From the NCBI RefSeq assembly GCF_024662235.1, contig NZ_CP096276.1, positions 2,604,001 to 2,668,000 of the forward strand: a stretch of 64,000 nt of DNA. Direction: 5' to 3'. The notes under the pieces were generated by a model. The model searched no databases, was not told where the DNA came from, and saw only the letters and a program-made list of their open reading frames with translations. Source of the stretch: Pimelobacter simplex (GTDB taxonomy: Bacteria; Actinomycetota; Actinomycetes; Propionibacteriales; Nocardioidaceae). Of the stretch, positions 1-64,000 are shown one piece after another. Each line of letters begins with the position of its first letter. Within the stretch, counting starts at the first letter, position 1. A program made the position numbers and the translations under genes.

Positions 1-2
1 TC

Positions 3-557
3 GACCATGTCGTGGCGGCGCCCGCGCCGCTGGTGACGGTCGCGGAGGGCAAGTTCTTCTCCAACGGCCTCGACCTCGACTGGGTGCTCGCGAACCCCGA
101 CGAGCTGGGGCCCTACTCGGCGCGGGTCGAGGCGCTGCTGGCGCGGTTCCTGACGCTGCCGGTGCCGACGGTGGCCGCGGTCAACGGGCACGCCTTCGGG
201 GCCGGCGCGATGCTCGCGATGGCCCACGACTGGCGGGTGATGCGGGCCGACCGCGGGTACTTCTGCTTCCCCGAGGTCGACATCCGGATCCCGTTCACGC
301 CGGGCATGGCGGCGCTCATCCAGGCCAAGCTGACGCCCCGCGCGGCGCTCGACGCGATGGCGACCGGCCACCGGTACGGCGGCGCGGAGGCCGAGGCCGC
401 CGGACTGGTCGACGCGACGGCGACCGAGGACCGGCTCCTCGCCGACGCCGTCGCGAGGGTCGCGCCGCTGGCCGGCAAGGACGCCCCTACACTCGGCGCC
501 ATCAAGGCGACGATGTACGCCGACGCCGCGCGCGCCCTGCGCCACGAGCAGCCGTAG
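3..557 (+). CDS. enoyl-CoA hydratase/isomerase family protein, 5' truncated
   Basis: The reading frame is open to the left edge, so the N-terminus lies outside the window; the GTG at 12 is unlikely to be the true start. The visible part has the crotonase fold hallmarks: a segment with FSNGLDLDW (first oxyanion-hole region) and the VNGHAFGAGAMLAMAHDWR helix-strand region (second oxyanion hole), followed by a PEVDIRIPF stretch. Crotonases act on acyl-CoA thioesters by hydration or double-bond isomerisation. The FSNGLDL form and the short C-terminus resemble the delta3-delta2-enoyl-CoA isomerase-like branch rather than a classic hydratase, but this is inference. It ends 10 bases before the next gene and may be co-transcribed with it. 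Confidence 0.85.
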   Translation, partial: DHVVAAPAPLVTVAEGKFFSNGLDLDWVLANPDELGPYSARVEALLARFLTLPVPTVAAVNGHAFGAGAMLAMAHDWRVMRADRGYFCFPEVDIRIPFTPGMAALIQAKLTPRAALDAMATGHRYGGAEAEAAGLVDATATEDRLLADAVARVAPLAGKDAPTLGAIKATMYADAARALRHEQP

Positions 558-567
558 GAGAGACCCC

Positions 568-1365
568 ATGCGCATCGTCTCGGTCAACGCCTGGGGCGGT
601 GCCCGCTACGACGACCTGGCGGCGTGGCTGCCGGAGAGCAAGGCCGACGTCGTGTGCCTCCAGGAGGTCACCCGGACCGCGGACCTGGGCGGGTGGACGT
701 CGTTCGAGGACGCCGACCGCTCGCTCCCCCAGCGCGCCAACCTGTACGACGACGTGCGTGCCCTGCTGCCCGGTCACACGGCGCTCTTCGTCGCCAGCGA
801 CGCCGGTCCGGTCACCGACCCCGAGGGCCAGCGCCACCACCAGGACTTCGGGCTCGGGACGTTCGTCGCTCCGCAGGTGCCGGTGCTCGCCACGGCCGAG
901 GGCTTCGTGCACGGCGCCTTCACCGACCACGACGAGTGGGAGGTCAGCGAGCGCCCGCGCGCCGTGCAGGGGCTGCGGGTCGCCGACCCGGTGGTGACCG
1001 GGCGCACCGTGTGCGTCGTCCAGCTCCACGGGCTGCGCGACAGCGCGGGCAAGGGCGACACCCCGGCCCGGCAGGCGCAGGCCGAGCGGCTGGCGGCGTT
1101 CGTCGAGGCGACCCGCGCGGACGGCGACCTCGTGGTCGTCGCCGGCGACCTCAACCTGCTGCCCGGCAGCGCGACCTTCGGCGTGCTCCGCGAGGTGGGC
1201 CTCACCGACCTGGTCGGCACGGCGGACACCCGGACCGCGGCGTACCCCAAGCCGGTGCGGCACGCGGGCTACCTGCTCGTCTCGGACCCCGGTGCGGTTG
1301 CGGACTTCGCCGTCCTGGAGGCACCGGAGGTCTCCGACCACCGGATCCTCGCGCTCACCCTCTGA
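568..1365 (+). CDS. endonuclease/exonuclease/phosphatase family protein
   Basis: 265 residues, preceded by AGGAGAG at a good distance. The family is recognised from the N-terminal VSVNAWGG strand, the metal-binding glutamate in CLQEV (about residue 33), the AGDLNLLPGS motif near residue 190 and the terminal SDHR motif (about 256-259). These correspond to the Mg2+-binding and catalytic positions of the DNase I/sphingomyelinase fold. There is no signal peptide, so it is probably cytoplasmic. The family hydrolyses phosphodiester or phosphomonoester bonds; the substrate cannot be told from sequence. It overlaps the convergent amine oxidase gene by 11 bases at the 3' ends. Confidence 0.85.
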   Translation: MRIVSVNAWGGARYDDLAAWLPESKADVVCLQEVTRTADLGGWTSFEDADRSLPQRANLYDDVRALLPGHTALFVASDAGPVTDPEGQRHHQDFGLGTFVAPQVPVLATAEGFVHGAFTDHDEWEVSERPRAVQGLRVADPVVTGRTVCVVQLHGLRDSAGKGDTPARQAQAERLAAFVEATRADGDLVVVAGDLNLLPGSATFGVLREVGLTDLVGTADTRTAAYPKPVRHAGYLLVSDPGAVADFAVLEAPEVSDHRILALTL

Positions 1366-2674
1366 GCGCCTCCGCGACCTCGCGCGCGACCCGCTCCCCC
1401 GACTCGATCGCGCCCTCGATGTAGCCGGGGTGGTCGCTCGCGGTCTCGGTGCCGGCCCAGTGCAGGTGCCCGTCGGGCGTCGACGGCAGCGGCAGGTAGC
1501 CGGCCCGGCTGCCGGGCAGCGGCAGCGCGACGTACCCGCCGCCGACGTGCTCGTCGCGGTGCCACGCCTTCTCGTGCCAGCCCGCGGGCTCGAGGACGGC
1601 GTCGCCGAGGTGAGGCGCGAGCTGCCCCAGCAGCGCGGTACGGCGTCCGGCCGGGTCGAGGTCGTCGAGCGCCCGGGCGTCCGGACCGGCCACGAGGAAG
1701 CACAGGTGCCCGGGACCGTCAGGCGGTGAGGTGTCGAAGCACGCTCCCCCCGGCTGACCCAGCAGCAGCACCTCGGCCTCGTGCCCCGCGTCGCGCCAGA
1801 ACGGCCGCTCGTAGACGGCGATCGCCTTGTACACCGTCCCCAGGTACGACGCCTCCTCCGCCGCGCTGCGCCAGGCCGGCAACGGCGGCTGGTGCACGAT
1901 CCGCGCGGCCGTGGGCGGCGGCACGGTCACCACGGCCTTGGCCGCCCGGACCTCACCACCGGCCGTGCGCAGCGTGACGCCCTCGGCATCGCGCTCGATC
2001 GCGGTCACCCCGCGGCCGGTGTGCAACCGGCGGCCGAGCTCGGCGGCGATCCGCTCCACGAGGACCCCGGCGCCGTCGACGAGCAGGCTGTCCTGGGCCC
2101 CGCCGCGGGTACGGAGCATCGCGACCAGGCCGCCCTGGACCTGGGCCGTCGACGCCATCGCGTGCGCGGTGAGCCGGTCGAGGTCGGCCGTCGTCGCGAC
2201 CCCGGCGGTGACCTCGAGGATGCGCCGGGCCCGGTCGCCGGGCACCCGGGCGATCACCTCGTCCAGCGTGCGCCGCTCCCAGCGCCCGGGGGCACCGGTG
2301 CGCGCGGCGAGCGCCCAGCGGGCGAGCACCGCGAGGGCCGTCAGCGCGGCCGGGTGAGCCATCCCGATCGTGCCCGCGCCGTCGACGAGCCCCGGCTGCC
2401 GGGGCGTGCGCATCCGGAACGTGGGGGCGTCGAGCTCGGCTGCGAGCGCCGCGAACCGGCGGTGCCCGTGCCCCAGCCACTGACCGCCGAGGTCGAGCCG
2501 GGACCCGAGCACCGACGTCTCCGCGAGCATCCGGCCGCCCGGCCGGTCGTTCGCCTCCAGCACCAGGACCTCGACGCCGCGCCGGGTCAGCTCCCGGGCC
2601 GCGATCAACCCCGACATGCCCGCACCGACCACGGCCACCGTGGTCTCGACCCGCTCGGGGTTCTGCTCCGCCAC
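1355..2674 (-). CDS. flavin monoamine oxidase family FAD-dependent oxidoreductase
   Basis: About 439 residues. An N-terminal FAD-binding Rossmann motif (VVGAGMSGL, residues 15-23, followed by LEANDRPGGRM) and a C-terminal FAD-binding block (WAGTETASDHPGYIEGAIESG) are typical of the monoamine oxidase/amino-oxidase family, which oxidises amines to imines with O2. I chose the GTG at 2674 because AGGAG lies 6 bases upstream; a TTG at 2698 would sit inside a perfect operator palindrome and has no ribosome-binding site. The gene follows the TetR gene in the same direction, and the palindrome just upstream (2690-2707) resembles the one in front of that TetR gene, so this oxidase is probably the regulator's target. 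Substrate unknown. Confidence 0.85.
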   Translation of the reverse strand: MAEQNPERVETTVAVVGAGMSGLIAARELTRRGVEVLVLEANDRPGGRMLAETSVLGSRLDLGGQWLGHGHRRFAALAAELDAPTFRMRTPRQPGLVDGAGTIGMAHPAALTALAVLARWALAARTGAPGRWERRTLDEVIARVPGDRARRILEVTAGVATTADLDRLTAHAMASTAQVQGGLVAMLRTRGGAQDSLLVDGAGVLVERIAAELGRRLHTGRGVTAIERDAEGVTLRTAGGEVRAAKAVVTVPPPTAARIVHQPPLPAWRSAAEEASYLGTVYKAIAVYERPFWRDAGHEAEVLLLGQPGGACFDTSPPDGPGHLCFLVAGPDARALDDLDPAGRRTALLGQLAPHLGDAVLEPAGWHEKAWHRDEHVGGGYVALPLPGSRAGYLPLPSTPDGHLHWAGTETASDHPGYIEGAIESGERVAREVAEALRG

Positions 2675-2689
2675 CGCATTCTCCTCAAA

Positions 2690-2707
2690 GTCGGACAACT
2701 GTCCGAC
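2690..2707. promoter_or_regulatory. probable TetR operator upstream of the amine oxidase
   Basis: Perfect inverted repeat GTCGGACA-AC-TGTCCGAC lying immediately 5' of the ribosome-binding site of the amine oxidase gene (minus strand). Its core TCGGAC-N4-GTCCGA recurs in the palindrome at 3381-3400 before the TetR gene. The shared core suggests that one regulator binds both. Confidence 0.6.
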
Positions 2708-2742
2708 AAATGAGAACTGATGAGCGGCGATTCCGCAAGGGG

Positions 2743-3366
2743 TCAGCGGCGGCGCTTGCGCGCGACCGGCTGCGGGTCCGCGTAGAGCAGCAGCATCTCG
2801 ATCGCGTGGCCGAGGTCGCGCCGCGAGCGCTCGGGGTCGGGCACCGCGGCGTACTGGAGGACCAGGCCGTCGATGGCCGCGAGCGCGAGCCGGCCGAGGG
2901 CGTCGTACCCGACGGCGCAGCGCTCCCCCGCCTGGGCCGCCGCCTCCTCGCAGAACTCCGTGACGAGCGCGCTGTAGCGCTCGAACTGCAGCCGGGCCAG
3001 GCCACCCGATCCCTCGGTGCGCAGGGAGTACGACAGCAGCTCGTACTGCATGAGCTGCAGACCGACGCCGCCGTCGACGAGCGAGTCCCAGAAGCTCGTG
3101 AGCCCCTGGCGGACCACCTTCTCGACGCCCTGGTCGACCTCGAGACCGGCCCGGATCAGCTCGGCGGTCTGGTCGACCACGGTCGCGATCACCGAACGGA
3201 GCAGCTGGTCCTTGCTCGGGAAGACGTAGTGGAGCGTGCCGAGCGGGACGTCGGCCGCCGCGGCGACCGCGCGCAGCGTCGTCGCCGGAACGCCGACCTC
3301 GCTGAGCACGCCGATGGCGGCCGCGACGATCTGGTCCTCACGCTCTGCCGGCTTCAGGTAGGCCAT
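2743..3366 (-). CDS. TetR/AcrR family transcriptional regulator
   Basis: 207 residues. The N-terminal 60 residues form a TetR helix-turn-helix: IVAAAIGVLSEVGVPATTLR then ADVPLGTLHYVFPSKDQLL, with the recognition helix in GTLHYVF. The C-terminal ligand-binding region is not assignable to a known ligand. The ATG at 3366 has GAGGGG upstream. It lies downstream of PaaX-like and GNAT genes on the same strand and upstream of the amine oxidase. The palindrome at 3381-3400 just 5' of its start and the matching one at 2690-2707 suggest that it represses itself and the amine oxidase. Confidence 0.88.
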   Translation of the reverse strand: MAYLKPAEREDQIVAAAIGVLSEVGVPATTLRAVAAAADVPLGTLHYVFPSKDQLLRSVIATVVDQTAELIRAGLEVDQGVEKVVRQGLTSFWDSLVDGGVGLQLMQYELLSYSLRTEGSGGLARLQFERYSALVTEFCEEAAAQAGERCAVGYDALGRLALAAIDGLVLQYAAVPDPERSRRDLGHAIEMLLLYADPQPVARKRRR

Positions 3367-3371
3367 GCCCC

Positions 3372-4253
3372 TCAGCGTACATTCGGACGCTCGTCCGAAT
3401 CACTGTAGAGACGGAAGAGCCGCAAGGGCGACCCGGACTCACCCGGCGCGGGCGGCAGCGCGCGCAGCGCCGCCCAGCACTCGCGGGCCAGCCGGCGGGC
3501 CTCGGCACCGGGCCACGGCTGCGGCAGCAGCTCGGGCGGGAGCAGGGGGTCCGGGGTCAGCGCGCGGCCGAACTCGGCGGCCAGCTCGACGGCCAGCCGG
3601 GTCCGCTCCGCCGCGGTCACGACCTCGCCACCGGCGACGCGGTCGGCGCCCGCCCGGGCGAGCGCGGCGAGCTCGCGGTGGCGGGCGGCGATCTCGTCGA
3701 GCGGCCAGAGCAGGGCGGCGAGCCGCCGCGGCTCGTCGGTCGTGCCGACCCGCAGGTCGCGCGTGGACAGCACGCTGAGCGCGCCCTCGACGCCGAGGTG
3801 GCGGGCCCGGGCCTCGACCAGGTCGCCGATGGCGTTGGCCGCGACGTACATCCCGCCCGGCAGCGGCGCGGCGCCGAGGTGGACCAGGGTCTCGCGCAGC
3901 CCGTCGCGGGCCGCCCGGCGCGACTCGGGGACGGCGAAGCCGAAGAGGTGCCAGGTGCCGGACCACGGCTCCAGGCCGTCGTCCTGGCGATAGGCGTAGC
4001 GGACGTGGTCGGCGTCCGGCGCGAGCGCACCCGTCGGGTGACCGGGGTCGGCCAGCGCGGTCAGCACCGCCTTGCGGCCGCGGCCCTCGTGGGCGAAGCG
4101 GCCCTCGGCGACGAGCCGCTTGAGGCACAGCCGCACCTGCTGGTCGGTCATGCCGAGCAGCCCGGCGACGTCGTACAGCTCCCCTGCGTCGACGACGCCG
4201 TCCTCGCGGACCAAGGCGTGCACCAGCAGCCGGGTCGGGATCGGCCCGTTCAT
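3372..4253 (-). CDS. PaaX family transcriptional regulator
   Basis: 293 residues. It has the layout of PaaX, the GntR-like repressor of phenylacetate catabolism that responds to aryl-CoA. The N-terminal winged helix (about 5-75) contains YDVAGLLGMTDQQVRLCLK. The central PaaX domain contains WSGTWHLFGFAVPES and GGMYVAANAIG. The C-terminal helical domain lies beyond about residue 190. The ATG at 4253 has GGGGAG upstream. It starts one base after the end of the GNAT gene, so the two are probably in one operon. No phenylacetate genes are nearby, so the effector is unknown. It is distinct from the PaaX at 16303. Confidence 0.82.
   Translation of the reverse strand: MNGPIPTRLLVHALVREDGVVDAGELYDVAGLLGMTDQQVRLCLKRLVAEGRFAHEGRGRKAVLTALADPGHPTGALAPDADHVRYAYRQDDGLEPWSGTWHLFGFAVPESRRAARDGLRETLVHLGAAPLPGGMYVAANAIGDLVEARARHLGVEGALSVLSTRDLRVGTTDEPRRLAALLWPLDEIAARHRELAALARAGADRVAGGEVVTAAERTRLAVELAAEFGRALTPDPLLPPELLPQPWPGAEARRLARECWAALRALPPAPGESGSPLRLFRLYSDSDERPNVR
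3381..3400. promoter_or_regulatory. probable TetR autoregulatory operator
   Basis: Perfect 9-base inverted repeat ATTCGGACG-CT-CGTCCGAAT, 14 bases upstream of the TetR start codon (minus strand) and inside the last codons of the PaaX-like gene. It shares the core TCGGAC-N4-GTCCGA with 2690-2707. Confidence 0.6.
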
Positions 4254-4254
4254 C

Positions 4255-4863
4255 TCACGCTCCCCTTCGCTCGGTCGGCGCCCCCATCGCCCGGTGCATC
4301 GTCGTCACCGCTCCGAAGCCCATCATGGCGCGCAAGTACGGCGTCCGGTGGGTCCGCACCGCCGTGAACCCGTTGCGCTCGTAGAGCGCCCGCGCCCGCG
4401 GGTTGACGTCGATGACGTCGAGCCGGATCCGGTGGCAGCCCTCCTCGGCCGCCACCACGGCGACCTCGTCGAGCAGCCGGCCGCCGATCCCGCCGCCCCG
4501 GGCCCGCGGCGCCACGCAGATCCCGTCCATCACCAGCTCGCCGCGGGCCGCGGTGCGCTCCAGGATCGCGAGCAGCGCCACCCGCGGCAGCCCGTGGACC
4601 CGGCCGTACCGGGCGAGCACGTCGCCGGCGGTGCCGCCGAGGAGCGCCCGCCCGCCGAGCTGGTAGCCCGCGACCCCCAGCACCGCGCGGCCGTCGTCGC
4701 CGAGCACGACGATGCCGCGGTCGTGGTTCAGGTGCTCGGCCAGGAAGGCCCGGCCGGTAGCGGCCGGCCCGAGCGCGGCCCCGAGCTTGCGCCCGAACGC
4801 CTCCCAGTAGAGCGCGGCCACCTCGTCCTCGCACCCCGCCGGCACCCCTCGCACCACCCGCAT
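4255..4863 (-). CDS. GNAT family N-acetyltransferase
   Basis: About 202 residues. The acetyl-CoA binding signature is visible as ICVAPRARGGGIGGRLLDEV (about residues 115-135), followed by the typical VNPRARALYERNGF motif near the C-terminus. It would transfer an acetyl group from acetyl-CoA to an amine; the acceptor is not predictable. I prefer the ATG at 4863 (AAAGG 8 bases upstream) over the GTG at 4872. It is the first gene of a leftward run GNAT-PaaX-TetR-amine oxidase and is divergent from the DUF418 gene, with about 60 bases between the start codons. Confidence 0.85.
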   Translation of the reverse strand: MRVVRGVPAGCEDEVAALYWEAFGRKLGAALGPAATGRAFLAEHLNHDRGIVVLGDDGRAVLGVAGYQLGGRALLGGTAGDVLARYGRVHGLPRVALLAILERTAARGELVMDGICVAPRARGGGIGGRLLDEVAVVAAEEGCHRIRLDVIDVNPRARALYERNGFTAVRTHRTPYLRAMMGFGAVTTMHRAMGAPTERRGA

Positions 4864-4922
4864 GGCTCGCACCTTTCGCTCGTTTTCGTCACGACCGTTT
4901 CTGTCATGATAGATCTAGGTCC

Positions 4923-6140
4923 ATGAGCGCCACCCCACCCCCCGGACGTCTCGCCCACGTCGACGGGCTGCGCGGCTTCGCGCTGCTCGGGATCCTCGTC
5001 GTCAACATCACCTACCTGGCCTCGGCCTACCACGGCACCGGCCTGGAGGACCCCGGCACCGGCGACGCCCTCAGCCAGGGCGTGCGGTGGGTGACCGCGA
5101 CCCTGTTCGAGGCGAAGTTCTTCCTGCTCTTCTCGTTCCTCTTCGGCTACAGCTTCACGCTGCAGATCGACTCCGCGACGCGCAGCGGGGCCCGGTTCGG
5201 GCCGCGCTTCCTGCGCCGGCTCACCGGGCTCTTCGTGCTGGGCGCGCTGCATGCGGTGCTGCTGTTCCCCGGCGACATCCTGACGCTCTACGCGCTGCTG
5301 GGGCTGGTGCTGCTGGCGGTGCGCAACCTCGCCCCGCGCACCGCCGTACGGGCGGCGGTGACGGTGCTCGTCGTCACCGCCCTGGCCTACGCGGCTCTCG
5401 CGCTCGTCGTGCTCCAGGCCGGCGCCGACGGCACGATCCCGGCCGGGACCGCGGAGAACGCGGCCGCCGCGACCGAGGCGCTGCGCGGCGGCCCGGGCGA
5501 GGTCATCGGCGCGCACCTGGACCAGCTGCCGGACGTCCTCTTCCTGCTGGTGTTCTTCCAGGCGCCGTCGGCCTTCGCGGCCTTCCTCGTCGGTCTGGCC
5601 GTGGGCCGGCGCCGGGCGCTGGCCGACCCGGGCGCCCTGCTCCCCCTGCTGCGCCGGCTCCAGCGGGCCGGCTTCACCGTGGGCCTGGCCGGCGGACTCG
5701 TCTACGCGCACGCCAGCCTGCGCCACCCGGAGACCGCCTACCAGGTGCTCGCCCTGGGTCTCGACGTGCTGACCGCGCCCCTCCTCGCCGCGGCGTACGC
5801 CGCCACGGTGCTGCGGTTCCTCGACACCCCACGCGGCCGCCGGGTGCTCGCCGCGCTCGCCCCCGCGGGCCGGATGTCGCTGACCAACTACCTCGGCCAG
5901 TCGCTGGTCTGCGCCCTGCTCTTCACCGGGTACGGCGCCGGGCTGGTCGGCCGGGTACCGCCGGCCGGGGTCGCCGCCCTCGCGCTGGCGCTGTTCGGCG
6001 CCCAGCTCGTGGTGAGCCGGTGGTGGCTGCGCAGCCACGCCTACGGCCCGCTGGAGTGGCTGCTCCGGGCGTGGACCGTGCTCGGCGTCCCACCCTGGCG
6101 GCGGAGCGCCGCGGCGAAGGAGCCGGTCAGGACCGGTTGA
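4923..6140 (+). CDS. DUF418 domain-containing polytopic membrane protein
   Basis: 405 residues. The start MSATPPPGRLAHVDGLRGFA followed by LLGILVVNITYLA is the hallmark opening of the DUF418/YeiB-like family. There are roughly ten hydrophobic segments, for example FFLLFSFLFGYSF, VLGALHAVLLFPG and the C-terminal block around RMSLTNYLGQSLVCALLF that defines DUF418. It is an inner-membrane protein, and family function is largely unproven though transport or acyl-transfer has been suggested. There is no clear ribosome-binding site in front of ATG 4923. It overlaps the convergent DUF1801-like gene by 14 bases. Confidence 0.85.
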   Translation: MSATPPPGRLAHVDGLRGFALLGILVVNITYLASAYHGTGLEDPGTGDALSQGVRWVTATLFEAKFFLLFSFLFGYSFTLQIDSATRSGARFGPRFLRRLTGLFVLGALHAVLLFPGDILTLYALLGLVLLAVRNLAPRTAVRAAVTVLVVTALAYAALALVVLQAGADGTIPAGTAENAAAATEALRGGPGEVIGAHLDQLPDVLFLLVFFQAPSAFAAFLVGLAVGRRRALADPGALLPLLRRLQRAGFTVGLAGGLVYAHASLRHPETAYQVLALGLDVLTAPLLAAAYAATVLRFLDTPRGRRVLAALAPAGRMSLTNYLGQSLVCALLFTGYGAGLVGRVPPAGVAALALALFGAQLVVSRWWLRSHAYGPLEWLLRAWTVLGVPPWRRSAAAKEPVRTG

Positions 6141-6468
6141 GCGCGACCGCCTCGCGCACCAGCGCGACGAACCCCTCGGCGTCGAGCGCCTCGCCCTCGC
6201 GGACGTCGATCGCCCGGCGGGTGCCGGCGTCGAGGCTCGCGTTGAACAGGCCGTCGGGGTCCTCGAGCGCCGCGCCCTTGGCGAAGGTCAGCTTGACCTT
6301 GTCCTTGTAGGTCTCGACCGTGCAGATCAGCCCGTCGGCCGAGAACGTCGGCACGCCGTCGGGGTTGGAGGCCTTCTTCCACTTGGCCTCCTCGACGACC
6401 GCGGGCTCGGCCCGCACGATCAGCGATCGCAGCTCGTCGACCAGGTCGCTGCGCCAGTCCGCACTCAT
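6127..6468 (-). CDS. DUF1801 domain-containing protein
   Basis: 113 residues from the ATG at 6468; longer versions of this frame lack support. The sequence contains VDELRSLIVRAEPAVVEEAKWK near the N-terminus and YKDKVKLTFAKGAALEDPDGLFNASLD in the middle. This is the YdhG/YjhX-like DUF1801 pattern (planar cation-binding-like fold, small soluble proteins). Function is unknown; members are often found as small accessory proteins. It lies 10 bases after the end of the GatB/YqeY gene on the same strand and is probably co-transcribed with it. Confidence 0.75.
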   Translation of the reverse strand: MSADWRSDLVDELRSLIVRAEPAVVEEAKWKKASNPDGVPTFSADGLICTVETYKDKVKLTFAKGAALEDPDGLFNASLDAGTRRAIDVREGEALDAEGFVALVREAVALNRS

Positions 6469-6478
6469 GGGAGCGACC

Positions 6479-6802
6479 CTACTCAGCCGCGGGCAGGTAG
6501 GGCTTGAGCACGGCCGCCTCGGCGGCCATGTCGTGGGCGAGGAGGTCGTCGCGCTCGGCGCGGACGATCGCGCGGACGTCGTCCTCGGTGAGCTCGCGGC
6601 GGGGTACCTCGGCCGCGCCGAGCCCGAGCACGGCACCGGCGATCGGCCCCTCGGCCACCGGCGGGGCCGCCTGCGGCACGGCCACCGCCTCGGCGTTGGC
6701 GATCGCACCCAGGACGGTGCGCAGCACGCTGGCGGACGCGCGGTCGCGGGCGCGCAGGGCGGTGGTCAGGTCGGCCCGGAGCCGGTCGGCGAGGTCGCTC
6801 AC
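6479..6802 (-). CDS. GatB/YqeY domain-containing small protein
   Basis: About 107 residues starting with VSDLADRLRADLTTALRARD. The AVLRTVLGAI-like helix (SASVLRTVLGAIANAEA) and the C-terminal DDVRAIVRAERDDLLAHDM with a terminal KPYLPAAE fit the YqeY/GatB tail domain, a helical tRNA-interacting module. YqeY proteins are normally about 150 residues, so this is a shortened form. The GTG at 6802 is chosen because a longer reading (to 6871) would start inside a palindromic repeat; a GTG at 6811 is also possible. It is co-directional with the DUF1801 gene. Confidence 0.7.
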   Translation of the reverse strand: MSDLADRLRADLTTALRARDRASASVLRTVLGAIANAEAVAVPQAAPPVAEGPIAGAVLGLGAAEVPRRELTEDDVRAIVRAERDDLLAHDMAAEAAVLKPYLPAAE

Positions 6803-6841
6803 GCGCTCCACCGTAGGGGGGTGGGCGGGGGTCGGCCGAGG

Positions 6842-6930
6842 GAGTTTCGCCGGTCGACCGGCGAAACTCACGCTTGACCGACGAAGTTTCGTCGGTCAGG
6901 AACAAGATTCGCCGGTCGACCGGCGAATCT
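6842..6930 (-). repeat. three-palindrome intergenic repeat, copy 1
   Basis: Three consecutive palindromes. The first, 6842-6869, is a perfect 28-base palindrome centred on GTCGAC. The second, 6876-6897, is GACCGACGAA-GT-TTCGTCGGTC. The third, 6905-6930, is a perfect 26-base palindrome with core TTCGCCGGTCGACCGGCGAA. A near-identical element in reverse orientation lies at 28529-28622. It sits between the YqeY-like gene and an AraC gene. It could be a REP/MITE-like dispersed element or a transcript-end structure. Confidence 0.8.
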
Positions 6931-6943
6931 CTCACCCCCGCGC

Positions 6944-7927
6944 TCAGCGCGCCCGCTGGAGGGTCTCGCTCGGCGTCTCGCCGAAGGCCGCCCGGTAGTC
7001 GCCGGAGAGCCGGCCCAGGTGGGTCACGCCCCAGCGCAGCGCGGCGTCGGTGACCGAGGTGGCGGTGCCGTCGCTGAGGTCGTCGCGGACCCGGCGCAGC
7101 CGGGCCTGGCGCAGGTAGGCCATCGGCGTGGTCGCGAAGTGCTCCTGGAAGCCGGCCCGGAGCAGCCGCACGCTCAGCCCGACGGCCTCGGCGACGTCGG
7201 CGGTGCCCAGCGGCTCGGCGCAGTGGTCCTCGATGAGCTGGGCGGCCCGCTTGACCACCCGCTCGTGGGGCGTGGGCACCGGTCCCGCCTCGGCCTCGGG
7301 GCCCGGCACCAGGCTCGCGATGAGCCCGTCGACCAGCGCCACCTCGAGCGCCTCGGCGGCGAGGGGCACCGACGACAACCCGCTCTCGCGCTCCAGGTCG
7401 GCCAGCAGCACGTCGAGCATCCCGCGCCACGACCGGCCCCGGCCGCGGGTGAGGTCGAAGGTGGCCGCGATGCCGGCCTCCGGCACCGCGCCGACCCGCT
7501 CGGCCAGCGCGAGCCGGTCCTGGAGCAGCGCCGCCCCGACCCGGACCATGAGCCGCGGGTTGCCGGCCGAGTAGCGCATCCGCACCGACTCACCGGCCGC
7601 GGTCACCGCCGCCGTGCGCTGGGTCGCGACGACCCGCTCGCGCCCGCAGCTGATGGTGGTCAGCCCGGCCAGCGGGATCTGGACGAGCTGGAAGTCCATG
7701 CCGTCGACGGCGACCTCGACCTCGGCGCCGTAGTCGATGTAGTGGATGTAGTGGATGCTCAGCCGGCCCAGCGTGGCGGCGTTGTGGAGCGCCCGGAAGC
7801 CCCCGGCGCCGGCCAGCGGCGTCAGCCGGTGCGGGGCGAGGGAGGCCGCGATCGAGGCGCGGGCGTCGTCGACGTCCGTGGTGCGCAGGACGCCGTACGA
7901 ACCGAGCGGCATCACCGGTCCGGCCAT
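6944..7927 (-). CDS. AraC family transcriptional regulator (AraC-binding-like N-terminal domain)
   Basis: 327 residues. The C-terminal 100 residues carry two helix-turn-helix motifs: AQLIEDHCAEPLGTADVAEAVGLSVRLLRAGFQEHF, then PMAYLRQARLRRVRDDL and VTDAALRWGVTHLGRLSGDYRAAFGETPSETL. The N-terminal 200 residues match the cupin-like sensor found in ThcR/NphR-type regulators of aromatic catabolism (LHNAATLGRLSIHYI, then FQLVQIPLAG). GGAGG lies just upstream of ATG 7927. It is divergent from the flavin reductase/LLM monooxygenase operon and paralogous to the AraC at 9675, so it likely activates one or both catabolic operons through the GGATA repeats at 7995-8026. Confidence 0.88.
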   Translation of the reverse strand: MAGPVMPLGSYGVLRTTDVDDARASIAASLAPHRLTPLAGAGGFRALHNAATLGRLSIHYIHYIDYGAEVEVAVDGMDFQLVQIPLAGLTTISCGRERVVATQRTAAVTAAGESVRMRYSAGNPRLMVRVGAALLQDRLALAERVGAVPEAGIAATFDLTRGRGRSWRGMLDVLLADLERESGLSSVPLAAEALEVALVDGLIASLVPGPEAEAGPVPTPHERVVKRAAQLIEDHCAEPLGTADVAEAVGLSVRLLRAGFQEHFATTPMAYLRQARLRRVRDDLSDGTATSVTDAALRWGVTHLGRLSGDYRAAFGETPSETLQRAR

Positions 7928-7994
7928 GGCTCACCCCCTCCCCGCAGAACGGTGCCACGCCGGGCCCGGACCGGGAAGGCCCGCGCCGCCGTAG

Positions 7995-8026
7995 CCGGAT
8001 AGCGGCCGACGCCGTCCGGATAGCAG
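7995..8026. promoter_or_regulatory. direct-repeat regulator binding site (GGATA repeats)
   Basis: Two direct repeats, CCGGATAGCGGCCG beginning at 7995 and TCCGGATAGCAG beginning at 8015, with the GGATA cores 21 bases apart (two helical turns). They lie between the divergent AraC gene and the flavin reductase gene. Tandem direct repeats at helical spacing are typical of AraC-family sites. The first repeat matches 17208-17221 at 13 of 14 bases. Confidence 0.55.
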
Positions 8027-8056
8027 CGCGCGGCGCCGGTCCGCACGATCACCGCC

Positions 8057-8536
8057 ATGACCTGGGTGACTCCGACCACAGCCGAGGTGAGCGCCGCGGT
8101 GCTCCGCGAGCAGCTGGCGCGCTGGCCCACCGGCGTCGCCGTGGTGACCGCGACCGGACGCGACGGGCGCCCCATCGGCAAGACCGTCAACAGCTTCCAC
8201 GCGACCTCGCTGGACCCGCCGCTCGTGGGCTGGTGCATCGACCACCGCTCCAGCCAGGTCGACGACTGGCTCGCCGCCGGCGGGTACGTCGTCCACGTGG
8301 TCGCGCACCACCAGGGCGACCTGATGAGGCACTTCGCGACACCCTCGGCCGACCGGTTCGCCGGCGTGGCCTGGGGTCCGGGCCTCGACGCGATGCCGGT
8401 GCTCGACGAGCCGGTCGCGCTGCGCCTGGAGTGCCGGGTCGTGCACCGGTTCGCCGCCGGCGACCACACGTACCTGGTCGGCGAGGTCGTCGCCCTCACC
8501 GCGGCGGACGCCGTACCGCTCTGCCTGCAGCGCTGA
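8057..8536 (+). CDS. flavin reductase family protein
   Basis: 159 residues, the usual size for the flavin reductase-like (HpaC/RutF-type) split-barrel family. Seen in the sequence are LARWPTGVAVVTATGRDGRPIG, the FMN-phosphate-contacting region NSFHATSLDPPLVGWC, and the C-terminal GDHTYLVGEVVAL. Such proteins reduce FMN or FAD with NAD(P)H and pass it to a partner monooxygenase. The partner is almost certainly the LLM enzyme encoded 29 bases downstream. No obvious ribosome-binding site precedes ATG 8057, so translation may be leaderless or weakly initiated. Confidence 0.9.
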   Translation: MTWVTPTTAEVSAAVLREQLARWPTGVAVVTATGRDGRPIGKTVNSFHATSLDPPLVGWCIDHRSSQVDDWLAAGGYVVHVVAHHQGDLMRHFATPSADRFAGVAWGPGLDAMPVLDEPVALRLECRVVHRFAAGDHTYLVGEVVALTAADAVPLCLQR

Positions 8537-8565
8537 ACCCACCCATCCCAAGGAGAACAACCCGC

Positions 8566-9678
8566 ATGAGCATCCCGATCGTCGAGGCCGACCACTTCCG
8601 CCTCGGACTCTTCTCGTCCAACTGCTCCGGTGGCCTCGCGGTCACCACGATCCCCGAGCGCTGGTCGGCGTCGTGGGCGGACAACCTCGCCCTGGCCCGG
8701 CTGGCCGACGAGGTCGGCATCGACTTCATGCTGCCGATCGCCCGCTGGATCGGCTACGGCGGCACGACCAACTTCCACGAGGGCGTGCTGGAGCCGATCC
8801 CCTGGGCCACCGCGATCCTCGCGCACACCGAGCGGCTCAACGCGTTCGCCACCGTGCACACGGCGTTCAACCACCCGGTCGTCACCGCCAAGCAGCTCGC
8901 CACCATCGACCAGATGGCCCCGGGCCGGGTCGGCGTCAACGTGGTCGCGGGCTGGAACCAGCCCGAGTACGAGGCGATGGGCGTCGACCTGCCCCAGGAC
9001 CACGACTCCCGCTACGCCCTGGCCCAGGAGTGGATCGACGTGCTCGGCGCGCTCTGGTCGCGCGAGGGCCGCTACGACCTGCCCGGCCGGTTCTGGGACC
9101 TGAAGGGCGTCGAGGCCGAGCCGAAGCCCGCCGCCGGCCGGCTGCCGATCCTCAACGCCGGGTCGAGCACCCAGGGCCGCGCGTACGCCGCCCGCAACGC
9201 CGACTTCGTCTTCACCATCGTCGGCGGTCCCGAGGACGGCGCCGAGGTGGTCAGCCAGGTGCGGGCCGAGGCGAGCGCGCAGGGCCGCTCCTCCGGCGTA
9301 CTGACGCCGACCCACGTCGTGTGCCGGCCGACCCGCGCCGAGGCCGAGGAGTTCCTGCACTACTACGCCGTCGAGAACGCCGACTGGGACGCCGTCGACA
9401 ACCTGATGCGGCTGCAGGGCCTGCACGCCCAGTCGTTCACGCCCGAGATGCTGGCCGGGTTCCACAGCCGGTTCGCGGCCGGGCACGGCACCTGCCCGCT
9501 GATCGGCACGCCCGACGACGTCGCCGACGAGATCGAGCGGTTCGCCAAGGCGGGCTTCGGCGGGATCACGATGTCGTTCGTCGACTACGTGGGCGAGCTG
9601 GACTACTTCGCCCAGGAGGTGATGCCGCGCCTGGTCGACAAGGGACTGCGTCCGGCGTCCGGGCACGGCGCGCCCTAG
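8566..9678 (+). CDS. LLM class flavin-dependent monooxygenase
   Basis: 370 residues from ATG 8566, preceded by AAGGAG. The protein is a luciferase-like TIM barrel of the two-component, reduced-flavin-using type. Visible hallmarks are LGLFSSNCSGGLAVTTIPERW, the GRVGVNVVAGWN block, DHDSRYALAQEWIDVL, and LPILNAGSSTQGRAYAARNADFVF (flavin phosphate site). It most resembles the SfnG/RutA/alkanesulfonate monooxygenase branch, whose members cleave C-S or ring C-N/C-C bonds. The flavin reductase immediately upstream supplies FMNH2. Its substrate is unknown; the shared promoter element with the operon at 17294 suggests a step in the same heterocycle pathway. Confidence 0.88.
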   Translation: MSIPIVEADHFRLGLFSSNCSGGLAVTTIPERWSASWADNLALARLADEVGIDFMLPIARWIGYGGTTNFHEGVLEPIPWATAILAHTERLNAFATVHTAFNHPVVTAKQLATIDQMAPGRVGVNVVAGWNQPEYEAMGVDLPQDHDSRYALAQEWIDVLGALWSREGRYDLPGRFWDLKGVEAEPKPAAGRLPILNAGSSTQGRAYAARNADFVFTIVGGPEDGAEVVSQVRAEASAQGRSSGVLTPTHVVCRPTRAEAEEFLHYYAVENADWDAVDNLMRLQGLHAQSFTPEMLAGFHSRFAAGHGTCPLIGTPDDVADEIERFAKAGFGGITMSFVDYVGELDYFAQEVMPRLVDKGLRPASGHGAP

Positions 9679-10637
9679 CCGGCGAGGGTCTGGGAGGGGA
9701 GCTCCTGGTACATCGCCCGGTAGGACTGCGAGAACCGCCCGAGGTGGAAGAAGCCCCACCGGGCGGCGATGTCGGTCACCGACGTGTGCGCCGGGTCGGC
9801 CTCGACCAGGTCGCGCCGGGCCCGCTCCATGCGGGTCCGGCGCAGCTGCTCGAGCGGGCTGGAGCCGAGCTCGCGCTGGAACGCCTCCTGGAGCGTGCGC
9901 GCCGAGACGCCCGCCTCGCCGGCCAGCTCGGCCAGGCGCCAGGCCCGCTCGGGCTCGGCCTCGATGAGGCCCAGGACGGTGCGGACGACGCGCGAGCCGG
10001 CGACCGGCTCACGCGGGGCCTCGTTGCTGGAGTTGGGCTGGGCGGCGAGCAGGCCCGAGATGAGCGTCTGCTCGAAGTGGGTCGCGGCGAGGGGCGAGCG
10101 GAAGAGCGCTCCCCCGGCCTCGATGTCGTCGAGCGCGAGGTGGACCAGGCGCAGCCAGGCCCGCAATGACGGCGTCTCGAGGTCCATGAACGGGTCGAAG
10201 ACGACCGGGCGCGGGTCGCCGGCACCGCCGGCCAGCTCTTCGACGGCCTGGCGGCGCAGGTAGACGAGGAGCTGCTCGCAGCCGTCGCTCCAGATCATGT
10301 CGACCGGCTCGGTGGGCGAGCCCAGCGAGGCGCGCGCCCGGTCGGAGGCCACGACCCGGTCGCCGACCTTGACCCGTGCCGAGCCCGAGATCGGCACCTG
10401 GACCAGGAAGAAGTCGTCGAAGCGGCCCGGCGTGATGCGCACCTCGTCGCCGTAGCGCAGGTAGTTGAGCGTCACGTCGGAGCCGATCGAGGCCGCGTTG
10501 TGGAGCATGTCGAGCCGCCCGGTACGACGGGTCAGCTCGAGGCGGTGGGCGCAGAACCGGCGCGCGACCTCCTCACGCGCCTGCTCCGGGTCGGCGGTCG
10601 CGATCTGGGGGTGGCGGGAGAGAAGGGTCGTGGGCAT
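9675..10637 (-). CDS. AraC family transcriptional regulator (second paralogue)
   Basis: 320 residues from ATG 10637, chosen because AGGAGT lies 6 bases upstream; an in-frame start at 10667 lacks a site. It has the same two-part layout as the AraC at 6944: an N-terminal cupin-like sensor (LDMLHNAASIGSDVTLNYLRYG, FFLVQVPISG) and a C-terminal AraC domain (RLAELAGEAGVSARTLQEAFQRELGSSP; VTDIAARWGFFHLGRFSQSY). It overlaps the 3' end of the LLM gene by 4 bases on the opposite strand. Two related AraC proteins bracketing one monooxygenase pair suggests that both feed into the same regulon. Confidence 0.88.
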   Translation of the reverse strand: MPTTLLSRHPQIATADPEQAREEVARRFCAHRLELTRRTGRLDMLHNAASIGSDVTLNYLRYGDEVRITPGRFDDFFLVQVPISGSARVKVGDRVVASDRARASLGSPTEPVDMIWSDGCEQLLVYLRRQAVEELAGGAGDPRPVVFDPFMDLETPSLRAWLRLVHLALDDIEAGGALFRSPLAATHFEQTLISGLLAAQPNSSNEAPREPVAGSRVVRTVLGLIEAEPERAWRLAELAGEAGVSARTLQEAFQRELGSSPLEQLRRTRMERARRDLVEADPAHTSVTDIAARWGFFHLGRFSQSYRAMYQELPSQTLAG

Positions 10638-10689
10638 CGGAACACTCCTGTGAGTTGCTGCCCCCATTGGCGCACCTGGACCCGCGACA

Positions 10690-10695
10690 TGTCAA
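10690..10695 (-). promoter_or_regulatory. candidate -35 box for the AraC gene at 9675
   Basis: A consensus TTGACA is present on the minus strand, in the 94-base gap between the RidA gene and AraC. A matching -10 box about 17-19 bases further on is poor (around CCAATG), so the assignment is tentative. Confidence 0.35.
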
Positions 10696-10731
10696 CGGAT
10701 CCACGCTCGTCCCTGGGCGCGAATGCGCGGA

Positions 10732-11163
10732 TCAGGACGTGGGGCGCACCAGCCGCTCGTCGGGGATGACCGCGACGCCCATGATCTCGATGAGCGCCTC
10801 GGGCTGCCACAGACCGGTCGTGCCGATGCCGGCCATCGCGGGGTAGACCGGGCCGGCCAGCTCGCGCCAGACCCGGCCGATCTCGCGGCCGTGGGCCTGG
10901 TAGTCGGGGATGTCGGTGAGGAAGATCGTGATGCTCACCAGGTCCTCCGGCACGCCACCGGCCTCGCGCACCGTGGCGATCACGTTGCCGAACGCCTGGC
11001 GGAACTGCTCGACGATGCCGCCCGGCACGATCCGCATCTCCTTGTCGAGCGCGGTCTGCCCGCCCAGGTAGAGCGTGTTGCCGCTCAGCGTGCCGTGCGA
11101 GAAGCCGCTCGGGACCGGCAGGGCGGCCGGGTTGACGGCCAGGGGCGTGAGATCGATGGACAT
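10732..11163 (-). CDS. RidA family (YjgF/YER057c/UK114) protein
   Basis: About 143 residues starting MSIDLTPLAVNPAAL; a GTG at 11172 is an alternative start. Family features are FSHGTLSGNTLYLGGQTALD, QFRQAFGNVIATVREAGG and ITIFLTDIPDYQAHG. At the position of the catalytic arginine of archetypal RidA (before the final strand) I see methionine in YPAMAGIGTTGLWQPEALIE, so this is probably a Rid4-7-type protein rather than a true imine deaminase. Such paralogues are often in amino-aromatic catabolic operons where they hydrolyse enamine or imine intermediates. It is divergent from the FAH/cupin/thioesterase/monooxygenase operon. Confidence 0.85.
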   Translation of the reverse strand: MSIDLTPLAVNPAALPVPSGFSHGTLSGNTLYLGGQTALDKEMRIVPGGIVEQFRQAFGNVIATVREAGGVPEDLVSITIFLTDIPDYQAHGREIGRVWRELAGPVYPAMAGIGTTGLWQPEALIEIMGVAVIPDERLVRPTS

Positions 11164-11184
11164 GCCGGCCACGGTACCAATCTA

Positions 11185-11213
11185 TTGACATCACGGCAAC
11201 GAACGTGTGCAGA
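11185..11213 (+). promoter_or_regulatory. candidate promoter of the FAH-cupin-monooxygenase operon
   Basis: A perfect -35 hexamer TTGACA at 11185-11190 lies upstream of the gene at 11268. A weak -10 (TGCAGA at 11208-11213, 17-base spacing, or CAGAAT two bases on) follows. A small dyad ATGC-AATATC-GCAT lies at 11214-11227 and could be a regulator site. Confidence 0.45.
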
Positions 11214-11267
11214 ATGCAATATCGCATCTGCGACCACCCCCACGACGCCCCAGACGAAGGAGGACCG

Positions 11268-12140
11268 ATGCGGCTCGCGACGGTCACCACCCCCGGCGGT
11301 ACGACGGCCGCGCTGCTCGGTGAGCGCGGCTGGCGCGCCCTGCCGGCCCCGGACCTGTCCGCCCTGCTCGCCGCCACCGACGCGGCCGGCACCGGCTGGG
11401 ACCCCGCGACGCTGGCCGACCAGGCCGGCGCCGACCTGCCGGACGCCGTCCCGGTCCTGGCGCTGCCGCGCCCGGGCAAGGTCATCTGCTGCGGGCTCAA
11501 CTACGGCGAGCACATCCAGGAGACCGGCCGCGAGCTGCCGACCCACCCCACGCTGTTCGCGAAGTTCGCCGACACCCTCACCGGCCCCGACGACGAGCTC
11601 GCGCTCGCCGAGGGCGTGCAGTGGGACTGGGAGGCCGAGCTCGCCGTCGTCGTCGGGCGCACCCTGCGCCGCGCCGGGCGCGACGAGGCCCGGGCGGCCA
11701 TCGCCGGCTACACGGTCGCCAACGACCTGTCGGCGCGCGACTGGCAGTACCGCACCCTCCAGTGGCTCCAGGGCAAGGCCTGGGACGCGACCACCCCGGT
11801 CGGCCCCGTCGTCGTCACCCCCGACGAGCTCGACCCGTTCGCCGGCGTCGACGTCATCTGCCGGATCAACGGCGAGGAGGTCCAGCGCGACAGCACCCGG
11901 ACGCTCGTCTTCGACTGCGCCGACCTGCTCGCCTACGTCTCCACCTTCGCCACCCTGCGCCCCGGCGACCTGGTCCTGACCGGCACGCCCGGCGGGGTCG
12001 GCGTCGCGCGCGACCCGAAGCGCTTCCTCGCCGACGGCGACGTCCTCGAGACCGAGGTCGCCGGCATCGGGACGCTGCGCAACACCGTCCGCCTCACCCC
12101 TCTCACCACCCTCTCCCAGGAGGACTCCCATGGAGCCTGA
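11268..12140 (+). CDS. fumarylacetoacetate hydrolase (FAH) family protein
   Basis: 290 residues from ATG 11268, which has AAGGAGG 4 bases upstream. The C-terminal FAH domain is clear: VICCGLNYGEHIQETGRELPT, the metal-binding acidic residues in WDWEAELAVVVG, ANDLSARDWQ, and the ending TGTPGGVGVARDPKRFL. Family members cleave or isomerise beta-diketo acids at the end of aromatic pathways (fumarylpyruvate hydrolase, HpcE, acylpyruvase). It is the first gene of a tight operon (overlaps of 1-11 bases down to 16296). That position suggests it hydrolyses the ring-cleavage product; the exact substrate is inference. Confidence 0.88.
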   Translation: MRLATVTTPGGTTAALLGERGWRALPAPDLSALLAATDAAGTGWDPATLADQAGADLPDAVPVLALPRPGKVICCGLNYGEHIQETGRELPTHPTLFAKFADTLTGPDDELALAEGVQWDWEAELAVVVGRTLRRAGRDEARAAIAGYTVANDLSARDWQYRTLQWLQGKAWDATTPVGPVVVTPDELDPFAGVDVICRINGEEVQRDSTRTLVFDCADLLAYVSTFATLRPGDLVLTGTPGGVGVARDPKRFLADGDVLETEVAGIGTLRNTVRLTPLTTLSQEDSHGA

Positions 12141-12615
12141 CCTCAGCAAGTACGAGCTGATCGGGGACAACTCGGTCTACGCCAACGAGAGCGGCATCGT
12201 GGTGCCGGTCGTGACCCGGGCCGGCTTCGAGCCCGACCTGACCGGCCAGAGCGAGGGAGCCACGCGCGTGTCCGGCGTGAGCATCCAGCACACGCCCGCC
12301 ACGCGGATCTGGTTCGGCAAGGTGCACAACCTGGCCGGCTACCGCTCGGTCCCCCACCACCACGGCGAGGCCGAGACCGGCGGCTACGTGCTCTCGGGCC
12401 GGGCCCGGATCTACTTCGGCGACAAGTTCGAGGACTACCTCGACATGTCCGAGGGCGACTGGGTGTTCGTGCCGCCGTTCATGCCGCACGTCGAGTGCAA
12501 CCTCGACCGCAACAACCCGCTGACCTGGATGACGACCCGCACGCCCGAGAACATCGTGGTCAACCTCCCCCAGGTCACCGACCACGACCTGCGCGACTGG
12601 ACGGACCGACCGTGA
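12130..12615 (+). CDS. cupin domain-containing protein
   Basis: 161 residues. A single cupin domain carries the metal-ligand motif PHHHGEAETGGYVLSGRARIYFG (histidines about residues 76-78) and a second histidine in FMPHVECN (about 120). It overlaps the upstream FAH gene by 11 bases and the downstream thioesterase gene by 4 bases. It is too short for a gentisate dioxygenase, which has two cupin domains and about 350 residues. It could be a small extradiol-type dioxygenase acting on a (hydroxy)anthranilate-like product, or a non-redox isomerase. Confidence 0.82.
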   Translation: MEPDLSKYELIGDNSVYANESGIVVPVVTRAGFEPDLTGQSEGATRVSGVSIQHTPATRIWFGKVHNLAGYRSVPHHHGEAETGGYVLSGRARIYFGDKFEDYLDMSEGDWVFVPPFMPHVECNLDRNNPLTWMTTRTPENIVVNLPQVTDHDLRDWTDRP

Positions 12616-13544
12616 ACCCGACCTCCCAGATCTTCACCGACGCCGTCACCCTCAAGGAGTGCCCGGCCGAGGTCTTCGACCGCGCGTTCACCGCGACCAC
12701 CCAGCCCTGCCCGTGGCCCAAGGCCTACGGCGGCGACATGGTCGCCCAGGCGCTCGTCGCCGCGTCCCTGACCGTCGAGGGTGGCCCGGGCGGCAAGGCG
12801 ATGCACTCGATGCACTCCTACTTCATGCGGCCCGTCGACATCGGGGCCGAGGTCCGCTACGAGGTCGAGGTGCTGCGCGACGGACGCGGCTACAGCACCC
12901 GCCAGGTGCGCGGCTTCCAGAACGGCAAGCCGGTCTACGTCTGCCTGGCGAGCTTCGCCGCGGGTGAGCCGAGCGGCTCGTTCCAGGCCGAGATGCCCGC
13001 CGCGATCCCCGGTCCCGACACGCTGCCCACCTCGGCGGCCTACCTCGCCGACCGCTCCGGCGGCACGATGACCGGGGTCTCCAAGGACTACTGGCAGCAC
13101 GGCCGCAGCTTCGACATGCGCCACGTACCGGGCCCCGTCTACCTGACCGTCGACGGCGACCGCACGCCGCACCAGGCCATCTGGGTGCGTCCGTACGACG
13201 CGCTGCGCGAGGTCGAGGGGCTCAGCGCCGAGCAGCGCGACGCCGCGGCGCTCGCCTACGTCTGCGACTACACGATCCTCGAGCCCGCGCTGCGGGTGCT
13301 CGGCCTGGCCTGGGCCGACGAGGGCCTGGTCACCGCGAGCCTCGACCACGCCATGTGGTTCCACCGCCCCGTGCGGATGGACGACTGGCTGCTCTACGCC
13401 CAGGAGGCCGTCTCGGTCGACGACGGGCGCGGCATGGCGGTGGGCCGCTTCTTCACCCCCGACGGCCTCCTCGTGGCGACCGTCGTCCAGGAAGGCATGA
13501 TCCGCGCGGGCGCCCCGGCCGCGCAGGCAGGAGGACAGTCATGA
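12612..13544 (+). CDS. tesB: acyl-CoA thioesterase II (TesB-like)
   Basis: 310 residues from GTG 12612, overlapping the cupin stop codon as GTGA. It has the double hot-dog layout of TesB. The first half contains WPKAYGGDMVAQALVAAS and MHSMHSYFMRPVDIGAEV; the second contains the active-site strand SLDHAMWFHRPVRMDDWLLY. It hydrolyses acyl-CoA to acid plus CoA. Between a cupin and an aryl-CoA monooxygenase/reductase, its likely role is to release the modified ring acid from CoA before ring cleavage. It ends overlapping the next gene as ATGA, which indicates translational coupling. Confidence 0.87.
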   Translation: MNPTSQIFTDAVTLKECPAEVFDRAFTATTQPCPWPKAYGGDMVAQALVAASLTVEGGPGGKAMHSMHSYFMRPVDIGAEVRYEVEVLRDGRGYSTRQVRGFQNGKPVYVCLASFAAGEPSGSFQAEMPAAIPGPDTLPTSAAYLADRSGGTMTGVSKDYWQHGRSFDMRHVPGPVYLTVDGDRTPHQAIWVRPYDALREVEGLSAEQRDAAALAYVCDYTILEPALRVLGLAWADEGLVTASLDHAMWFHRPVRMDDWLLYAQEAVSVDDGRGMAVGRFFTPDGLLVATVVQEGMIRAGAPAAQAGGQS

Positions 13545-15901
13545 GGATCGCGATCGTCGGCGGCGGCCCCGGAGGGCTCTACTTCGCCGCCCTGATGAAG
13601 CAGCTCGACCCGGCCCACGAGGTCACCGTGTGGGAGCGCAACGCCCCCGAGGACACCTTCGGGTTCGGCGTCGTCTTCTCCGACGAGACCCTCGGCAGCA
13701 TCGAGGGCGCCGACCAGGTCGTGCACGACCGCATGGAGTCGCGCTTCGCGCGCTGGACCGACATCGACGTCGACGTCGACGGCCGCTCCTACACGATCGG
13801 CGGCCAGGGCTTCGCCGCGATGAGCCGCAAGGAGCTGCTCCAGATCCTCCAGAAGCGCGTCGCCGAGCTCGACGTGACCGTGCACTACCGGACCGAGGCG
13901 CCCGACGTCGACGAGCTCCGCACGTCGTACGACCTGGTGCTGGCGGCCGACGGCCTCAACTCCGTGGTCCGCACCAAGCACGCCGACGTCTTCGGTCCCT
14001 CGCTCGACCGGCGCCACAACAAGTACATCTGGCTGGGCACCGACCTGGTCTTCGAGGCGTTCCAGTTCTTCGTCAAGCAGACGGAGTGGGGCACCATGCA
14101 GATCCACGGCTACCCCTACTCCGACGAGGGCTCGACGTTCATCGTCGAGATGCACGAGGACGTGTGGCGCCGGGCCGGCTTCGACGCGACCGAGCACGAG
14201 GTGCTCCCGCCGGGCGTCTCCGACGAGCACGCCGTGGCCAAGATCAAGGAGATCTTCGCCCGCGAGCTCCAGGGCCACGAGGTGCTGACCAACAACTCCA
14301 AGTGGCTGAGCTTCCACACGGTGCGCAACGAGCGCTGGCACCACGAGAACGTCGTGCTGCTGGGCGATGCCGCGCACACGGCGCACTTCTCCATCGGCTC
14401 GGGCACCAAGCTCGCGATGGAGGACGCGCTCGCGCTCGCCGCCTGCCTGCACGAGCACCCGACCGTCCCGGCGGCCCTGGAGGCCTACCAGACCGAGCGC
14501 AAGCCGGTCGTCGAGTCGACCCAGCGCGCGGCCCAGGCCTCGCTGGAGTGGTTCGAGAACATCGGCATGTACGCCGACCAGGACCCCACGGCGTTCGTCT
14601 TCAACCTGCTCACCCGCTCGCGCCGGATCACCTTCGACAACCTCAAGGAGCGCGACCCCGGCTTCGCCGGCGTGGTCGAGGACGCCTTCGCCCGCACCTA
14701 CGGCGACGGCTCCCCCGGCCCGGCGATGTTCCAGCCGACCCGGATCGGCCCGCTCGAGCTGGCCAACCGCGTCGTGCTGTCCCCCATGGACATGTACACC
14801 GCCGTCGACGGGATGCCCGGCGACTTCCACCTCGTGCACCTGGGCAGCAAGGCCATGGGCGGCGCCGGCCTGGTGATGACCGAGATGACCTGCGTCTCGC
14901 CCGAGGGCCGGATCACCCCCGGCTGCCCCGGGCTCTGGAACGACGAGCAGCGCGACGGGTGGGCCCGGATCACCTCGTTCGTGCACCAGCGCTCGGCCGG
15001 CAAGATCGGCGTCCAGATCGGCCACTCCGGCCGCAAGGGCTCGACCAAGCTGATGTGGGAGGGCATCGACGAGCCGCTCGACGACGGCAACTGGGAGGTC
15101 ATCGCCCCCTCGCCGCTCCCCTACGGCCCGACCTGCCACGTCCCGCGCGAGGCGACCCGGGCCGACCTCGACCAGGTCGTCGCCGACTTCACCGCCACCG
15201 CGCGCCGCGCCGTCGAGGCGGGCTTCGACCTGATCGAGGTGCACGCCGCCCACGGCTACCTGCTCTCGTCGTTCCTCTCGCCGGTCTCGAACCAGCGCAC
15301 CGACGAGTACGGCGGCTCGCTCGACAACCGGCTGCGCTTCCCGCTCGAGGTCTTCGACGCCGTGCGCGCCGTCGTACCGGAGTCGATCCCGGTCACCGTG
15401 CGCATCTCCGCGCACGACTGGCTGCCCGACGGCAACACCGACGACGACGCGGTCGACATCGCGCGCGCGTTCATCGAGCACGGCGCGGCCGCGATCGACG
15501 TCTCCTCGGGCCAGGTGAGCAAGGACGAGAAGCCGGCGTTCGGGCGGTCGTACCAGACCCCCTTCGCCGACCGGATCCGGCACGAGGTCGCCGCCCCCGC
15601 CGGGGTCGCGGTGATCGCGGTGGGCGCGATCTCGTCGTACGACGACGTGAACTCGATCCTCCTCGCCGGACGCGCCGACCTGTGCGCCCTGGGCCGGACC
15701 CACCTCTACGACCCGTCCTGGACCCTCCACGCCGCCGCCGAGCAGGACTACCGCGGCGACGGCGCGACCTGGCCCGTGCCCTGGCAGGCCGGGCGGCGCA
15801 AGCCCCCGACCTCGCGCACCGACAAGATCCCGCCCCGCCTCTCGCTGCTGCGCGACGGCGACGACGGTCTGGTCCACGTGCGCTGGACGCCGGGCCGGTG
15901 A
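13541..15901 (+). CDS. bifunctional aryl-CoA monooxygenase/reductase (salicylyl-CoA 5-hydroxylase / anthraniloyl-CoA monooxygenase type)
   Basis: 786 residues, a fusion. Residues 1-390 form an FAD-dependent aromatic hydroxylase: the GGGPGG Rossmann motif at 7-12 and the second FAD motif LLGDAAHTAHFSIGSGTKLAMEDA around 272-295. Residues about 395-770 form an Old Yellow Enzyme-like FMN domain, with IGPLELANRVVLSPMDMYTA, VQIGHSGRKGS and VHAAHGYLLSSFLSPVSNQR. This is the architecture of 2-aminobenzoyl-CoA monooxygenase/reductase of Azoarcus and of proteins annotated as bifunctional salicylyl-CoA 5-hydroxylase. It would hydroxylate, and perhaps also reduce, anthraniloyl-CoA or salicylyl-CoA with NAD(P)H and O2. 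No aromatic acid-CoA ligase lies in the window; the oxidoreductase pair at 22432-26294 could supply the CoA thioester. Confidence 0.9.
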   Translation: MRIAIVGGGPGGLYFAALMKQLDPAHEVTVWERNAPEDTFGFGVVFSDETLGSIEGADQVVHDRMESRFARWTDIDVDVDGRSYTIGGQGFAAMSRKELLQILQKRVAELDVTVHYRTEAPDVDELRTSYDLVLAADGLNSVVRTKHADVFGPSLDRRHNKYIWLGTDLVFEAFQFFVKQTEWGTMQIHGYPYSDEGSTFIVEMHEDVWRRAGFDATEHEVLPPGVSDEHAVAKIKEIFARELQGHEVLTNNSKWLSFHTVRNERWHHENVVLLGDAAHTAHFSIGSGTKLAMEDALALAACLHEHPTVPAALEAYQTERKPVVESTQRAAQASLEWFENIGMYADQDPTAFVFNLLTRSRRITFDNLKERDPGFAGVVEDAFARTYGDGSPGPAMFQPTRIGPLELANRVVLSPMDMYTAVDGMPGDFHLVHLGSKAMGGAGLVMTEMTCVSPEGRITPGCPGLWNDEQRDGWARITSFVHQRSAGKIGVQIGHSGRKGSTKLMWEGIDEPLDDGNWEVIAPSPLPYGPTCHVPREATRADLDQVVADFTATARRAVEAGFDLIEVHAAHGYLLSSFLSPVSNQRTDEYGGSLDNRLRFPLEVFDAVRAVVPESIPVTVRISAHDWLPDGNTDDDAVDIARAFIEHGAAAIDVSSGQVSKDEKPAFGRSYQTPFADRIRHEVAAPAGVAVIAVGAISSYDDVNSILLAGRADLCALGRTHLYDPSWTLHAAAEQDYRGDGATWPVPWQAGRRKPPTSRTDKIPPRLSLLRDGDDGLVHVRWTPGR

Positions 15902-16296
15902 ACGGCACCCACCGGGGCCGGGTCGAGTGGATCGACACCGACTCCGCGGGGATCCACCACAACACGGCGATCGCGCGGTACGTCGAGTCCGCCGAGGCCG
16001 CGCTCATGCGCGGCCTCGGCCTCGACGGCTACTTCCCGGTGGCCCCGCGGGTCCGCTACGAGGTCGACTTCGAGGCCCCGCTGCGCTTCGGCGACGAGGT
16101 CACCGCGACCGTGCACGTCGAACGGCTCGGCACCTCGTCGCTCACCCTCGCGTTCGAGGTGTGGGGCTGCCCCGAGGGCACCCCGGCCGTGCGCGCCGCC
16201 CGGGGGCGCTACGTCACGGTGCACCTCGACCGCGCCAGCGGGACGGCGTCCCCCTGGCCCGAGGCCTGGCGCTCCCGGCTGGGCGGCGCCTCCTAG
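15898..16296 (+). CDS. acyl-CoA thioesterase, 4-hydroxybenzoyl-CoA thioesterase (hot-dog) family
   Basis: 132 residues starting at GTG 15898, which overlaps the preceding stop codon as GTGA. The single hot-dog fold is recognised from VEWIDTDSAGIHHNTAIARYVE, with the catalytic aspartate of the D-x-D-x-x-G-x4-N pattern near residue 13, and RVRYEVDFEAPLRFGDEVTA. It hydrolyses an acyl- or aryl-CoA. It is the second thioesterase in this operon. One could act on the aromatic intermediate and the other could rescue stalled CoA esters. It is probably the last gene of the transcript that begins at 11268. Confidence 0.87.
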   Translation: MNGTHRGRVEWIDTDSAGIHHNTAIARYVESAEAALMRGLGLDGYFPVAPRVRYEVDFEAPLRFGDEVTATVHVERLGTSSLTLAFEVWGCPEGTPAVRAARGRYVTVHLDRASGTASPWPEAWRSRLGGAS

Positions 16297-16302
16297 GGCA
16301 CA

Positions 16303-17160
16303 ATGCTCCCGATGAGCACCACGGAACCGGCGCAGCCCGAGGCCCGCGGGCGCGGCTCCCGGACCGTGGTCGTGAGCTTCCTCGGCGCCGTCGTACGACG
16401 CATGGGCAACTGGATGCCCATCGGCGGCACCATCGACCTGATGGCGCCGCTGGGCATCGACGGGCCCTCGGTGCGCACGGCCGTCTTCCGGCTCAAGAAG
16501 CGCGGCTGGCTGGAGTCCGAGACCCGCGGCGGGATCCGCGGGTACGCGCTGACCGGCGAGGCGCTGGCCGCGCTGGCGGCCGGTGACGAGGTCATCTGGC
16601 ACGCCCGGCAGCCGGCGGCGCTCGAGGACGGCTGGTGCGTCGTGAACTTCTCGGTGCCCGAGTCCCAGCGCAGCAAGCGCCAGCAGCTGCGCGCCCACCT
16701 GGCCTCGCTGGGCTTCGGCAACGTCGGCACGGCCATGTGGATCGCGCCCGCGCGGATGCAGGCCGCCGCCGAGCGGGCGATCGCCGAGCTCGACCTGACC
16801 CGGCACAGCGCCGTCTTCGTGGGCGACCACGTGGCCGGGCAGGACCTCGCCGCGCTGCTCTACGAAAGCTGGGACCTGACCGGCATCGACGAGCGCTACC
16901 GGGCCTTCATCGACGAGTTCGCGCCGGTGGCCGACGAGCTCGGGGGCAGCGGGGTCGTCGATCCCCAGCGGGCCTTCGCGTCGTACCTGACGGTGGTCGA
17001 TCGGTGGCGCCGGCTGCCCTTCCGCGACCCCGGGCTGCCCCGTGAGCTGCTCGCGGACGACTGGAGCGGCCCGGACGCCGCCGCGCTCTTCGAGCGCCTC
17101 GTGGCGACCCTCGAGGGCCGTGCGCTGGCCCATGCCGCGCGCCTGTGGCCGTCCTCCTGA
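16303..17160 (+). CDS. PaaX family transcriptional regulator
   Basis: 285 residues. It has the PaaX N-terminal winged helix (VVVSFLGAVVRRMGNWMPIG; then PSVRTAVFRLKKRGWLESE), the central domain (WCVVNFSVPESQRSKRQQLR, GTAMWIAPARMQ) and the C-terminal helical domain. PaaX proteins bind aryl-CoA effectors, which suits a gene placed between an aryl-CoA monooxygenase operon and an operon predicted to make an aryl-CoA. Start at ATG 16303 or ATG 16312 (residue 4). It begins only 6 bases after the thioesterase, so it may be co-transcribed with the upstream operon and regulate it. Confidence 0.85.
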   Translation: MLPMSTTEPAQPEARGRGSRTVVVSFLGAVVRRMGNWMPIGGTIDLMAPLGIDGPSVRTAVFRLKKRGWLESETRGGIRGYALTGEALAALAAGDEVIWHARQPAALEDGWCVVNFSVPESQRSKRQQLRAHLASLGFGNVGTAMWIAPARMQAAAERAIAELDLTRHSAVFVGDHVAGQDLAALLYESWDLTGIDERYRAFIDEFAPVADELGGSGVVDPQRAFASYLTVVDRWRRLPFRDPGLPRELLADDWSGPDAAALFERLVATLEGRALAHAARLWPSS

Positions 17161-17188
17161 GCCTGCGCTGACAAGACTCCGCGGTTCG

Positions 17189-17221
17189 CGGATACCCGCC
17201 GCGCTTTCCGGATAGTGGCCG
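17189..17221. promoter_or_regulatory. direct-repeat regulator binding site (GGATA repeats) before the SDR-FMO operon
   Basis: GGATA cores at 17190 and 17210, 20 bases apart. The second sits in CCGGATAGTGGCCG (17208-17221), which matches 7995-8008 at 13 of 14 positions. It lies 70-100 bases upstream of the SDR start codon, where an activator site would be expected. It ties this operon to the flavin reductase/LLM operon. Confidence 0.55.
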
Positions 17222-17293
17222 CCTCCGCTGGTGCCTAGTGTCCCGGTCCACGCGATGTGACCTGCGTCGCAGCGAGGAGCGGAGGAATCAAGC

Positions 17294-18079
17294 ATGACCG
17301 ATCTGACTGGTCGCACCGCGATCGTCACCGGCGGCGCCACCCTGCTGGCGCACGGCGTCATCGACGCCCTGGCCCGCGCCGGTGCCCGTGTCGTGGTGGC
17401 CGACATCGACGAGGCCGGCGGCACCGCGGCCGAGAAGCTCGGTGACGAGGTCGCGTTCGTGCGGACCGACATCACCGACGACGCCGCGGTCGCGGACCTC
17501 GTGGCCGCCACCGTCGAGCGCTTCGGCGGCATCGACATCGTCGTCAACCTCGCCGCGACCTACCTCGACGAGGGCTTCGCGACCAGCCGGGCCGACTGGC
17601 TCACCGCGCTGAACGTCAACCTGGTCAGCATCGTCGAGGTCGTCCGCGCGGCGTACCCGCACCTGCAGGCCAGCGAGCACGCGGCGGTCGTCAACTTCAC
17701 CTCGATCTCCAGCAAGGTCGCCCAGACCGGGCGCTGGGTCTACCCCGCGTCCAAGGCCGCGATCGTCCAGCTCACCCGCTCGATGGCCACCGACTTCGCC
17801 GGCGACGGCATCCGGGTCAACTCGGTCAGCCCCGGCTGGACCTGGTCGAAGATCATGGACGACCTCTCCGGCGGCGACCGCGCCAAGACCGACCGCGTGG
17901 CCGCGCCGTTCCACCTGACCGGACGGGTCGGTGACGGCGCCGAGATCGGCGAAGTCGTCGCCTTCCTCGCCTCCGACGCCGCCTCGATCGTCACCGGCGC
18001 CGACTGGGCCGCCGACGGCGGCTACTCCGCGCTCGGTCCCGAGCAGGCCGTCCCCGCCATCCCGCAGCTCACCGAGTGA
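17294..18079 (+). CDS. SDR family oxidoreductase
   Basis: 261 residues, with GGAGGAA just upstream of ATG 17294. Short-chain dehydrogenase features: a variant cofactor loop TGGATLLAHGV in place of TGxxxGIG; VVVADIDEAGG (acidic residue after strand 2, favouring NAD); catalytic serine in NFTSISSK; Y150-x3-K154 in YPASKAAIV; and SPGWTWS. It oxidises or reduces an alcohol or ketone with NAD(H). It is the first gene of the operon running to 26294. In the proposed indole route it could oxidise dioxindole to isatin, but this is inference from context only. Confidence 0.87.
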   Translation: MTDLTGRTAIVTGGATLLAHGVIDALARAGARVVVADIDEAGGTAAEKLGDEVAFVRTDITDDAAVADLVAATVERFGGIDIVVNLAATYLDEGFATSRADWLTALNVNLVSIVEVVRAAYPHLQASEHAAVVNFTSISSKVAQTGRWVYPASKAAIVQLTRSMATDFAGDGIRVNSVSPGWTWSKIMDDLSGGDRAKTDRVAAPFHLTGRVGDGAEIGEVVAFLASDAASIVTGADWAADGGYSALGPEQAVPAIPQLTE

Positions 18080-18090
18080 GGACCCCTCCC

Positions 18091-19563
18091 ATGAAGATCG
18101 CCATCGTCGGCGCCGGTTTCGCCGGCCTCTCCACGGCCAAGGTGCTGCGTCAGCTCGGGCACGACGTCATCGTCTACGAGAAGACCCTGGACGTCGGCGG
18201 CGTGTGGAGCGCCAGCCGGCGCTACCCGGGCCTCAAGACCCAGAACAACAAGGGCACCTACGCCCTCTCCGACCAGCCGATGCCCAAGGGCTACCCCGAG
18301 TGGCCCTCGGGCGAGCAGGTGCAGTCCTACCTGACGACGTACGCCGAGCGGTTCGGCCTCACGCCGTACCTGCGGCTGGGCACCGAGGTCGAGCTCGCCC
18401 ACCCCACCGACGGCGGCGGCTGGGACGTCACCACGGCGTCCGGCACCGAGCACTACGACCACCTGGTGCTCGCGAGCGGCATCTTCTCCCGCCCGTTCAT
18501 CCCGCCGTTCGAGAACCTCGACCTGTTCGAGAAGCTCGGTGGCGAGGTGATGGCCGCCAGCGACTGGCACAGCCTCGACCAGGTGCGCGACAAGCACACC
18601 GTCGTCGTCGGCTACGGCAAGTCCGCCTGCGACATCACCGTCGAGATCTCCAAGGTCGCCGCCTCCACCACGGTCGTGGCGCGCGAGCTGCTCTGGAAGA
18701 TGCCGCGCAAGGTCAAGGGCGTCCTCAACTACAAGTACCTGATGCTCACCCGGCTGGGCGAGGGTCTCTTCCGCTACCGCTCGGTGGCCGGGCCGGAGCG
18801 CCTGCTCCACGCCCGCGACTCGGCGATGGCCAACGGCATGCTCGGCAGCGTCGAGAAGGTCACCACCAAGCAGCTCAACCTCGACGACCTCGGCCTGGTG
18901 CCCGAGGGCACGTTCAAGGACATCGCGCGCTCGACCGTCTCGCTCGCCACCGAGGGCTTCTTCGAGGGCGTCACCGAGGGCCGGATCGACGTCCAGCGCG
19001 ACACGATCATCGAGCGCTTCGTCGAGCAGGACGGCAAGCCGTTCGCCGAGCTCAGCAACGGCCGGATGATCCCGGTCGACGTCGTCGTCGCGGCGACCGG
19101 CTGGACCCAGGACCTGCCGTTCCTCCCCCAGGAGGTCATGGACAAGCTCACCGACGAGAACGGCGACTACCTGCTCTACCGGCAGATCCACCCGATCTAC
19201 CTGCCCGACCTGAGCTTCGCGGGCTACAACTCGTCGTTCTTCTCGCCGCTCTCGGCCGAGGTCTCGGCGATCTGGATCGGCTCGATGCTCGGCGGCAACC
19301 ACACGCTGCCCAGCACGACCCAGATGCACGTCGCCGTGCGCGACCGGCTCACCTGGATGCGCGAGCGCACGCAGGGCCAGCACGCCCGCGGCACCAACAT
19401 CATCCCGTTCTCGGTGCACAACATCGACGAGGTCCTCTCGGACGTCGGCCTCAACGTCGGCCCGCTCACCCGCGCCCGCCAGTGGCTGCTCCCGATCAAC
19501 CCGAGCAACTACAGCAAGATCACGCCGCGGCTGGCCCGCCGGCTCGGCGTGAAGGCCTCATGA
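18091..19563 (+). CDS. flavin-containing monooxygenase (FMO-like, class B)
   Basis: 490 residues from ATG 18091. The N-terminal FAD motif is VGAGFAGLS (residues 6-14), the central NADPH motif is VVVGYGKSACDI (about 170-182), and WTQDLPFL marks a C-terminal flavoprotein segment. This two-Rossmann layout is that of FMO/Baeyer-Villiger-related flavoproteins, which insert one oxygen from O2 into soft nucleophiles, ketones or indole rings. It follows the SDR gene by 11 bases and overlaps the next gene as ATGA. Oxidation of an indole or oxindole substrate is plausible given the cyclase downstream. Confidence 0.87.
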   Translation: MKIAIVGAGFAGLSTAKVLRQLGHDVIVYEKTLDVGGVWSASRRYPGLKTQNNKGTYALSDQPMPKGYPEWPSGEQVQSYLTTYAERFGLTPYLRLGTEVELAHPTDGGGWDVTTASGTEHYDHLVLASGIFSRPFIPPFENLDLFEKLGGEVMAASDWHSLDQVRDKHTVVVGYGKSACDITVEISKVAASTTVVARELLWKMPRKVKGVLNYKYLMLTRLGEGLFRYRSVAGPERLLHARDSAMANGMLGSVEKVTTKQLNLDDLGLVPEGTFKDIARSTVSLATEGFFEGVTEGRIDVQRDTIIERFVEQDGKPFAELSNGRMIPVDVVVAATGWTQDLPFLPQEVMDKLTDENGDYLLYRQIHPIYLPDLSFAGYNSSFFSPLSAEVSAIWIGSMLGGNHTLPSTTQMHVAVRDRLTWMRERTQGQHARGTNIIPFSVHNIDEVLSDVGLNVGPLTRARQWLLPINPSNYSKITPRLARRLGVKAS

Positions 19564-21164
19564 GCCGCCACTACGACGCGATCGTCGTCGGCGCCGGGAT
19601 CAACGGACTCGTCGCCGCGGCCGAGCTCGCCGGCGCCGGCTGGCGGGTGGCCGTGGTCGAGGAGCGCGACCGGCTCGGCGGCTTCATCGCCTCCGACGAG
19701 CTGACCGCGCCCGGCTTCGTGCACGACACCTTCAGCTCGTGGCACCCACTCTTCGTCGCGGGCGGCGGCTACGCCACCCTCGGCGAGGACCTGCACCGGC
19801 ACGGGCTCGTCTACCGCAACGCCGAGGGACCGGTCACCGCGTCGGTCTCCGAGCGCGGCACGGTCGTCGCCGACCGCGACCCGGAGAAGACGGTCGTCGA
19901 CTTCGAGCACGCCGCCGACGCCCGCGCGTACGCCGAGATGCTGGGCCAGCTCGACCGGTGGGCGCCGCACGTGTTCGGCGCGCTCGGGTCCGAGCTGCGC
20001 ACCGGCGACCTCGCCCGCCTCGGGTACGGCGCCGTGCGCGGTCTCGGCCGCGACGGCCTGACCGAGCTCGTGCGGGTCTCGACGCAGTCCGGGCGCGGCC
20101 TGGCCCGCGAGCGCTTCGCCGGCTTCGAGGTCGACCAGCTCTGGTCGCCCTGGCTGCTGCACGCGGGCCTCGCGCCCGACCAGGCGACCGGCGGGCTGAT
20201 GCTCCCGGTGATGGCGTTCACCATGCACGCGATCGGCCTGCCGATCGTCGAGGGCGGGGCGGGGAACTTCGTCGCCGCCTTCGCCGGCCTGCTCGCCGAG
20301 CGCGGCGTCGACGTCCTGCTCGGCACCCCGGTCGACCGGATCGTGGTGCGCGACGGGCGAGCCGTCGCCGTCGAGGCCGGCGGCGAGCGGCTGGTCGCCG
20401 GTCGCGCGGTGCTCGCCTCCACGTCGACCGGGCGGCTCTACGAGCAGCTCCTCGCCCCCGACGCGGTCACCGACGCCGGCCGCCGGGCCGTCGCCCGGCA
20501 CCGCCCCGGCCGGGCCGCCACCCAGGTCCACCTCGCGCTCGACCGGCCCGTGCGCTGGACCGACAGCCGCCTCGACGCCGTCCCGCTGATCCACGTCAGC
20601 AACGGCGCCGACAGCACCGCCGTCGCCTGCGCCCAGGCCGAGGCCGGGCTGCTGCCGTCCGCGCCCACCGTCGTGGTCGGCCAGCAGTGCGTGCTCGACC
20701 CGACCCGCGCCCCCGAGGGCCGCGCGACGCTGTGGCTCCAGCTCCAGGAGGTGCCCTGGGCACCGACCGGTGACGCGGCCGGCGAGATCGACGTCCGCGC
20801 CGGCTGGACCGCCGCGGTGGCCGACGCCTACGCCGACCGGGTGATCGCCCGGATCGCCGAGCACGCGCCGGACCTGGCCGACAGCATCCTGGCCCGCCAC
20901 GTCATCTCCCCCACCGCCCTCAGCGCCGCCAACGCCAACGCGGTCCACGGCGACCCCTACGGCGGCGCCGCCGAGCTCGACCAGTCGCTGCTGTGGCGTC
21001 CCGGCACCGGGACCGGCCACCGCACCGGTGTCGCCGGGCTCTTCCACATCGGTGCGTTCACGCACCCCGGCCCCGGCCTCGGCGGCGGCTCCGGCCACCT
21101 CGTCGCCCAGCAGCTCCTCACCCCTCGCGGCCTGCGCCGCCTCCCCGAAAGGTTCCGCCGATGA
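19560..21164 (+). CDS. phytoene dehydrogenase-like NAD(P)/FAD-dependent oxidoreductase
   Basis: 534 residues, start overlapping the FMO stop codon (ATGA). The dinucleotide motif VVGAGINGLVAAAELAGAG (residues 9-27) is followed by EERDRLGGFI. The C-terminal GLFHIGAFTHPGPGLGGGSGH is the second FAD contact, as in the CrtI/phytoene desaturase-like amino-oxidase superfamily. There are no carotenoid genes nearby, so a carotenoid role is unlikely. Its place in a catabolic operon suggests oxidation or desaturation of a ring intermediate. The exact reaction is unknown. Confidence 0.85.
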   Translation: MSRHYDAIVVGAGINGLVAAAELAGAGWRVAVVEERDRLGGFIASDELTAPGFVHDTFSSWHPLFVAGGGYATLGEDLHRHGLVYRNAEGPVTASVSERGTVVADRDPEKTVVDFEHAADARAYAEMLGQLDRWAPHVFGALGSELRTGDLARLGYGAVRGLGRDGLTELVRVSTQSGRGLARERFAGFEVDQLWSPWLLHAGLAPDQATGGLMLPVMAFTMHAIGLPIVEGGAGNFVAAFAGLLAERGVDVLLGTPVDRIVVRDGRAVAVEAGGERLVAGRAVLASTSTGRLYEQLLAPDAVTDAGRRAVARHRPGRAATQVHLALDRPVRWTDSRLDAVPLIHVSNGADSTAVACAQAEAGLLPSAPTVVVGQQCVLDPTRAPEGRATLWLQLQEVPWAPTGDAAGEIDVRAGWTAAVADAYADRVIARIAEHAPDLADSILARHVISPTALSAANANAVHGDPYGGAAELDQSLLWRPGTGTGHRTGVAGLFHIGAFTHPGPGLGGGSGHLVAQQLLTPRGLRRLPERFRR

Positions 21165-21952
21165 CCACCGCCCCCAGCACCACGACCGCCCTCGACGGCC
21201 TGCTCACCGCGCTCGCGACCGGCGCGGCGACCGTCGTCGACCTCACCGCGCCGCTCTCGTCCGAGACGCCGATCCTGCAGCTCCCCGAGCCGTTCGCCAA
21301 CACGATCCCGCTCTCGCTCGAGACGGTCAGCGACTTCGACGCCGACGGCCCGTTCTGGGGCTGGCACAACATCCACACCGGCGAGCACACCGGCACCCAC
21401 CTCGACGCGCCGACCCACTGGGCCACCGGACGCGACGGGCTCTCGGTGGACCAGATCCCGCCGGCCCGCCTGGTCGGCCCCGCGGTCGTCATCGACTTCA
21501 CCGCCGAGGCCGAGGCGAACCCCGACCTGCTGCTCGGCCCCGAGCACTTCGAGGCGTACGTCGCCGAGCACGGCCCGCTCCCCGAGGGCGCCTGGCTGCT
21601 CTTCCGCACCGGCTGGAGCAAGTTCAGCCGCGACGCCGATGCGTTCGCCAACGCCGACGAGAACGGCCCGCACACGCCGGGCGTCTCGGCCGAGGGCGCG
21701 CAGTGGCTCGCCGCGTCGTCGATCAGCGGCTTCGGTGTCGAGACCGTCGGCATCGACGCCGGCCAGGCCGGCGGCCTGGAGCCGCCGTTCCCGGTGCACC
21801 ACTTCCTGCTCGGCGCCGACAAGTACGGCCTGACCCAGCTGCAGAACCTCGACCGGCTGCCGCGCACCGGCGCCGTGATCGTCGTCGCGCCGCTCCCGAT
21901 CGTCGGCGGCACGGGCTCCCCCGCCCGCGCCCTCGCCATCGTCCCCGCCTGA
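21161..21952 (+). CDS. cyclase family metal-dependent hydrolase, probable isatin hydrolase-like
   Basis: 263 residues, start overlapping the upstream stop codon as ATGA. The metal-binding signature of the cyclase/kynurenine formamidase-like family is seen as EHTGTHLDAPTHW (H76, H80, D82). Also present are WLLFRTGWSK, GPHTPGVSAEGAQWL and FGVETVGIDAGQ. Members hydrolyse amide bonds of N-formylkynurenine or the lactam of isatin using Mn or Zn. Overall layout and context best fit isatin hydrolase (isatin to isatinate, 2-aminophenylglyoxylate), because the operon next encodes a 2-oxoacid oxidoreductase that could use that product. Kynurenine formamidase is the main alternative, but no tryptophan dioxygenase or kynureninase is seen. 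Confidence 0.82.
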   Translation: MTTAPSTTTALDGLLTALATGAATVVDLTAPLSSETPILQLPEPFANTIPLSLETVSDFDADGPFWGWHNIHTGEHTGTHLDAPTHWATGRDGLSVDQIPPARLVGPAVVIDFTAEAEANPDLLLGPEHFEAYVAEHGPLPEGAWLLFRTGWSKFSRDADAFANADENGPHTPGVSAEGAQWLAASSISGFGVETVGIDAGQAGGLEPPFPVHHFLLGADKYGLTQLQNLDRLPRTGAVIVVAPLPIVGGTGSPARALAIVPA

Positions 21953-21977
21953 TCCGCACCCGAGGAAGGACCGCTCC

Positions 21978-22379
21978 GTGCCCGCCATCACCCCCTATGC
22001 CGACGACCTCAACGCGCTGCCGCCGCTGGCCTCGCGCTACGTCCAGGTCGAGGAGCTGCCCTGGCAGCCCACCGGCTTCGACGGCATCTCGATGAAGACG
22101 CTGCTCCGCGAGCCCGAGACCGGCCTGCTCACCGCGCTGTTCAAGTGGGAGCCCGGCGCCGTGCTCCCCCTGCACGAGCACGTCGAGATCGAGCAGACGT
22201 ACGTCCTCAGCGGCAGCATCGTCGACCTGGAGGGCGAGACCACCGCGGGCAACTTCTCGTGGCGGCCCAAGGGCAACCAGCACAGCGCGACCTCGCCCGA
22301 CGGGGCGCTGCTCATCGCGGTCTTCCTCAAGCCCAACGTCTTCCTCGAAGGCCCCGAGGCGGGCACCACCTTGGAGTGA
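21978..22379 (+). CDS. cupin domain-containing protein (ChrR-like)
   Basis: 133 residues. The single cupin barrel has metal ligands in LPLHEHVEIEQTYVLSGSI (H66 and H68, glutamate near 72) and NQHSATSPDG (histidine near 102). The WKPxG-like FKWEPGAVLPLHEH pattern matches ChrR-type/dihydroxyacetophenone dioxygenase-like cupins. It could be a small oxygenase or a non-catalytic partner. It sits 25 bases after the cyclase gene with GAAGGA upstream of GTG 21978, within the same operon. Confidence 0.8.
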   Translation: MPAITPYADDLNALPPLASRYVQVEELPWQPTGFDGISMKTLLREPETGLLTALFKWEPGAVLPLHEHVEIEQTYVLSGSIVDLEGETTAGNFSWRPKGNQHSATSPDGALLIAVFLKPNVFLEGPEAGTTLE

Positions 22380-22431
22380 CCGCGCGCCCGCGCGTCGCCC
22401 CCTCCCACCACCACGACAAGGAAGATCAACG

Positions 22432-24612
22432 ATGGCCGAGCGGTCCTTCGCCCACGAGGTGCTCAAGCTGCGCGCCGGAGAGGGCACGTCCTTCTCCGGC
22501 GAGGGCATCCTCGCCGTCACCAAGGCCCTGCTGCAGTCCGGAGTGGCGTACGTCGGCGGCTACCAGGGCGCGCCGATCTCGCACCTGATGGACGTGCTCG
22601 GCGACGCGCACGAGATCCTCGAGGAGCTCGGGGTCTACTTCGAGAACAGCGCCTCCGAGGCCACCGCCGCCGCGATGCTCGCCGCGTCGGTGAGCTATCC
22701 GCTGCGCGGCGCGATCACGTTCAAGTCGACGGTCGGCACCAACGTCGCCTCGGACGCGCTCGCCAACCTCTCCAGCGGAGGCGTCACCGGCGGGGCGCTC
22801 GTCATCGTCGGCGAGGACTACGGCGAGGGCTCCAGCATCATGCAGGAGCGCTCGCACGCCTTCGCCATGAAGTCGCAGATGTGGCTGCTCGACCCGCGCC
22901 CCAACATCAGCGCCATCGTCGACGCCGTCGAGGCGGGCTTCGAGCTGTCCGAGGCCAGCAGCACCCCGGTCATGCTCCAGCTCCGGCTGCGCTCGTGCCA
23001 CCTCTACGGCACGTTCACCGCCAAGGACAACAAGCGCCCGCCGATGACGGTGACCGAGGCGATCGAGAACCCCGCGCGCCAGCTCGACCGGATCGTGCTG
23101 CCGCCGGCGAGCTTCCTGCACGAGAAGGAGAAGATCGAGGACCGCTGGCCCGCCGCCGTCGAGTTCATCAAGACCCGCGGCCTCAACGAGGTGCTCGGTG
23201 CGGGCACCTCCGACGTCGGCATCATCGTCCAGGGCGGCGTCTACAACACGCTCAACCGGGCGATGGAGCTGCTCGGCTGCTCCGACGCCTTCGGCAACAC
23301 CCAGGTGCCGGTCTACGTCATGAACGTGACCTACCCGGTCGTCGACGACGAGATCCTCGACTTCTGCGCCGACAAGCGCGCGGTGCTGCTCGTCGAGGAG
23401 GGCCAGCCCGACTACATCGAGCAGAACCTCAACGCCATCCTGCGCCGCGCGGGCTCTCCGGTCGCGCTGCACGGCAAGGACCTGCTCCCGGTCGCGGGCG
23501 AGTACACCGCGGCCGCCGTGACCCGCGGGCTCGACGCCTTCCTGCAGAGGTACGTCCCCGACGTCGTGCGGAGCAGCCCGGCGCTGCTCATGCCCGAGGA
23601 GGACCCGCGCAGCCCGTTCGCGCCGCGGGTCGACGCGGCCGTCGTACGCCCGCGGCCGCCGGGGCTGTGCACCGGCTGCCCGGAGCGCCCGATCTTCAGC
23701 GCGCTCAAGCTGGCCGAGAAGGAGACCGGCAAGCAGCACCACGTGAGCGCCGACATCGGCTGCCACCTGTTCGCCATCAACGAGCCGTTCAACCTCGGCG
23801 CCACCACGATGGGCTACGGCCTGGGCTCGGCCGGCGCCGCGGCACTCAACTCCAAGGACGCCGACCGCCGCACCATCGCCGTCATGGGCGACGGAGGCTT
23901 CTGGCACAACGGCCTGACCAGCGGCGTCGGCAACGCGGTCTTCAACCAGAACGACCAGCTGCTGCTCGTCGTCGACAACGCCTACAGCGCCGCCACCGGC
24001 GGCCAGGACGTGCTCTCGTCCCAGGCCGACAGCGTGCTGCGCTCGACCAAGCACCCCATCGAGAAGGCCGTCCGCGGCGTCGGCGTCAACTGGGTCAGGA
24101 CGGTCAGCAACACCTACAAGATCGGCGCCCTGCGCGACGTCTTCGTCAAGGCGCTGACCACCAAGGAGGCCGGCCCCAAGGTCGTCGTCGCGCAGAGCGA
24201 GTGCCAGCTCAACCGGCAGCGCCGGGTCAAGCCCCAGCGCGCCAAGGCGATCAAGGAGGGCAAGCGGGTCGTCAAGGAGCGCTTCGGCGTCGACGCCGAC
24301 ACCTGCACCGGCGACCACGCGTGCATCCGGGTCTCCGGCTGCCCGTCGCTGACGATCAAGGCCAACCCCGACCCGATGCGCACCGACCCGGTCGCCACCG
24401 TGCTCGACTCCTGCGTCGGGTGCGGGGTGTGCGGCGCCAACGCGCACGCGGCGTCGCTGTGCCCGTCGTTCTACCGGACCGACCTGGTCTACAACCCGAC
24501 CTGGCGCGACCGCGTGCTGAGCAAGGCGCGCGGCGGCTGGATCGGCTTCCTCACCCGTGGCGTCGAGCGCCGCGCGGCACGCTACGAGATCACCCCGGAG
24601 GTGGCGGCCTGA
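22432..24612 (+). CDS. indolepyruvate:ferredoxin oxidoreductase alpha-like subunit (thiamine diphosphate 2-oxoacid oxidoreductase)
   Basis: 726 residues. The N-terminal pyrimidine-binding region has GYQGAPISHLMDVLGDAHE. The thiamine diphosphate module has CTGCPERPIFSALK, HHVSADIGCHLFA and the GDG motif at 486-488 with the cofactor asparagine near 516. The C-terminal ferredoxin-like part has C661-x2-C664-x2-C667 and C677, while the other half is irregular (C625, C631, C637). IorA-type enzymes convert an aryl 2-oxoacid plus CoA to an aryl-CoA, CO2 and reduced ferredoxin. With the isatin hydrolase-like gene upstream, isatinate is an attractive substrate, giving anthraniloyl-CoA; this is inference. 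It overlaps the beta gene (TGATG). Confidence 0.85.
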   Translation: MAERSFAHEVLKLRAGEGTSFSGEGILAVTKALLQSGVAYVGGYQGAPISHLMDVLGDAHEILEELGVYFENSASEATAAAMLAASVSYPLRGAITFKSTVGTNVASDALANLSSGGVTGGALVIVGEDYGEGSSIMQERSHAFAMKSQMWLLDPRPNISAIVDAVEAGFELSEASSTPVMLQLRLRSCHLYGTFTAKDNKRPPMTVTEAIENPARQLDRIVLPPASFLHEKEKIEDRWPAAVEFIKTRGLNEVLGAGTSDVGIIVQGGVYNTLNRAMELLGCSDAFGNTQVPVYVMNVTYPVVDDEILDFCADKRAVLLVEEGQPDYIEQNLNAILRRAGSPVALHGKDLLPVAGEYTAAAVTRGLDAFLQRYVPDVVRSSPALLMPEEDPRSPFAPRVDAAVVRPRPPGLCTGCPERPIFSALKLAEKETGKQHHVSADIGCHLFAINEPFNLGATTMGYGLGSAGAAALNSKDADRRTIAVMGDGGFWHNGLTSGVGNAVFNQNDQLLLVVDNAYSAATGGQDVLSSQADSVLRSTKHPIEKAVRGVGVNWVRTVSNTYKIGALRDVFVKALTTKEAGPKVVVAQSECQLNRQRRVKPQRAKAIKEGKRVVKERFGVDADTCTGDHACIRVSGCPSLTIKANPDPMRTDPVATVLDSCVGCGVCGANAHAASLCPSFYRTDLVYNPTWRDRVLSKARGGWIGFLTRGVERRAARYEITPEVAA

Positions 24613-26294
24613 TGTCGACCACGACCAGCTGGACCGGCGGGCAGCGGCCCCTCACGATCGCGATCCTGGCCATGGGCGGCGAGGGCGGCGGCGTCCTCGC
24701 CGACTGGATCGTCGCGGTCGGCGAGAAGGCCGGCTACCACGCGCAGAACACCTCCGTCGCGGGCGTCGCGCAGCGCACCGGCGCGACGGTCTACTACGTC
24801 GAGCTCTACCCGCCGTCGGTCGGCGAGCGGCCTGCCGGCGTCCGCGCGGAGCCGGTGCTGAGCCTGTTCCCCACGCCCGGCGAGGTCGACGTCGTCATCG
24901 CCTCCGAGCTGATGGAGGCCGGACGCGCCGTCCAGCGCGGCTTCTCCACGCCCGACCGGACCACGCTCATCGCCTCGACCAACCGGGTCTACTCGATGGA
25001 CGAGCGGCTCGCGCTCGGCGACGGCCGGGTCGACAGCAACGGCCTGCTGGAGGCGGCGCACGCCGGCTCACGCAGGCTCATCGCGGCCGACTTCATGAAG
25101 CTCGCCGAGGACGCCCGCAGCGTGATCAGCGCGGCGCTCTTCGGCGCGCTGGCCGGCTCCGGCGAGCTGCCCTTCGAGCGCGAGCGCTTCGAGGACGCCA
25201 TCCGCGCCTCGGGCAAGGGCGTCGACGCCTCGCTCGCCGCCTTCGCCTCCGGGTACGACGCCGCGGGCCGCCCCGCGCCCGTCCCCCTCCCCGCACCCGC
25301 CGCCGCGTCCGGCCCGGCCGGCAGCGGACCGGTCCCCGTCACCATCGGGCGGCGCCGCCCGGTCGACCCCGCCGAGGAGGCCGCCGCCGAGGAGGAGCGC
25401 CGCCGCGACGAGATCGCCCGCTCCCACCCCGGCCACCTCGTCGGGCCACACCTGCAGCCCCAGGCCGCCCGGGTCGCGAGCGCCTTCCCGGTCGCCGCCC
25501 GCTCGATGCTGCTGCACGGCTGCGTGCGCACGGCCGTCTACCAGGACCCCTCCTACGCCGACCGCTACCTGGCCCGGGTCGCGCGGCTCGCCGCGGTCGA
25601 CCCGGACGCCGAGGGCGAGGCCGCGCTGACCACCGAGGCCGCCCGGCACGTCGGGCTCTGGATGACCTACCAGGACACGATCCACGTCGCCCAGCAGAAG
25701 ATCCGGCGCCGCCGGATCGAGGGCGTGCGCGCCGAGGCCAAGGCCGCGCCGGGTCAGCTCGTCAACGTGCGCGAGTACCTGCACCCCCAGGTCGAGGAGA
25801 TCACCGACACCCTGCCCACCCGTCTGGGTCGCTGGCTCGCCGGATCGTCGTTCTTCGCCAAGGTCGTCGGCAAGGTGACCCGCAACGGCATCGTGGTCAA
25901 CACGACCGGGATCATCGGCTTCACCCTGCTCTGGATGATGGCCCGGTTCCGCCCGCTGCGGCCGCGCTCGCTGCGCTTCGGCCGCGAGCAGGTCGCCATC
26001 GACGCCTGGCTCGACCGGGCCGTCGCCGCGGCCGCCACCGACGCCGACCTGGCCCGCGAGATCGTCGAGTGCCAGCGCGTGCTCAAGGGCTACGGCGCCA
26101 CGCACCACCACGGCCAGGAGAGCTTCGGGCTGCTCATGGAGGCCGTCGACGGTCTCGCCGGGCGTTCCGGCGCCGCCGCCGAGCTGGCCCGGCTGCGCGC
26201 CGCCGCCCTCGCGGACGAGGACGGCGGCGCGCTGCGCGCGGCACTCGCCGCGCCGGCGCTCAGAACGGCGCCGGCAGTGCCGGCCGGCACCTGA
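24612..26294 (+). CDS. indolepyruvate oxidoreductase beta-like subunit with long C-terminal extension
   Basis: 560 residues. The first ~200 match the gamma/beta domain of 2-oxoacid:acceptor oxidoreductases: LAMGGEGGGVLADWIVAVGEK, then TSVAGVAQRTGATVYYVELYP. A proline/alanine linker follows, then a ~330-residue C-terminal region (from about 240) like the DUF6537 extension found in large fused IOR proteins. This region has HVGLWMTYQDTIHVAQQKIR and a hydrophobic stretch GIVVNTTGIIGFTLLWMMARF. Classic IorB is only about 200 residues. It pairs with the alpha subunit, whose stop it overlaps. The last 35 bases overlap the convergent lipase gene. Confidence 0.83.
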   Translation: MSTTTSWTGGQRPLTIAILAMGGEGGGVLADWIVAVGEKAGYHAQNTSVAGVAQRTGATVYYVELYPPSVGERPAGVRAEPVLSLFPTPGEVDVVIASELMEAGRAVQRGFSTPDRTTLIASTNRVYSMDERLALGDGRVDSNGLLEAAHAGSRRLIAADFMKLAEDARSVISAALFGALAGSGELPFERERFEDAIRASGKGVDASLAAFASGYDAAGRPAPVPLPAPAAASGPAGSGPVPVTIGRRRPVDPAEEAAAEEERRRDEIARSHPGHLVGPHLQPQAARVASAFPVAARSMLLHGCVRTAVYQDPSYADRYLARVARLAAVDPDAEGEAALTTEAARHVGLWMTYQDTIHVAQQKIRRRRIEGVRAEAKAAPGQLVNVREYLHPQVEEITDTLPTRLGRWLAGSSFFAKVVGKVTRNGIVVNTTGIIGFTLLWMMARFRPLRPRSLRFGREQVAIDAWLDRAVAAAATDADLAREIVECQRVLKGYGATHHHGQESFGLLMEAVDGLAGRSGAAAELARLRAAALADEDGGALRAALAAPALRTAPAVPAGT

Positions 26295-27195
26295 ACGGCG
26301 GCGGGGCCTGCGGGTCCAGCGCCCGCTGGATCAGCAGGTTCACGTTGGGGTCGACCGCCATCGCGAGGTGACCGGACAGGTCGAGCCCGCACCGGTCCTG
26401 CAGCACGATGTTGGTCACGCCCGGCTCGTCGATCCGGCCGCTCGTGTAGGGCGTCACGACCGTGTCGTAGCGGCTCATGATGTTGGTGTAGGCCACCCCG
26501 GGGACGGTGAAGCCGCCCCGGGCCAGGTCGTCGAGGAAGGCGTTCGGCCCCAGGAACTCCAGGCACGACGCACACTGCGATCGCACGAACTCGGTGACGT
26601 CCGGCAGCAGCGGCAGCACCGCCTTGGCCAGGGTCCCGAGGCCGCTCAGCGAGGTGCCGCGGTAGTTGGAGCCGAAGCCCACGAAGTCCTTGACCTTGGC
26701 CGCACCGCCCTCGTACTTGAGGTAGTACGCCGCGACCGTCGTCCCCTCGGAGTGGCCGACCAGGTCGACCTCCGCGGCGCCGGTCGCCGTACGGACCCGG
26801 TCGACGAAGGCGTCGACCTGCCGGGCGCTCGTGCGCATCGAGCCGAGCCCGCCGACGAGGTCGCCGAACGCGCCCTGGCCGTAGGTCGTGGAGTAGACGC
26901 AGTAGCCGGCCGCCGCCAGCCGGGTGCCGTGGTAGAACCAGTTGCTCACTGCCTGGCCCCCCAGCCCGTGCAGGAGGACGACGGGCTCCGGGTGCGCGGC
27001 CGAGGGGCGACAGCCCCAGTCGTTCCAGCCGCTGCTCGGGGCCGCTGGTGCCGCCGCGGGAGCGGCCGGAGCCGCGGGCGCGGCGGGCGCGGTGGCCGCG
27101 ACCACCGCCGTCGCCGTCGCCAGCACGGTGACGCCGAGGCTGGCGACGCGGGCCCTCCACCCGGGCCGCGCGTGGGGTGCTCGTGGGGTCTTCAT
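26260..27195 (-). CDS. secreted alpha/beta hydrolase, triacylglycerol lipase-like
   Basis: 311 residues from ATG 27195, which has GGGAGGGA upstream. The signal peptide has a basic start (MKTPRAPHARPGWRAR), a hydrophobic core (VASLGVTVLATATAVVAATA) and an Ala/Pro-rich tail. The mature part has the oxyanion motif VVLLHGLGG, the nucleophile elbow VGHSEGT and a late histidine in LSGHLAMA. Four cysteines in the mature part (WGCRPSA, CASC, DRCGL) could form disulfides. This fits secreted actinobacterial lipases/esterases. It is divergent from the PucR gene. Confidence 0.87.
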   Translation of the reverse strand: MKTPRAPHARPGWRARVASLGVTVLATATAVVAATAPAAPAAPAAPAAAPAAPSSGWNDWGCRPSAAHPEPVVLLHGLGGQAVSNWFYHGTRLAAAGYCVYSTTYGQGAFGDLVGGLGSMRTSARQVDAFVDRVRTATGAAEVDLVGHSEGTTVAAYYLKYEGGAAKVKDFVGFGSNYRGTSLSGLGTLAKAVLPLLPDVTEFVRSQCASCLEFLGPNAFLDDLARGGFTVPGVAYTNIMSRYDTVVTPYTSGRIDEPGVTNIVLQDRCGLDLSGHLAMAVDPNVNLLIQRALDPQAPPPFRCRPALPAPF

Positions 27196-27295
27196 CGTTC
27201 CCTCCCGTTGGGATGCGGTGACAAGGTCTTCCAGGAGTGTGGCGGCGCTCACAGCCCAGCACGACTGGCCCGGCTCTGGAATTCGGGAGCCGCCT

Positions 27296-27311
27296 TTGTG
27301 ATCCTTCACAA
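27296..27311. promoter_or_regulatory. inverted repeat before the PucR-type gene
   Basis: TTGTGA-TCCT-TCACAA, a perfect 6-base inverted repeat ending one base before the proposed GTG start at 27312. Possible autoregulatory operator; no direct proof. Confidence 0.35.
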
Positions 27312-28514
27312 GTGGACGACCTCACGCTCGGCGGGCGACCCGTCGCAGACCTGCTGCGCACCCGGCGCCACCGCCTCGTCGACGAGGTGGTCGCCGAGAT
27401 CGTCCGCCAGATCCCCGCGTACGCCGACCTGCCGCCGGACCTGCTGTCCGTCGACATCCGGGCCGTGGTCCGCGAGAACCTCGAGGCGTTCGAGGCCGGG
27501 CTGGTCGGCCGCGGAGCGGCCGAGAGCACGCTGGCGGCGGTCACCGCGTCGGCGTACCGGCGGGCCGAGGAGGGCATCCCGCTGGGCCTGGTGCACCAGG
27601 CCTACCTGACCGGTGCGGCCACGGCCTGGGACACCGTCACCGCTGGCGCCGGCCCGGCCGACGGCGCGACGCTGCGCCGGATGGGGCGCGCGGTGCTCGA
27701 CCACCTGGCCGACGTGCTGGTCCGGGTGGCCGGCGCCTACCTCGAGGAGCTGCGGATGAGCGGCGAGGAGAGCCAGTCGGTGCGGACCTCGCTCCTGACC
27801 GCGCTCCTGTCCGGCACCGACGTCCCCCAGGTCGCCGCCACCGTCGGCATCACCCTGCCCGAGAGCTATGTCGTCGTGGCGCTGCGCATCGAGCCGCCCG
27901 GCCCCGGCGACCCGGCCGGGTCCGCGGCCGTCGCCGCGCGGCGCCGGCTGCGCGCCGTACGGGCCGCGCTCACCGACGACCGGGTCAACGTGCCGCTCTT
28001 CGAGCTCGACCCCCGCGGCGGCCTGCTCCTGCTGCCGCACACGCCCGGCGACGACCTGCCGCCGCCCGACATCGCGGCCCTGGTCGCACGGCTGAGCACG
28101 GCCACCGCGGCCGACGTCTGGGCGGGCCGCGCGGTGCGCCCGGTCGCCGAGGTGCCCGCGGCGCTGGACGAGGCGCGCGACGTCCTCGATCTCGTCGTCC
28201 GCACCGCGCGGCCGCCGGGCAGCTATGCCGTCGACGACGTCCTCCTCGACTACCAGCTCTCCCGTCCGGGGCCGGTCACGGCGCTGCTGCGCGAGCGGCT
28301 CGCTCCCCTGGCCGAACGGCCCGACCTCGTCGCCACGCTGCGCGCGCACCTGGCGACCGGCCAGAGCCGGCCGCAGACCGCGGCGGCCGTCAGCGTGCAC
28401 CCCAACACCGTCGACTACCGGCTCCGGCGCATCCAGGACCTGGTCGGGCTCGACCCGTCCTCGGCCGACGACCTGGCCCTGCTCCGGGCCGGGCTGCTCC
28501 AGCTCGACGCGTGA
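27312..28514 (+). CDS. PucR/CdaR-type helix-turn-helix transcriptional regulator
   Basis: About 400 residues from GTG 27312; upstream in-frame starts are possible. The C-terminal PucR helix-turn-helix is clear: LRAHLATGQSRPQTAAAVSV then HPNTVDYRLRRIQDLVGLDP. The preceding GGDEF-like linker region is typical of CdaR/PucR proteins. The N-terminal ~150 residues are helical (RRHRLVDEVVAEIVRQIPAY). PucR regulators control purine, allantoin, amino acid or polyamine catabolism. The next gene on the same strand, an NCS1 permease, is a plausible target. Confidence 0.83.
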   Translation: MDDLTLGGRPVADLLRTRRHRLVDEVVAEIVRQIPAYADLPPDLLSVDIRAVVRENLEAFEAGLVGRGAAESTLAAVTASAYRRAEEGIPLGLVHQAYLTGAATAWDTVTAGAGPADGATLRRMGRAVLDHLADVLVRVAGAYLEELRMSGEESQSVRTSLLTALLSGTDVPQVAATVGITLPESYVVVALRIEPPGPGDPAGSAAVAARRRLRAVRAALTDDRVNVPLFELDPRGGLLLLPHTPGDDLPPPDIAALVARLSTATAADVWAGRAVRPVAEVPAALDEARDVLDLVVRTARPPGSYAVDDVLLDYQLSRPGPVTALLRERLAPLAERPDLVATLRAHLATGQSRPQTAAAVSVHPNTVDYRLRRIQDLVGLDPSSADDLALLRAGLLQLDA

Positions 28515-28528
28515 GCGGGCTGGATCGT

Positions 28529-28622
28529 GCGCGAGATTCGCCGGTCGACCGGCGAATCTCGCGCTTGGCCGCTGAACCTTCGTCGGTCAGGCGTGAGTTT
28601 CGCCGGTCGACCGGCGAATCCC
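28529..28622 (+). repeat. three-palindrome intergenic repeat, copy 2 (reverse orientation of copy 1)
   Basis: The first palindrome, 28529-28564, is a perfect 36-base palindrome centred on GTCGAC. A degenerate middle palindrome lies at 28568-28589. A third, with core TTCGCCGGTCGACCGGCGAA, is at 28599-28618. Read in reverse complement, copy 1 (6842-6930) aligns to this element in the same order; about 40 bases from the middle to the third palindrome differ at one position. It lies between the PucR gene and the permease gene and may affect transcription between them. Confidence 0.8.
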
Positions 28623-28733
28623 CCAGCCCCGCCCCATCGGCTCAACCGATGACTTGAGCCAAAAGGATTCGTTTGCCAGGTGACTCCGGGGGTCCGCACC
28701 ATGGTGCTGCGCCTCACACTTGGAGTTGAAACC

Positions 28734-30128
28734 ATGTCTGACCAGTCTGTCGTCGAGAAGCACACCATCGGCTACGTCCCACCCGAGGACCGCCATGGCA
28801 AGGTGCGTGACCTCTTCACGCTCTGGTTCGGGACGAACATCGCCCCGCTGCCCGTCGTGACCGGCGCCGCCGGCGTCACCGTGTTCGGGCTCGACCTGTT
28901 CTGGTGCCTCGTCGCCATCGTCGTCGGCCACCTCGTCGGCGGCATCTTCATGGCGCTGCACTCGGCCCAGGGGCCCCAGATGGGCATCCCCCAGATGATC
29001 CAGAGCCGCGGCCAGTTCGGCTCCTACGGCGCCCTGATCGTCGTCGTCATCGCCGCGGTGATGTACCTGGCGTTCTTCGCCTCCAACATCGTGCTCGCGG
29101 GCCAGTCGCTGCACGGCATCGCCGACCCGGTCCCGGTCTCGACCGGCATCATCCTCGGCGCGCTGGGCTCCGGGCTGATCTGCGTGATCGGCTACAAGTT
29201 CATCCACGCGCTCAACAAGATCGCCACCTGGGTCCTGGGCATCGGCATCGTGCTCGCCATCGGCGCGATCTTCGTGTCCGGCCTGCCCGGCGACTTCTGG
29301 AGCCGGGGCGGATACACGACCGCCGGCTTCCTGGCGACGGTCTCGCTGGCCGCGCTGTGGCAGATCGCCTTCGCGCCCTACGTCTCGGACTACTCGCGCT
29401 ACCTGCCGGCCGAGGTCGGCGTCCGGGCGACGTTCAACGCGACCTACCTGGGCTGCACGCTCGGCTCGATCCTGCCCTTCGCCTTCGGCGCGATCGTCGC
29501 CCTCGCGATGGTCCCCGGCACCGACGTGATGACCGGCGTGCGCGACACCACCGGCTCGCTCGGTACGCCGCTGCTCGTGCTGTTCCTGCTGTCGGTGATC
29601 AGCCACAACGCGCTCAACCTCTACGGCACGGTGCTCTCGATGATCACCTGCGTGCAGACCTTCGTCGCCCGCTGGATCCCGACCGCCCGCACCCGCGTGG
29701 TCCTGTCCGGCGTCGTGATGGCCGCGGCGGCGTACTTCGCGATCGGCGTCTCCGGCGACTTCATCTCGCACTTCGTCGACATCGTGCTCGCGCTGCTGGT
29801 CGTGCTCGTGCCGTGGACCGCGATCAACCTGATCGACTTCTACCTGATCCACCGCGGCAACTACGACCTCGACTCGATCTTCGCGGCCGACGGCGGCATC
29901 TACGGGCGGTTCAACCCGCAGGCGATCACGGCCTACGTGATCGGCATCCTCGTGCAGATCCCGTTCATGAACACCCCGCTCTACACGGGGCCGATCTCGG
30001 ACAACCTCGGCGGCGCGGACCTGAGCTGGATCATCGGCCTGGTCGCCACCGGACCGGTCTACTACTTCCTGGCCCGCGGCCGGAAGCTCGCCCCGAGCGA
30101 GCTGAGCGGTGCGGTGACCGCGGCCTGA
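28734..30128 (+). CDS. NCS1 family permease (cytosine/purine/allantoin-type)
   Basis: 464 residues from ATG 28734 (TGGAG upstream). About twelve membrane segments. The NCS1 hallmarks are an N-terminal cytoplasmic stretch followed by FTLWFGTNIAPLPVVTGAAG, then GPQMGIPQMIQSRGQFGSYG and FAPYVSDYSRYLP. Family members import nucleobases, hydantoins, allantoin, thiamine or related heterocycles with H+ or Na+. The specific substrate cannot be read from sequence. It is preceded by a PucR regulator and a palindromic repeat, and followed by a convergent LysR gene. Confidence 0.9.
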   Translation: MSDQSVVEKHTIGYVPPEDRHGKVRDLFTLWFGTNIAPLPVVTGAAGVTVFGLDLFWCLVAIVVGHLVGGIFMALHSAQGPQMGIPQMIQSRGQFGSYGALIVVVIAAVMYLAFFASNIVLAGQSLHGIADPVPVSTGIILGALGSGLICVIGYKFIHALNKIATWVLGIGIVLAIGAIFVSGLPGDFWSRGGYTTAGFLATVSLAALWQIAFAPYVSDYSRYLPAEVGVRATFNATYLGCTLGSILPFAFGAIVALAMVPGTDVMTGVRDTTGSLGTPLLVLFLLSVISHNALNLYGTVLSMITCVQTFVARWIPTARTRVVLSGVVMAAAAYFAIGVSGDFISHFVDIVLALLVVLVPWTAINLIDFYLIHRGNYDLDSIFAADGGIYGRFNPQAITAYVIGILVQIPFMNTPLYTGPISDNLGGADLSWIIGLVATGPVYYFLARGRKLAPSELSGAVTAA

Positions 30129-30146
30129 CGGCCCCCGCTCCGACGC

Positions 30147-31067
30147 CTACCGGCCTCCCGCGCGCCGGCGTACCTCACGCACCGAGGAACGCACGAACGC
30201 CTGCGCGCGGGAGGTCAGTCGTACGCCCTTCATCGAGGCCAGCACGATCTCGAGCGGCTCGACGGGGTCGGAGATCTCGAGGTTGACGACCTCCGCGCCG
30301 TCGTACGTCGTGCTGCTGGCCGGGCGCTGGTTGAGGACCGACCAGCCCTGGCCGTTGGCGACCATCGCGCGCACGGTCTCGAAGCCCGCCGAGCGGTGCC
30401 GGATCACCGGCCGTACGCCGGCCGTGGTCACCACCCGCTCCAGGTAGGGCCCGCTGTGGGGCAGGTCGAGCAGCACCATCGGCTCCTCGCCGAGCTCGGC
30501 CAGCGCGACCTTCTTGCGGCGCGCGAGCCGGTGCCCCTTGGCCACCAGCACGTAGGGCGCGGCGACGCCGATCCGGACGTGGTCGATGTCGTCGTCGAGG
30601 TCGTAGCCGTAGAGCAGCGCGAGCTCGCACCGTCCCGAGCGCAGGGCGTTCTTGAGGGCGGCGTGCTCGTCCTCGACGACCGAGATCCGGATGCCCGGGT
30701 GCTCGTCCTCGCAGGCCGCGAGCAGCCGCGGCAGCTCGAACGGCCCGAGCGTGGTGAAGCAGCCGATGCTGAGGTCGCCGACGAGCGCCTGGCCCGCGGA
30801 GCGGGCGACCTCGGCGAGCTCGGTCGTGTGCACCAGGTAGCTGCGCAGCTCGCGGTAGAACTCCTCACCCGCGGCGGTGAGCGTCAGCCCGCGCGCGTGG
30901 TGGCGCAGCAGGAGCTGGACGCCGAGCTCCTTCTCCAGCTGCGCGACGGCGGTCGAGATCGCCGACTGCGAGACCATGAGCTGGCGCGACGCCGCCGTCA
31001 TGCTGCCCTGCTCGGCCGCCGCGGCGAAGTAGCGCAGCTGCGTCAGGGTGAAGCCGACCTCCGCCAT
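30147..31067 (-). CDS. LysR family transcriptional regulator
   Basis: 306 residues from ATG 31067 (AGGA 8 bases upstream); ATG 31076 is an alternative. The N-terminal LysR helix-turn-helix is FTLTQLRYFAAAAEQGSMTA then ASRQLMVSQSAISTAVAQLE. The C-terminal effector domain has DLSIGCFTTLGPFELPRLL and ELALLYGYDLDDDIDHVRI, resembling the CynR/CbbR-like periplasmic-binding fold. It is the last gene of a leftward cluster RidA-DUF1028-M20-AspA-LysR, 40 bases downstream of aspA, and probably controls it. Confidence 0.88.
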   Translation of the reverse strand: MAEVGFTLTQLRYFAAAAEQGSMTAASRQLMVSQSAISTAVAQLEKELGVQLLLRHHARGLTLTAAGEEFYRELRSYLVHTTELAEVARSAGQALVGDLSIGCFTTLGPFELPRLLAACEDEHPGIRISVVEDEHAALKNALRSGRCELALLYGYDLDDDIDHVRIGVAAPYVLVAKGHRLARRKKVALAELGEEPMVLLDLPHSGPYLERVVTTAGVRPVIRHRSAGFETVRAMVANGQGWSVLNQRPASSTTYDGAEVVNLEISDPVEPLEIVLASMKGVRLTSRAQAFVRSSVREVRRRAGGR

Positions 31068-31107
31068 GGCGGACATCCTGCCGCACCGCGGCCGATCGTG
31101 CTCAGTC

Positions 31108-32504
<1,397 letters not shown>

Positions 32505-32508
<4 letters not shown>

Positions 32509-33635
32509 CGGGCGGCGTCCCCCGCGACGTCCAGCGCGGTCCAGGCGAGCGCGGTCGCGGCGTCGAGGAGCGCCTTCTCGGCGTCCCCGCCCACGCAGTG
32601 CGCGGCGAACTCGGGCTGGTGGTTGAGCGCGGCGCCCGAGTTGATGCCGATGTAGGGGTGGATCGCGTCGACGACCTGCGAGACGTTGCCCATGTCGGTG
32701 GAGGCCCGGTTCATCCGGCGCGCGGGGGTGCCGGGGTCGAAGACCCGGCCGAGCTCGGTGGCGTTGCGCTTGTAGGCGTCGAGCGCCGGCTGGAAGGTGC
32801 GGAACTCCGCATAGGGCTTGCTCTCCGGCGTCACCTCGAGGGTCGCACCGGTGGCCAGCGCGCCCGCCTCGAAGCAGCGCCAGACCTTCTCCTCGGTCTC
32901 GGCGAGCTGGGCGAGCGACTCGGCCCGGACGTACCAACGCCCCTCGGTGCGGGCGGGGATCGCGTTGGGCGCCTCTCCCCCGTTGGTCATCACGCCGTGC
33001 ACACGCACCGTCGGCGGGAGCTGCTGGCGCATCAGGCCGATCGCCACCTGGGCGATGGTGAACGCGTCGGCGGCGTTGATCCCCTGCTCCGGGTACGCCG
33101 CGGCGTGCGCCGCCTTGCCGCGGTACTCCACGTGCGAGTGGGACACCGCGAACGGCTCCGCCTCGGCGACGTCGACAGGCGCCGGGTGGGCCATCATCGC
33201 CAGGTCCAGGCCCTGGAAGGCGCCGCGCTCCAGCAGCTCGATCTTGCCGCCGCCGCCCTCCTCGGCCGGGGTGCCGAAGACCTCGATCGTCAGGCCCGCG
33301 GCATCGGCCAGCGGGGCCAGCGCCCGCGCGGCACCGACGGTGATCGCCGAGATCAGGTTGTGGCCGCAGGCGTGGCCCAGCCCCGGCAGGGCGTCGTACT
33401 CGGCGCAGAGGCCGAGGCGGAACGGGCCGCTGCCGATGGTGGCGTGGAACGCCGTCTCCAGGCCGAGGTAGGCCGGCGTGACGTCGTACCCGGACTCGGC
33501 GAGGGCCTCCGCGACCCAACGTGAGGCGTTGTGCTCCTCCCACCCGGTCTCGGGGTGGGCGTGCAGCTGCTCGGAGAGCCGGATGAGGCGCTCGGCGTCG
33601 GAGCTGATCGTGGTGGCGGCGGCCTGCTTGGTCAT
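32505..33635 (-). CDS. M20 family amidohydrolase (aminoacylase/HipO-like)
   Basis: 376 residues. Metallopeptidase M20 features are HAHPETGWEEHNAS, LGLCAEYDALPGLGHACGHNL (metal-binding His/Asp), the catalytic/metal glutamates in FGTPAEEGGGGK, and MAHPAPVDVAEAEPFAVSHSHV at the dimerisation domain. Members hydrolyse N-acyl amino acids, including hippurate and auxin-amino acid conjugates. Translational coupling to aspartase suggests an N-acylaspartate substrate; this is inference. It starts 4 bases after the DUF1028 gene ends. Confidence 0.88.
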
Positions 33636-33639
33636 GGGG

Positions 33640-34308
33640 TCACTCGTCTCCGGGGACGCCGTACGAGGGGGCGGTGGTGGGGTCGATCCCGCGCGTGACG
33701 TAGTCGTCGCGCTGCGGGAGCCAGACCTCCAGCAGCTCGCGGAGCTGCTCGATGGGCGTGTCGCTCCAGTCGACGCGCAGGTCGGTGACCCGCCAGTCGA
33801 CGTCCCGGACGACGGACAGGCCCGCCGAGCGGACCGGTCCGGCCTCGCCGCCGGCGGCCAGCCCGGCCTCCAGCGCGGCGAGCAGCCGCTCCTCGAGCTC
33901 GCCGGTGGCGGCCGCGAAGCCCGCCGCGACGGCGTCGACGACGCCCGCACCGGCCAGCAGGTTGCCGGCCGCGACCACCTGGTCGGCGACGACGTGGTGG
34001 TGGACGCCGAGCGACCCGGTGCCCGAGTACGCGGCGCCCCGGCCGTCGAGGGAGAGCACGGTGAGCTGGCGGTGCTCGACGTGCTCGCGGCCCTCGGTGA
34101 CGGCGGCGAGGGCCGCCCGCGCGTCGAGGCCGCTCTGCAGGGCGTCGAGGAGCGCCGTACCGAGGCGGGGGTCGGTGATGTTCTGCGACGACGCCCCACC
34201 CACACCGGGGCGCAGGTGGATGCACCGCGCGGCCACGGCCGGGCTCGACGAGGTCACCGCGATGCCGACGGCACCGGTGCCGTCGGTCGCCAGCACGGAG
34301 AAGGTCAC
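33640..34308 (-). CDS. DUF1028 domain-containing protein
   Basis: 222 residues from GTG 34308. The family pattern is clear: TFSVLATDGTGAVGIAVTSS at the N-terminus, CIHLRPGVGGASSQNITDPRLG, GSLGVHHHVVADQVVAAGNLL, and a C-terminal YVTRGIDPTTAPSYGVPGDE. DUF1028 proteins have an Ntn-hydrolase-like fold and are commonly found beside RidA proteins and M20 amidohydrolases, exactly as here. Function is unproven. The start overlaps the RidA stop codon (GTGA). Confidence 0.87.
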   Translation of the reverse strand: MTFSVLATDGTGAVGIAVTSSSPAVAARCIHLRPGVGGASSQNITDPRLGTALLDALQSGLDARAALAAVTEGREHVEHRQLTVLSLDGRGAAYSGTGSLGVHHHVVADQVVAAGNLLAGAGVVDAVAAGFAAATGELEERLLAALEAGLAAGGEAGPVRSAGLSVVRDVDWRVTDLRVDWSDTPIEQLRELLEVWLPQRDDYVTRGIDPTTAPSYGVPGDE

Positions 34309-34739
34309 TGCGCGTCCTCGGAGATCACGGCGATCGCGTCGACCTCGACGAGCCACTCGGGCCGGGCGAGCGCGGAGACGACGATGCCCGTCGAGATCGG
34401 GTGGACACCCTTGGTCCAGCGCCCGATCGTCCGGTAGACGGTCTCGCGGTAGCGCGGGTCGATGATGTAGATCGTCAGCTTGACCAGGTGCTCCATCCGG
34501 GCCCCGGCCTCCTCGAGCAGCATCTTGATGTTCGCCATCGCCTGCTCGGTCTGCGCCTCGACGTCCCCGATCCCCACCGACTCGCTGGTGTCGAGGTCCT
34601 GCCCGATCTGCCCCCGCACGTAGACGGTGTTCCCCGCGACCACGGCCTGGCACAGGTCGTTGTCGAGGTTCTGCTCCGGATAGGTGACGCTGGTGTTGAA
34701 CGGACGGATGCGGGTGTGCCCGCCGACGACGATGCTCAT
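34305..34739 (-). CDS. RidA family protein
   Basis: 144 residues from ATG 34739. Family features are NNDLCQAVVAGNTVYVRGQI-like residues (NDLCQAVVAGNTVYVRGQIG), EQAMANIKMLLEEAGARMEH and LTIYIIDPRYRETVY. The position of the canonical catalytic arginine is occupied by another residue in PISTGIVVSALARPEWLVEV, so this is a Rid4-7-like member. It is the first gene of the leftward cluster with DUF1028, M20 amidohydrolase, aspartase and LysR, and is divergent from the FMO gene at 35132. It may clear reactive imines or enamines made in the pathway. Confidence 0.87.
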   Translation of the reverse strand: MSIVVGGHTRIRPFNTSVTYPEQNLDNDLCQAVVAGNTVYVRGQIGQDLDTSESVGIGDVEAQTEQAMANIKMLLEEAGARMEHLVKLTIYIIDPRYRETVYRTIGRWTKGVHPISTGIVVSALARPEWLVEVDAIAVISEDAQ

Positions 34740-34768
34740 GCCCCCAGTCCACTCCACCCCACCCCATG

Positions 34769-34780
34769 TGTCCAACAGAT
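34769..34780 (+). promoter_or_regulatory. candidate operator TGTCCAACAGAT (cluster side)
   Basis: TGTCCAACAGAT, 30 bases upstream of the RidA start codon (minus strand). The exact reverse complement occurs at 35030-35041 on the FMO side. The TGT-N3-ACA half resembles GntR-family sites, but no GntR gene is visible nearby; LysR at 30147 is the nearest regulator. Confidence 0.45.
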
Positions 34781-34822
34781 CTTTCCCACAACCCCCATCT
34801 GTTTCCCCAATCCAACCCCCGC

Positions 34823-34986
34823 CGAAGGAGCACGTTCCGGCGGGCGAAGGAGCACGTTCCGGCGTACCAAGGAGCAAGGTCCGGCGGGCGAGGGACCCGT
34901 ACGACGAGCGCCGCCTCCCCAGCCGCCAAACGCGCACCCTCGGCCGCCGGAACTCGCTCCTTCGCCCGCCGGAACGCGCCACTTCG
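34823..34986. repeat. 22-base-period repeat family with inverted copies
   Basis: The unit CGAAGGAGCACGTTCCGGCG occurs at 34823 and 34845, with a variant at 34867 (period 22). Reverse-complement variants occur at 34945 and 34967, again 22 bases apart. The two halves could pair into a long imperfect hairpin. The element is unlike the palindromes at 6842 and 28529. Confidence 0.7.
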
Positions 34987-35029
34987 CGGCGCGGTTGGAT
35001 CAGGAGAATCGATGTAGTGGTCCCACAAC

Positions 35030-35041
35030 ATCTGTTGGACA
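35030..35041 (-). promoter_or_regulatory. candidate operator TGTCCAACAGAT (FMO side)
   Basis: Exact inverted copy of 34769-34780, about 90 bases upstream of the FMO start at 35132. It is part of a local dyad CAACA-TC-TGTTG (35027-35038). Confidence 0.45.
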
Positions 35042-35131
35042 GAGGGAGCGGGGAGGCCCAGGATCGAGGGAGAGCACATCACGAGGTGTGCCGAGCTTCC
35101 GGCAGCAGTGCCGTTCGAGAGGGAGGTTGGG

Positions 35132-36409
35132 ATGTCGAGCGAAGAGATCGAGGTCCTCGTCGTCGGCGCCGGGCAGGCCGGGGTGGCGATGAGCGAGCAC
35201 CTGAGCGACAACGGCGTGCCGCACCTCGTGCTGGAGCGGGACCGGATCGCGGAGCGCTGGCGGACCGGGCGGTGGGACTCGCTGGTCGCCAACGGCCCGG
35301 CCTGGCACGACCGGTTCCCGGGGATGGAGTTCCCGGACGTCGACCCCGACGGGTTCGCCGGCAAGGACCAGGTCGCCGCCTACTTCGAGGCGTACGCCGG
35401 CAAGATCGCCGCGCCCGTCCGCACCGGCGTCGAGGTCACCTCGGTGACCCGCCACGAGGGTCGCCCCGGGTTCCGGGTCGAGACCTCCGAGGGCACGATC
35501 GACGCCCGCTTCGTGGTCGCCGCGACGGGCCCGTTCCAGCGTCCCGTCTTCCCGCCGATCGTGCCCGAGGGTGCGGTCGCGACCCAGATCCACTCCAGCG
35601 ACTACCGCAACCCGGACCAGCTGCCCGAGGGCGGCGTCCTCGTCGTCGGCGCCGGCTCGTCCGGCGTCCAGATCGCCGACGAGCTGCAGCGCTCGGGCCG
35701 CGAGGTCTACCTCTCGGTCGGGCCGCACGACCGGCCGCCGCGGAGCTACCGCGGCCGCGACTTCTGCTGGTGGCTCGGCGTCCTGGACCTGTGGGACCTG
35801 GAGACCCCGGCCGCCGGCGCCGAGCACGTCACCATCGCGGTCAGCGGCGCGCGCGGCGGGCACACCGTCGACTTCCGGGCGCTCGGCCGCCAGGGCGTGA
35901 ACCTCGTCGGCATGACCGACACGTACGACGACGGCGTGCTCTCGTTCCGTACCGACCTCGCCGCCAACGTCGCCGCCGGCGACGCCAACCTGTTCGCGCT
36001 GCTCGACCAGGCCGACGCCTACATCGAGCGCAACGGCCTCGACCTGCCCGAGGAGCCCGAGGCCCGCGTCCTCGGCGCCGACCCCGCGTGCCTCACCGAC
36101 CCGATCCTCACGCTCGACCTGGCCGCCGCCGGCATCACCTCGATCGTCTGGGCCACCGGCTTCGCCGTCGACTACTCCTGGCTCCAGGTCGACGCCTTCG
36201 ACGAGACCGGCAAGCCGGCCCACCGTCGCGGCATCTCGACCGAGCCGGGCGTCTACTTCGTCGGCCTGCCCTGGCTCTCCCGCCGCGGCTCGAGCTTCAT
36301 CTGGGGCGTGTGGCACGACGCCAAGCACGTCGCGGGGCACATCGCGACGCGCCGCAGCTACCTGACGTACGACGCCGAGCAGCGCGCCAACATGCGGGTC
36401 GCACCCTGA
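35132..36409 (+). CDS. flavin-containing monooxygenase-like NAD(P)-binding protein (CzcO-like)
   Basis: 425 residues from ATG 35132 (GGGAGG upstream). The N-terminal FAD motif is VVGAGQAGVAM with LERDRIAERWRTGRWDSLVANGP. The second nucleotide motif is VLVVGAGSSGVQIADELQ (about 175-192). It ends with ATGFAVDYSWL and YFVGLPWLSRRGSSFIWGV. The WRTGRWDSL pattern is typical of FMO/CzcO-like proteins that use NADPH and O2. It is divergent from the RidA/DUF1028/M20/aspartase cluster and shares a 12-base inverted motif with it, so the two may act in one pathway. Substrate unknown. Confidence 0.85.
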   Translation: MSSEEIEVLVVGAGQAGVAMSEHLSDNGVPHLVLERDRIAERWRTGRWDSLVANGPAWHDRFPGMEFPDVDPDGFAGKDQVAAYFEAYAGKIAAPVRTGVEVTSVTRHEGRPGFRVETSEGTIDARFVVAATGPFQRPVFPPIVPEGAVATQIHSSDYRNPDQLPEGGVLVVGAGSSGVQIADELQRSGREVYLSVGPHDRPPRSYRGRDFCWWLGVLDLWDLETPAAGAEHVTIAVSGARGGHTVDFRALGRQGVNLVGMTDTYDDGVLSFRTDLAANVAAGDANLFALLDQADAYIERNGLDLPEEPEARVLGADPACLTDPILTLDLAAAGITSIVWATGFAVDYSWLQVDAFDETGKPAHRRGISTEPGVYFVGLPWLSRRGSSFIWGVWHDAKHVAGHIATRRSYLTYDAEQRANMRVAP

Positions 36410-36443
36410 CGCGGAGCCGCGCCACCGCGGCGACGATGGGCGG

Positions 36444-38147
36444 ATGCGAGCCAGAGCGCTGTCGTCCGCCCTCGTCGCCGCCCTGCTGCTCCTGTTCGCT
36501 CCCCTAGCAAGCGCCGCCGCGCCCACGGCGCCGGCAACCCAGGCGGCCGGAACCGGCACGATCAGCGGCACCGTCACCGTCCCCCACGGGTACGACGTCC
36601 GCGCGGTGCGGATCCTCGCCACCCCCGCGGGCACCCCCACCGGCGTCGTCGGCGCGCCGGGCACCTGGGTGCGCCCCGACGGCACGTTCGACCTGACCGG
36701 GCTCGCCCCCGGCCAGTACAACGTCGCTTTCGGGACCTACTGGTCCGACATGAACCCGTGCTCCTCCAGCCGGGACCGCTGGTGGACCGCACCGGGCCAA
36801 GCGACCGGCATCTGCACGAACGACGTCCTCACCGGCGCGGGCGTGGTCACCGTGACCGACGCCGGCGTGACCGATCTCGGCACCACGCCCGTCCTGACGG
36901 CCTTCACCCCCCACCGCTTCGGCGGCCGCGTGGTCGCCGCACCCGGCCGCACCACCGCCGGCCTGCGCGCCGAGGTCTGGCACGAGGGCGACGGGATCTG
37001 GAACATCCCCGGCGGCTGGTACCGCCTCACCGGCGTCCCGGCCCAGGTCCTCGACGCGACCGGGACGTTCGGGTTCGACCTCGTCGACCCGCTGGGCAGC
37101 AACCGGCTCGCGATCCGGTTCGTCGACGCCGCCGGCCAGGGGTACGCCTTCTCGTTCGGCACCGGCGGGCTCACCGTCGCGACGCCCGGGGCGAGCGGCG
37201 CCGACTTCGGCACCGGATCGACCGGACTGCTGGCGGTCCCCTGGGCGCGCACGGGCGACATCGACACCGGAGCCCTGCCGCTCAAGCTGCCGGTCGGCTA
37301 CGCCAGCGGCGGCGTCACGCTGTCGGGCGCGCACGAGTGGGGCCGGACCCTGACCGCGCACTCCACCGTCGTCTGGTCCGACCCCGCGGTCGGCACCGAC
37401 TTCCAGTGGTACCGCAACGGCGTCGCCATCGACGGCGCCGTCGGGCCGTCGTACCTGCTCGACGGCCTGGACGACGGCTGGGAGGCGGGGATCAGCGCCC
37501 GCGCCGTGCCCGCCGGTCCCTGGGCCTCGACCGGCCCGCCGGCCGACTCCGCCGTCGCGGTCATCGAGAACACGACTCCCTACAACGCGGCTCCGCCGTC
37601 GGTCTCCGGCCGCGCCGAGTACGGCGCGCGGCTGACCGCGGGCCCCGGCACCTGGCGGCCGAGCGCGGGCGAGCTGACCTACCGCTACCAGTGGTTCCGC
37701 GGTACGACGGCGATCCCCGGCGCCACGACCGCGGCCTACACCCCCGGTCTGAGCGACCTCGGCCGGCGGCTCTCGGTCGCGGTGACCGCCGAGCACGACC
37801 CGTGGTTCGCCGGCCCGGCCACCGCCCGGTCCGCGCTCACCCCGGCGGTCGCCCCGGCCCCGATGCCCGCCTCGTGGGTCCGGCGCTGGCCGGCCCGCTC
37901 CGGATCCCCCCGGGTGGGGCGCACCGTCCGCGTGGGGCGGCCGGTGCTCTCCGCCGCGGGGCTGGCGCAGCGCCCCACCACCACCTTCCAGTGGTACGCC
38001 GGCCAGCGCGCCCTCCCCCGCGCCACCACCCCGCGACTGCGGATCACCCGCGCCCTGCGCGGGAAGGTGGTCACGGTGGTGGTGACGGTGCGCAAGCCCG
38101 GCTACGAGCCGCGCAGCCGCACCGTCCGGCTCGGCCGCGCCCGCTGA
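36444..38147 (+). CDS. secreted repeat protein with carboxypeptidase regulatory-like and Ig-like repeats
   Basis: 567 residues. The signal peptide MRARALSSALVAALLLLFAP ends near LASAAA. Residues about 35-120 look like a carboxypeptidase regulatory-like beta-sandwich (GTISGTVTVPHGYDVRAVRI, FDLTGLAPGQYNVAFG). The C-terminal half contains three repeats with FQWYRNGVAIDGAVGPSYLL, YRYQWFRGTTAIPGATTAAY and FQWYAGQRALPRATTPRLRI, each followed by a strand-rich segment. This repeat is common in actinobacterial surface and secreted proteins. No LPXTG or membrane anchor is seen, so it is probably secreted. Function unknown. Confidence 0.8.
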   Translation: MRARALSSALVAALLLLFAPLASAAAPTAPATQAAGTGTISGTVTVPHGYDVRAVRILATPAGTPTGVVGAPGTWVRPDGTFDLTGLAPGQYNVAFGTYWSDMNPCSSSRDRWWTAPGQATGICTNDVLTGAGVVTVTDAGVTDLGTTPVLTAFTPHRFGGRVVAAPGRTTAGLRAEVWHEGDGIWNIPGGWYRLTGVPAQVLDATGTFGFDLVDPLGSNRLAIRFVDAAGQGYAFSFGTGGLTVATPGASGADFGTGSTGLLAVPWARTGDIDTGALPLKLPVGYASGGVTLSGAHEWGRTLTAHSTVVWSDPAVGTDFQWYRNGVAIDGAVGPSYLLDGLDDGWEAGISARAVPAGPWASTGPPADSAVAVIENTTPYNAAPPSVSGRAEYGARLTAGPGTWRPSAGELTYRYQWFRGTTAIPGATTAAYTPGLSDLGRRLSVAVTAEHDPWFAGPATARSALTPAVAPAPMPASWVRRWPARSGSPRVGRTVRVGRPVLSAAGLAQRPTTTFQWYAGQRALPRATTPRLRITRALRGKVVTVVVTVRKPGYEPRSRTVRLGRAR

Positions 38148-38194
38148 CGGACCGGACCGGACGGGACCGGACCGGACCGACCCGCAATGCAGAT

Positions 38195-38236
38195 GCGCCC
38201 GGCACGGCGGCAGTCCCCTGCCGCCGTACCGGGCGC
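38195..38236. terminator. bidirectional terminator hairpin
   Basis: Long stem-loop: GCGCCCGG, one unpaired C, ACGGCGGCAG, loop TCCC, then CTGCCGCCGT, one unpaired A, CCGGGCGC. It lies between the convergent secreted protein and histamine dehydrogenase genes, so it can end both transcripts. There is no U-tract, as usual in high-GC actinobacteria. Confidence 0.7.
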
Positions 38237-38259
38237 GACCCAGCCGGCAGAGTTGCGCC

Positions 38260-40332
38260 TCACGCCAGCTGGGTGACCTCCCGCCGGAACGGCACCTCGT
38301 CGTTCGAGGGCAGCACGGCGTCGAACTCCTCGGCAGCACGGCGGCCGCTCCACACGGCGGCGGCGATGGTGCCGGGCGCCCAGGCGTCGCCGATCCCCCG
38401 CACCGACGCGATCTCCCCGGCCTCGCGACGCGCGACCAGGTCGAGGTAGAGCTCCTCGCGCGGCAGCCGCGCGGTGACCATCACGACCGCGTCGCACTCC
38501 AGGTCGCGCTCGATGCTCGCGTAGGTGTCGCGGACCGTGACGCCGCTGGCGCCGACGGACACGACCGCGTGGTCGGTGACGCGCGTGATGCCGTTCTCGA
38601 TGAGCCGGCGCTGGATCCGGTTGACCTCGAAGGTGTTGTTGGTCCACGACGAGACCTGCGATGCCGGGGTGACGATCGAGACGTCGTAGCCCTTCTGCGC
38701 GAGCAGCTCGGCGACGACTCCGCCCAGGTAGTAGTGGTCGTCGTCGTAGACGACGACCTTCTTGCCGTCGGGCAGCCGCCCGGCGAACAGGTCGTCCGGT
38801 CCGAGCACCTGCATGCCCTCGGCGATCGGCAGCGCGGTGGTGTGGAAGCGCGCGACGCCGTCGGTGCGCCAGGTGGCGCCGGTCGCGGTGATCACGTGCT
38901 CGAAGCCGAACTCGACGATGTCGTCGGCGCTCATCGGGCTCTCGCGGTAGATCTCCACGTTGGGCAGCTCGGCGAGCACGGCCTCGCGGTACTCCTTGAC
39001 CCGGCCCCACGCGGAGAGCCCCGGCAGTGCGGACTCCTGGGTCACCCTGCCGCCCAGGTCGCGACCGGCCTCGGCGAGCACGACGTCGTACCCGCGGACG
39101 CCGAGGGCGCGCGCGGCCTCCAGCCCGGAGGGACCGGCACCGACGACGAGGACACGGGCGTCGCTCTCCTTGGCCCGGATGCGTTCGGGGTGCCAGCCGC
39201 GGCGCCACTCCTCGCCCATGCTGGGGTTCTGGGTGCAGCGGATCGGCGACATGGTGAGGTCGCCGGAGACGCAGATGTTGCAGCCGATGCACTCGCGGAT
39301 CAGGTTGAGCCGGCCGTCGCGGATCTTGTTGGGCAGGAACGGGTCGGCGATCGAGGGCCGGGCCGCACCGATCAGGTCGAGGATGCCGGCCTTGATCTGG
39401 CGCACCATCGCGTCGGGCGAGGTGAACCGGCCGACGCCGACGACCGGCTTGGTGGTGAGCTTCTTGAGACCGGCGACGAACTCCTCCTGGCGGCCCTCGG
39501 GGGCGAAGCGGGAGGTGACCGAGTCGCCCTCCCAGCTGCCCATCGCGAAGTCCCAGAGGTCGGGAAGCTCGCCGAGCTCGCGCAGCACGCCCTCGATGTC
39601 CTCGCGGGTGATGCCGCCGTCGATCTCCTCCTCGACCGTGATCCGGCACGCGACCGCGGCCCGGCCGGCGCACTCCTCGAGGGTGTCCTCGAGGAGCTCC
39701 TTGAGCAGCCGCATGCGGTTCTCGAGCGAGCCGCCGTACTCGTCGGTGCGCTGGTTGTAGCGCTTCGAGAGGAAGTGGTGGACGCCGCTGTAGCCGTGCG
39801 CGCCGTAGACGTAGACGATGTCGTAGCCGGCCTCGATCGAGCGCCGTACGGCGTTGCGGTGCCAGCGCCGCAGGTCGTCGATGTCCTGCTTGGTCATCGC
39901 CCGCGCCTGGATCGGCGCGATGGTGTCGGGCGCGACCGGCAGGTGGCCGGGCCCGAGCGGGGTCTCGCGGCTGAGCTGGTTGGGCGCGTTCATGCCGTTG
40001 TGCGCGAGCTCGATCCCGGCCAGGCCGCCACCCTCGTGGATCGCGTCGGCGATCCGCTTGAGCGCGGGCAGGTCCTGGTCGTCCCAGATCCGCAGCTCGA
40101 TGAACGGCGCGATGTCGGAGGTCGCGTGGATCTCGACCTGCTCGGTGCACACGACCGACCAGCCGCCCTCGGCCTTGATCTTGCGCATCGAGGCCTGCGC
40201 GCTCGGGTCGCGGTAGCCCATGCCGTTGCAGTGCGGCACCTGGTAGAAGCGGTTCTTCGTCGTGAACGGGCCGATCTGCACCGGCTCGAACAGGACGTCG
40301 TACGGCGCGGCCACGGTGGGCTGCTCGGTCAT
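38260..40332 (-). CDS. histamine dehydrogenase-like flavin/iron-sulfur amine dehydrogenase (trimethylamine dehydrogenase family)
   Basis: 690 residues. The N-terminal TIM barrel has the covalent-FMN cysteine context FYQVPHC (C35) and VYVYGAHGY near 174-181. A 4Fe-4S motif C348-x2-C351-x2-C354-x11-C366 and two Rossmann domains (VLVVGAGPSGLEAARAL from about 394) complete the trimethylamine dehydrogenase plan. The substrate bowl residues are Q65, W267 and D358. These are the residues reported for histamine dehydrogenase of Nocardioides simplex, at the same numbering, whereas trimethylamine dehydrogenase has Tyr, Trp, Trp. It would deaminate histamine to imidazole acetaldehyde and pass electrons to a flavoprotein or other acceptor. 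Its start overlaps the permease stop (ATGA), and an aldehyde dehydrogenase lies upstream. Confidence 0.87.
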   Translation of the reverse strand: MTEQPTVAAPYDVLFEPVQIGPFTTKNRFYQVPHCNGMGYRDPSAQASMRKIKAEGGWSVVCTEQVEIHATSDIAPFIELRIWDDQDLPALKRIADAIHEGGGLAGIELAHNGMNAPNQLSRETPLGPGHLPVAPDTIAPIQARAMTKQDIDDLRRWHRNAVRRSIEAGYDIVYVYGAHGYSGVHHFLSKRYNQRTDEYGGSLENRMRLLKELLEDTLEECAGRAAVACRITVEEEIDGGITREDIEGVLRELGELPDLWDFAMGSWEGDSVTSRFAPEGRQEEFVAGLKKLTTKPVVGVGRFTSPDAMVRQIKAGILDLIGAARPSIADPFLPNKIRDGRLNLIRECIGCNICVSGDLTMSPIRCTQNPSMGEEWRRGWHPERIRAKESDARVLVVGAGPSGLEAARALGVRGYDVVLAEAGRDLGGRVTQESALPGLSAWGRVKEYREAVLAELPNVEIYRESPMSADDIVEFGFEHVITATGATWRTDGVARFHTTALPIAEGMQVLGPDDLFAGRLPDGKKVVVYDDDHYYLGGVVAELLAQKGYDVSIVTPASQVSSWTNNTFEVNRIQRRLIENGITRVTDHAVVSVGASGVTVRDTYASIERDLECDAVVMVTARLPREELYLDLVARREAGEIASVRGIGDAWAPGTIAAAVWSGRRAAEEFDAVLPSNDEVPFRREVTQLA

Positions 40333-41870
40333 CGGGAGGTCTCCTCGGTGCTGGTGGACGGAGCGGTGGAAACGGGGACCGGCGCAGCCATCCGGGCCCG
40401 CACGGGAGCGCCGAGCACGTAGCCGACGCCGCACAGGACGAGCAGGAAGGCGAGCGTGCCGAGCGTGAACGCCTCGAAGGTGAGCTGGCTGACGTCCCAG
40501 ATCTCCACGAAGTCGTACTCCTCGCCCGCCAACCGCTCCAGGGTCCCCGGGAAGACGGCGACCCACGAGCCGAGCACGATCCAGGCGAATGCGAGCCAGC
40601 CCAGCAGCGCGAAGCCGCGGTCCGACACCGGCACGCGGAACGGCCGGGGCCGGTCCGGGTAGCGGGTGCGCAGCCGGATCACCGCGGGGATGACGAGCAG
40701 GTAGCTGAGCAGGAAGGTCGAGATCGAGATCGTGAGCACGACACCGAAGATCGAGGCACCCGAGCCGCTGACCTGCATCGCGACGAGCAGGAAGGCCGTG
40801 GCGACGACTCCGGAGAGCAGGTTGACCCGGACCGGCGTGCCGAGGCGGGGGTGGAAGCGGCCGAAGAAGCCGCCGAAGAACGAACCGTCGGCCGCGGTCA
40901 TCGCCTGCATGCGGTCGGAGATGATCATCCACGCGGCGCCCTGGCTCATCAGGATGTAGACGAAGCCGACCGCGGTGATCTTGAGCAGCGCGTCGGCCGC
41001 ACCGCCGTAGACGGAGTAGACGGTGCCGACCGCGTCGAGCAGGCCGCCGATGCCGGTGATGTCGTCCTTGGGGACGACGAGCAGGATCGCGAAGATCGGC
41101 ACCAGGTAGCAGGCCGCGGCCGTCGCGCAGGAGCGGAAGATCGCGATCGGTACGTCGCGCGCCGGGTTCTCCATCTCACCAGCGGCGCTGTTGGACGACT
41201 CGAAGCCGAGGTAGGCGAACAGCAGGATCGGCACCGAGCCGCACAGGCCGAGGAAGGTCGGGCTGAAGTCACCCGCGCTGAGCCCCACCACGCCGTGCTT
41301 CACGGCGTAGATGATCGTGGTGAGGACGAAGAACACGAGCAGGCCGACCTTGAGCAGCGCGCCGCTGGTCGGCAGCCACTTGCCCTTGCGGAGGCTGGCG
41401 ATCGCGGCCAGCACGGTGATCCAGATGAAGACGACCTTGAAGGCGTAGTCGCCCACCGAGCCGGGCTCGAGCGGCGTGAGGTAGGTGCTCACTGTCCGCG
41501 CGGCCAGGAAAGCCATCGAGCCACCCACCCACACCGGCTGGGTGACCCAGGTGAGGATCGCAGCCACCGCGGCCGCGGGACGGCCGAAGGCGTCGCGCAC
41601 CCAGGTGTAGGCGCCGCCCTCCTCGCTGAACGCCGCGCCGGTCTCGGCGAAGATCAGGCCGTAGGGGACGAGGAAGAACACCGCGAGCACGAGCGCCCAG
41701 GTGAACGCCTCGGCGCCGTAGGTCGAGACCTGGCCGAGCGTCTCGAGGCCGACGACGGCGGCGATGAGCAGGAAGACGATGTCGAAGCGGCGCAGCGTCT
41801 TGTGCAGCACCGCTTGCTGCTCGGCGGCGAGTGCGGTCGGCTGGTTGGCCGGCGGATGGTTCTGCGTCAT
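40329..41870 (-). CDS. APC family amino acid/amine permease
   Basis: 513 residues from ATG 41870 (AAGGGA upstream). About twelve membrane helices. The APC-type opening is LHKTLRRFDIVFLLIAAVVGLETLG, with EEGGAYTWVRDAFGRPAAAV and FAYLGFESSNSAAGEMENPARD matching the conserved loop of amino acid-polyamine-organocation transporters. It is translationally coupled to the histamine dehydrogenase-like gene, so histamine or a related amine is the likely cargo. Cytoplasmic membrane. Confidence 0.88.
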   Translation of the reverse strand: MTQNHPPANQPTALAAEQQAVLHKTLRRFDIVFLLIAAVVGLETLGQVSTYGAEAFTWALVLAVFFLVPYGLIFAETGAAFSEEGGAYTWVRDAFGRPAAAVAAILTWVTQPVWVGGSMAFLAARTVSTYLTPLEPGSVGDYAFKVVFIWITVLAAIASLRKGKWLPTSGALLKVGLLVFFVLTTIIYAVKHGVVGLSAGDFSPTFLGLCGSVPILLFAYLGFESSNSAAGEMENPARDVPIAIFRSCATAAACYLVPIFAILLVVPKDDITGIGGLLDAVGTVYSVYGGAADALLKITAVGFVYILMSQGAAWMIISDRMQAMTAADGSFFGGFFGRFHPRLGTPVRVNLLSGVVATAFLLVAMQVSGSGASIFGVVLTISISTFLLSYLLVIPAVIRLRTRYPDRPRPFRVPVSDRGFALLGWLAFAWIVLGSWVAVFPGTLERLAGEEYDFVEIWDVSQLTFEAFTLGTLAFLLVLCGVGYVLGAPVRARMAAPVPVSTAPSTSTEETSR

Positions 41871-41907
41871 GGTGCAAGTCCCTTGGGCGTGATGGTGGCG
41901 CGGGAGG

Positions 41908-43392
41908 TCAGTGGTTGATCCAGACGGTCTTGAGACCGACGTACTTGTCGAGGGCGTGGAGCGAGAGGTCACGACCGAAGCCGGAGCCCTTGAACCCACC
42001 GAACGGCGTCCAGGCGCTGAAGGCGTCGACGCCGTTGATGGTCACGGTCCCGGCGTGGATCCGATCGGCCAGGCGGTGCGCCCGGCTGAGGCTTCCGGTG
42101 GCCACCGAGGCGGCGAGTCCGTACGCCGTGTCGTTGGCGAGCGCGACGGCCTCGTCCTCGGTGCCGAAGGGGGTGATCGCGAGGACCGGCCCGAAGACCT
42201 CCTCGCGGGCGAGCGGGTCGGTCGGCGCGACGTCGTCGAAGACCGTGGGCTGGACGTAGGCGTCGCTGCCGCCACGGGTGATCCGCTCACCTCCGGTGAC
42301 CAGGCGGGCGCCGCTCGCGCGGGCGGCGTCGACGTACTCCATGATCCGGTCGGTCTGCTCGGGCGAGACGATCGCGCCCATGCCGGCGGCCGGGTCGAGC
42401 GGGTCGCCGGGCGCGTACGCCGCCGCCTCGGCCGCGACGAGCGCGACGAACTCCTCGTGCACCTCGCGCTGGACGAGCACCCGCGAGTGCGCCGAGCAGA
42501 CGGCGCCCTGGTTGAACCAGATGCCGAAGGCGGTGGCCTTGGCCGTGGCGGCGAGGTCCTCGGCGTCGGCGAACACGACGTGGGGGCTCTTGCCGCCGCA
42601 CTCGAGCCAGACCTGCTTGAGGTTGGAGCGGCCGGCGTACTGGAGGAAGTAGGCGCCGACCTCGGTCGAGCCGGTGAACGCGAGGACGTCGACGTCGGGG
42701 TGCAGGCCGAGGGCCTGGCCGGTGGTCTCCCCCAGGCCGGGCACCACGTTGAGCACACCCTCGGGGATGCCGGCCTCGACGGCGAGCTCGGCGATCCGCA
42801 GCGCCGAGGAGGGCGACTGCTCGGCCGGCTTGAGCACGACGCTGTTGCCGGCGGCCATCGCGGGCGCGACCTTCCAGGCGAGCATGTCGACCGGGTAGTT
42901 CCACGGCACGACGGCGCCGACGACACCGAGCGGGACCCGGCGGATCAGCGCGGTGGTGCCGGGCGGGGTGGGCGCCACCTCGTCGTTGATCTTGTCGATC
43001 GCCTCGGCGTAGTAGCGGAAGAGGTCGACCGAGAACGGCAGGTCGAGCTCGTGGGCGTCGACGACGCGCTTGCCCATGTCGAGGGAGTCGAGGACGGCGA
43101 GCTCGGCCGCGTGGGTGGCAAGCAGGTCGGCGAAGCGCAGCATCCGCTCGCGGCGGAAGGCGGCACCGGCCCGGCTCCAGGTGCCGGCCGCGAACGTCGC
43201 CCGGGCGCTGCGGACGGCGGCGTCGACGCCGGCGGCGCCGGCGTCGGCGACCTCGCCCAGCAGGGCGCCGGTGGCGGGGTTGCGGTTCTCGAAGCTGCCC
43301 TCGGCGGTGTCGACGAACGCGCCGCCGACGAAGGGGCGGGTCCGGAAGGAGACCTCGGCGGCCTGCCCGATCCAGTCCTGATGTGTGCGCAC
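41908..43392 (-). CDS. aldehyde dehydrogenase family protein
   Basis: 494 residues from GTG 43392 (AAAGGA 9 bases upstream); a TTG at 43422 is not favoured. NAD-binding PWNYPVDMLAWKVAPAMAAGN and FTGSTEVG, catalytic glutamate in WLECGGKSPHVVF (about 264) and catalytic cysteine in NQGAVCSAHSRV (about 297) are all present. It resembles aminoaldehyde and betaine-aldehyde dehydrogenases. Beside a histamine dehydrogenase-like gene and an amine permease on the same strand, the likely reaction is imidazole acetaldehyde to imidazole acetate. It is the first gene of the operon and divergent from the TetR gene at 43492. Confidence 0.88.
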   Translation of the reverse strand: MRTHQDWIGQAAEVSFRTRPFVGGAFVDTAEGSFENRNPATGALLGEVADAGAAGVDAAVRSARATFAAGTWSRAGAAFRRERMLRFADLLATHAAELAVLDSLDMGKRVVDAHELDLPFSVDLFRYYAEAIDKINDEVAPTPPGTTALIRRVPLGVVGAVVPWNYPVDMLAWKVAPAMAAGNSVVLKPAEQSPSSALRIAELAVEAGIPEGVLNVVPGLGETTGQALGLHPDVDVLAFTGSTEVGAYFLQYAGRSNLKQVWLECGGKSPHVVFADAEDLAATAKATAFGIWFNQGAVCSAHSRVLVQREVHEEFVALVAAEAAAYAPGDPLDPAAGMGAIVSPEQTDRIMEYVDAARASGARLVTGGERITRGGSDAYVQPTVFDDVAPTDPLAREEVFGPVLAITPFGTEDEAVALANDTAYGLAASVATGSLSRAHRLADRIHAGTVTINGVDAFSAWTPFGGFKGSGFGRDLSLHALDKYVGLKTVWINH

Positions 43393-43405
43393 AAGCGATC
43401 CTTTC

Positions 43406-43423
43406 TTTGCGCTTCGGCGCAAA
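43406..43423. promoter_or_regulatory. TetR operator between ALDH operon and tetR
   Basis: Perfect inverted repeat TTTGCGC-TTCG-GCGCAAA in the 99-base gap between the divergent aldehyde dehydrogenase and TetR genes. The position suits a repressor that controls both. Confidence 0.55.
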
Positions 43424-43491
43424 TATGTCCCGGATCACATCGGCCTGTCAATGCTCCCGCGGATTTCCGCCTCGGCCGCTACGGTGGGCCC

Positions 43492-44127
43492 ATGGCACGA
43501 CGCAAGGACCAGGCCGCGCGCCGCGAGCACCTCATCGCGGCGACCCTGACGATCATCGCCACCCACGGCCTCGGCGGCGTCACCATGAAGAACATCGCCG
43601 ACGAGGCGGGCATCTCCCCGCGCCTGGTCGCCTACTACTACCCCGACCTCGAGAGCCTCGTCGAGGCGGCGCACCAGGCCGCCACCGAGCGCTACTACTG
43701 GTCGCGCCAGCGCGTGGTCGAGGACGACCTCCCTCCGGTCGACAAGCTCGCCCGCCTCATGCACTCGGGGCTTCCGCGCGGCGAGGACCTCCTGCTCAGC
43801 CAGGTGCTCGACGAGATCTCGGTCAACGCCAGCCGCAGCCCGATGCACGCGACGCTGATGACGCTGCTCTTCGACCGCGAGGTCTCGCTCTACACCTCAG
43901 TGCTCGAGGCCGGCCGCGCCGGCGGCGTCTTCACGCTCACCGACCCGGCCGACCTGGTCGCGCGCAACTTCGTCGCGCTCGAGGACGCGCTCGGCCTGCA
44001 CCTGCTCGCCCACAACTCCTCGCTCACCCTGGAGCGCGCCGAGCAGCAGCTCGCGAGCTATGCGTTCGCCACCACCGGGGTCCGGGTCGCGCCGACCGCC
44101 CCAGTTGCCGCATCGAGCAAAGAATAG
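43492..44127 (+). CDS. TetR/AcrR family transcriptional regulator
   Basis: 211 residues from ATG 43492. The helix-turn-helix is ARREHLIAATLTIIATHGLG then GVTMKNIADEAGISPRLVAY, with recognition helix SPRLVAYYYPDLESLVEAA. The C-terminal domain includes GEDLLLSQVLDEISVNASRS and resembles BetI-like/TetR_C_6-type regulators. It is divergent from the aldehyde dehydrogenase-permease-histamine dehydrogenase operon and separated from it by an 18-base inverted repeat. It is probably the local repressor, relieved by the amine or aldehyde. Confidence 0.87.
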   Translation: MARRKDQAARREHLIAATLTIIATHGLGGVTMKNIADEAGISPRLVAYYYPDLESLVEAAHQAATERYYWSRQRVVEDDLPPVDKLARLMHSGLPRGEDLLLSQVLDEISVNASRSPMHATLMTLLFDREVSLYTSVLEAGRAGGVFTLTDPADLVARNFVALEDALGLHLLAHNSSLTLERAEQQLASYAFATTGVRVAPTAPVAASSKE

Positions 44128-44133
44128 GGAACC

Positions 44134-44622
44134 TCAGTCGCGCAGGACCCGGCCCACGAAGGCCCGCAGGTTGGTGTCGAGCCGGGCCACCCGCTGCTCG
44201 GTGCTCAGGGTCTCGAACATGCCCGGCGAGTCGGTGCTCAGCTTGCCGCGCACGGTCAGCGAGCAGGCCAGGTTGGCGCAGACGTAGGTGCCCACCGAGT
44301 GGCCCTGCTTGCCGGCCCTGCCCGCCCGCGGCGCCACCCACAGCGCCACGCCGCCCGACTGCACGGTCATGCAGAGCGAGCACATGCTGCGCCGGGCCCC
44401 GACCCCCGCCTCGGGGGCGCGCAGGACGGCGCCGACCAGGCGGTCGTCGTACCGGGTGACGAGGTGGCCCCGGGTGCGCGACTGCGGGTCGCGCCAACCG
44501 AGGTAGTCCAGGTCGCCCCACGGCCGCTCGGCGAGGTCGCGCGGCACGTGGAGGCGCGCCGCCTCGCCCTTCGAGCAGTTCACGAAGGACGCGCGGATCT
44601 CGCGCTCGGTCAGCGGGTTCAT
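44134..44622 (-). CDS. FBP domain-containing protein (FusB-like zinc-finger family)
   Basis: 162 residues from ATG 44622. The N-terminus MNPLTEREIRASFVNCSKGEAARLHVP and the C-terminal treble-clef zinc finger (CSLC about 88-91 and VCANLAC about 123-129) fit the FBP family, related to FusB-type elongation factor G-binding proteins. FusB proteins bind EF-G and can give fusidic acid tolerance; the role of actinobacterial members is less certain. It is convergent with the TetR gene at 43492 and divergent from the one at 44691, with a clear operator between. Confidence 0.8.
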   Translation of the reverse strand: MNPLTEREIRASFVNCSKGEAARLHVPRDLAERPWGDLDYLGWRDPQSRTRGHLVTRYDDRLVGAVLRAPEAGVGARRSMCSLCMTVQSGGVALWVAPRAGRAGKQGHSVGTYVCANLACSLTVRGKLSTDSPGMFETLSTEQRVARLDTNLRAFVGRVLRD

Positions 44623-44639
44623 GTCCACGACGGTACGTC

Positions 44640-44658
44640 TGCCTATATGCTTTAGGCA
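44640..44658. promoter_or_regulatory. inverted-repeat operator between FBP gene and tetR
   Basis: TGCCTA-N7-TAGGCA, perfect arms, in the 68-base gap between the divergent FBP gene and the TetR gene at 44691. AT-rich for this genome, so it probably overlaps the promoter(s). Confidence 0.5.
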
Positions 44659-44690
44659 AAACCCGACCACCCTTAGGAAGAGGAGCCGCC

Positions 44691-45284
44691 GTGCCCCGCG
44701 CCGGACTCACCCCCGACCTCGTCACCGCCACCGCGGCCGACCTCGCCGACCGGATCGGGTACGACGCGCTCACCCTCTCCGCGCTCGCCCGCGAGCTCGG
44801 CGTCAAGACCCCCAGCCTCTACGCCCACGTCGCCGGCCTCGACGCCCTGCGCGCCGACCTCACCCGCCTGGCCCTCGACGAGCTCGCCGACCGCGCCGCG
44901 GCCGCCCTCGCCGGCCGCTCCGGCCGCGACGCCCTCCGCGCCTTCGCCGACACCTACCGCACCTACGCCTACACCCACCCGGGCCGGTACGACGCCGCCC
45001 GCGCCCCGGTCACCGCGGACTCCCCCGCGCTCGCCGCCGGCCGGCGCAACGCCGAGCTCACCCGCAGCGTGCTGCGCGGCTACGCGCTCGCGCCGTCGTA
45101 CGAGGTGCACGCGATCCGGCTGCTCGGCAGCGTCGTGCACGGCTTCGCCAGCCTCGAGCAGGCGGGATCCTTCGCACACAGCGAGCCGTCGAGCGACGAG
45201 AGCTGGGTCGCCGTGCTGGATGCCCTGGACGCGACCCTGCGCGGCTGGCCCGCCGCCACCGCCGAGGCCGGCTCCGCCCCCTAG
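44691..45284 (+). CDS. TetR/AcrR family transcriptional regulator with WHG-type C-terminal domain
   Basis: 197 residues from GTG 44691, with AGGAAGAGGAG just upstream. The helix-turn-helix region has ADLADRIGYDALTLSALARELG then VKTPSLYAHVAGLDALRADL. The C-terminal part contains YAYTHPGRYDAARAP and LGSVVHGFASLEQAGSF, the TetR_C_33/WHG pattern. It probably autoregulates through 44640-44658 and also controls the divergent FBP gene. Effector unknown. Confidence 0.87.
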   Translation: MPRAGLTPDLVTATAADLADRIGYDALTLSALARELGVKTPSLYAHVAGLDALRADLTRLALDELADRAAAALAGRSGRDALRAFADTYRTYAYTHPGRYDAARAPVTADSPALAAGRRNAELTRSVLRGYALAPSYEVHAIRLLGSVVHGFASLEQAGSFAHSEPSSDESWVAVLDALDATLRGWPAATAEAGSAP

Positions 45285-45345
45285 GATGCACCTCACGCAC
45301 CGCCACGACAGCCGAGGCGGTCTCACCACTCTCGGGAGCTCCCAG

Positions 45346-46101
45346 ATGCGTCGTCTCCTCCCCTCCGCCGCGGTCCTGCTCACCCTCGCTGCCGCACCGG
45401 TGCCGGCCCAGGCAGCCCAGGCAGCCCAGGCAGCCCAGGCAGCCCAGGGAGCCCCGACCACGACCGACCACGGCGCCGCTGCCGGCCCGGCCGAGCGCGC
45501 CTCGTCCACCTGGAAGTCGACCGCCTACAACCGGCGCTCCACCTGGCACATCAAGGGATTCGGGTGCGTCAACGTCCTGTTCACCGGAAGCGCCGCCACG
45601 CGGCACCGGGTCTATCGGCACAACGTCCCGCGCACGGGGGTCCGGACCACCTACGAGAGCTACGGCCCTCAGATCAACGCGCCGCGCGCCCGCGTCGTCC
45701 TGACGGCCGGCCGGTGCACGAGCACGCTCTCGTCGCGCTACGTGAACGCCTCGAAGGTGTCCGTCCAGCAGCTCTTCTCCAACACGACCTGCTCGGCGAA
45801 CTGGTCGATCGGCGCCTCGGCGCCGTTCGCGGTGTCCGTCGGCGCGACCCCGAGCTGCGCCAGCACCGAGGTCCTCACCCGCCGTACGACGTACGCGCGC
45901 GGGCACGACTTCGCCCAGCTCAACGCGGGTACGGTGGGGATCTTCAAGCACACCGTCTCGAAGAGCTCCTTCCACCCGAGCACCCTGAGCTTCCCGAAGC
46001 TGTGCGCCAAGGGCGCCGTCGCGGTCACGGTCTACTACACCAAGTCGGGACGCCGGGTCAGCAACACCAAGCAGCTCGACCTGGGCAGCGTCTGCTCCTG
46101 A
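45346..46101 (+). CDS. secreted six-cysteine protein of unknown function
   Basis: 251 residues from ATG 45346 (GGGAG upstream). The signal peptide MRRLLPSAAVLLTLAAAPVP is followed by an AQA repeat. The mature part has six cysteines (in FGCVN, GRCTST, TTCSAN, PSCAST, LCAKG, VCS), enough for three disulfides, and is rich in Ser/Thr/Arg. I recognise no domain. It is convergent with the AsnC gene; a hairpin spans both stop codons. No nearby gene suggests a role. Confidence 0.7.
   Translation: MRRLLPSAAVLLTLAAAPVPAQAAQAAQAAQAAQGAPTTTDHGAAAGPAERASSTWKSTAYNRRSTWHIKGFGCVNVLFTGSAATRHRVYRHNVPRTGVRTTYESYGPQINAPRARVVLTAGRCTSTLSSRYVNASKVSVQQLFSNTTCSANWSIGASAPFAVSVGATPSCASTEVLTRRTTYARGHDFAQLNAGTVGIFKHTVSKSSFHPSTLSFPKLCAKGAVAVTVYYTKSGRRVSNTKQLDLGSVCS
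45406..45450 (+). repeat. 9-base tandem repeat in signal peptide cleavage region
   Basis: Five 9-base units GCCCAGGCA (the last is GCCCAGGGA), in frame, encoding Ala-Gln-Ala repeats just after the hydrophobic core of the secreted protein. Copy-number slippage would only lengthen or shorten the linker. Confidence 0.75.
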
Positions 46102-46116
46102 GCGCCGGCGCGCTCA
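46099..46116. terminator. hairpin spanning two convergent stop codons
   Basis: TGAGCGC-CGGC-GCGCTCA. The first TGA is the stop of the secreted protein and the complement of the last TCA is the stop of the AsnC gene. A possible shared terminator; the stem is short. Confidence 0.4.
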
Positions 46117-46578
46117 GCGCACGCCCCACGAGTAGGTCTGCTTGCGCAGCTTGAGGTAGACCAGCGCCTCGGTCGACATCACGCCCGGGATGGTGCGGAT
46201 CCGGCTCGAGATGATCTCGAGCAGGTGCGCGTCGCTCTCGCAGACGACCTCGGCGAGCACGTCGAAGGAGCCGGCGGTGATGACGACGTAGTCGACCTCC
46301 TTGACCTCCGCGAGCGCGTCCGCGATGGGCTCGAGCTCGCCGGTGGCGCGGATGCCGATCATCGCCTGGCGGGCGAAGCCGATCTCGGTGGGGTCCGTGA
46401 CCGCGACGACCTGCATGACGCCACTGTCGACCAGGCGCTGGACGCGCTGGCGTACGGCGGCCTCGGAGAGGCCGACGGCCTTGCCGATGGCGGCGTAGGA
46501 GCGGCGCCCGTCCTCCTGGAGCTCGGCGATGATCGCCTTGGAGACGTCGTCGAGCGGGGCGGACTTCGGCTTGGTCAC
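46114..46578 (-). CDS. Lrp/AsnC family transcriptional regulator
   Basis: 154 residues from GTG 46578. The N-terminal winged helix is LDDVSKAIIAELQEDGRRSY then AAIGKAVGLSEAAVRQRVQR. The C-terminal ligand-binding domain has ADALAEVKEVDYVVITAGSFDVLAEVVC and IRTIPGVMSTEALVYLKL. It is divergent from the polyamine transporter operon. The motif ACGGATTTCGTTGC in the shared promoter region (46624-46637) is repeated exactly at 60400-60413 in front of the polyamine catabolic genes, so this protein is the best candidate regulator of uptake and catabolism. Confidence 0.9.
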   Translation of the reverse strand: MTKPKSAPLDDVSKAIIAELQEDGRRSYAAIGKAVGLSEAAVRQRVQRLVDSGVMQVVAVTDPTEIGFARQAMIGIRATGELEPIADALAEVKEVDYVVITAGSFDVLAEVVCESDAHLLEIISSRIRTIPGVMSTEALVYLKLRKQTYSWGVR

Positions 46579-46610
46579 GGGGCGATCCTCACAGCAGGGA
46601 GGGCGCCTGT

Positions 46611-46652
46611 GCAACATCCATGTACGGATTTCGTTGCAATCAGGTGCATTGC
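46611..46652. promoter_or_regulatory. AsnC-type operator region, polyamine transporter promoter
   Basis: Contains ACGGATTTCGTTGC (46624-46637), identical to 60400-60413. A GCAAC half-site at 46611 makes an inverted pair with GTTGC at 46633, and GCAAT/ATTGC pair at 46636-46652. It lies between the divergent AsnC and substrate-binding protein genes. Confidence 0.6.
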
Positions 46653-46741
46653 CTTCGGAATCCCTTGTCATGTGATCTGAGTCATGTCACGATGCGACGT
46701 CGGCTCCGGGGGGTTCGGAGCCTCTGGGAGGTGGCGAATCG

Positions 46742-47905
46742 TTGACTGGTCGAATGAGCCGGAGGACCGCGCTGAAGACGGGCGCGGGGGTGGCGTTCGG
46801 CGCCGCGAGCCTGGGCGTGCTCCCGCTGTTCGGTACGCCGGACCGCAAGCAGGATCCCACCAAGTGCCGCACCCGTGACCTCTCCGCGTCCGAGAAGCGG
46901 CTGATCGTCTCGAACTGGCCCGGCTACATGGACGAGGACGAGGACGGCAGCCCGTCCACGCTGACCATGTTCCAGGAGCGGACCGGCATCAAGGTCGACT
47001 ACACCGCCGACGTCAACGACAACCTGGAGTTCTTCGCCAAGGTGGTCAACCAGCTCGGCTCGTGCACCTCCTCCAAGCGTGACCTGTTCATGCTCACCGA
47101 CTGGATGGCGGCGCGGATGATCCAGGTGGGCTGGATCCAGCCGCTCGACAAGGCCAAGGTCCCCAACCTGCACACCAACCTGATCGACTCGCTCGCGCAC
47201 GTCGGCTGGGACGAGGACCGCAGCTACTCCGCGCCCTGGCAGAGCGGCCTGACCGGCATCGCCTACAACAAGTCCAAGGTCAAGGAGGTCCGCTCCTTCG
47301 ACGAGCTGCTGACCCGCCCGGACCTCAAGGGCCGCATCTCGCTGCTCACCGAGATGCGCGACACGATGGGCCTGCTGCTGCTCGCCGAGGGCGCCGACCC
47401 GTCGAAGTTCACCGACAGCGAGTGGGACAACGCGATCGACCGGCTGCGCAAGGTACGCCGCGACGGCCAGATCCGCGCCTTCACCGGCAACGAGTACATC
47501 CAGGACCTCTCCGCCGGCAACATCCTCGCCTGCGAGGCGTGGTCGGGCGACGTGGCGGCGGCCGAGAACGAGGACCTGGTCTTCGTGGCCCCCGAGGAGG
47601 GCCAGATGATCTGGGCCGACAACATGCTGATCCCCAACCTGGCGACCCACCAGGGCAACGCCGAGGAGTGGATCAACTTCTACTACGAGCCGGAGATCGC
47701 GGCGAAGCTCGCGTCCTTCGTCTGGTACATCTGCCCCGTCAAGGGCGCCCAGGAGGCGATGGAGAAGATCGATCCGGACCTCGTCGACAACCCGCTGATC
47801 TTCCCGACCGAGGAGTCGCTGGCCACCACGCACGCGTTCATGGCCCTCGAGGAGTTCCAGATCCGCGCCTACGAAGGAGATTTCGCCGATGTCATTGGCG
47901 GCTGA
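46742..47905 (+). CDS. potD: polyamine (spermidine/putrescine) ABC transporter substrate-binding protein
   Basis: 387 residues. The TTG at 46742 is preferred because GGGAGGTGG ends 7 bases upstream; ATG 46754 would be 19 bases away. A twin-arginine-like leader (SRRTALKTGAGVAFGAASLG) targets it across the membrane. The mature part is a PotD-type binding protein: LIVSNWPGYMDEDEDG, TMFQERTGIKVDYTADVNDN, PWQSGLTGIAYN and IWADNMLIPNLATHQGNAEE. It captures polyamines outside the membrane for the permeases encoded downstream. It overlaps the ATPase gene by 17 bases. Confidence 0.88.
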   Translation: MTGRMSRRTALKTGAGVAFGAASLGVLPLFGTPDRKQDPTKCRTRDLSASEKRLIVSNWPGYMDEDEDGSPSTLTMFQERTGIKVDYTADVNDNLEFFAKVVNQLGSCTSSKRDLFMLTDWMAARMIQVGWIQPLDKAKVPNLHTNLIDSLAHVGWDEDRSYSAPWQSGLTGIAYNKSKVKEVRSFDELLTRPDLKGRISLLTEMRDTMGLLLLAEGADPSKFTDSEWDNAIDRLRKVRRDGQIRAFTGNEYIQDLSAGNILACEAWSGDVAAAENEDLVFVAPEEGQMIWADNMLIPNLATHQGNAEEWINFYYEPEIAAKLASFVWYICPVKGAQEAMEKIDPDLVDNPLIFPTEESLATTHAFMALEEFQIRAYEGDFADVIGG

Positions 47906-49034
47906 CAGCACGACCGGCAGCGCGCGGAGCCTCCGGCTCACCGCGCTCACCAAGGAGTTCGCGACCTTCACCGCGGTCCGGTCGCTCGACCTCGAGGTCC
48001 CGGCCGGCACCTTCTTCGCACTGCTCGGCCCGTCGGGCTGCGGCAAGACGACGACGCTGCGGATGGTCGCCGGCCTCGACACCCCGACGTCCGGGACGAT
48101 CCACCTCGGCGAGGACGAGATCACCTACCAGAAGCCCTACCGGCGCCCGGTCAACACGGTCTTCCAGAACTACGCGCTCTTCCCCCACCTCAACATCCAC
48201 GACAACGTGGCCTTCGGCCTGCGCCGGCGCGGGGTCAAGGACGTCGACCGCCAGGTCGAGGAGATGCTGGCGCTGGTCGAGCTCGAGGCCCAGGCCCGCA
48301 AGAAGCCGCCGCAGATGTCCGGCGGCCAGCAGCAGCGGGTCGCGCTCGCCCGCGCGCTCATCAACCGGCCCGAGGTGCTGCTGCTCGACGAGCCGCTCGG
48401 TGCCCTCGACCTCAAGCTGCGCCGCGGCATGCAGATCGAGCTCAAGCGGATCCAGACCGAGGTCGGCCTCACCTTCGTGCACGTGACGCACGACCAGGAG
48501 GAGGCCATGACGATGGCCGACACCATCGCGGTCATGAACGGTGGTGTGATCGAGCAGATGGGCTCCCCCGCCGAGCTCTACGAGAACCCCCGCACGACCT
48601 TCGTCGCCAACTTCCTCGGCCAGACCAACCTGATGCCCGGCAGTGTCGCCAGCGCCGACAGCGACGTCGTCCGCGTCGACATGCACGGCACCCAGGTCTC
48701 CATCCCGGCGGAGCGGGCGCACACCCGCGAGGGCAACGGCTGGGTCGGCATCCGTCCCGAGAAGGTGCTCCTCGCCCCCGAGGGCGAGCCGATCGACGCA
48801 CCCGGCAACCACATGACCGGCGGCGTGATCACCGACGTCAGCTTCGTCGGCGTCAGCACCCAGTACCTCGTCCGGATGCCGTGGGGCCAGGAGCTGATGG
48901 CCTTCGAGCAGAACACCGGCCGGCGCGCCGTCCTGGCCCACGGGACCAAGGTCGACGTCTCCTGGCGCCCCGAGTTCGCCTTCCTGCTCCCGTCGACCCA
49001 GGACGTCAACGCGGGCGCTGTGGAGGAGGCCTGA
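47889..49034 (+). CDS. potA: polyamine ABC transporter ATP-binding protein
   Basis: 381 residues, GAAGGAGA upstream of ATG 47889. Walker A is GPSGCGKTTTLRMVAG (about 38-53), the ABC signature is MSGGQQQRVALARAL (about 140), and Walker B is VLLLDEPLGALDLKL. A TOBE domain fills the C-terminus. Length and layout match PotA, which energises polyamine import at the cytoplasmic face. It overlaps the substrate-binding gene upstream and the permease gene downstream (TGATG). Confidence 0.93.
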   Translation: MSLAADSTTGSARSLRLTALTKEFATFTAVRSLDLEVPAGTFFALLGPSGCGKTTTLRMVAGLDTPTSGTIHLGEDEITYQKPYRRPVNTVFQNYALFPHLNIHDNVAFGLRRRGVKDVDRQVEEMLALVELEAQARKKPPQMSGGQQQRVALARALINRPEVLLLDEPLGALDLKLRRGMQIELKRIQTEVGLTFVHVTHDQEEAMTMADTIAVMNGGVIEQMGSPAELYENPRTTFVANFLGQTNLMPGSVASADSDVVRVDMHGTQVSIPAERAHTREGNGWVGIRPEKVLLAPEGEPIDAPGNHMTGGVITDVSFVGVSTQYLVRMPWGQELMAFEQNTGRRAVLAHGTKVDVSWRPEFAFLLPSTQDVNAGAVEEA

Positions 49035-49882
49035 TGACCGGCCGCAAGCTCACCGGCTACTGGCTGATCCTGCCGGCGGCGCTGTGGCTCGGCCTCTTCT
49101 TCGCCATCCCGTTCTACTCGCTGCTCGCCAACAGCCTCTACGACCCCGACGGCTCGGTCCTGACCGGGTACGACGTCAGCTACCGCTTCGCGAACTTCGC
49201 CGACGCGATCCGCGCCTCGGGCCCCGAGCTGTGGCGCTCGCTCTGGTACGCCGGCCTGGCCACCGCGATCTGCCTGGTGCTGGGCTACCTGCTGGCCTAC
49301 GCGATCGCGTTCAAGGCCGGCAAGTACCGCAACCTCATGCTGGTGCTGGTGATCGCGCCGTTCTTCACCAGCTTCCTGGTCCGCACGCTGTCGTGGAAGC
49401 TGATCCTCGCCGACGACGGCTTCATCGTCGACACGCTGCGCTTCGTCCATATCCTCGGCGAGGACGGTCGGCTGCTCGCGACCCCGGTGGCCGTGATCGC
49501 GGGCCTGGTCTACAACTTCCTGCCGTTCATGGTGCTGCCCCTCTACGCCAGCCTCGAGAAGATCGACGGCCGGCTGGTCGAGGCGGCCGGCGACCTCTAC
49601 GCCTCGCCCCTGCGCGGGTTCTTCAAGGTGACCCTGCCGCTGTCGATGCCCGGCGTCGTCGCCGGCACGCTGCTCACCTTCATCCCGGCGGCCGGCGACT
49701 ACATCAACGCCCAGCTGCTGGGCAGCCCGAACCAGCGCATGGTCGGCAACGTCATCCAGGACCTCTACACCGACACCGGCGACTACGCCGCGGCCGGCGC
49801 CCTGTCGGTCACCCTGATGGTGATCATCGTGGCCGCGGTCCTCGTCTACATCCGCAGGGCCGGAACGGAGGAGCTGCTGTGA
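49034..49882 (+). CDS. potB: polyamine ABC transporter permease (PotB-like)
   Basis: 282 residues with six membrane segments. The opening LTGYWLILPAALWLGLFFAI and the EAA loop DGRLVEAAGDLYASPLRGFF (contact for the ATPase) are as in PotB. FLVRTLSWKLILADDGFIV matches the family's conserved periplasmic loop region. It forms the pore with the next permease. It is coupled to both neighbours by overlapping codons. Confidence 0.9.
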   Translation: MTGRKLTGYWLILPAALWLGLFFAIPFYSLLANSLYDPDGSVLTGYDVSYRFANFADAIRASGPELWRSLWYAGLATAICLVLGYLLAYAIAFKAGKYRNLMLVLVIAPFFTSFLVRTLSWKLILADDGFIVDTLRFVHILGEDGRLLATPVAVIAGLVYNFLPFMVLPLYASLEKIDGRLVEAAGDLYASPLRGFFKVTLPLSMPGVVAGTLLTFIPAAGDYINAQLLGSPNQRMVGNVIQDLYTDTGDYAAAGALSVTLMVIIVAAVLVYIRRAGTEELL

Positions 49883-50697
49883 ACGCCATCCAGCGTGTCG
49901 GACGGTGGATCGGCGACCACCTCGTCCTCCTGGGCGGACTGCTCGTCGTCGCCTACATGTTCACGCCGATCGCCGTCGTGATGCTGATGAGCTTCAACGA
50001 CAGCAGCCACTCGCGCAACGTCTACGCCTTCCGCGGCTTCACCCTCGACAACTGGACCAACGCCTGCGGCCCCGACGGCATGTGCGAGGCAGTTCTCCGC
50101 AGCGTCGGCATCGGCCTGGCCGCCACCGTCGCGGCGACGATCCTCGGCACGCTCGCGGCGTTCGCGCTGGTCCGGCACTCGTTCGCGGGCCGCTCGGCGA
50201 TGAACACCCTGATCTTCCTGCCGATGGCCTCGCCCGAGATCGTGATGGGCTCCTCGCTGCTCGCCCTGTTCGTCTCGACCGGCAACGGCGGACGCCTCGG
50301 CGTGGTCACGATCTTCATCGCCCACGTGATGTTCTGCCTGTCGTTCGTGGTGGTGACCGTGAAGGCCCGGCTGGCCGGGCTCGACCGCAACCTGGAGCAG
50401 GCGGCGATGGACCTCTACGCCTCCGAGTCGGTGACCTTCTGGAAGGTCACCTTCCCCCTGGTCCTGCCCGGCATCGCGGCCGCTGCGCTGCTCAGCTTCT
50501 CGCTGTCGTTCGACGACTTCATCATCACCAACCTCAACGCCGGCCAGACCGTCACCTTCCCGATGTACGTCTGGGGCGTCGCGCAGCGCGGCGTACCGAT
50601 GCAGGTCAACGTGATCGGGACGATCATGTTCCTGATCTCGCTGCTCATCGTGGTGGGCAACATGCTGGCTTCCCGCCGCAAGCCGGCCGCAGCCTGA
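49879..50697 (+). CDS. potC: polyamine ABC transporter permease (PotC-like)
   Basis: 272 residues from GTG 49879, overlapping the potB stop codon (GTGA). Six membrane segments; MFTPIAVVMLMSFNDSSHSR near the N-terminus; the EAA loop DRNLEQAAMDLYASESVTFW; and FSLSFDDFIITNLNAG, a strongly conserved PotC motif. It pairs with PotB. It is the last gene of the operon and is followed by a strong hairpin at 50718-50758. Confidence 0.9.
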   Translation: MNAIQRVGRWIGDHLVLLGGLLVVAYMFTPIAVVMLMSFNDSSHSRNVYAFRGFTLDNWTNACGPDGMCEAVLRSVGIGLAATVAATILGTLAAFALVRHSFAGRSAMNTLIFLPMASPEIVMGSSLLALFVSTGNGGRLGVVTIFIAHVMFCLSFVVVTVKARLAGLDRNLEQAAMDLYASESVTFWKVTFPLVLPGIAAAALLSFSLSFDDFIITNLNAGQTVTFPMYVWGVAQRGVPMQVNVIGTIMFLISLLIVVGNMLASRRKPAAA

Positions 50698-50717
50698 CCG
50701 GCCACGCCGAGGACGAC

Positions 50718-50758
50718 ACCAGCCGGTCGCCGCCCTGAGAGGGCTGCGACCGGCTGGT
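50718..50758. terminator. bidirectional terminator after the polyamine transporter operon
   Basis: ACCAGCCGGTCGC, 15-base loop region, GCGACCGGCTGGT: a perfect 13-base stem. It lies between potC (plus) and the membrane-anchored protein gene (minus). Confidence 0.65.
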
Positions 50759-50794
50759 CCTGTCGTACGTGCGGGGGCGTCAGGCGCGCTGACG

Positions 50795-51535
50795 TCAGTG
50801 CTCGGAGTTCCGGTCCGGATCGGAGACGAGCGGCTCCGGCCCAGCACCTCCGCCGGCACCACCGGCATCGACCGGAGGAGGCGGCGGGATCCGGGCCTCG
50901 GCCCGACGTCGTCCGCCCGGGGCCGTGCTCGACGCCGGGGCTCTCCGGCGCCACCCCCGAAACAGCATCGCCGCGACGGCAGCAGCCAGGATCACGAGTG
51001 CCAGCACGATCCAGACCACCGCGCCCGACGTTCCGTCGGCACCCTGGTCGCCGGTCGCTTTGCCGTCGGGCCCGTCCGTACCCGTGGACGGGGCGTCGCG
51101 ACCGCCGTCGGCGGTGAGCACGCGGAAGGTCGTGGACGCCTGCGGCGTCGTGCCGTCCTCGACCGTCCCGCTGCCCTCGGCGATGAACCAGACCTTGATC
51201 CGGTAGTCGCCGACGCGCAGGACGGGACCGTCGACCGAGACCGGCTTGCCGTCGTAGGCGACGCGGGTCTGCCACGCACGCTTGTCCTTGGGCAGCCCCT
51301 TGCCCTGGCCGAAGGTGCTCAGCACCGCGATCCGGAGCCGGCCCGCGCCCGCTTCGTCCGAGCGCACCTCGATGGTCGGCCGGCTGCCGACCTGGACGTC
51401 GTTCGTCGTGACCGTGAGATCGTCGCCCGCGGCGGCCCGGGCCGCCGGAGCAGTGGCTCCGGCGACCCCGAGCAGTGCGGTGACGAGCAGGACGAACGCA
51501 GCGACGGTGGCCCGCGAGAGACGCGCCGTCGTCAC
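50795..51535 (-). CDS. signal peptide and membrane-anchored protein, partner of the repeat adhesin
   Basis: 246 residues. Signal peptide MTTARLSRATVAAFVLLVTA ending near AARAAA. The extracellular domain is about residues 35-150 and predicted beta-rich (DDLTVTTNDVQVGSRPTIEV, RVAYDGKPVSVDGPVLRVGD). A Gly/Asp-rich stalk leads to one membrane helix (AVVWIVLALVILAAAVAAML, about 172-191) and a basic, proline-rich cytoplasmic tail. The start overlaps the stop of the giant surface-protein gene (ATGA), so the two are translationally coupled. I recognise no family; a role in presenting or stabilising the adhesin is speculative. Confidence 0.7.
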   Translation of the reverse strand: MTTARLSRATVAAFVLLVTALLGVAGATAPAARAAAGDDLTVTTNDVQVGSRPTIEVRSDEAGAGRLRIAVLSTFGQGKGLPKDKRAWQTRVAYDGKPVSVDGPVLRVGDYRIKVWFIAEGSGTVEDGTTPQASTTFRVLTADGGRDAPSTGTDGPDGKATGDQGADGTSGAVVWIVLALVILAAAVAAMLFRGWRRRAPASSTAPGGRRRAEARIPPPPPVDAGGAGGGAGPEPLVSDPDRNSEH

Positions 51536-54500
51536 GCGCGGTTCCTCCGGCGGCCGACCCAGGTGAACAACACGCCGCCGACCAGAGCCGCCAGGCCGAG
51601 CCCGAGGAGGGCCGGCGAGACATCCGAACCGGTCGCGGGCAGGTTGTTGCCCGCCGGCGACTTCCCAGGCTTCCCGGGCTTCCCGGGCTTCCCGGGCTTG
51701 GCGGGCTCGTTCGGCCCCGGGTTCCCAGGACCGGTCGCCTCCGGTTCGACCGTCGGCGTGTACGTCGACACGGTGGTCGTGCCGTTCACGTCGGCGACCT
51801 GGTAGCGGACCGGCGTCGCCGTCCCCGTGAAGCCGGGCTCCGGGGTGAACACGATCTTGCCGTCCTCGATGGTGTAGGTGCCCTCCCCGGGGATCGTGAC
51901 CGTCTCCACCGGGTTGCCGTCGGCGTCGAGCAGGGTCAGCGAGTCGGGGTCGAGCGGCACCGCCGGGTCACCGGACTCGTCGTTGGCCAGCGGATCGATG
52001 CTCTGCGGCTGCCCCTTCGGGCCCGACGTGGTGTCCGGCTGCGCGGTCGGCTTCACCGGGGTGACACTCGGCGTGTAGGTGGACTCGACGGTGTTCCCGT
52101 CGGTGTCCTTGACCTGGTACGTCACCGGCGTGGCCGTCCCCGTGAACTGCGGCTCGGGGGTGAAGACGATCTTGCCGTCCTCCACCTTGTAGGTGCCCTC
52201 ACCGGGAACCACCACGGTGTCGGTCGGGTTGCCGTCAGCGTCGACCAGCGTCAGCGTGTCCGGGTCGAGCACGACCCCGTCAGCACCATCGTTGGCCAGC
52301 GGGTCGACCGACTGGGGCCGACCCTGCGGACCGCTGGTCTCATCGGGCTTCGCCACCGGCGTCACCGTCGGCGTGTACGTCGACTGCGTCGTCGTGCCGT
52401 TGACGTCGGCGACCTGGTAGTCGATCGGCGTCGCCGTCCCCGTGAAGCCCGGCTCGGGGGTGAAGACGATCTTGCCGTCCTCCACCTTGTAGGTGCCCTC
52501 ACCGGGAACCACCACGGTGTCGGTCGGGTTGCCGTTCTCGTCGAGCAGCGTGAGGCTGTCGGGATCGAGCGGGACACTCGGGTCTCCGGACTCGTCGTTG
52601 GCCAATGGGTCGACCGACTGCTTCGCCCCCTGCGTCCCCGAGGTCTCGTCCGGGTTGGCCGCCGGGGTCACCGGGGTGACCGTGGGCGTGTAGGTCGACT
52701 GCGCGGTCGTCCCGTTGACGTCGGCCACCTGGTAGTCGACCGGCGTCGCCGTCCCCGTGAAGCCGGGCTCGGGGGTGAAGACGATCTTGCCGTCCTCGAC
52801 CGTGTAGACGCCCTCACCCGGCACCGTCACGGCGTCGGTCGGGTTGCCGTCGGCGTCGAGCAGTGTCAACGAGTCCGGGTCCAGCGGCGCGGAGTCGTCA
52901 CCGGACTCGTCGTTGGCCAACGGGTCGATGCTCTGCGGCTGACCCTGCGGACCCGACGTCTCGTCCGGGTTCGCCACCGGCGTCACCGGCGTGACGGTCG
53001 GCGTGTACGTCGACTCGGCCGGGGTGCCATTGACGTCGCTGACGCGGTAGTCGACCGGCGTCGCCGTCCCCGTGAAGCCCGGCTCGGGGGTGAAGACGAT
53101 CTTGCCGTCCTCCACCGTGTAGACGCCCTCACCCGGCACCGTCACCGACTCGACCGGGTCACCGTTCTCGTCGAGCAGCGTGAGGCTGTCGGGATCGAGC
53201 GGGACACTCGGGTCTCCGGACTCGTCGTTGGCCAATGGGTCGATCGACTGCGGCTGACCCTGCAGGCCACTGGTCTCGTCCGGGTTGGCCGTCGGCGTCA
53301 CCGGGGTGACGGTCGGCGTGTAGGTCGACTGCGCAGTGGTCCCGTTGACGTCGGCCACCTGGTAGTCCACCGGCGTCGCCGTCCCCGTGAAGCCCGGCTC
53401 TGGGGTGAAGACCAGCTTGCCGTCCTCCACCGTGTAGACGCCCTCACCCGGCACCGTCACGGCGTCGGTCGGGTTGCCGTCGGCGTCGAGCAGCGTGAGC
53501 GAGTCCGGGTCGAGCGGAACCGCGTCATCACCGGGCTCATCGTTCGCGAGGGGATCGATCGACTGCGGCACACCCTGCGGACCCGACGTCTCGTCCGGGT
53601 TCGCCACCGGGGTCGCCGGGGTGACGGTCGGGGTGTAGGTCGACTCGACGGTGTTCCCGTCGGTGTCCGTGACCTGGTACTTCACCGGGGTCGCCGTGCC
53701 GACGAAGTCCGGCTCCGGGGTGAAGACGATCTTGCCGTCCTCCACCTTGTAGGTGCCCTCTCCCGGGACCTCCACGGTGTCGGTCGGGTCACCGTTCTCG
53801 TCGACCAGCGTCAGCGTGTCGGGGTCGAGCTCGACCCCGTCCGCGCCGTCGTTGGCCAGCGGGTCCACGCTTTGCGGCACGCCCTGCGGGCCCGAGGTCT
53901 CGTCGGGCTGCGCCACGGGCGTCACCGTCGGCGTGTACGTCGAGTCCGTCGTCGTGCCGTTGACGTCGGCGACCTGGTAGTCCACCGGCGTCGCCGTCCC
54001 CGTGAAGCCCGGCTCCGGGGTGAAGACGATCTTGCCGTCCTCGACCGTGTAGACGCCCTCACCCGGCACCGCCACCGTGTCGGTCGGGTTGCCGTCCGCG
54101 TCCAGGAGCGTCAGCGAGTCCGGGTCGAGCGGGACGTCGGGGTCACCGGCCTCGTCGTTGGCCAGCGGGTCGACCGACTGCTTCGCGCCCTGCGGACCAG
54201 ACGTCTCATCCGGGCTCGCCGTCGGCGTCACCGGCGTGACGGTCGGCGTGTACGTCGACTCGGCCGGGGTGCCATTGACGTCGCTGACGCGGTAGTCGAC
54301 CGGCGTCGCCGTCCCCGTGAAGCCCGGCTCCGGGGTGAAGACGATCTTGCCGTCCTCGACCGTGTAGACGCCCTCACCCGGCACCGTCACCGACTCCGTC
54401 GGGTTGCCGTCCGCGTCGAGCAGCGTCAGCGAGTCCGGGTCCAGCGGAACCGCGTCATCACCGGGCTCATCGTTGGCCAGCGGGTCGACCGACTGCGGCT

Positions 54501-57500
54501 GACCCTGCAGACCACTGGTCTCGTCCGGATTGGCCGTCGGCGTCACCGGGGTGACGGTCGGCGTGTAGGTCGACTGCGCGGTCGTCCCGTTGGCGTCGGC
54601 GACCTGGTAGTCGACCGGCGTGGCCGTCCCGGTGAAGCCCGGCTCGGGGGTGAAGACGATCTTGCCGTCCTCGACCGTGTAGACGCCCTCACCCGGCACC
54701 GTCACCGTGTCGGTCGGGTTGCCGTCCGCGTCGAGCAGTGTCAACGAGTCCGGGTCCAGCGGCGCAGAGTCGTCACCGGACTCGTCGTTGGCCAACGGGT
54801 CGATGCTCTGCGGCTGACCCTGCGGACCCGACGTCTCGTCCGGGTTCGCCACCGGCGTCACCGGCGTGACGGTCGGCGTGTACGTCGACTCGGCCGGGGT
54901 GCCATTGACGTCGCTGACGCGGTAGTCGACCGGCGTCGCCGTCCCCGTGAAGCCCGGCTCCGGGGTGAAGACGATCTTGCCGTCCTCGACCGTGTAGACG
55001 CCCTCACCGGGCACGGTCACCGACTCGGTCGGGTTGCCGTCGGCGTCGAGCAGTGTCAACGAGTCCGGGTCCAGCGGCGCGGAGTCGTCACCGGGCTCAT
55101 CGTTCGCGAGGGGATCGATCGACTGCGGCTGACCCTGCGGACCTGACGTCTCGTCCGGGTTCGCCACCGGCGTCACCGGCGTGAGGGTGGGCGTGTAGGT
55201 CGACTCGACGGTGTTCCCGTCGGTGTCCTTGACCTGGTACGTCACCGGGGTCGCCGTGCCGACGAAGTCCGGCTCGGGGGTGAAGACGATCTTGCCGTCC
55301 TCGACCGTGTAGGTGCCCTCACCGGGCACGGTCACCGACTCCGTCGGGTTGCCGTTCTCGTCGACCAGCGTCAGCGTGCTCGGGTCGAGCTCGACACCCT
55401 CGGCACCATCGTTCTCCAGCGGGTCGACCGACTGCGGCTGCCCCTGCGGCCCCGACGTCACATCGGGGTTCGCCACGGTACCCACCGTCGGGGTGTACGT
55501 GGACCGCGCCGGCGTGCCGTTCACGTCCGACACCTGGTAGTCGACGGGCGTCGCCGTCCCGGTGAAGCCCGGCTCCGGGGTGAAGACGATCTTGCCGTCC
55601 TCGACCGTGTAGGTGCCCTCACCCGGCACGGTCACGGCGTCGGTCGGGTTGCCGTCCGCGTCCAGGAGCGTCAGCGAGTCCGGGTCGAGCGGGACGTCGG
55701 GGTCACCGGCCTCGTCGTTGGCCAACGGGTCGACCGACTGCTTCGCGCCCTGGGGGCCCGAGGACACGTCCGGGCTCGCCGTCGGCTCGACCGGATGGAC
55801 GGTCGGCGTATAGGTCGACTCGGCCGGGGTGCCATTGACGTCGCTGACGCGGTAGTCGACCGGCGTCGCCGTCCCCGTGAAGCCCGGCTCGGGGGTGAAG
55901 ACGATCTTGCCGTCCTCCACCGTGTAGGTGCCCTCACCCGGCACCGTCACGGCGTCGGTCGGGTTGCCGTCCGCGTCGAGCAGGGTCAGCGAGTCCGGGT
56001 CGAGCGGGACGTCGGGGTCGCCAGCCTCGTCGTTGGCGAACGGATCAATGCTCTGGGGCACGCCTTGCGGGCCCGAGGTCTGATCCGGGTTCGCGGTCGG
56101 CGTGACCGGTGTCAGGGTGGGCGTGTAGGTCGACTCGACGGTGTTCCCGTCGGTGTCCTTGACCTGGTACGTCACCGGCGTGGCCGTCCCCGTGAACTGC
56201 GGCTCGGGGGTGAAGACGATCTTGCCGTCCTCCACCGTGTAGGTGCCCTCGCCGGGAACCACCACGGTGTCGGTCGGGTTGCCGTCAGCGTCGACCAGCG
56301 TCAGCGTGCTCGGGTCGAGCTCGACGCCCTCGGCACCGTCGTTGGCCAGCGGGTCCACGCTCTGCGCGACACCTTGCGGGCCCGAGGTCTCGTCGGGCTG
56401 GGCGACCGGCGTCACGGTCGGCGTGTAGGTCGACTGCGCCGGAGTGCCGTTCTTGTCCTTGACCTGGTAGTCGACGGGATCGGCCGTACCCACGAAACCG
56501 GGCTCAGGCGTGAAGACCAGCTTGCCGTCCTCGACCGTATAGGTGCCCTGGCCGGGAATCGTCACCGTGTCGGTCGGGTTGCCGTCGGCGTCGAGCAGCG
56601 TCAACGTCGACGGGTCGAGCGGAACCGCATCGTCGCCGGCCTCGTCGTTGGCGAGCGGGTCGATCGACTGCGGCTGACCCTGCGGGCCCGAGGTCTCGTC
56701 CGGGTTCGCCGTGGGCGCCACCGGCTCGACCGTCGGCGTGTACGTCGACGTGGCGGTCGCGCCGTTGACGTCGGCGACCTGGTAGTCCACCGGCGTCGCC
56801 GTCCCCGTGAACTGCGGCTCCGGGGTGAAGACGATCTTGCCGTCCTCGACCGTGTAGACGCCCTCACCCGGCACCGTCACCGAGTCGACCGGGTTGCCGT
56901 CAGCGTCGAGCAGCGTCAGCGTCGACGGGTCGAGCGGCGCCGAGTCGTCCCCCGGCTCGTCGTTGGCCAGCGGGTCGATCGACTGCTTCTGACCCTGGGG
57001 TCCCGACGTCTCGTCCGGCTGGGCGGTAGGCGCCGGCAGCAGGACGCCGGCATCGATGTTGGCCGCGTCGGGGTTGTCACCGGTCAACGTGATGGTGCCG
57101 GTCTCGCCGGTGGCCGGGTCGGCGTCCGAGTCAGTGGCGTCGTCGCCGCCGGCGTTCTGCGGCGAGAAGGCGCGACCGTCGGGCGCGGTGAAGCGGACCT
57201 TGTAGGAGCCGACCGGGAGGTCGTCGAACTGGTAGTTGCCGTCGGCATCGGTGGTCGTCGTACCGACGACGTTTCCGTTGGCGTCCAGCAGCTCGACGGT
57301 GACTCCCTCGAGGGGCTCCTCTCCACCGTCCTGGATGCCGTCGCGGTTGGTGTCGGACCACACCCGGCCCGCGATCGAACCCTTCGGGTCCTCGATCGCG
57401 ACCTGGTAGTCCTCGACCTCGCCCGAGTCAGAGGGGCCGGTGGGCGACTGGACCTGGGCGTCGGTGTAGCCCGCGCGCAGCCGCAGGTAGGTCGTCCCGG

Positions 57501-58623
57501 AGGTCAGGTTGGCCGGTGCGTTCCAGGTGAGGTCGACCGAGCTGCCACCCGACGGAGCTGGGGCGCAGGCCCGCTCCGCCGCGTCGAAGGAGCCGTTCTT
57601 GTTGAAGTCGATCCAGCCGCAGACCTGGCCGTCCTTGCTGGCGCCCGAGTAGGGCACGCTCAGCGCGTAGGGACGACTGGCCACGCCCGCAGCGAGCGGC
57701 GGGACCTCGCTCAGCGCGTCGTCGGAGTCACCGCCGGCACCGGCGCCCGCATTGGGGCTGGAGGTGCCGTTGGCGACCGCCGCGTTGTCCTCGGTGACGT
57801 CGCTGCCGAGCACGAAGTCGGTCAGCACGTGGCGCGCAGCGTCGTTGCCGTCGTAGGAGGCCGGAGCGTCGCCGAAGTCCTCGCCCAGGGTCGAGGTGAA
57901 GTTGTAGGTGTCTCCTGCGGTGTCGATCACGAAGGCGCGGCCCGCCCGGAGCTCGACGAAGAGGTCGACGTTGAAGCTCAACGAGGTCACGGTGCCCTCG
58001 ACCTGCACCGAGCCGCAGCCCGCCTTGGCAGGCGTCGTGCTGTTGTCCGCATTGCGCGTGGTGTTGCAGTACTGACCTGCGCTCCGGTTGGTCGGCCGGA
58101 TCAGTCCGCCCTGGACCGTCAGGTTCTCGCCGCTGCGCTTGGCGATCGACACACCTGGCGTCGTCAGCGTGAACTGCGCCGAGAGCAGGGCCGAGCTGCC
58201 GTTCGGCTGGTTGTTGAAGCCGCCGAGACCGGCGAGGTGGAGCACCGGGTTGCGCACCGGGTGCTCGTAGTTGATCGTCACCGTGCCCCGGTCACGACAC
58301 AGGGTGCCGGGACTGGTCGCCTGGCAACCGACGCCGAGGGTGGTCACCAGCACGGCCGGGGTCGCCGGCTGGATGGTCGGCGTGTAGTCCGATGCCTGGT
58401 AGGTGCGGTCGGACATGTTGCTGTTCCGCCCGCCGGTCGTCTGCCCGCCGCCGACGATCCCGATCTCGAGACCGGCCGGGGTGGTGGTCCTTCCGTCGAC
58501 GAAGTCGGACGTCGGCAGCTGGTAGGCCGACGCCGGTCCAGCGGCGACCAACGCGAGCCCGGACAACAGCAGGAGAAACGCGGCGAGCAGCGACGGATAG
58601 CGCCGCGACAGCGGTTGTGACAT
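51532..58623 (-). CDS. giant LPATG-anchored surface protein with 17 CshA-type fibril repeats
   Basis: 2363 residues. Order: signal peptide (PSLLAAFLLLLSGLALVAAG); a non-repeat region to about 250; a GEVED domain about 250-410 (VCGWIDFNKNGSFDAAERAC, SDSGEVEDYQ); an SdrD B-like domain about 412-525 (GRVWSDTNRDGIQDGGEEPL); then 17 tandem repeats of about 100-105 residues from about 530 to 2296; a PGK-rich linker; LPATG near 2328-2332; a membrane helix; and an RRRNRA tail. Each repeat carries DETSGPQG, PLDPDSLTLLDADGNP, GEGVYTVEDGKIVFTPEP and STYTPT, as in CshA-type fibril repeats. It would be sortase-anchored to the wall and act as an adhesive fibril. No sortase gene is in the window. It overlaps the downstream membrane-protein gene. 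Confidence 0.88.
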   Translation of the reverse strand: MSQPLSRRYPSLLAAFLLLLSGLALVAAGPASAYQLPTSDFVDGRTTTPAGLEIGIVGGGQTTGGRNSNMSDRTYQASDYTPTIQPATPAVLVTTLGVGCQATSPGTLCRDRGTVTINYEHPVRNPVLHLAGLGGFNNQPNGSSALLSAQFTLTTPGVSIAKRSGENLTVQGGLIRPTNRSAGQYCNTTRNADNSTTPAKAGCGSVQVEGTVTSLSFNVDLFVELRAGRAFVIDTAGDTYNFTSTLGEDFGDAPASYDGNDAARHVLTDFVLGSDVTEDNAAVANGTSSPNAGAGAGGDSDDALSEVPPLAAGVASRPYALSVPYSGASKDGQVCGWIDFNKNGSFDAAERACAPAPSGGSSVDLTWNAPANLTSGTTYLRLRAGYTDAQVQSPTGPSDSGEVEDYQVAIEDPKGSIAGRVWSDTNRDGIQDGGEEPLEGVTVELLDANGNVVGTTTTDADGNYQFDDLPVGSYKVRFTAPDGRAFSPQNAGGDDATDSDADPATGETGTITLTGDNPDAANIDAGVLLPAPTAQPDETSGPQGQKQSIDPLANDEPGDDSAPLDPSTLTLLDADGNPVDSVTVPGEGVYTVEDGKIVFTPEPQFTGTATPVDYQVADVNGATATSTYTPTVEPVAPTANPDETSGPQGQPQSIDPLANDEAGDDAVPLDPSTLTLLDADGNPTDTVTIPGQGTYTVEDGKLVFTPEPGFVGTADPVDYQVKDKNGTPAQSTYTPTVTPVAQPDETSGPQGVAQSVDPLANDGAEGVELDPSTLTLVDADGNPTDTVVVPGEGTYTVEDGKIVFTPEPQFTGTATPVTYQVKDTDGNTVESTYTPTLTPVTPTANPDQTSGPQGVPQSIDPFANDEAGDPDVPLDPDSLTLLDADGNPTDAVTVPGEGTYTVEDGKIVFTPEPGFTGTATPVDYRVSDVNGTPAESTYTPTVHPVEPTASPDVSSGPQGAKQSVDPLANDEAGDPDVPLDPDSLTLLDADGNPTDAVTVPGEGTYTVEDGKIVFTPEPGFTGTATPVDYQVSDVNGTPARSTYTPTVGTVANPDVTSGPQGQPQSVDPLENDGAEGVELDPSTLTLVDENGNPTESVTVPGEGTYTVEDGKIVFTPEPDFVGTATPVTYQVKDTDGNTVESTYTPTLTPVTPVANPDETSGPQGQPQSIDPLANDEPGDDSAPLDPDSLTLLDADGNPTESVTVPGEGVYTVEDGKIVFTPEPGFTGTATPVDYRVSDVNGTPAESTYTPTVTPVTPVANPDETSGPQGQPQSIDPLANDESGDDSAPLDPDSLTLLDADGNPTDTVTVPGEGVYTVEDGKIVFTPEPGFTGTATPVDYQVADANGTTAQSTYTPTVTPVTPTANPDETSGLQGQPQSVDPLANDEPGDDAVPLDPDSLTLLDADGNPTESVTVPGEGVYTVEDGKIVFTPEPGFTGTATPVDYRVSDVNGTPAESTYTPTVTPVTPTASPDETSGPQGAKQSVDPLANDEAGDPDVPLDPDSLTLLDADGNPTDTVAVPGEGVYTVEDGKIVFTPEPGFTGTATPVDYQVADVNGTTTDSTYTPTVTPVAQPDETSGPQGVPQSVDPLANDGADGVELDPDTLTLVDENGDPTDTVEVPGEGTYKVEDGKIVFTPEPDFVGTATPVKYQVTDTDGNTVESTYTPTVTPATPVANPDETSGPQGVPQSIDPLANDEPGDDAVPLDPDSLTLLDADGNPTDAVTVPGEGVYTVEDGKLVFTPEPGFTGTATPVDYQVADVNGTTAQSTYTPTVTPVTPTANPDETSGLQGQPQSIDPLANDESGDPSVPLDPDSLTLLDENGDPVESVTVPGEGVYTVEDGKIVFTPEPGFTGTATPVDYRVSDVNGTPAESTYTPTVTPVTPVANPDETSGPQGQPQSIDPLANDESGDDSAPLDPDSLTLLDADGNPTDAVTVPGEGVYTVEDGKIVFTPEPGFTGTATPVDYQVADVNGTTAQSTYTPTVTPVTPAANPDETSGTQGAKQSVDPLANDESGDPSVPLDPDSLTLLDENGNPTDTVVVPGEGTYKVEDGKIVFTPEPGFTGTATPIDYQVADVNGTTTQSTYTPTVTPVAKPDETSGPQGRPQSVDPLANDGADGVVLDPDTLTLVDADGNPTDTVVVPGEGTYKVEDGKIVFTPEPQFTGTATPVTYQVKDTDGNTVESTYTPSVTPVKPTAQPDTTSGPKGQPQSIDPLANDESGDPAVPLDPDSLTLLDADGNPVETVTIPGEGTYTIEDGKIVFTPEPGFTGTATPVRYQVADVNGTTTVSTYTPTVEPEATGPGNPGPNEPAKPGKPGKPGKPGKSPAGNNLPATGSDVSPALLGLGLAALVGGVLFTWVGRRRNRA
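51663..51701 (-). repeat. 9-base tandem repeat encoding Lys-Pro-Gly
   Basis: Four consecutive 9-base units (on the plus strand GGGCTTCCC and close variants) encode the KPGKPGKPGKPGK wall-spanning linker just before the LPATG signal. Confidence 0.7.
51735..57036 (-). repeat. 17-unit coding tandem repeat array
   Basis: Units of about 300-315 bases encoding CshA-type repeats. Two unit types alternate. Four short units (NDGAEGV/NDGADGV type with TDGNTVEST) are numbers 3, 6, 11 and 16 from the N-terminus; the other 13 are long. Units 6-10 and 11-15 match as five-unit blocks, which suggests higher-order duplication. Long stretches are nearly identical between units. Confidence 0.85.
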
Positions 58624-58930
58624 CGAGCAATCCCCTCAGGAGCACAGTGCGAGCCCGCGACCGGACGTCGGTCGCACGTGCGACCGGAGCGCCATGGCGC
58701 GCGGATCGCACAAGGGTCTGGCGGACCCTGGCTCCTGGAAGTTAGATCGCGCGCCCGACCGCCCGCACTCCCAGACAGGAGTGAGTTCGCAAAACGTCGA
58801 CTACCGGGCTCCCAGCACCGTCGGGCGTGACCACAGGCACATCCCAGCACGCCGAAACGGCGGCCCGGATCTCGATGATCCGGGCCGCCGTTCGGTGGTG
58901 GCGGCGGGCGCCGCTGCAGGTCGCCCGGTG
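58624..58930. other. intergenic region upstream of the surface protein
   Basis: 307 bases between the surface protein start (minus) and the aminotransferase stop (minus). It contains the terminator at 58856-58892 and presumably the surface protein promoter. GAGGGG lies about 10 bases before its ATG. No coding sequence or clear promoter boxes are recognisable. Confidence 0.6.
58856..58892. terminator. terminator hairpin after the aminotransferase gene
   Basis: AACGGCGGCCCGGATC, loop TCGAT, GATCCGGGCCGCCGTT: a perfect 16-base stem, 39 bases beyond the aminotransferase stop (minus strand). Confidence 0.7.
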
Positions 58931-60334
58931 CTACAGCAGGTTCGCCGCCTCGGTGAGGACCGCACGGAGCTTCTGCTCGATCTCGTCGAAGTGCTCCTGG
59001 CCGCAGATCAGCGGCGGGGAGAGCTGGATGACCGGGTCGCCGCGGTCGTCGGCCCGGCAGTAGAGACCGGCGTCGTAGAGCGCCTTGGACAGGAAGCCGC
59101 GCAGCAGGCGCTCGGACTCGGCCTCGTCGAAGGTCTCCTTGGTCGCCTTGTCCTTGACCAGCTCGATGCCGTAGAAGAAGCCGTCGCCGCGCACGTCGCC
59201 GACGATGGGCAGGTCGAGGAGCTTCTCCAGGGTGCCGCGGAAGGCACCCTCGCGCTCGCGCACGCCCTCGTTGATCTTCTCGTCCTCGAAGATCTCGAAG
59301 TTCTTGAGCGCCACCGCGGTCGAGACCGGGTGCCCGCCGAAGGTGTAGCCGTGCAGGAACGTCTCGGTGCCGTGGGCGAAGGGCTCGTAGAGCCGGTCGC
59401 TGACGACCATCGCGCCCAGCGGGGCGTAGCCGGAGGTGATGCCCTTGGCCGAGGTGATGATGTCGGGCTGGTAGCCGTAGCGCGTGGCGCCGAACATCTC
59501 GCCGAGCCGGCCGTAGGCGCAGATGACCTCGTCGGAGACCAGCAGGACGTCGTACTGGTCGCAGATCTCGCGCACCCGCTGGAAGTAGCCCGGCGGCGGC
59601 GGGAAGCAGCCGCCGGCGTTCTGGACGGGCTCGAGGAAGACGGCGGCGACGGTGTCGGCACCCTCGTTCTCGATGGCGATCGCGATCTGGTCGGCGGCCC
59701 AGCGGCCGAAGGCCTCCAAAGACGCAGCGTCGGAGGCGTCGTGGAAGCCGCTGGTGATCTCGGAGGCCCGATAAGCATTCGTGTTGGGCACCCGGAAGGT
59801 CGAGGGCACGAGCGGCTCGAACGGCGCCTTGAGGCCGGGCAGGCCGGTGATGGAGAGCGCGCCCTGGGTGGTGCCGTGATAGGCGATGGCGCGGCTGATC
59901 ACCTTGTGCTTGCCGGGCTTGCCGACGAGCTTGAAGTAGTTCTTGGCGAGCTTCCAGGCCGACTCGACGGCCTCGCCGCCACCGGTGGTGAAGAAGACCC
60001 GGTTGAGGTCGCCGGGCGCGTAGCCCGCAATCTTCTCGGCGAGCTCGATGGCGCTGGGGTGGGCGTAGGACCACAGCGGGAAGAACGCCAGCTCGGAGGC
60101 CTGCTTCGCGGCGGCCTCGGCGAGCTCGGTACGGCCGTGGCCCAGCTGGCTGACGAACAGCCCGCCGAGCGCGTCGAGGTACTTGCGGCCCTGGGCGTCC
60201 CACACGTAGGCACCGTCACCGCGGACGATGATGGGCACCTCGGCCGTGTCGTACGACGACATGCGGGTGAAGTGCATCCACAGGTGGTCGCGAGCGGACT
60301 GCTGGAGGGCGCTGTGCGCGGATTCGGCTGACAC
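58931..60334 (-). CDS. class III aminotransferase, probable polyamine (putrescine)-pyruvate aminotransferase
   Basis: 467 residues. PLP fold-type I, class III. Features are HFTRMSSYDTAEVPIIVRGDGAYVWDAQGRKYLDAL at the N-terminus, FFTTGGGEAVESAWKLAK (cofactor phosphate), VSDEVICAYGRLG, and the Schiff-base lysine in ITSAKGITSGYAPLGA (about 296). The N-terminal HPFT-like HFTRMS motif and length are those of SpuC-like putrescine/spermidine:pyruvate aminotransferases. It is divergent from an aminobutyraldehyde dehydrogenase and near a polyamine transporter. Together they would convert putrescine to 4-aminobutanal and then GABA. A beta-alanine or other omega-transaminase role is the alternative. Confidence 0.87.
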   Translation of the reverse strand: MSAESAHSALQQSARDHLWMHFTRMSSYDTAEVPIIVRGDGAYVWDAQGRKYLDALGGLFVSQLGHGRTELAEAAAKQASELAFFPLWSYAHPSAIELAEKIAGYAPGDLNRVFFTTGGGEAVESAWKLAKNYFKLVGKPGKHKVISRAIAYHGTTQGALSITGLPGLKAPFEPLVPSTFRVPNTNAYRASEITSGFHDASDAASLEAFGRWAADQIAIAIENEGADTVAAVFLEPVQNAGGCFPPPPGYFQRVREICDQYDVLLVSDEVICAYGRLGEMFGATRYGYQPDIITSAKGITSGYAPLGAMVVSDRLYEPFAHGTETFLHGYTFGGHPVSTAVALKNFEIFEDEKINEGVREREGAFRGTLEKLLDLPIVGDVRGDGFFYGIELVKDKATKETFDEAESERLLRGFLSKALYDAGLYCRADDRGDPVIQLSPPLICGQEHFDEIEQKLRAVLTEAANLL

Positions 60335-60396
60335 CCCACCATCTTGACGGCCGAACGCCGAAACGGCAAGTGAATCAGTAGCATCTCAGAGAGACT

Positions 60397-60433
60397 GCAA
60401 CGGATTTCGTTGCGAATAGCCTTCCGCGCAACG
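60397..60433. promoter_or_regulatory. AsnC-type operator in the divergent polyamine catabolism promoter
   Basis: Perfect inverted repeat GCAACG-GATTT-CGTTGC (60397-60413), containing ACGGATTTCGTTGC, identical to 46624-46637. A further GCAACG half-site lies at 60428-60433. It lies between the divergent aminotransferase and aldehyde dehydrogenase genes. Confidence 0.6.
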
Positions 60434-60456
60434 GTCTCGCTGACTACCCTCGCGGG

Positions 60457-61896
60457 ATGACCACCCTGCGCAACTTCATCGACGGCTCGTCCGTCGACGC
60501 CGCCTCGGGCGCCACGTACGACATCGTCGACCCTGCCACCGGGCAGGCCTACGCCACCGCCCCGGCCAGCGGCCCCGAGGACGTCGACCGCGCCATGCGG
60601 GCCGCCGCCACCGCCTTCGAGACCTGGGGCGAGACCACCCCCAAGGAGCGCCAGGAGGCACTGCTGCGCATCGCCCAGGGTCTCGAGGACCGGGCCGAGG
60701 AGTTCGTCGAGGCCGAGTGCCGCAACACCGGCAAGCCCGTGGGCCTGACCCGCGACGAGGAGCTGCCGCCCAGCGTGGACGAGCTGCGCTTCTTCGCCGG
60801 CGCCGCGCGGGTGCTGGAGGGCCGCAGCGCGGGCGAGTACCTCAAGGACCACACCTCGTGGATCCGCCGCGAGCCGATCGGCGTCGTGGGCCAGGTGACG
60901 CCGTGGAACTACCCCCTGATGATGGCGATCTGGAAGATCGCCCCCGCCCTGGCCGCCGGCAACACCATCGTCCTCAAGCCCAGCGACACCACGCCCGCCA
61001 GCACCGTGCTCCTCGCCGAGCTCGCCGCCGAGCACCTGCCGCCCGGCGTCCTCAACGTCGTGTGCGGCGACCGCACCACGGGCCGCGCCCTGGTCGAGCA
61101 CCCCACGCCCCAGCTGGTCGCGATCACCGGCTCCGTCCGGGCCGGCAGCGAGGTCGCCGCGGCCGCGGCCCCCGGGCTCAAGCGGGTCCACCTCGAGCTC
61201 GGCGGCAAGGCGCCGGTCGTCGTCTTCGAGGACGCCGACCTCGCCGCCGCGGCCGAGGCGATCGCGGGCGCCGGCTACTTCAACGCCGGCCAGGACTGCA
61301 CCGCGGCGACCCGCGTGCTCGTCGCCGACGCCGTCCACGACGACTTCGTCGCCGCGCTGGCCGAGCAGGCCCGGGCCACCCGGACCGGCCTGCCCGACGA
61401 CCCCGGCATCGCCTTCGGCGCCCTCAACAACCCCGACCAGCTCGCCCGGGTGGCCGGCATGGTCGAGCGGCTGCCCGACCACGCCACGATCGAGGCGGGC
61501 GGCGCGCGGCCCGTCGTACCGGGAGGCGAGGGGGGCTACTTCTACGACGCCACCGTGGTCTCCGGCCTGCGCCAGACCGACGAGATGGTCCAGGACGAGG
61601 TCTTCGGCCCGGTGATCACCGTGCAGCGCTTTGCCGACGAGGCCGAGGCGCTGCGCAACGCGAACGACGTCCGCTACGGCCTGTCCTCCAGCGTCTGGAC
61701 CAAGGACCACGGCCGGGCGCTGCGGATGTCCAAGCGCCTCGACTTCGGGGTGGTGTGGATCAACACCCACATCCCGTTCGTCTCCGAGATGCCGCACGGC
61801 GGCTTCAAGCACTCCGGCTACGGCAAGGACCTGTCGATGTACGGCCTGGAGGACTACACCCGCATCAAGCACGTCATGTCCTACTCCGGGGAGTGA
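60457..61896 (+). CDS. aminobutyraldehyde dehydrogenase (aldehyde dehydrogenase family)
   Basis: 479 residues. It has the NAD-binding PWNYPLMMAIWKIAPALAAGN, catalytic glutamate in HLELGGKAPVVVF (about 247), and catalytic cysteine in NAGQDCTAATRV (about 280). GQDCTA with the DFGVVWINTHIPFVSEMPHGG ending is characteristic of gamma-aminobutyraldehyde dehydrogenases. It would oxidise 4-aminobutanal (from the adjacent aminotransferase) to GABA with NAD+. It is followed after 4 bases by the saccharopine dehydrogenase-like gene in the same operon. Confidence 0.88.
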   Translation: MTTLRNFIDGSSVDAASGATYDIVDPATGQAYATAPASGPEDVDRAMRAAATAFETWGETTPKERQEALLRIAQGLEDRAEEFVEAECRNTGKPVGLTRDEELPPSVDELRFFAGAARVLEGRSAGEYLKDHTSWIRREPIGVVGQVTPWNYPLMMAIWKIAPALAAGNTIVLKPSDTTPASTVLLAELAAEHLPPGVLNVVCGDRTTGRALVEHPTPQLVAITGSVRAGSEVAAAAAPGLKRVHLELGGKAPVVVFEDADLAAAAEAIAGAGYFNAGQDCTAATRVLVADAVHDDFVAALAEQARATRTGLPDDPGIAFGALNNPDQLARVAGMVERLPDHATIEAGGARPVVPGGEGGYFYDATVVSGLRQTDEMVQDEVFGPVITVQRFADEAEALRNANDVRYGLSSSVWTKDHGRALRMSKRLDFGVVWINTHIPFVSEMPHGGFKHSGYGKDLSMYGLEDYTRIKHVMSYSGE

Positions 61897-61900
61897 GCAG

Positions 61901-63112
61901 ATGAGGATCCTCCTGGTCGGCGCCGGCGGCGTGGGCGGCGCCTTCGCTGCGATCGCCGCACGCCGCGACTTCTTCGAGGCGATCGTCGTCGCCGACTACG
62001 ACCTGGCGCGCGCCGAGAAGGCCGCCGCCGTCGACGCTCGCTACCGCGCCGCCCAGGTCGACGCGTCCTCGGCGGCATCGGTGACCGCGCTGTGCCGCGA
62101 GCACCGGATCACGCACGTGATGAACGCCGTGGACCCGGTCTTCGACATGCCCGTCTTCGAGGGCGCGTTCGCCGCGGGCGCGGACTACCTCGACATGGCG
62201 ATGTCGCTGTCGAAGCCGCACCCGGCGACGCCGTACGAGACGACGGGGGTCAAGCTCGGCGACGAGCAGTTCGCCGTCGCCGGCGAGTGGGAGGCCGCGG
62301 GCCGGCTCGCCCTGGTCGGCATGGGCGTGGAGCCCGGGCTCTCCGACGTGTTCGCACGCTATGCCGCCGACCACCTGTTCTCCGAGATCGACGAGCTCGG
62401 CACCCGCGACGGCGCCAACCTCGTGGTCACCGACGACGACGGCAACGAGATCTTCGCGCCGTCGTTCTCGATGTGGACCACGATCGAGGAGTGCCTCAAC
62501 CCGCCGGTGATCTGGGAGAAGGAGCGCGGCTGGTTCACCACTCCCCCCTTCAGCGAGCCCGAGGTCTTCGACTTCCCCGAGGGCATCGGCCCGGTCGAGT
62601 GCGTCAACGTCGAGCACGAGGAGGTGCTCCTCATGCCGCGCTGGGTCGACTGCAAGCGGGCGACCTTCAAGTACGGGCTCGGCTCGGAGTTCATCACCAT
62701 CCTCCAGGTGCTGCACACCCTCGGCCTCGACCGCACCGACAAGGTGCGGGTCAAGGGCGTCGAGGTGTCCCCGCGCGACGTGGTCGCCGCGGTGCTGCCG
62801 GACCCGGCGAGCGTCGGGCCGCGGATGACCGGCAAGACCTGCGCCGGGCTGTGGGTGACCGGCACCGGCAAGGACGGCGCGCCGCGCTCGACGTACCTCT
62901 ATCACGTGGTGGACAACGCCTGGTCGATGGCGGAGTACGGCCACCAGTGCGTCGTGTGGCAGACCGCGGTCAACCCCGTCGTCGCGCTCGAGCTGCTCGC
63001 GACCGGCGTCTGGAAGGGCGCCGGCGTGCTCGGGCCCGAGGCCTTCGACGCGGTGCCCTTCCTCGACCTGCTCACCGCCTACGGATCGCCCTGGGGGCAA
63101 AGGGAGCAGTGA
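61901..63112 (+). CDS. saccharopine dehydrogenase-like NAD(P)-binding protein
   Basis: 403 residues from ATG 61901. The N-terminal Rossmann motif is LLVGAGGVGGAFAAIAARR (residues 4-22) with VVADYDLARAEKAA, and the C-terminal catalytic domain is of the saccharopine dehydrogenase/carboxynorspermidine synthase group (GMGVEPGLSDVFARYAADHL). These enzymes join or split amino acids and aldehydes by reductive amination. Next to the aminobutyraldehyde dehydrogenase, it may act on an aminoaldehyde or a secondary amine derived from polyamines. The exact reaction is unknown. A hairpin at 63129-63153 follows. Confidence 0.83.
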   Translation: MRILLVGAGGVGGAFAAIAARRDFFEAIVVADYDLARAEKAAAVDARYRAAQVDASSAASVTALCREHRITHVMNAVDPVFDMPVFEGAFAAGADYLDMAMSLSKPHPATPYETTGVKLGDEQFAVAGEWEAAGRLALVGMGVEPGLSDVFARYAADHLFSEIDELGTRDGANLVVTDDDGNEIFAPSFSMWTTIEECLNPPVIWEKERGWFTTPPFSEPEVFDFPEGIGPVECVNVEHEEVLLMPRWVDCKRATFKYGLGSEFITILQVLHTLGLDRTDKVRVKGVEVSPRDVVAAVLPDPASVGPRMTGKTCAGLWVTGTGKDGAPRSTYLYHVVDNAWSMAEYGHQCVVWQTAVNPVVALELLATGVWKGAGVLGPEAFDAVPFLDLLTAYGSPWGQREQ

Positions 63113-63128
63113 CGGCGGACCACGGACA

Positions 63129-63153
63129 GCCCGGCGCTGTGGGGGCGCCGGGC
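63129..63153. terminator. terminator-like hairpin
   Basis: GCCCGGCGC, loop TGTGGGG, GCGCCGGGC: a perfect 9-base stem, 16 bases after the saccharopine dehydrogenase-like stop codon and before the insertion sequence. Confidence 0.55.
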
Positions 63154-63169
63154 GCGTCCACGCCCTAGG

Positions 63170-64000
63170 TGTACCCGGCCATCAGGTTGGTAGCAGCCGG
63201 CTGATCGGCGGCTTACCTCCGAGTGCGCTGTGGCGGCGTTCAGTGTTGTAGTGCTCGAGCCAGGGCGCAAGGGCGGCTACTCGCTCGTCGTTGCTGGCGA
63301 AGGCGCGACGGTAGGCCCACTCGGTGGTCAGGGTCCGGTTGAGGCGCTCCACCTTCCCGTTCTGCCAGGGACAGTGCGGCTTGATGAACCTCTGCTTGAT
63401 GTCGTGCTCGGCGCATACGGCACGTAGCGACCATCGGTAGGCCCAGGCGTTGTCTGTCATCAGACGCTCGATCCGGGTGATGCCATGGGCTGCGAAGTAG
63501 TCGATCGCGCGCTCGAGGAACGCGGCGCAGGTCGGGCCCTTCTCGTCAGGCAGCACCTCGCTGTAGGCCAGGCGGGAGTGGTCGTCGACGAGTGAGTGAA
63601 CGAAGTCGAACCCGACCTTGGTGTTGCGATCGCGCATGATCGACCCGGCTCCGCGGCCGTGAGCCTTCCAGCCGCCGCCGGCGGGGATCTTGCCGAGCTT
63701 CTTGACATCCATGTGGACCAGCTCGCCAGGCCGCTCTCGCTCGTAGCGGGTCGCGGTCTGCTTCGAGGATCGGATCACCTCGCCGGTGATCGGATCCAGC
63801 TCGCGAAGGTAGGGCACGTGGTGGCGGCGCAGGATCCGCGACACTGTGCGGGCAGGAACGCCGACCTTCGCTCCGAGGACATCGGGTCCGTCGCGATGCT
63901 CGGCACGCGCGGTGAGAACCTTCTGCTCGACCTCGTTGCTGGTCTTGGTGGGCATCGAGTGGGGGCGTGAGGAGCGGGTGGCCAGGCCGTCTTCGCCTTC
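63170..64000 (-). mobile_element. IS481-type insertion sequence, truncated by the window edge
   Basis: Contains the transposase gene on the minus strand. The element's end nearest the saccharopine dehydrogenase-like gene may begin with TGT at 63170, a typical IS481 terminus start. The other end lies beyond the window, so the inverted repeats and target duplication cannot be compared. Confidence 0.7.
63182..64000 (-). CDS. IS481 family transposase, N-terminus outside window
   Basis: The frame stays open to the right edge, so residues before the methionine at 63955 (…DGLATRSSRPHS) belong to the protein; IS481 transposases have about 320 residues. The N-terminal part has a helix-turn-helix (VLGAKVGVPARTVSRILRRH). 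The integrase core shows DDE residues in LVHMDVKKLG, ERLMTDNAWAY and HCPWQNGKVERLNRTL, with HSLVDDHSRLAYSEVL between. It ends with HYNTERRHSALGGKPPISRL, the family tail. It appears intact as far as visible. Confidence 0.92.
   Translation of the reverse strand, partial: EGEDGLATRSSRPHSMPTKTSNEVEQKVLTARAEHRDGPDVLGAKVGVPARTVSRILRRHHVPYLRELDPITGEVIRSSKQTATRYERERPGELVHMDVKKLGKIPAGGGWKAHGRGAGSIMRDRNTKVGFDFVHSLVDDHSRLAYSEVLPDEKGPTCAAFLERAIDYFAAHGITRIERLMTDNAWAYRWSLRAVCAEHDIKQRFIKPHCPWQNGKVERLNRTLTTEWAYRRAFASNDERVAALAPWLEHYNTERRHSALGGKPPISRLLPT

What the first reader, a model, noticed from the sequence alone, without database searches (positions are those of the whole stretch)
13541..26294. Possible indole-ring catabolic system: isatin to isatinate to anthraniloyl-CoA without a CoA ligase
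An isatin hydrolase-like cyclase (21161) is followed by an indolepyruvate oxidoreductase-like pair (22432, 24612). Isatinate is an aryl 2-oxoacid, so this pair could decarboxylate it oxidatively to anthraniloyl-CoA. The fused monooxygenase/reductase at 13541 is of the type that acts on anthraniloyl-CoA or salicylyl-CoA. No aromatic acid-CoA ligase is present, which this route would explain. An SDR, an FMO and a phytoene-dehydrogenase-like flavoprotein at the head of the operon could oxidise indole, oxindole or indole-3-acetate to isatin. I know of no gram-positive locus described with this combination. Basis: domains seen; family reactions known; the pathway assembly is inference.
Basis: partly seen in the sequence, partly recalled or inferred. 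Interest (0 to 1): 0.85.

Follow-up and report, generated by a model that had tools for sequence, protein, structure and literature searches.

The report
Isatin breakdown genes feeding anthraniloyl-CoA
A Pimelobacter-like soil bacterium carries a gene cluster that probably opens the indole-derived ring compound isatin and turns the product straight into a CoA-activated acid without spending ATP; the core of the cluster recurs in several bacterial phyla, but no enzyme of it has been tested here.

Summary
The genes are real and in place. The cyclase (21161-21952) is an isatin hydrolase by sequence (48-50% identical to three solved ones, far from kynurenine formamidases), though its signature reads GLTQ, not GLQC/GLAS. 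The pair at 22432-26294 is a 2-oxoacid:ferredoxin oxidoreductase of IorAB type. Their linkage is not chance: all 11 order genomes with this IorA have the hydrolase, against 35 of 293 overall, and the two lie within 1 kb in 17 of 80 named loci from three phyla. Fourteen loci add the anthraniloyl-CoA-type monooxygenase/reductase; 6 of those 14 genomes show no benzoate/anthranilate-type CoA ligase at E<=1e-60. So isatin -> isatinate -> anthraniloyl-CoA is the best reading (about 0.55). Against it: a ligase lies 1.6 Mb away in this genome and inside the cluster in 4 of 6 same-genus relatives; 19 of 80 IorA genomes lack the hydrolase; a 2025 preprint restores anthranilate in Variovorax without iadA/iadB. 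IorAB in auxin (iad) loci is already in print; the coupled ligase-free route I did not find. Upstream substrate unknown.

The parts
6944..7927 (-). AraC-family regulator, divergent from the flavin reductase
   Evidence: Pfam; 54-66% identical to the AraC beside LLM/flavin reductase in 6 of 6 same-genus loci
8057..8536 (+). flavin reductase
   Evidence: PF01613; orthologue in 6 of 6 same-genus loci
8566..9678 (+). luciferase-like FMNH2 monooxygenase, related to SfnG and RutA
   Evidence: both model cut-offs missed; 82-86% identical in 6 of 6 same-genus loci
9675..10667 (-). second AraC-family regulator
   Evidence: Pfam
10732..11172 (-). RidA-family protein; candidate enamine/imine deaminase (role inferred)
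   Evidence: PF01042; in 6 of 6 same-genus clusters
11268..12140 (+). FAH-family hydrolase
   Evidence: PF01557; in 6 of 6 same-genus clusters
12130..12615 (+). small cupin
   Evidence: PF07883; in 2 of 6 same-genus clusters
12612..13544 (+). TesB-type acyl-CoA thioesterase
   Evidence: Pfam; TIGR00189 cut-off missed
13541..15901 (+). fused FAD monooxygenase / OYE reductase: 2-aminobenzoyl-CoA monooxygenase/reductase or salicylyl-CoA 5-hydroxylase type
   Evidence: NF006101 over cut-off; only full-length copy in the genome
15898..16296 (+). 4HBT hot-dog thioesterase
   Evidence: same family between IorB and the monooxygenase in L046 (Pfam) and, by reading, in L069
16312..17160 (+). PaaX-family regulator
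17294..18079 (+). SDR dehydrogenase (possibly dioxindole to isatin; inferred)
   Evidence: near IH/IorAB also in an alphaproteobacterium, L093
18091..19563 (+). FMO-like flavoprotein (upstream oxidation; inferred)
19560..21164 (+). phytoene-dehydrogenase/CrtO-like flavoprotein (upstream oxidation; inferred)
   Evidence: in 10 of 80 named loci
21161..21952 (+). isatin hydrolase (isatin to isatinate)
   Evidence: 48-50% identity to LaIHA, LaIHB, RsIHA; metal site HTGTHLDAPTH, WxW, catalytic Asp and His kept; signature GLTQ
21978..22379 (+). ChrR-type cupin
   Evidence: PF12973; absent from this place in Pimelobacter simplex ATCC 6946; beside RidA in 4 of 6 same-genus loci
22432..24612 (+). IorA-like ThDP/[4Fe-4S] subunit; proposed isatinate:acceptor oxidoreductase, CoA-acylating
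24612..26294 (+). IorB-like gamma-domain subunit with DUF6537
   Evidence: PF01558, PF20169; NF006179 687 bits, cut-off 348
28680..30128 (+). NCS1 permease, candidate uptake system (role inferred)
   Evidence: PF02133; directly follows IorB in P. simplex ATCC 6946; not found in the other loci by similarity, though a gene barely over the same Pfam cut-off (24.9 of 23.5 bits) stands beside IH in L046

Best explanation
The cluster is the lower part of a catabolic route for an indole-type compound. An upstream set (SDR, FMO, phytoene-dehydrogenase-like flavoprotein, perhaps the luciferase-like monooxygenase) yields isatin (inferred). The Mn-type isatin hydrolase at 21161 opens the lactam to isatinate, i.e. 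2-aminophenylglyoxylate (strong by sequence). IorAB at 22432/24612 decarboxylates this aryl 2-oxoacid oxidatively with CoA, giving anthraniloyl-CoA, CO2 and reduced ferredoxin (inferred from linkage and family chemistry). The fused monooxygenase/reductase at 13541 hydroxylates and reduces the ring of that CoA ester (family reaction); RidA, the thioesterases and the FAH hydrolase finish deamination and ring opening (inferred). The ATP-dependent anthranilate-CoA ligase thus becomes optional; this genome keeps one 1.6 Mb away, perhaps for free anthranilate from its TDO/kynureninase route.
For: Isatin hydrolase by sequence and active site. IorAB linked to it: all 11 genomes of the order with an IorA orthologue have the hydrolase, 35 of 293 overall (P 1.5e-11 ignoring kinship); in the flanks of 47 of 80 named IorA loci and elsewhere in 14 more genomes; within 1 kb in 17 of those 47, in Actinomycetota, Alpha- and Gammaproteobacteria and Acidobacteriota. 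The monooxygenase/reductase joins in 14 of 47. Of those 14 genomes 6 have no ligase of this family at E<=1e-60, three of them isolates: Nocardioides acrostichi, Pseudomonas gessardii, Novosphingobium cyanobacteriorum. In the order, 6 of 6 genomes with the full-length monooxygenase but no IorA keep the ligase adjacent (4) or within 6 kb (2); of 9 with IorA, 6 have it adjacent, 2 far away and 1 (the same genome as N. acrostichi) not at all. L046 and L069 link IorAB, a 4HBT thioesterase, the monooxygenase, a gentisate-dioxygenase-like cupin, FAH and the hydrolase. IorA keeps ThDP and Fe-S motifs and its model matches oxalate oxidoreductase, TMt 0.65.
Against: No activity was measured. The genome has an orthologous ligase elsewhere; 4 of 6 same-genus clusters hold one, as do two other-family genomes, G143 and G125, so ligase and IorAB often coexist; 8 of the 14 genomes above have one (one with an internal stop). 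The preprint PMC12633357 reports that iadC-K2, by its name without iadA/iadB, restores anthranilate fully in a Variovorax deletion mutant. IorAB occurs without the hydrolase in 19 of 80 genomes and the hydrolase without IorA in 24 of 35 order genomes, so neither needs the other. The hydrolase motif is GLTQ, not GLQC/GLAS. The contrast in ligase adjacency (6 of 6 against 6 of 9) is small; I did not test it formally and do not take it as significant.
Confidence: 0.55

Rival explanations
1. Isatin is hydrolysed here, but isatinate reaches free anthranilate by another way; the ATP-dependent ligase then makes anthraniloyl-CoA, and IorAB works on another aryl 2-oxoacid such as an arylpyruvate.
For: Ligase orthologue in the own genome and inside 4 of 6 relatives' clusters; IorAB without hydrolase in 19 of 80 genomes, 11 of them with TRAP transporter genes in the locus; Variovorax iadC-K2, by name without iadA/iadB, makes anthranilate (PMC12633357 passages).
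Against: Hydrolase and IorAB are neighbours across three phyla; 6 of 14 genomes with hydrolase, IorAB and monooxygenase show no ligase of this family at E<=1e-60; IorA misses the NCBIfam cut-off for indolepyruvate oxidoreductase (275.7 of 650.9 bits).
Confidence: 0.27
2. The substrate is a relative of isatin, for example substituted, N-alkylated or an oxygen analogue, and the fused enzyme acts as a salicylyl-CoA-type 5-hydroxylase.
For: Actinobacterial hydrolases share the altered motif T[QS] where the characterised ones have QC or AS; NCBIfam names the fused enzyme salicylyl-CoA 5-hydroxylase/oxidoreductase.
Against: The metal, pocket and catalytic Asp/His positions of isatin hydrolase are kept; RidA recurs in the same-genus clusters, which fits a nitrogen-bearing intermediate.
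Confidence: 0.13
3. The cyclase is a kynurenine formamidase and the cluster belongs to tryptophan breakdown through kynurenine.
For: It is the only PF04199 match in the genome, and the genome has TDO and a neighbouring kynureninase-like gene.
Against: TDO and the kynureninase-like gene lie about 0.5 Mb away; KynB structures match at E 1e-4 or worse against 1e-73 to 1e-76 for isatin hydrolases; arylformamidase cut-off missed, 38.5 of 223 bits.
Confidence: 0.04

Closest known systems
iad auxin-degradation locus of Variovorax/Bradyrhizobium (PMC9613470 passages; preprint PMC12633357 passages)
   Same: [quoted passage not shown] the preprint names a cyclase IadI, annotated kynurenine formamidase. 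In Variovorax L058 the order IorA-IorB-Rieske-small subunit-ligase-thiolase-DUF35-hydrolase and its QC motif suggest that IadI is this isatin hydrolase (inference).
   Different: Upstream part is Rieske IadCDE plus a side-chain ligase and thiolase, absent here; end product anthranilate, no monooxygenase/reductase in the fetched flank of L058. The passages that I read give IadAB no step.
Anthranilate-CoA pathway of Azoarcus evansii / Arthrobacter sp. Rue61a (PMC3534580 passages)
   Same: Fused 2-aminobenzoyl-CoA monooxygenase/reductase, with PaaX-related regulators in a gram-positive.
   Different: There anthraniloyl-CoA comes from an ATP-dependent ligase, assayed in Rue61a; no isatin hydrolase or IorAB is mentioned in the passages read.
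Phenylglyoxylate:acceptor oxidoreductase and indolepyruvate:ferredoxin oxidoreductase (recalled)
   Same: CoA-acylating oxidative decarboxylation of aryl 2-oxoacids; same superfamily.
   Different: IorA is below the indolepyruvate equivalog cut-off; substrate here inferred.
Alcaligenes In3 route indole-indoxyl-isatin-anthranilate-gentisate (cited in review PMC6221969, passages)
   Same: L069 Alcaligenes faecalis and L046 Pseudomonas gessardii link IorAB, monooxygenase, gentisate-dioxygenase-like cupin, FAH and the hydrolase.
   Different: No such large cupin among the window's scanned proteins; a 36% homologue lies about 1.65 Mb away.

Membership tests
isatin hydrolase | Metal motif HxG[T/A]HxDxPxH | tested here: met
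   HTGTHLDAPTH
isatin hydrolase | Aromatic pocket motif WXW/FXW | tested here: met
   WGW at the aligned place
isatin hydrolase | Catalytic Asp193/His207 of LaIHA | tested here: met
   Aligned Asp and His kept
isatin hydrolase | Signature GLQC or GLAS (PMC6117287) | tested here: not met
   GLTQ; of 56 hydrolases in 90 loci 29 show QC, 6 AS, 13 TQ, 2 TS at that place, 6 no pattern match
isatin hydrolase | Hydrolyses isatin, Mn-dependent | not testable with these tools
   no assay
kynurenine formamidase KynB | NCBIfam TIGR03035 cut-off | tested here: not met
   38.5 of 223 bits
indolepyruvate:ferredoxin oxidoreductase IorA (TIGR03336 equivalog) | Curated score cut-off | tested here: not met
   275.7 of 650.9 bits
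2-oxoacid:ferredoxin oxidoreductase superfamily | ThDP motif and Fe-S cysteines; fold | tested here: met
   GDGGFWHNG in 89 of 90 rows, C-terminal cluster patterns in 89 and 90 of 90; my narrow pattern for the ThDP-domain cluster matched only 21 of 90, though its cysteines C413 and C416 are invariant in 24 aligned rows. Foldseek: oxalate oxidoreductase TMt 0.65 at rank 26, model pLDDT 66.5, higher ranks are other ThDP enzymes poorly superposed. No PDB sequence matched at E<=0.001
2-aminobenzoyl-CoA monooxygenase/reductase | FAD monooxygenase fused to OYE reductase, NF006101 cut-off | tested here: met
   1216 of 1078 bits; the model does not tell amino- from hydroxybenzoyl-CoA
iad auxin locus | Rieske IadDE oxygenase | tested here: not met
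   Not among the 20 proteins scanned from window 6944-30128

The most novel reading that the evidence does not exclude
IorAB of this clade is an isatinate:ferredoxin oxidoreductase (2-aminobenzoyl-CoA forming): a widespread, ATP-free entry into anthraniloyl-CoA. It would give IadA/IadB of the auxin loci a role, and in Alcaligenes and Pseudomonas it would hand its product to the monooxygenase/reductase and a gentisate-dioxygenase-like cupin, supplying genes for the indole-isatin-anthranilate-gentisate route proposed in 1983.
Probability: 0.42. Interest if true: 0.8.

Novelty: new variant of a known kind. Interest (0 to 1): 0.6.

Why it matters
Several reported routes of indole and auxin breakdown pass through isatin or anthranilate, yet the step from isatinate onward has no assigned enzyme in the passages that I read, and a 2018 review (PMC6221969, passages) calls the anthranilate-to-gentisate enzyme unreported and asks whether isatin is a true intermediate. 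A conserved hydrolase-IorAB-monooxygenase set names candidates for these steps and predicts that decarboxylation pays for CoA activation instead of ATP. It is testable with two purified enzymes.

Tried and rejected
Kynurenine formamidase reading of the cyclase: rejected on scores. 'No ligase in the organism': rejected. A palindrome ATGCAATATCGCAT upstream of FAH as a shared operator: exact at 11214, one other window match with 3 mismatches (1.05 matches expected by chance), none at up to 2 mismatches in 16 related loci, one of which (L029) does not reach that far upstream; dropped. A regular-expression scan for AMP-binding ligases in 14 loci uses a recalled motif and misses the known ligase of L030; not relied on. 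The IorA model has low confidence (pLDDT 66.5) and the top Foldseek rows are badly superposed ThDP enzymes; used only for fold class. Two more loci, L035 and L092, hold the monooxygenase beside IorA without the hydrolase in the flank and are not among the 14. Of 22 order genomes with a monooxygenase match, 7 match over one part only and were left out of the ligase table. TRAP genes also occur beside IorAB in one locus that has the hydrolase, L062.
Full report
Observation. The window lies in a 6.26-Mb genome; the closest named relative of its IorA in the scan is Pimelobacter simplex ATCC 6946 at 97%, collinear at 92-93% DNA identity in three blocks within 11963-34000. All genes in the finding are intact and placed as stated. 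Against P. simplex the window has two extra stretches: the cupin at 21953-22431, between hydrolase and IorA, and 26248-28590 (lipase, PucR); in P. simplex the NCS1 permease follows IorB directly.

The cyclase. phmmer against PDB sequences gives four isatin hydrolase sequences at E 2e-76 to 1e-73 and kynurenine formamidases only at 1e-4 to 7e-4. Realigned, it is 50, 48 and 49% identical to RsIHA, LaIHB and LaIHA; metal motif, aromatic pocket and the catalytic Asp and His are kept, but the GLQC/GLAS signature named in PMC6117287 (outline and passages read) is GLTQ. Of 56 hydrolases in 90 IorA loci, 29 carry QC and 6 AS at that place, 13 TQ, 2 TS, and 6 did not match the pattern; the QC and AS rows are proteobacterial or acidobacterial and the TQ and TS rows actinobacterial.

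The oxidoreductase. IorA scores 275.7 bits on the indolepyruvate equivalog model (cut-off 650.9), while IorB passes the broader NF006179 (687 of 348). The ThDP motif and the C-terminal Fe-S patterns are near-invariant in 90 rows; a narrow pattern for the ThDP-domain cluster matched 21 of 90, although its cysteines are invariant in 24 aligned rows. A model of modest confidence resembles oxalate oxidoreductase (TMt 0.65, rank 26), below ThDP-enzyme rows with poor superposition.

Linkage within the order. IorA was found in 13 of 293 genomes at E<=1e-30, 11 of them orthologues (74% or more; one over part of its length) and 2 remote (30-34%). The hydrolase occurs in 35 of 293, and in all 11 orthologue genomes (hypergeometric P 1.5e-11, ignoring kinship); the other 24 hydrolase genomes have no IorA orthologue. 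In 10 fetched loci of other genomes the hydrolase lies in the 18-20 kb in 9; in the tenth it is 32 kb away. All 6 same-genus loci carry monooxygenase/reductase, FAH, TesB, 4HBT, PaaX and RidA, and the flavin reductase, luciferase-like monooxygenase and AraC unit, in another arrangement than the window; the phytoene-dehydrogenase-like gene shows in 5 and the SDR in 1 of these stretches, which end near there.

Linkage across phyla. The hydrolase lies in the fetched flanks of 47 and elsewhere in 14 of the 33 other genomes, leaving 19 without it at E<=1e-30. It is within 1 kb of IorAB in 17, three of them on the other strand. Contexts of the 47: 22 with a Rieske oxygenase (iad type), 14 with the monooxygenase/reductase. 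A tree of 93 IorA rows places 10 of 11 rows labelled TRAP, all without hydrolase, in one supported group of 12.

The ligase question. Four of 6 same-genus clusters hold a benzoate-CoA-ligase-family gene between TesB and the monooxygenase (two of these four loci are near-identical; the family model's cut-off is missed, 316 of 375 bits in the two tested). The own genome has an orthologue (69%) at C1:981142-982758, far from the window, and one full-length copy of the monooxygenase. Of 15 order genomes with full-length monooxygenase, 6 lack IorA and have the ligase adjacent (4) or within 6 kb (2); 9 have IorA, with the ligase adjacent in 6, distant in 2 and absent in 1. This contrast is too small to carry weight by itself. 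Of 14 named genomes with hydrolase, IorAB and monooxygenase in one locus, 6 have no match at E<=1e-60 and 8 have one, one of them with an internal stop; other CoA ligases of these genomes could act on anthranilate. Free anthranilate may come from a separate TDO plus kynureninase-like pair (the second gene recognised by reading).

Downstream. Pseudomonas gessardii L046 orders NCS1-like permease (barely over the Pfam cut-off), hydrolase, phytoene-dehydrogenase-like, VOC, AraC, IorA, MFS-like, IorB, 4HBT, monooxygenase/reductase, a 376-aa cupin of gentisate-dioxygenase type, FAH and a carbon-nitrogen hydrolase (AraC, MFS and the gentisate-dioxygenase name by reading, the rest by Pfam or by similarity to the window). 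Alcaligenes faecalis L069 shares IorAB, a 4HBT-like gene, the monooxygenase, the cupin, FAH and the hydrolase. The review PMC6221969 (passages) cites an Alcaligenes route indole-indoxyl-isatin-anthranilate-gentisate and calls the gentisate enzyme unreported. In the window the small cupin might stand in, but 4 of 6 same-genus clusters lack it.

Literature. [quoted passage not shown] The preprint PMC12633357 (outline and passages) states that the nine-gene region iadC-K2 suffices for anthranilate; iadA and iadB are not in that range by name and are not mentioned. C8H7NO3 (the formula of isatinic acid) and C7H7NO accumulate strongly only in strains overexpressing that set. I read this as compatible with a missing isatinate-consuming enzyme, but it also shows that anthranilate can form without IadAB. 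In searches two listed papers hold both an isatinate term and aminobenzoyl-CoA (PMC9613470, PMC6221969); the passages that I read in them do not join the two by an oxidoreductase. The library lacks most subscription papers.

Verdict. Hydrolysis of isatin or a close relative: about 0.8. IorAB acting on isatinate to give anthraniloyl-CoA: about 0.55. Upstream steps: open.

Noticed in passing
window 51532-58623 (-): 2363-aa LPXTG-anchored surface protein with 17 CshA repeats.
   Followed up: no
window 38260-40932 (-): OYE-family flavin oxidoreductase fused to a pyridine-nucleotide reductase part.
   Followed up: no
window 8057-11172: Flavin reductase, luciferase-like (RutA/SfnG-related) monooxygenase and RidA recall the Rut pyrimidine set; an N-heterocycle ring-opening role is possible.
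   Followed up: partly
L048, L050, L103 and kin: A betaproteobacterial IorAB clade without isatin hydrolase stands beside TRAP transporter genes; its aryl 2-oxoacid is unknown.
   Followed up: partly
L046:20160-20990: A carbon-nitrogen hydrolase (nitrilase superfamily) follows FAH in the Pseudomonas gessardii cluster; it may point to a nitrile or amide of indole as substrate.
   Followed up: no
window 21953-22431 and 26248-28590: Two stretches present in the window but absent from Pimelobacter simplex ATCC 6946 in otherwise collinear DNA.
   Followed up: no
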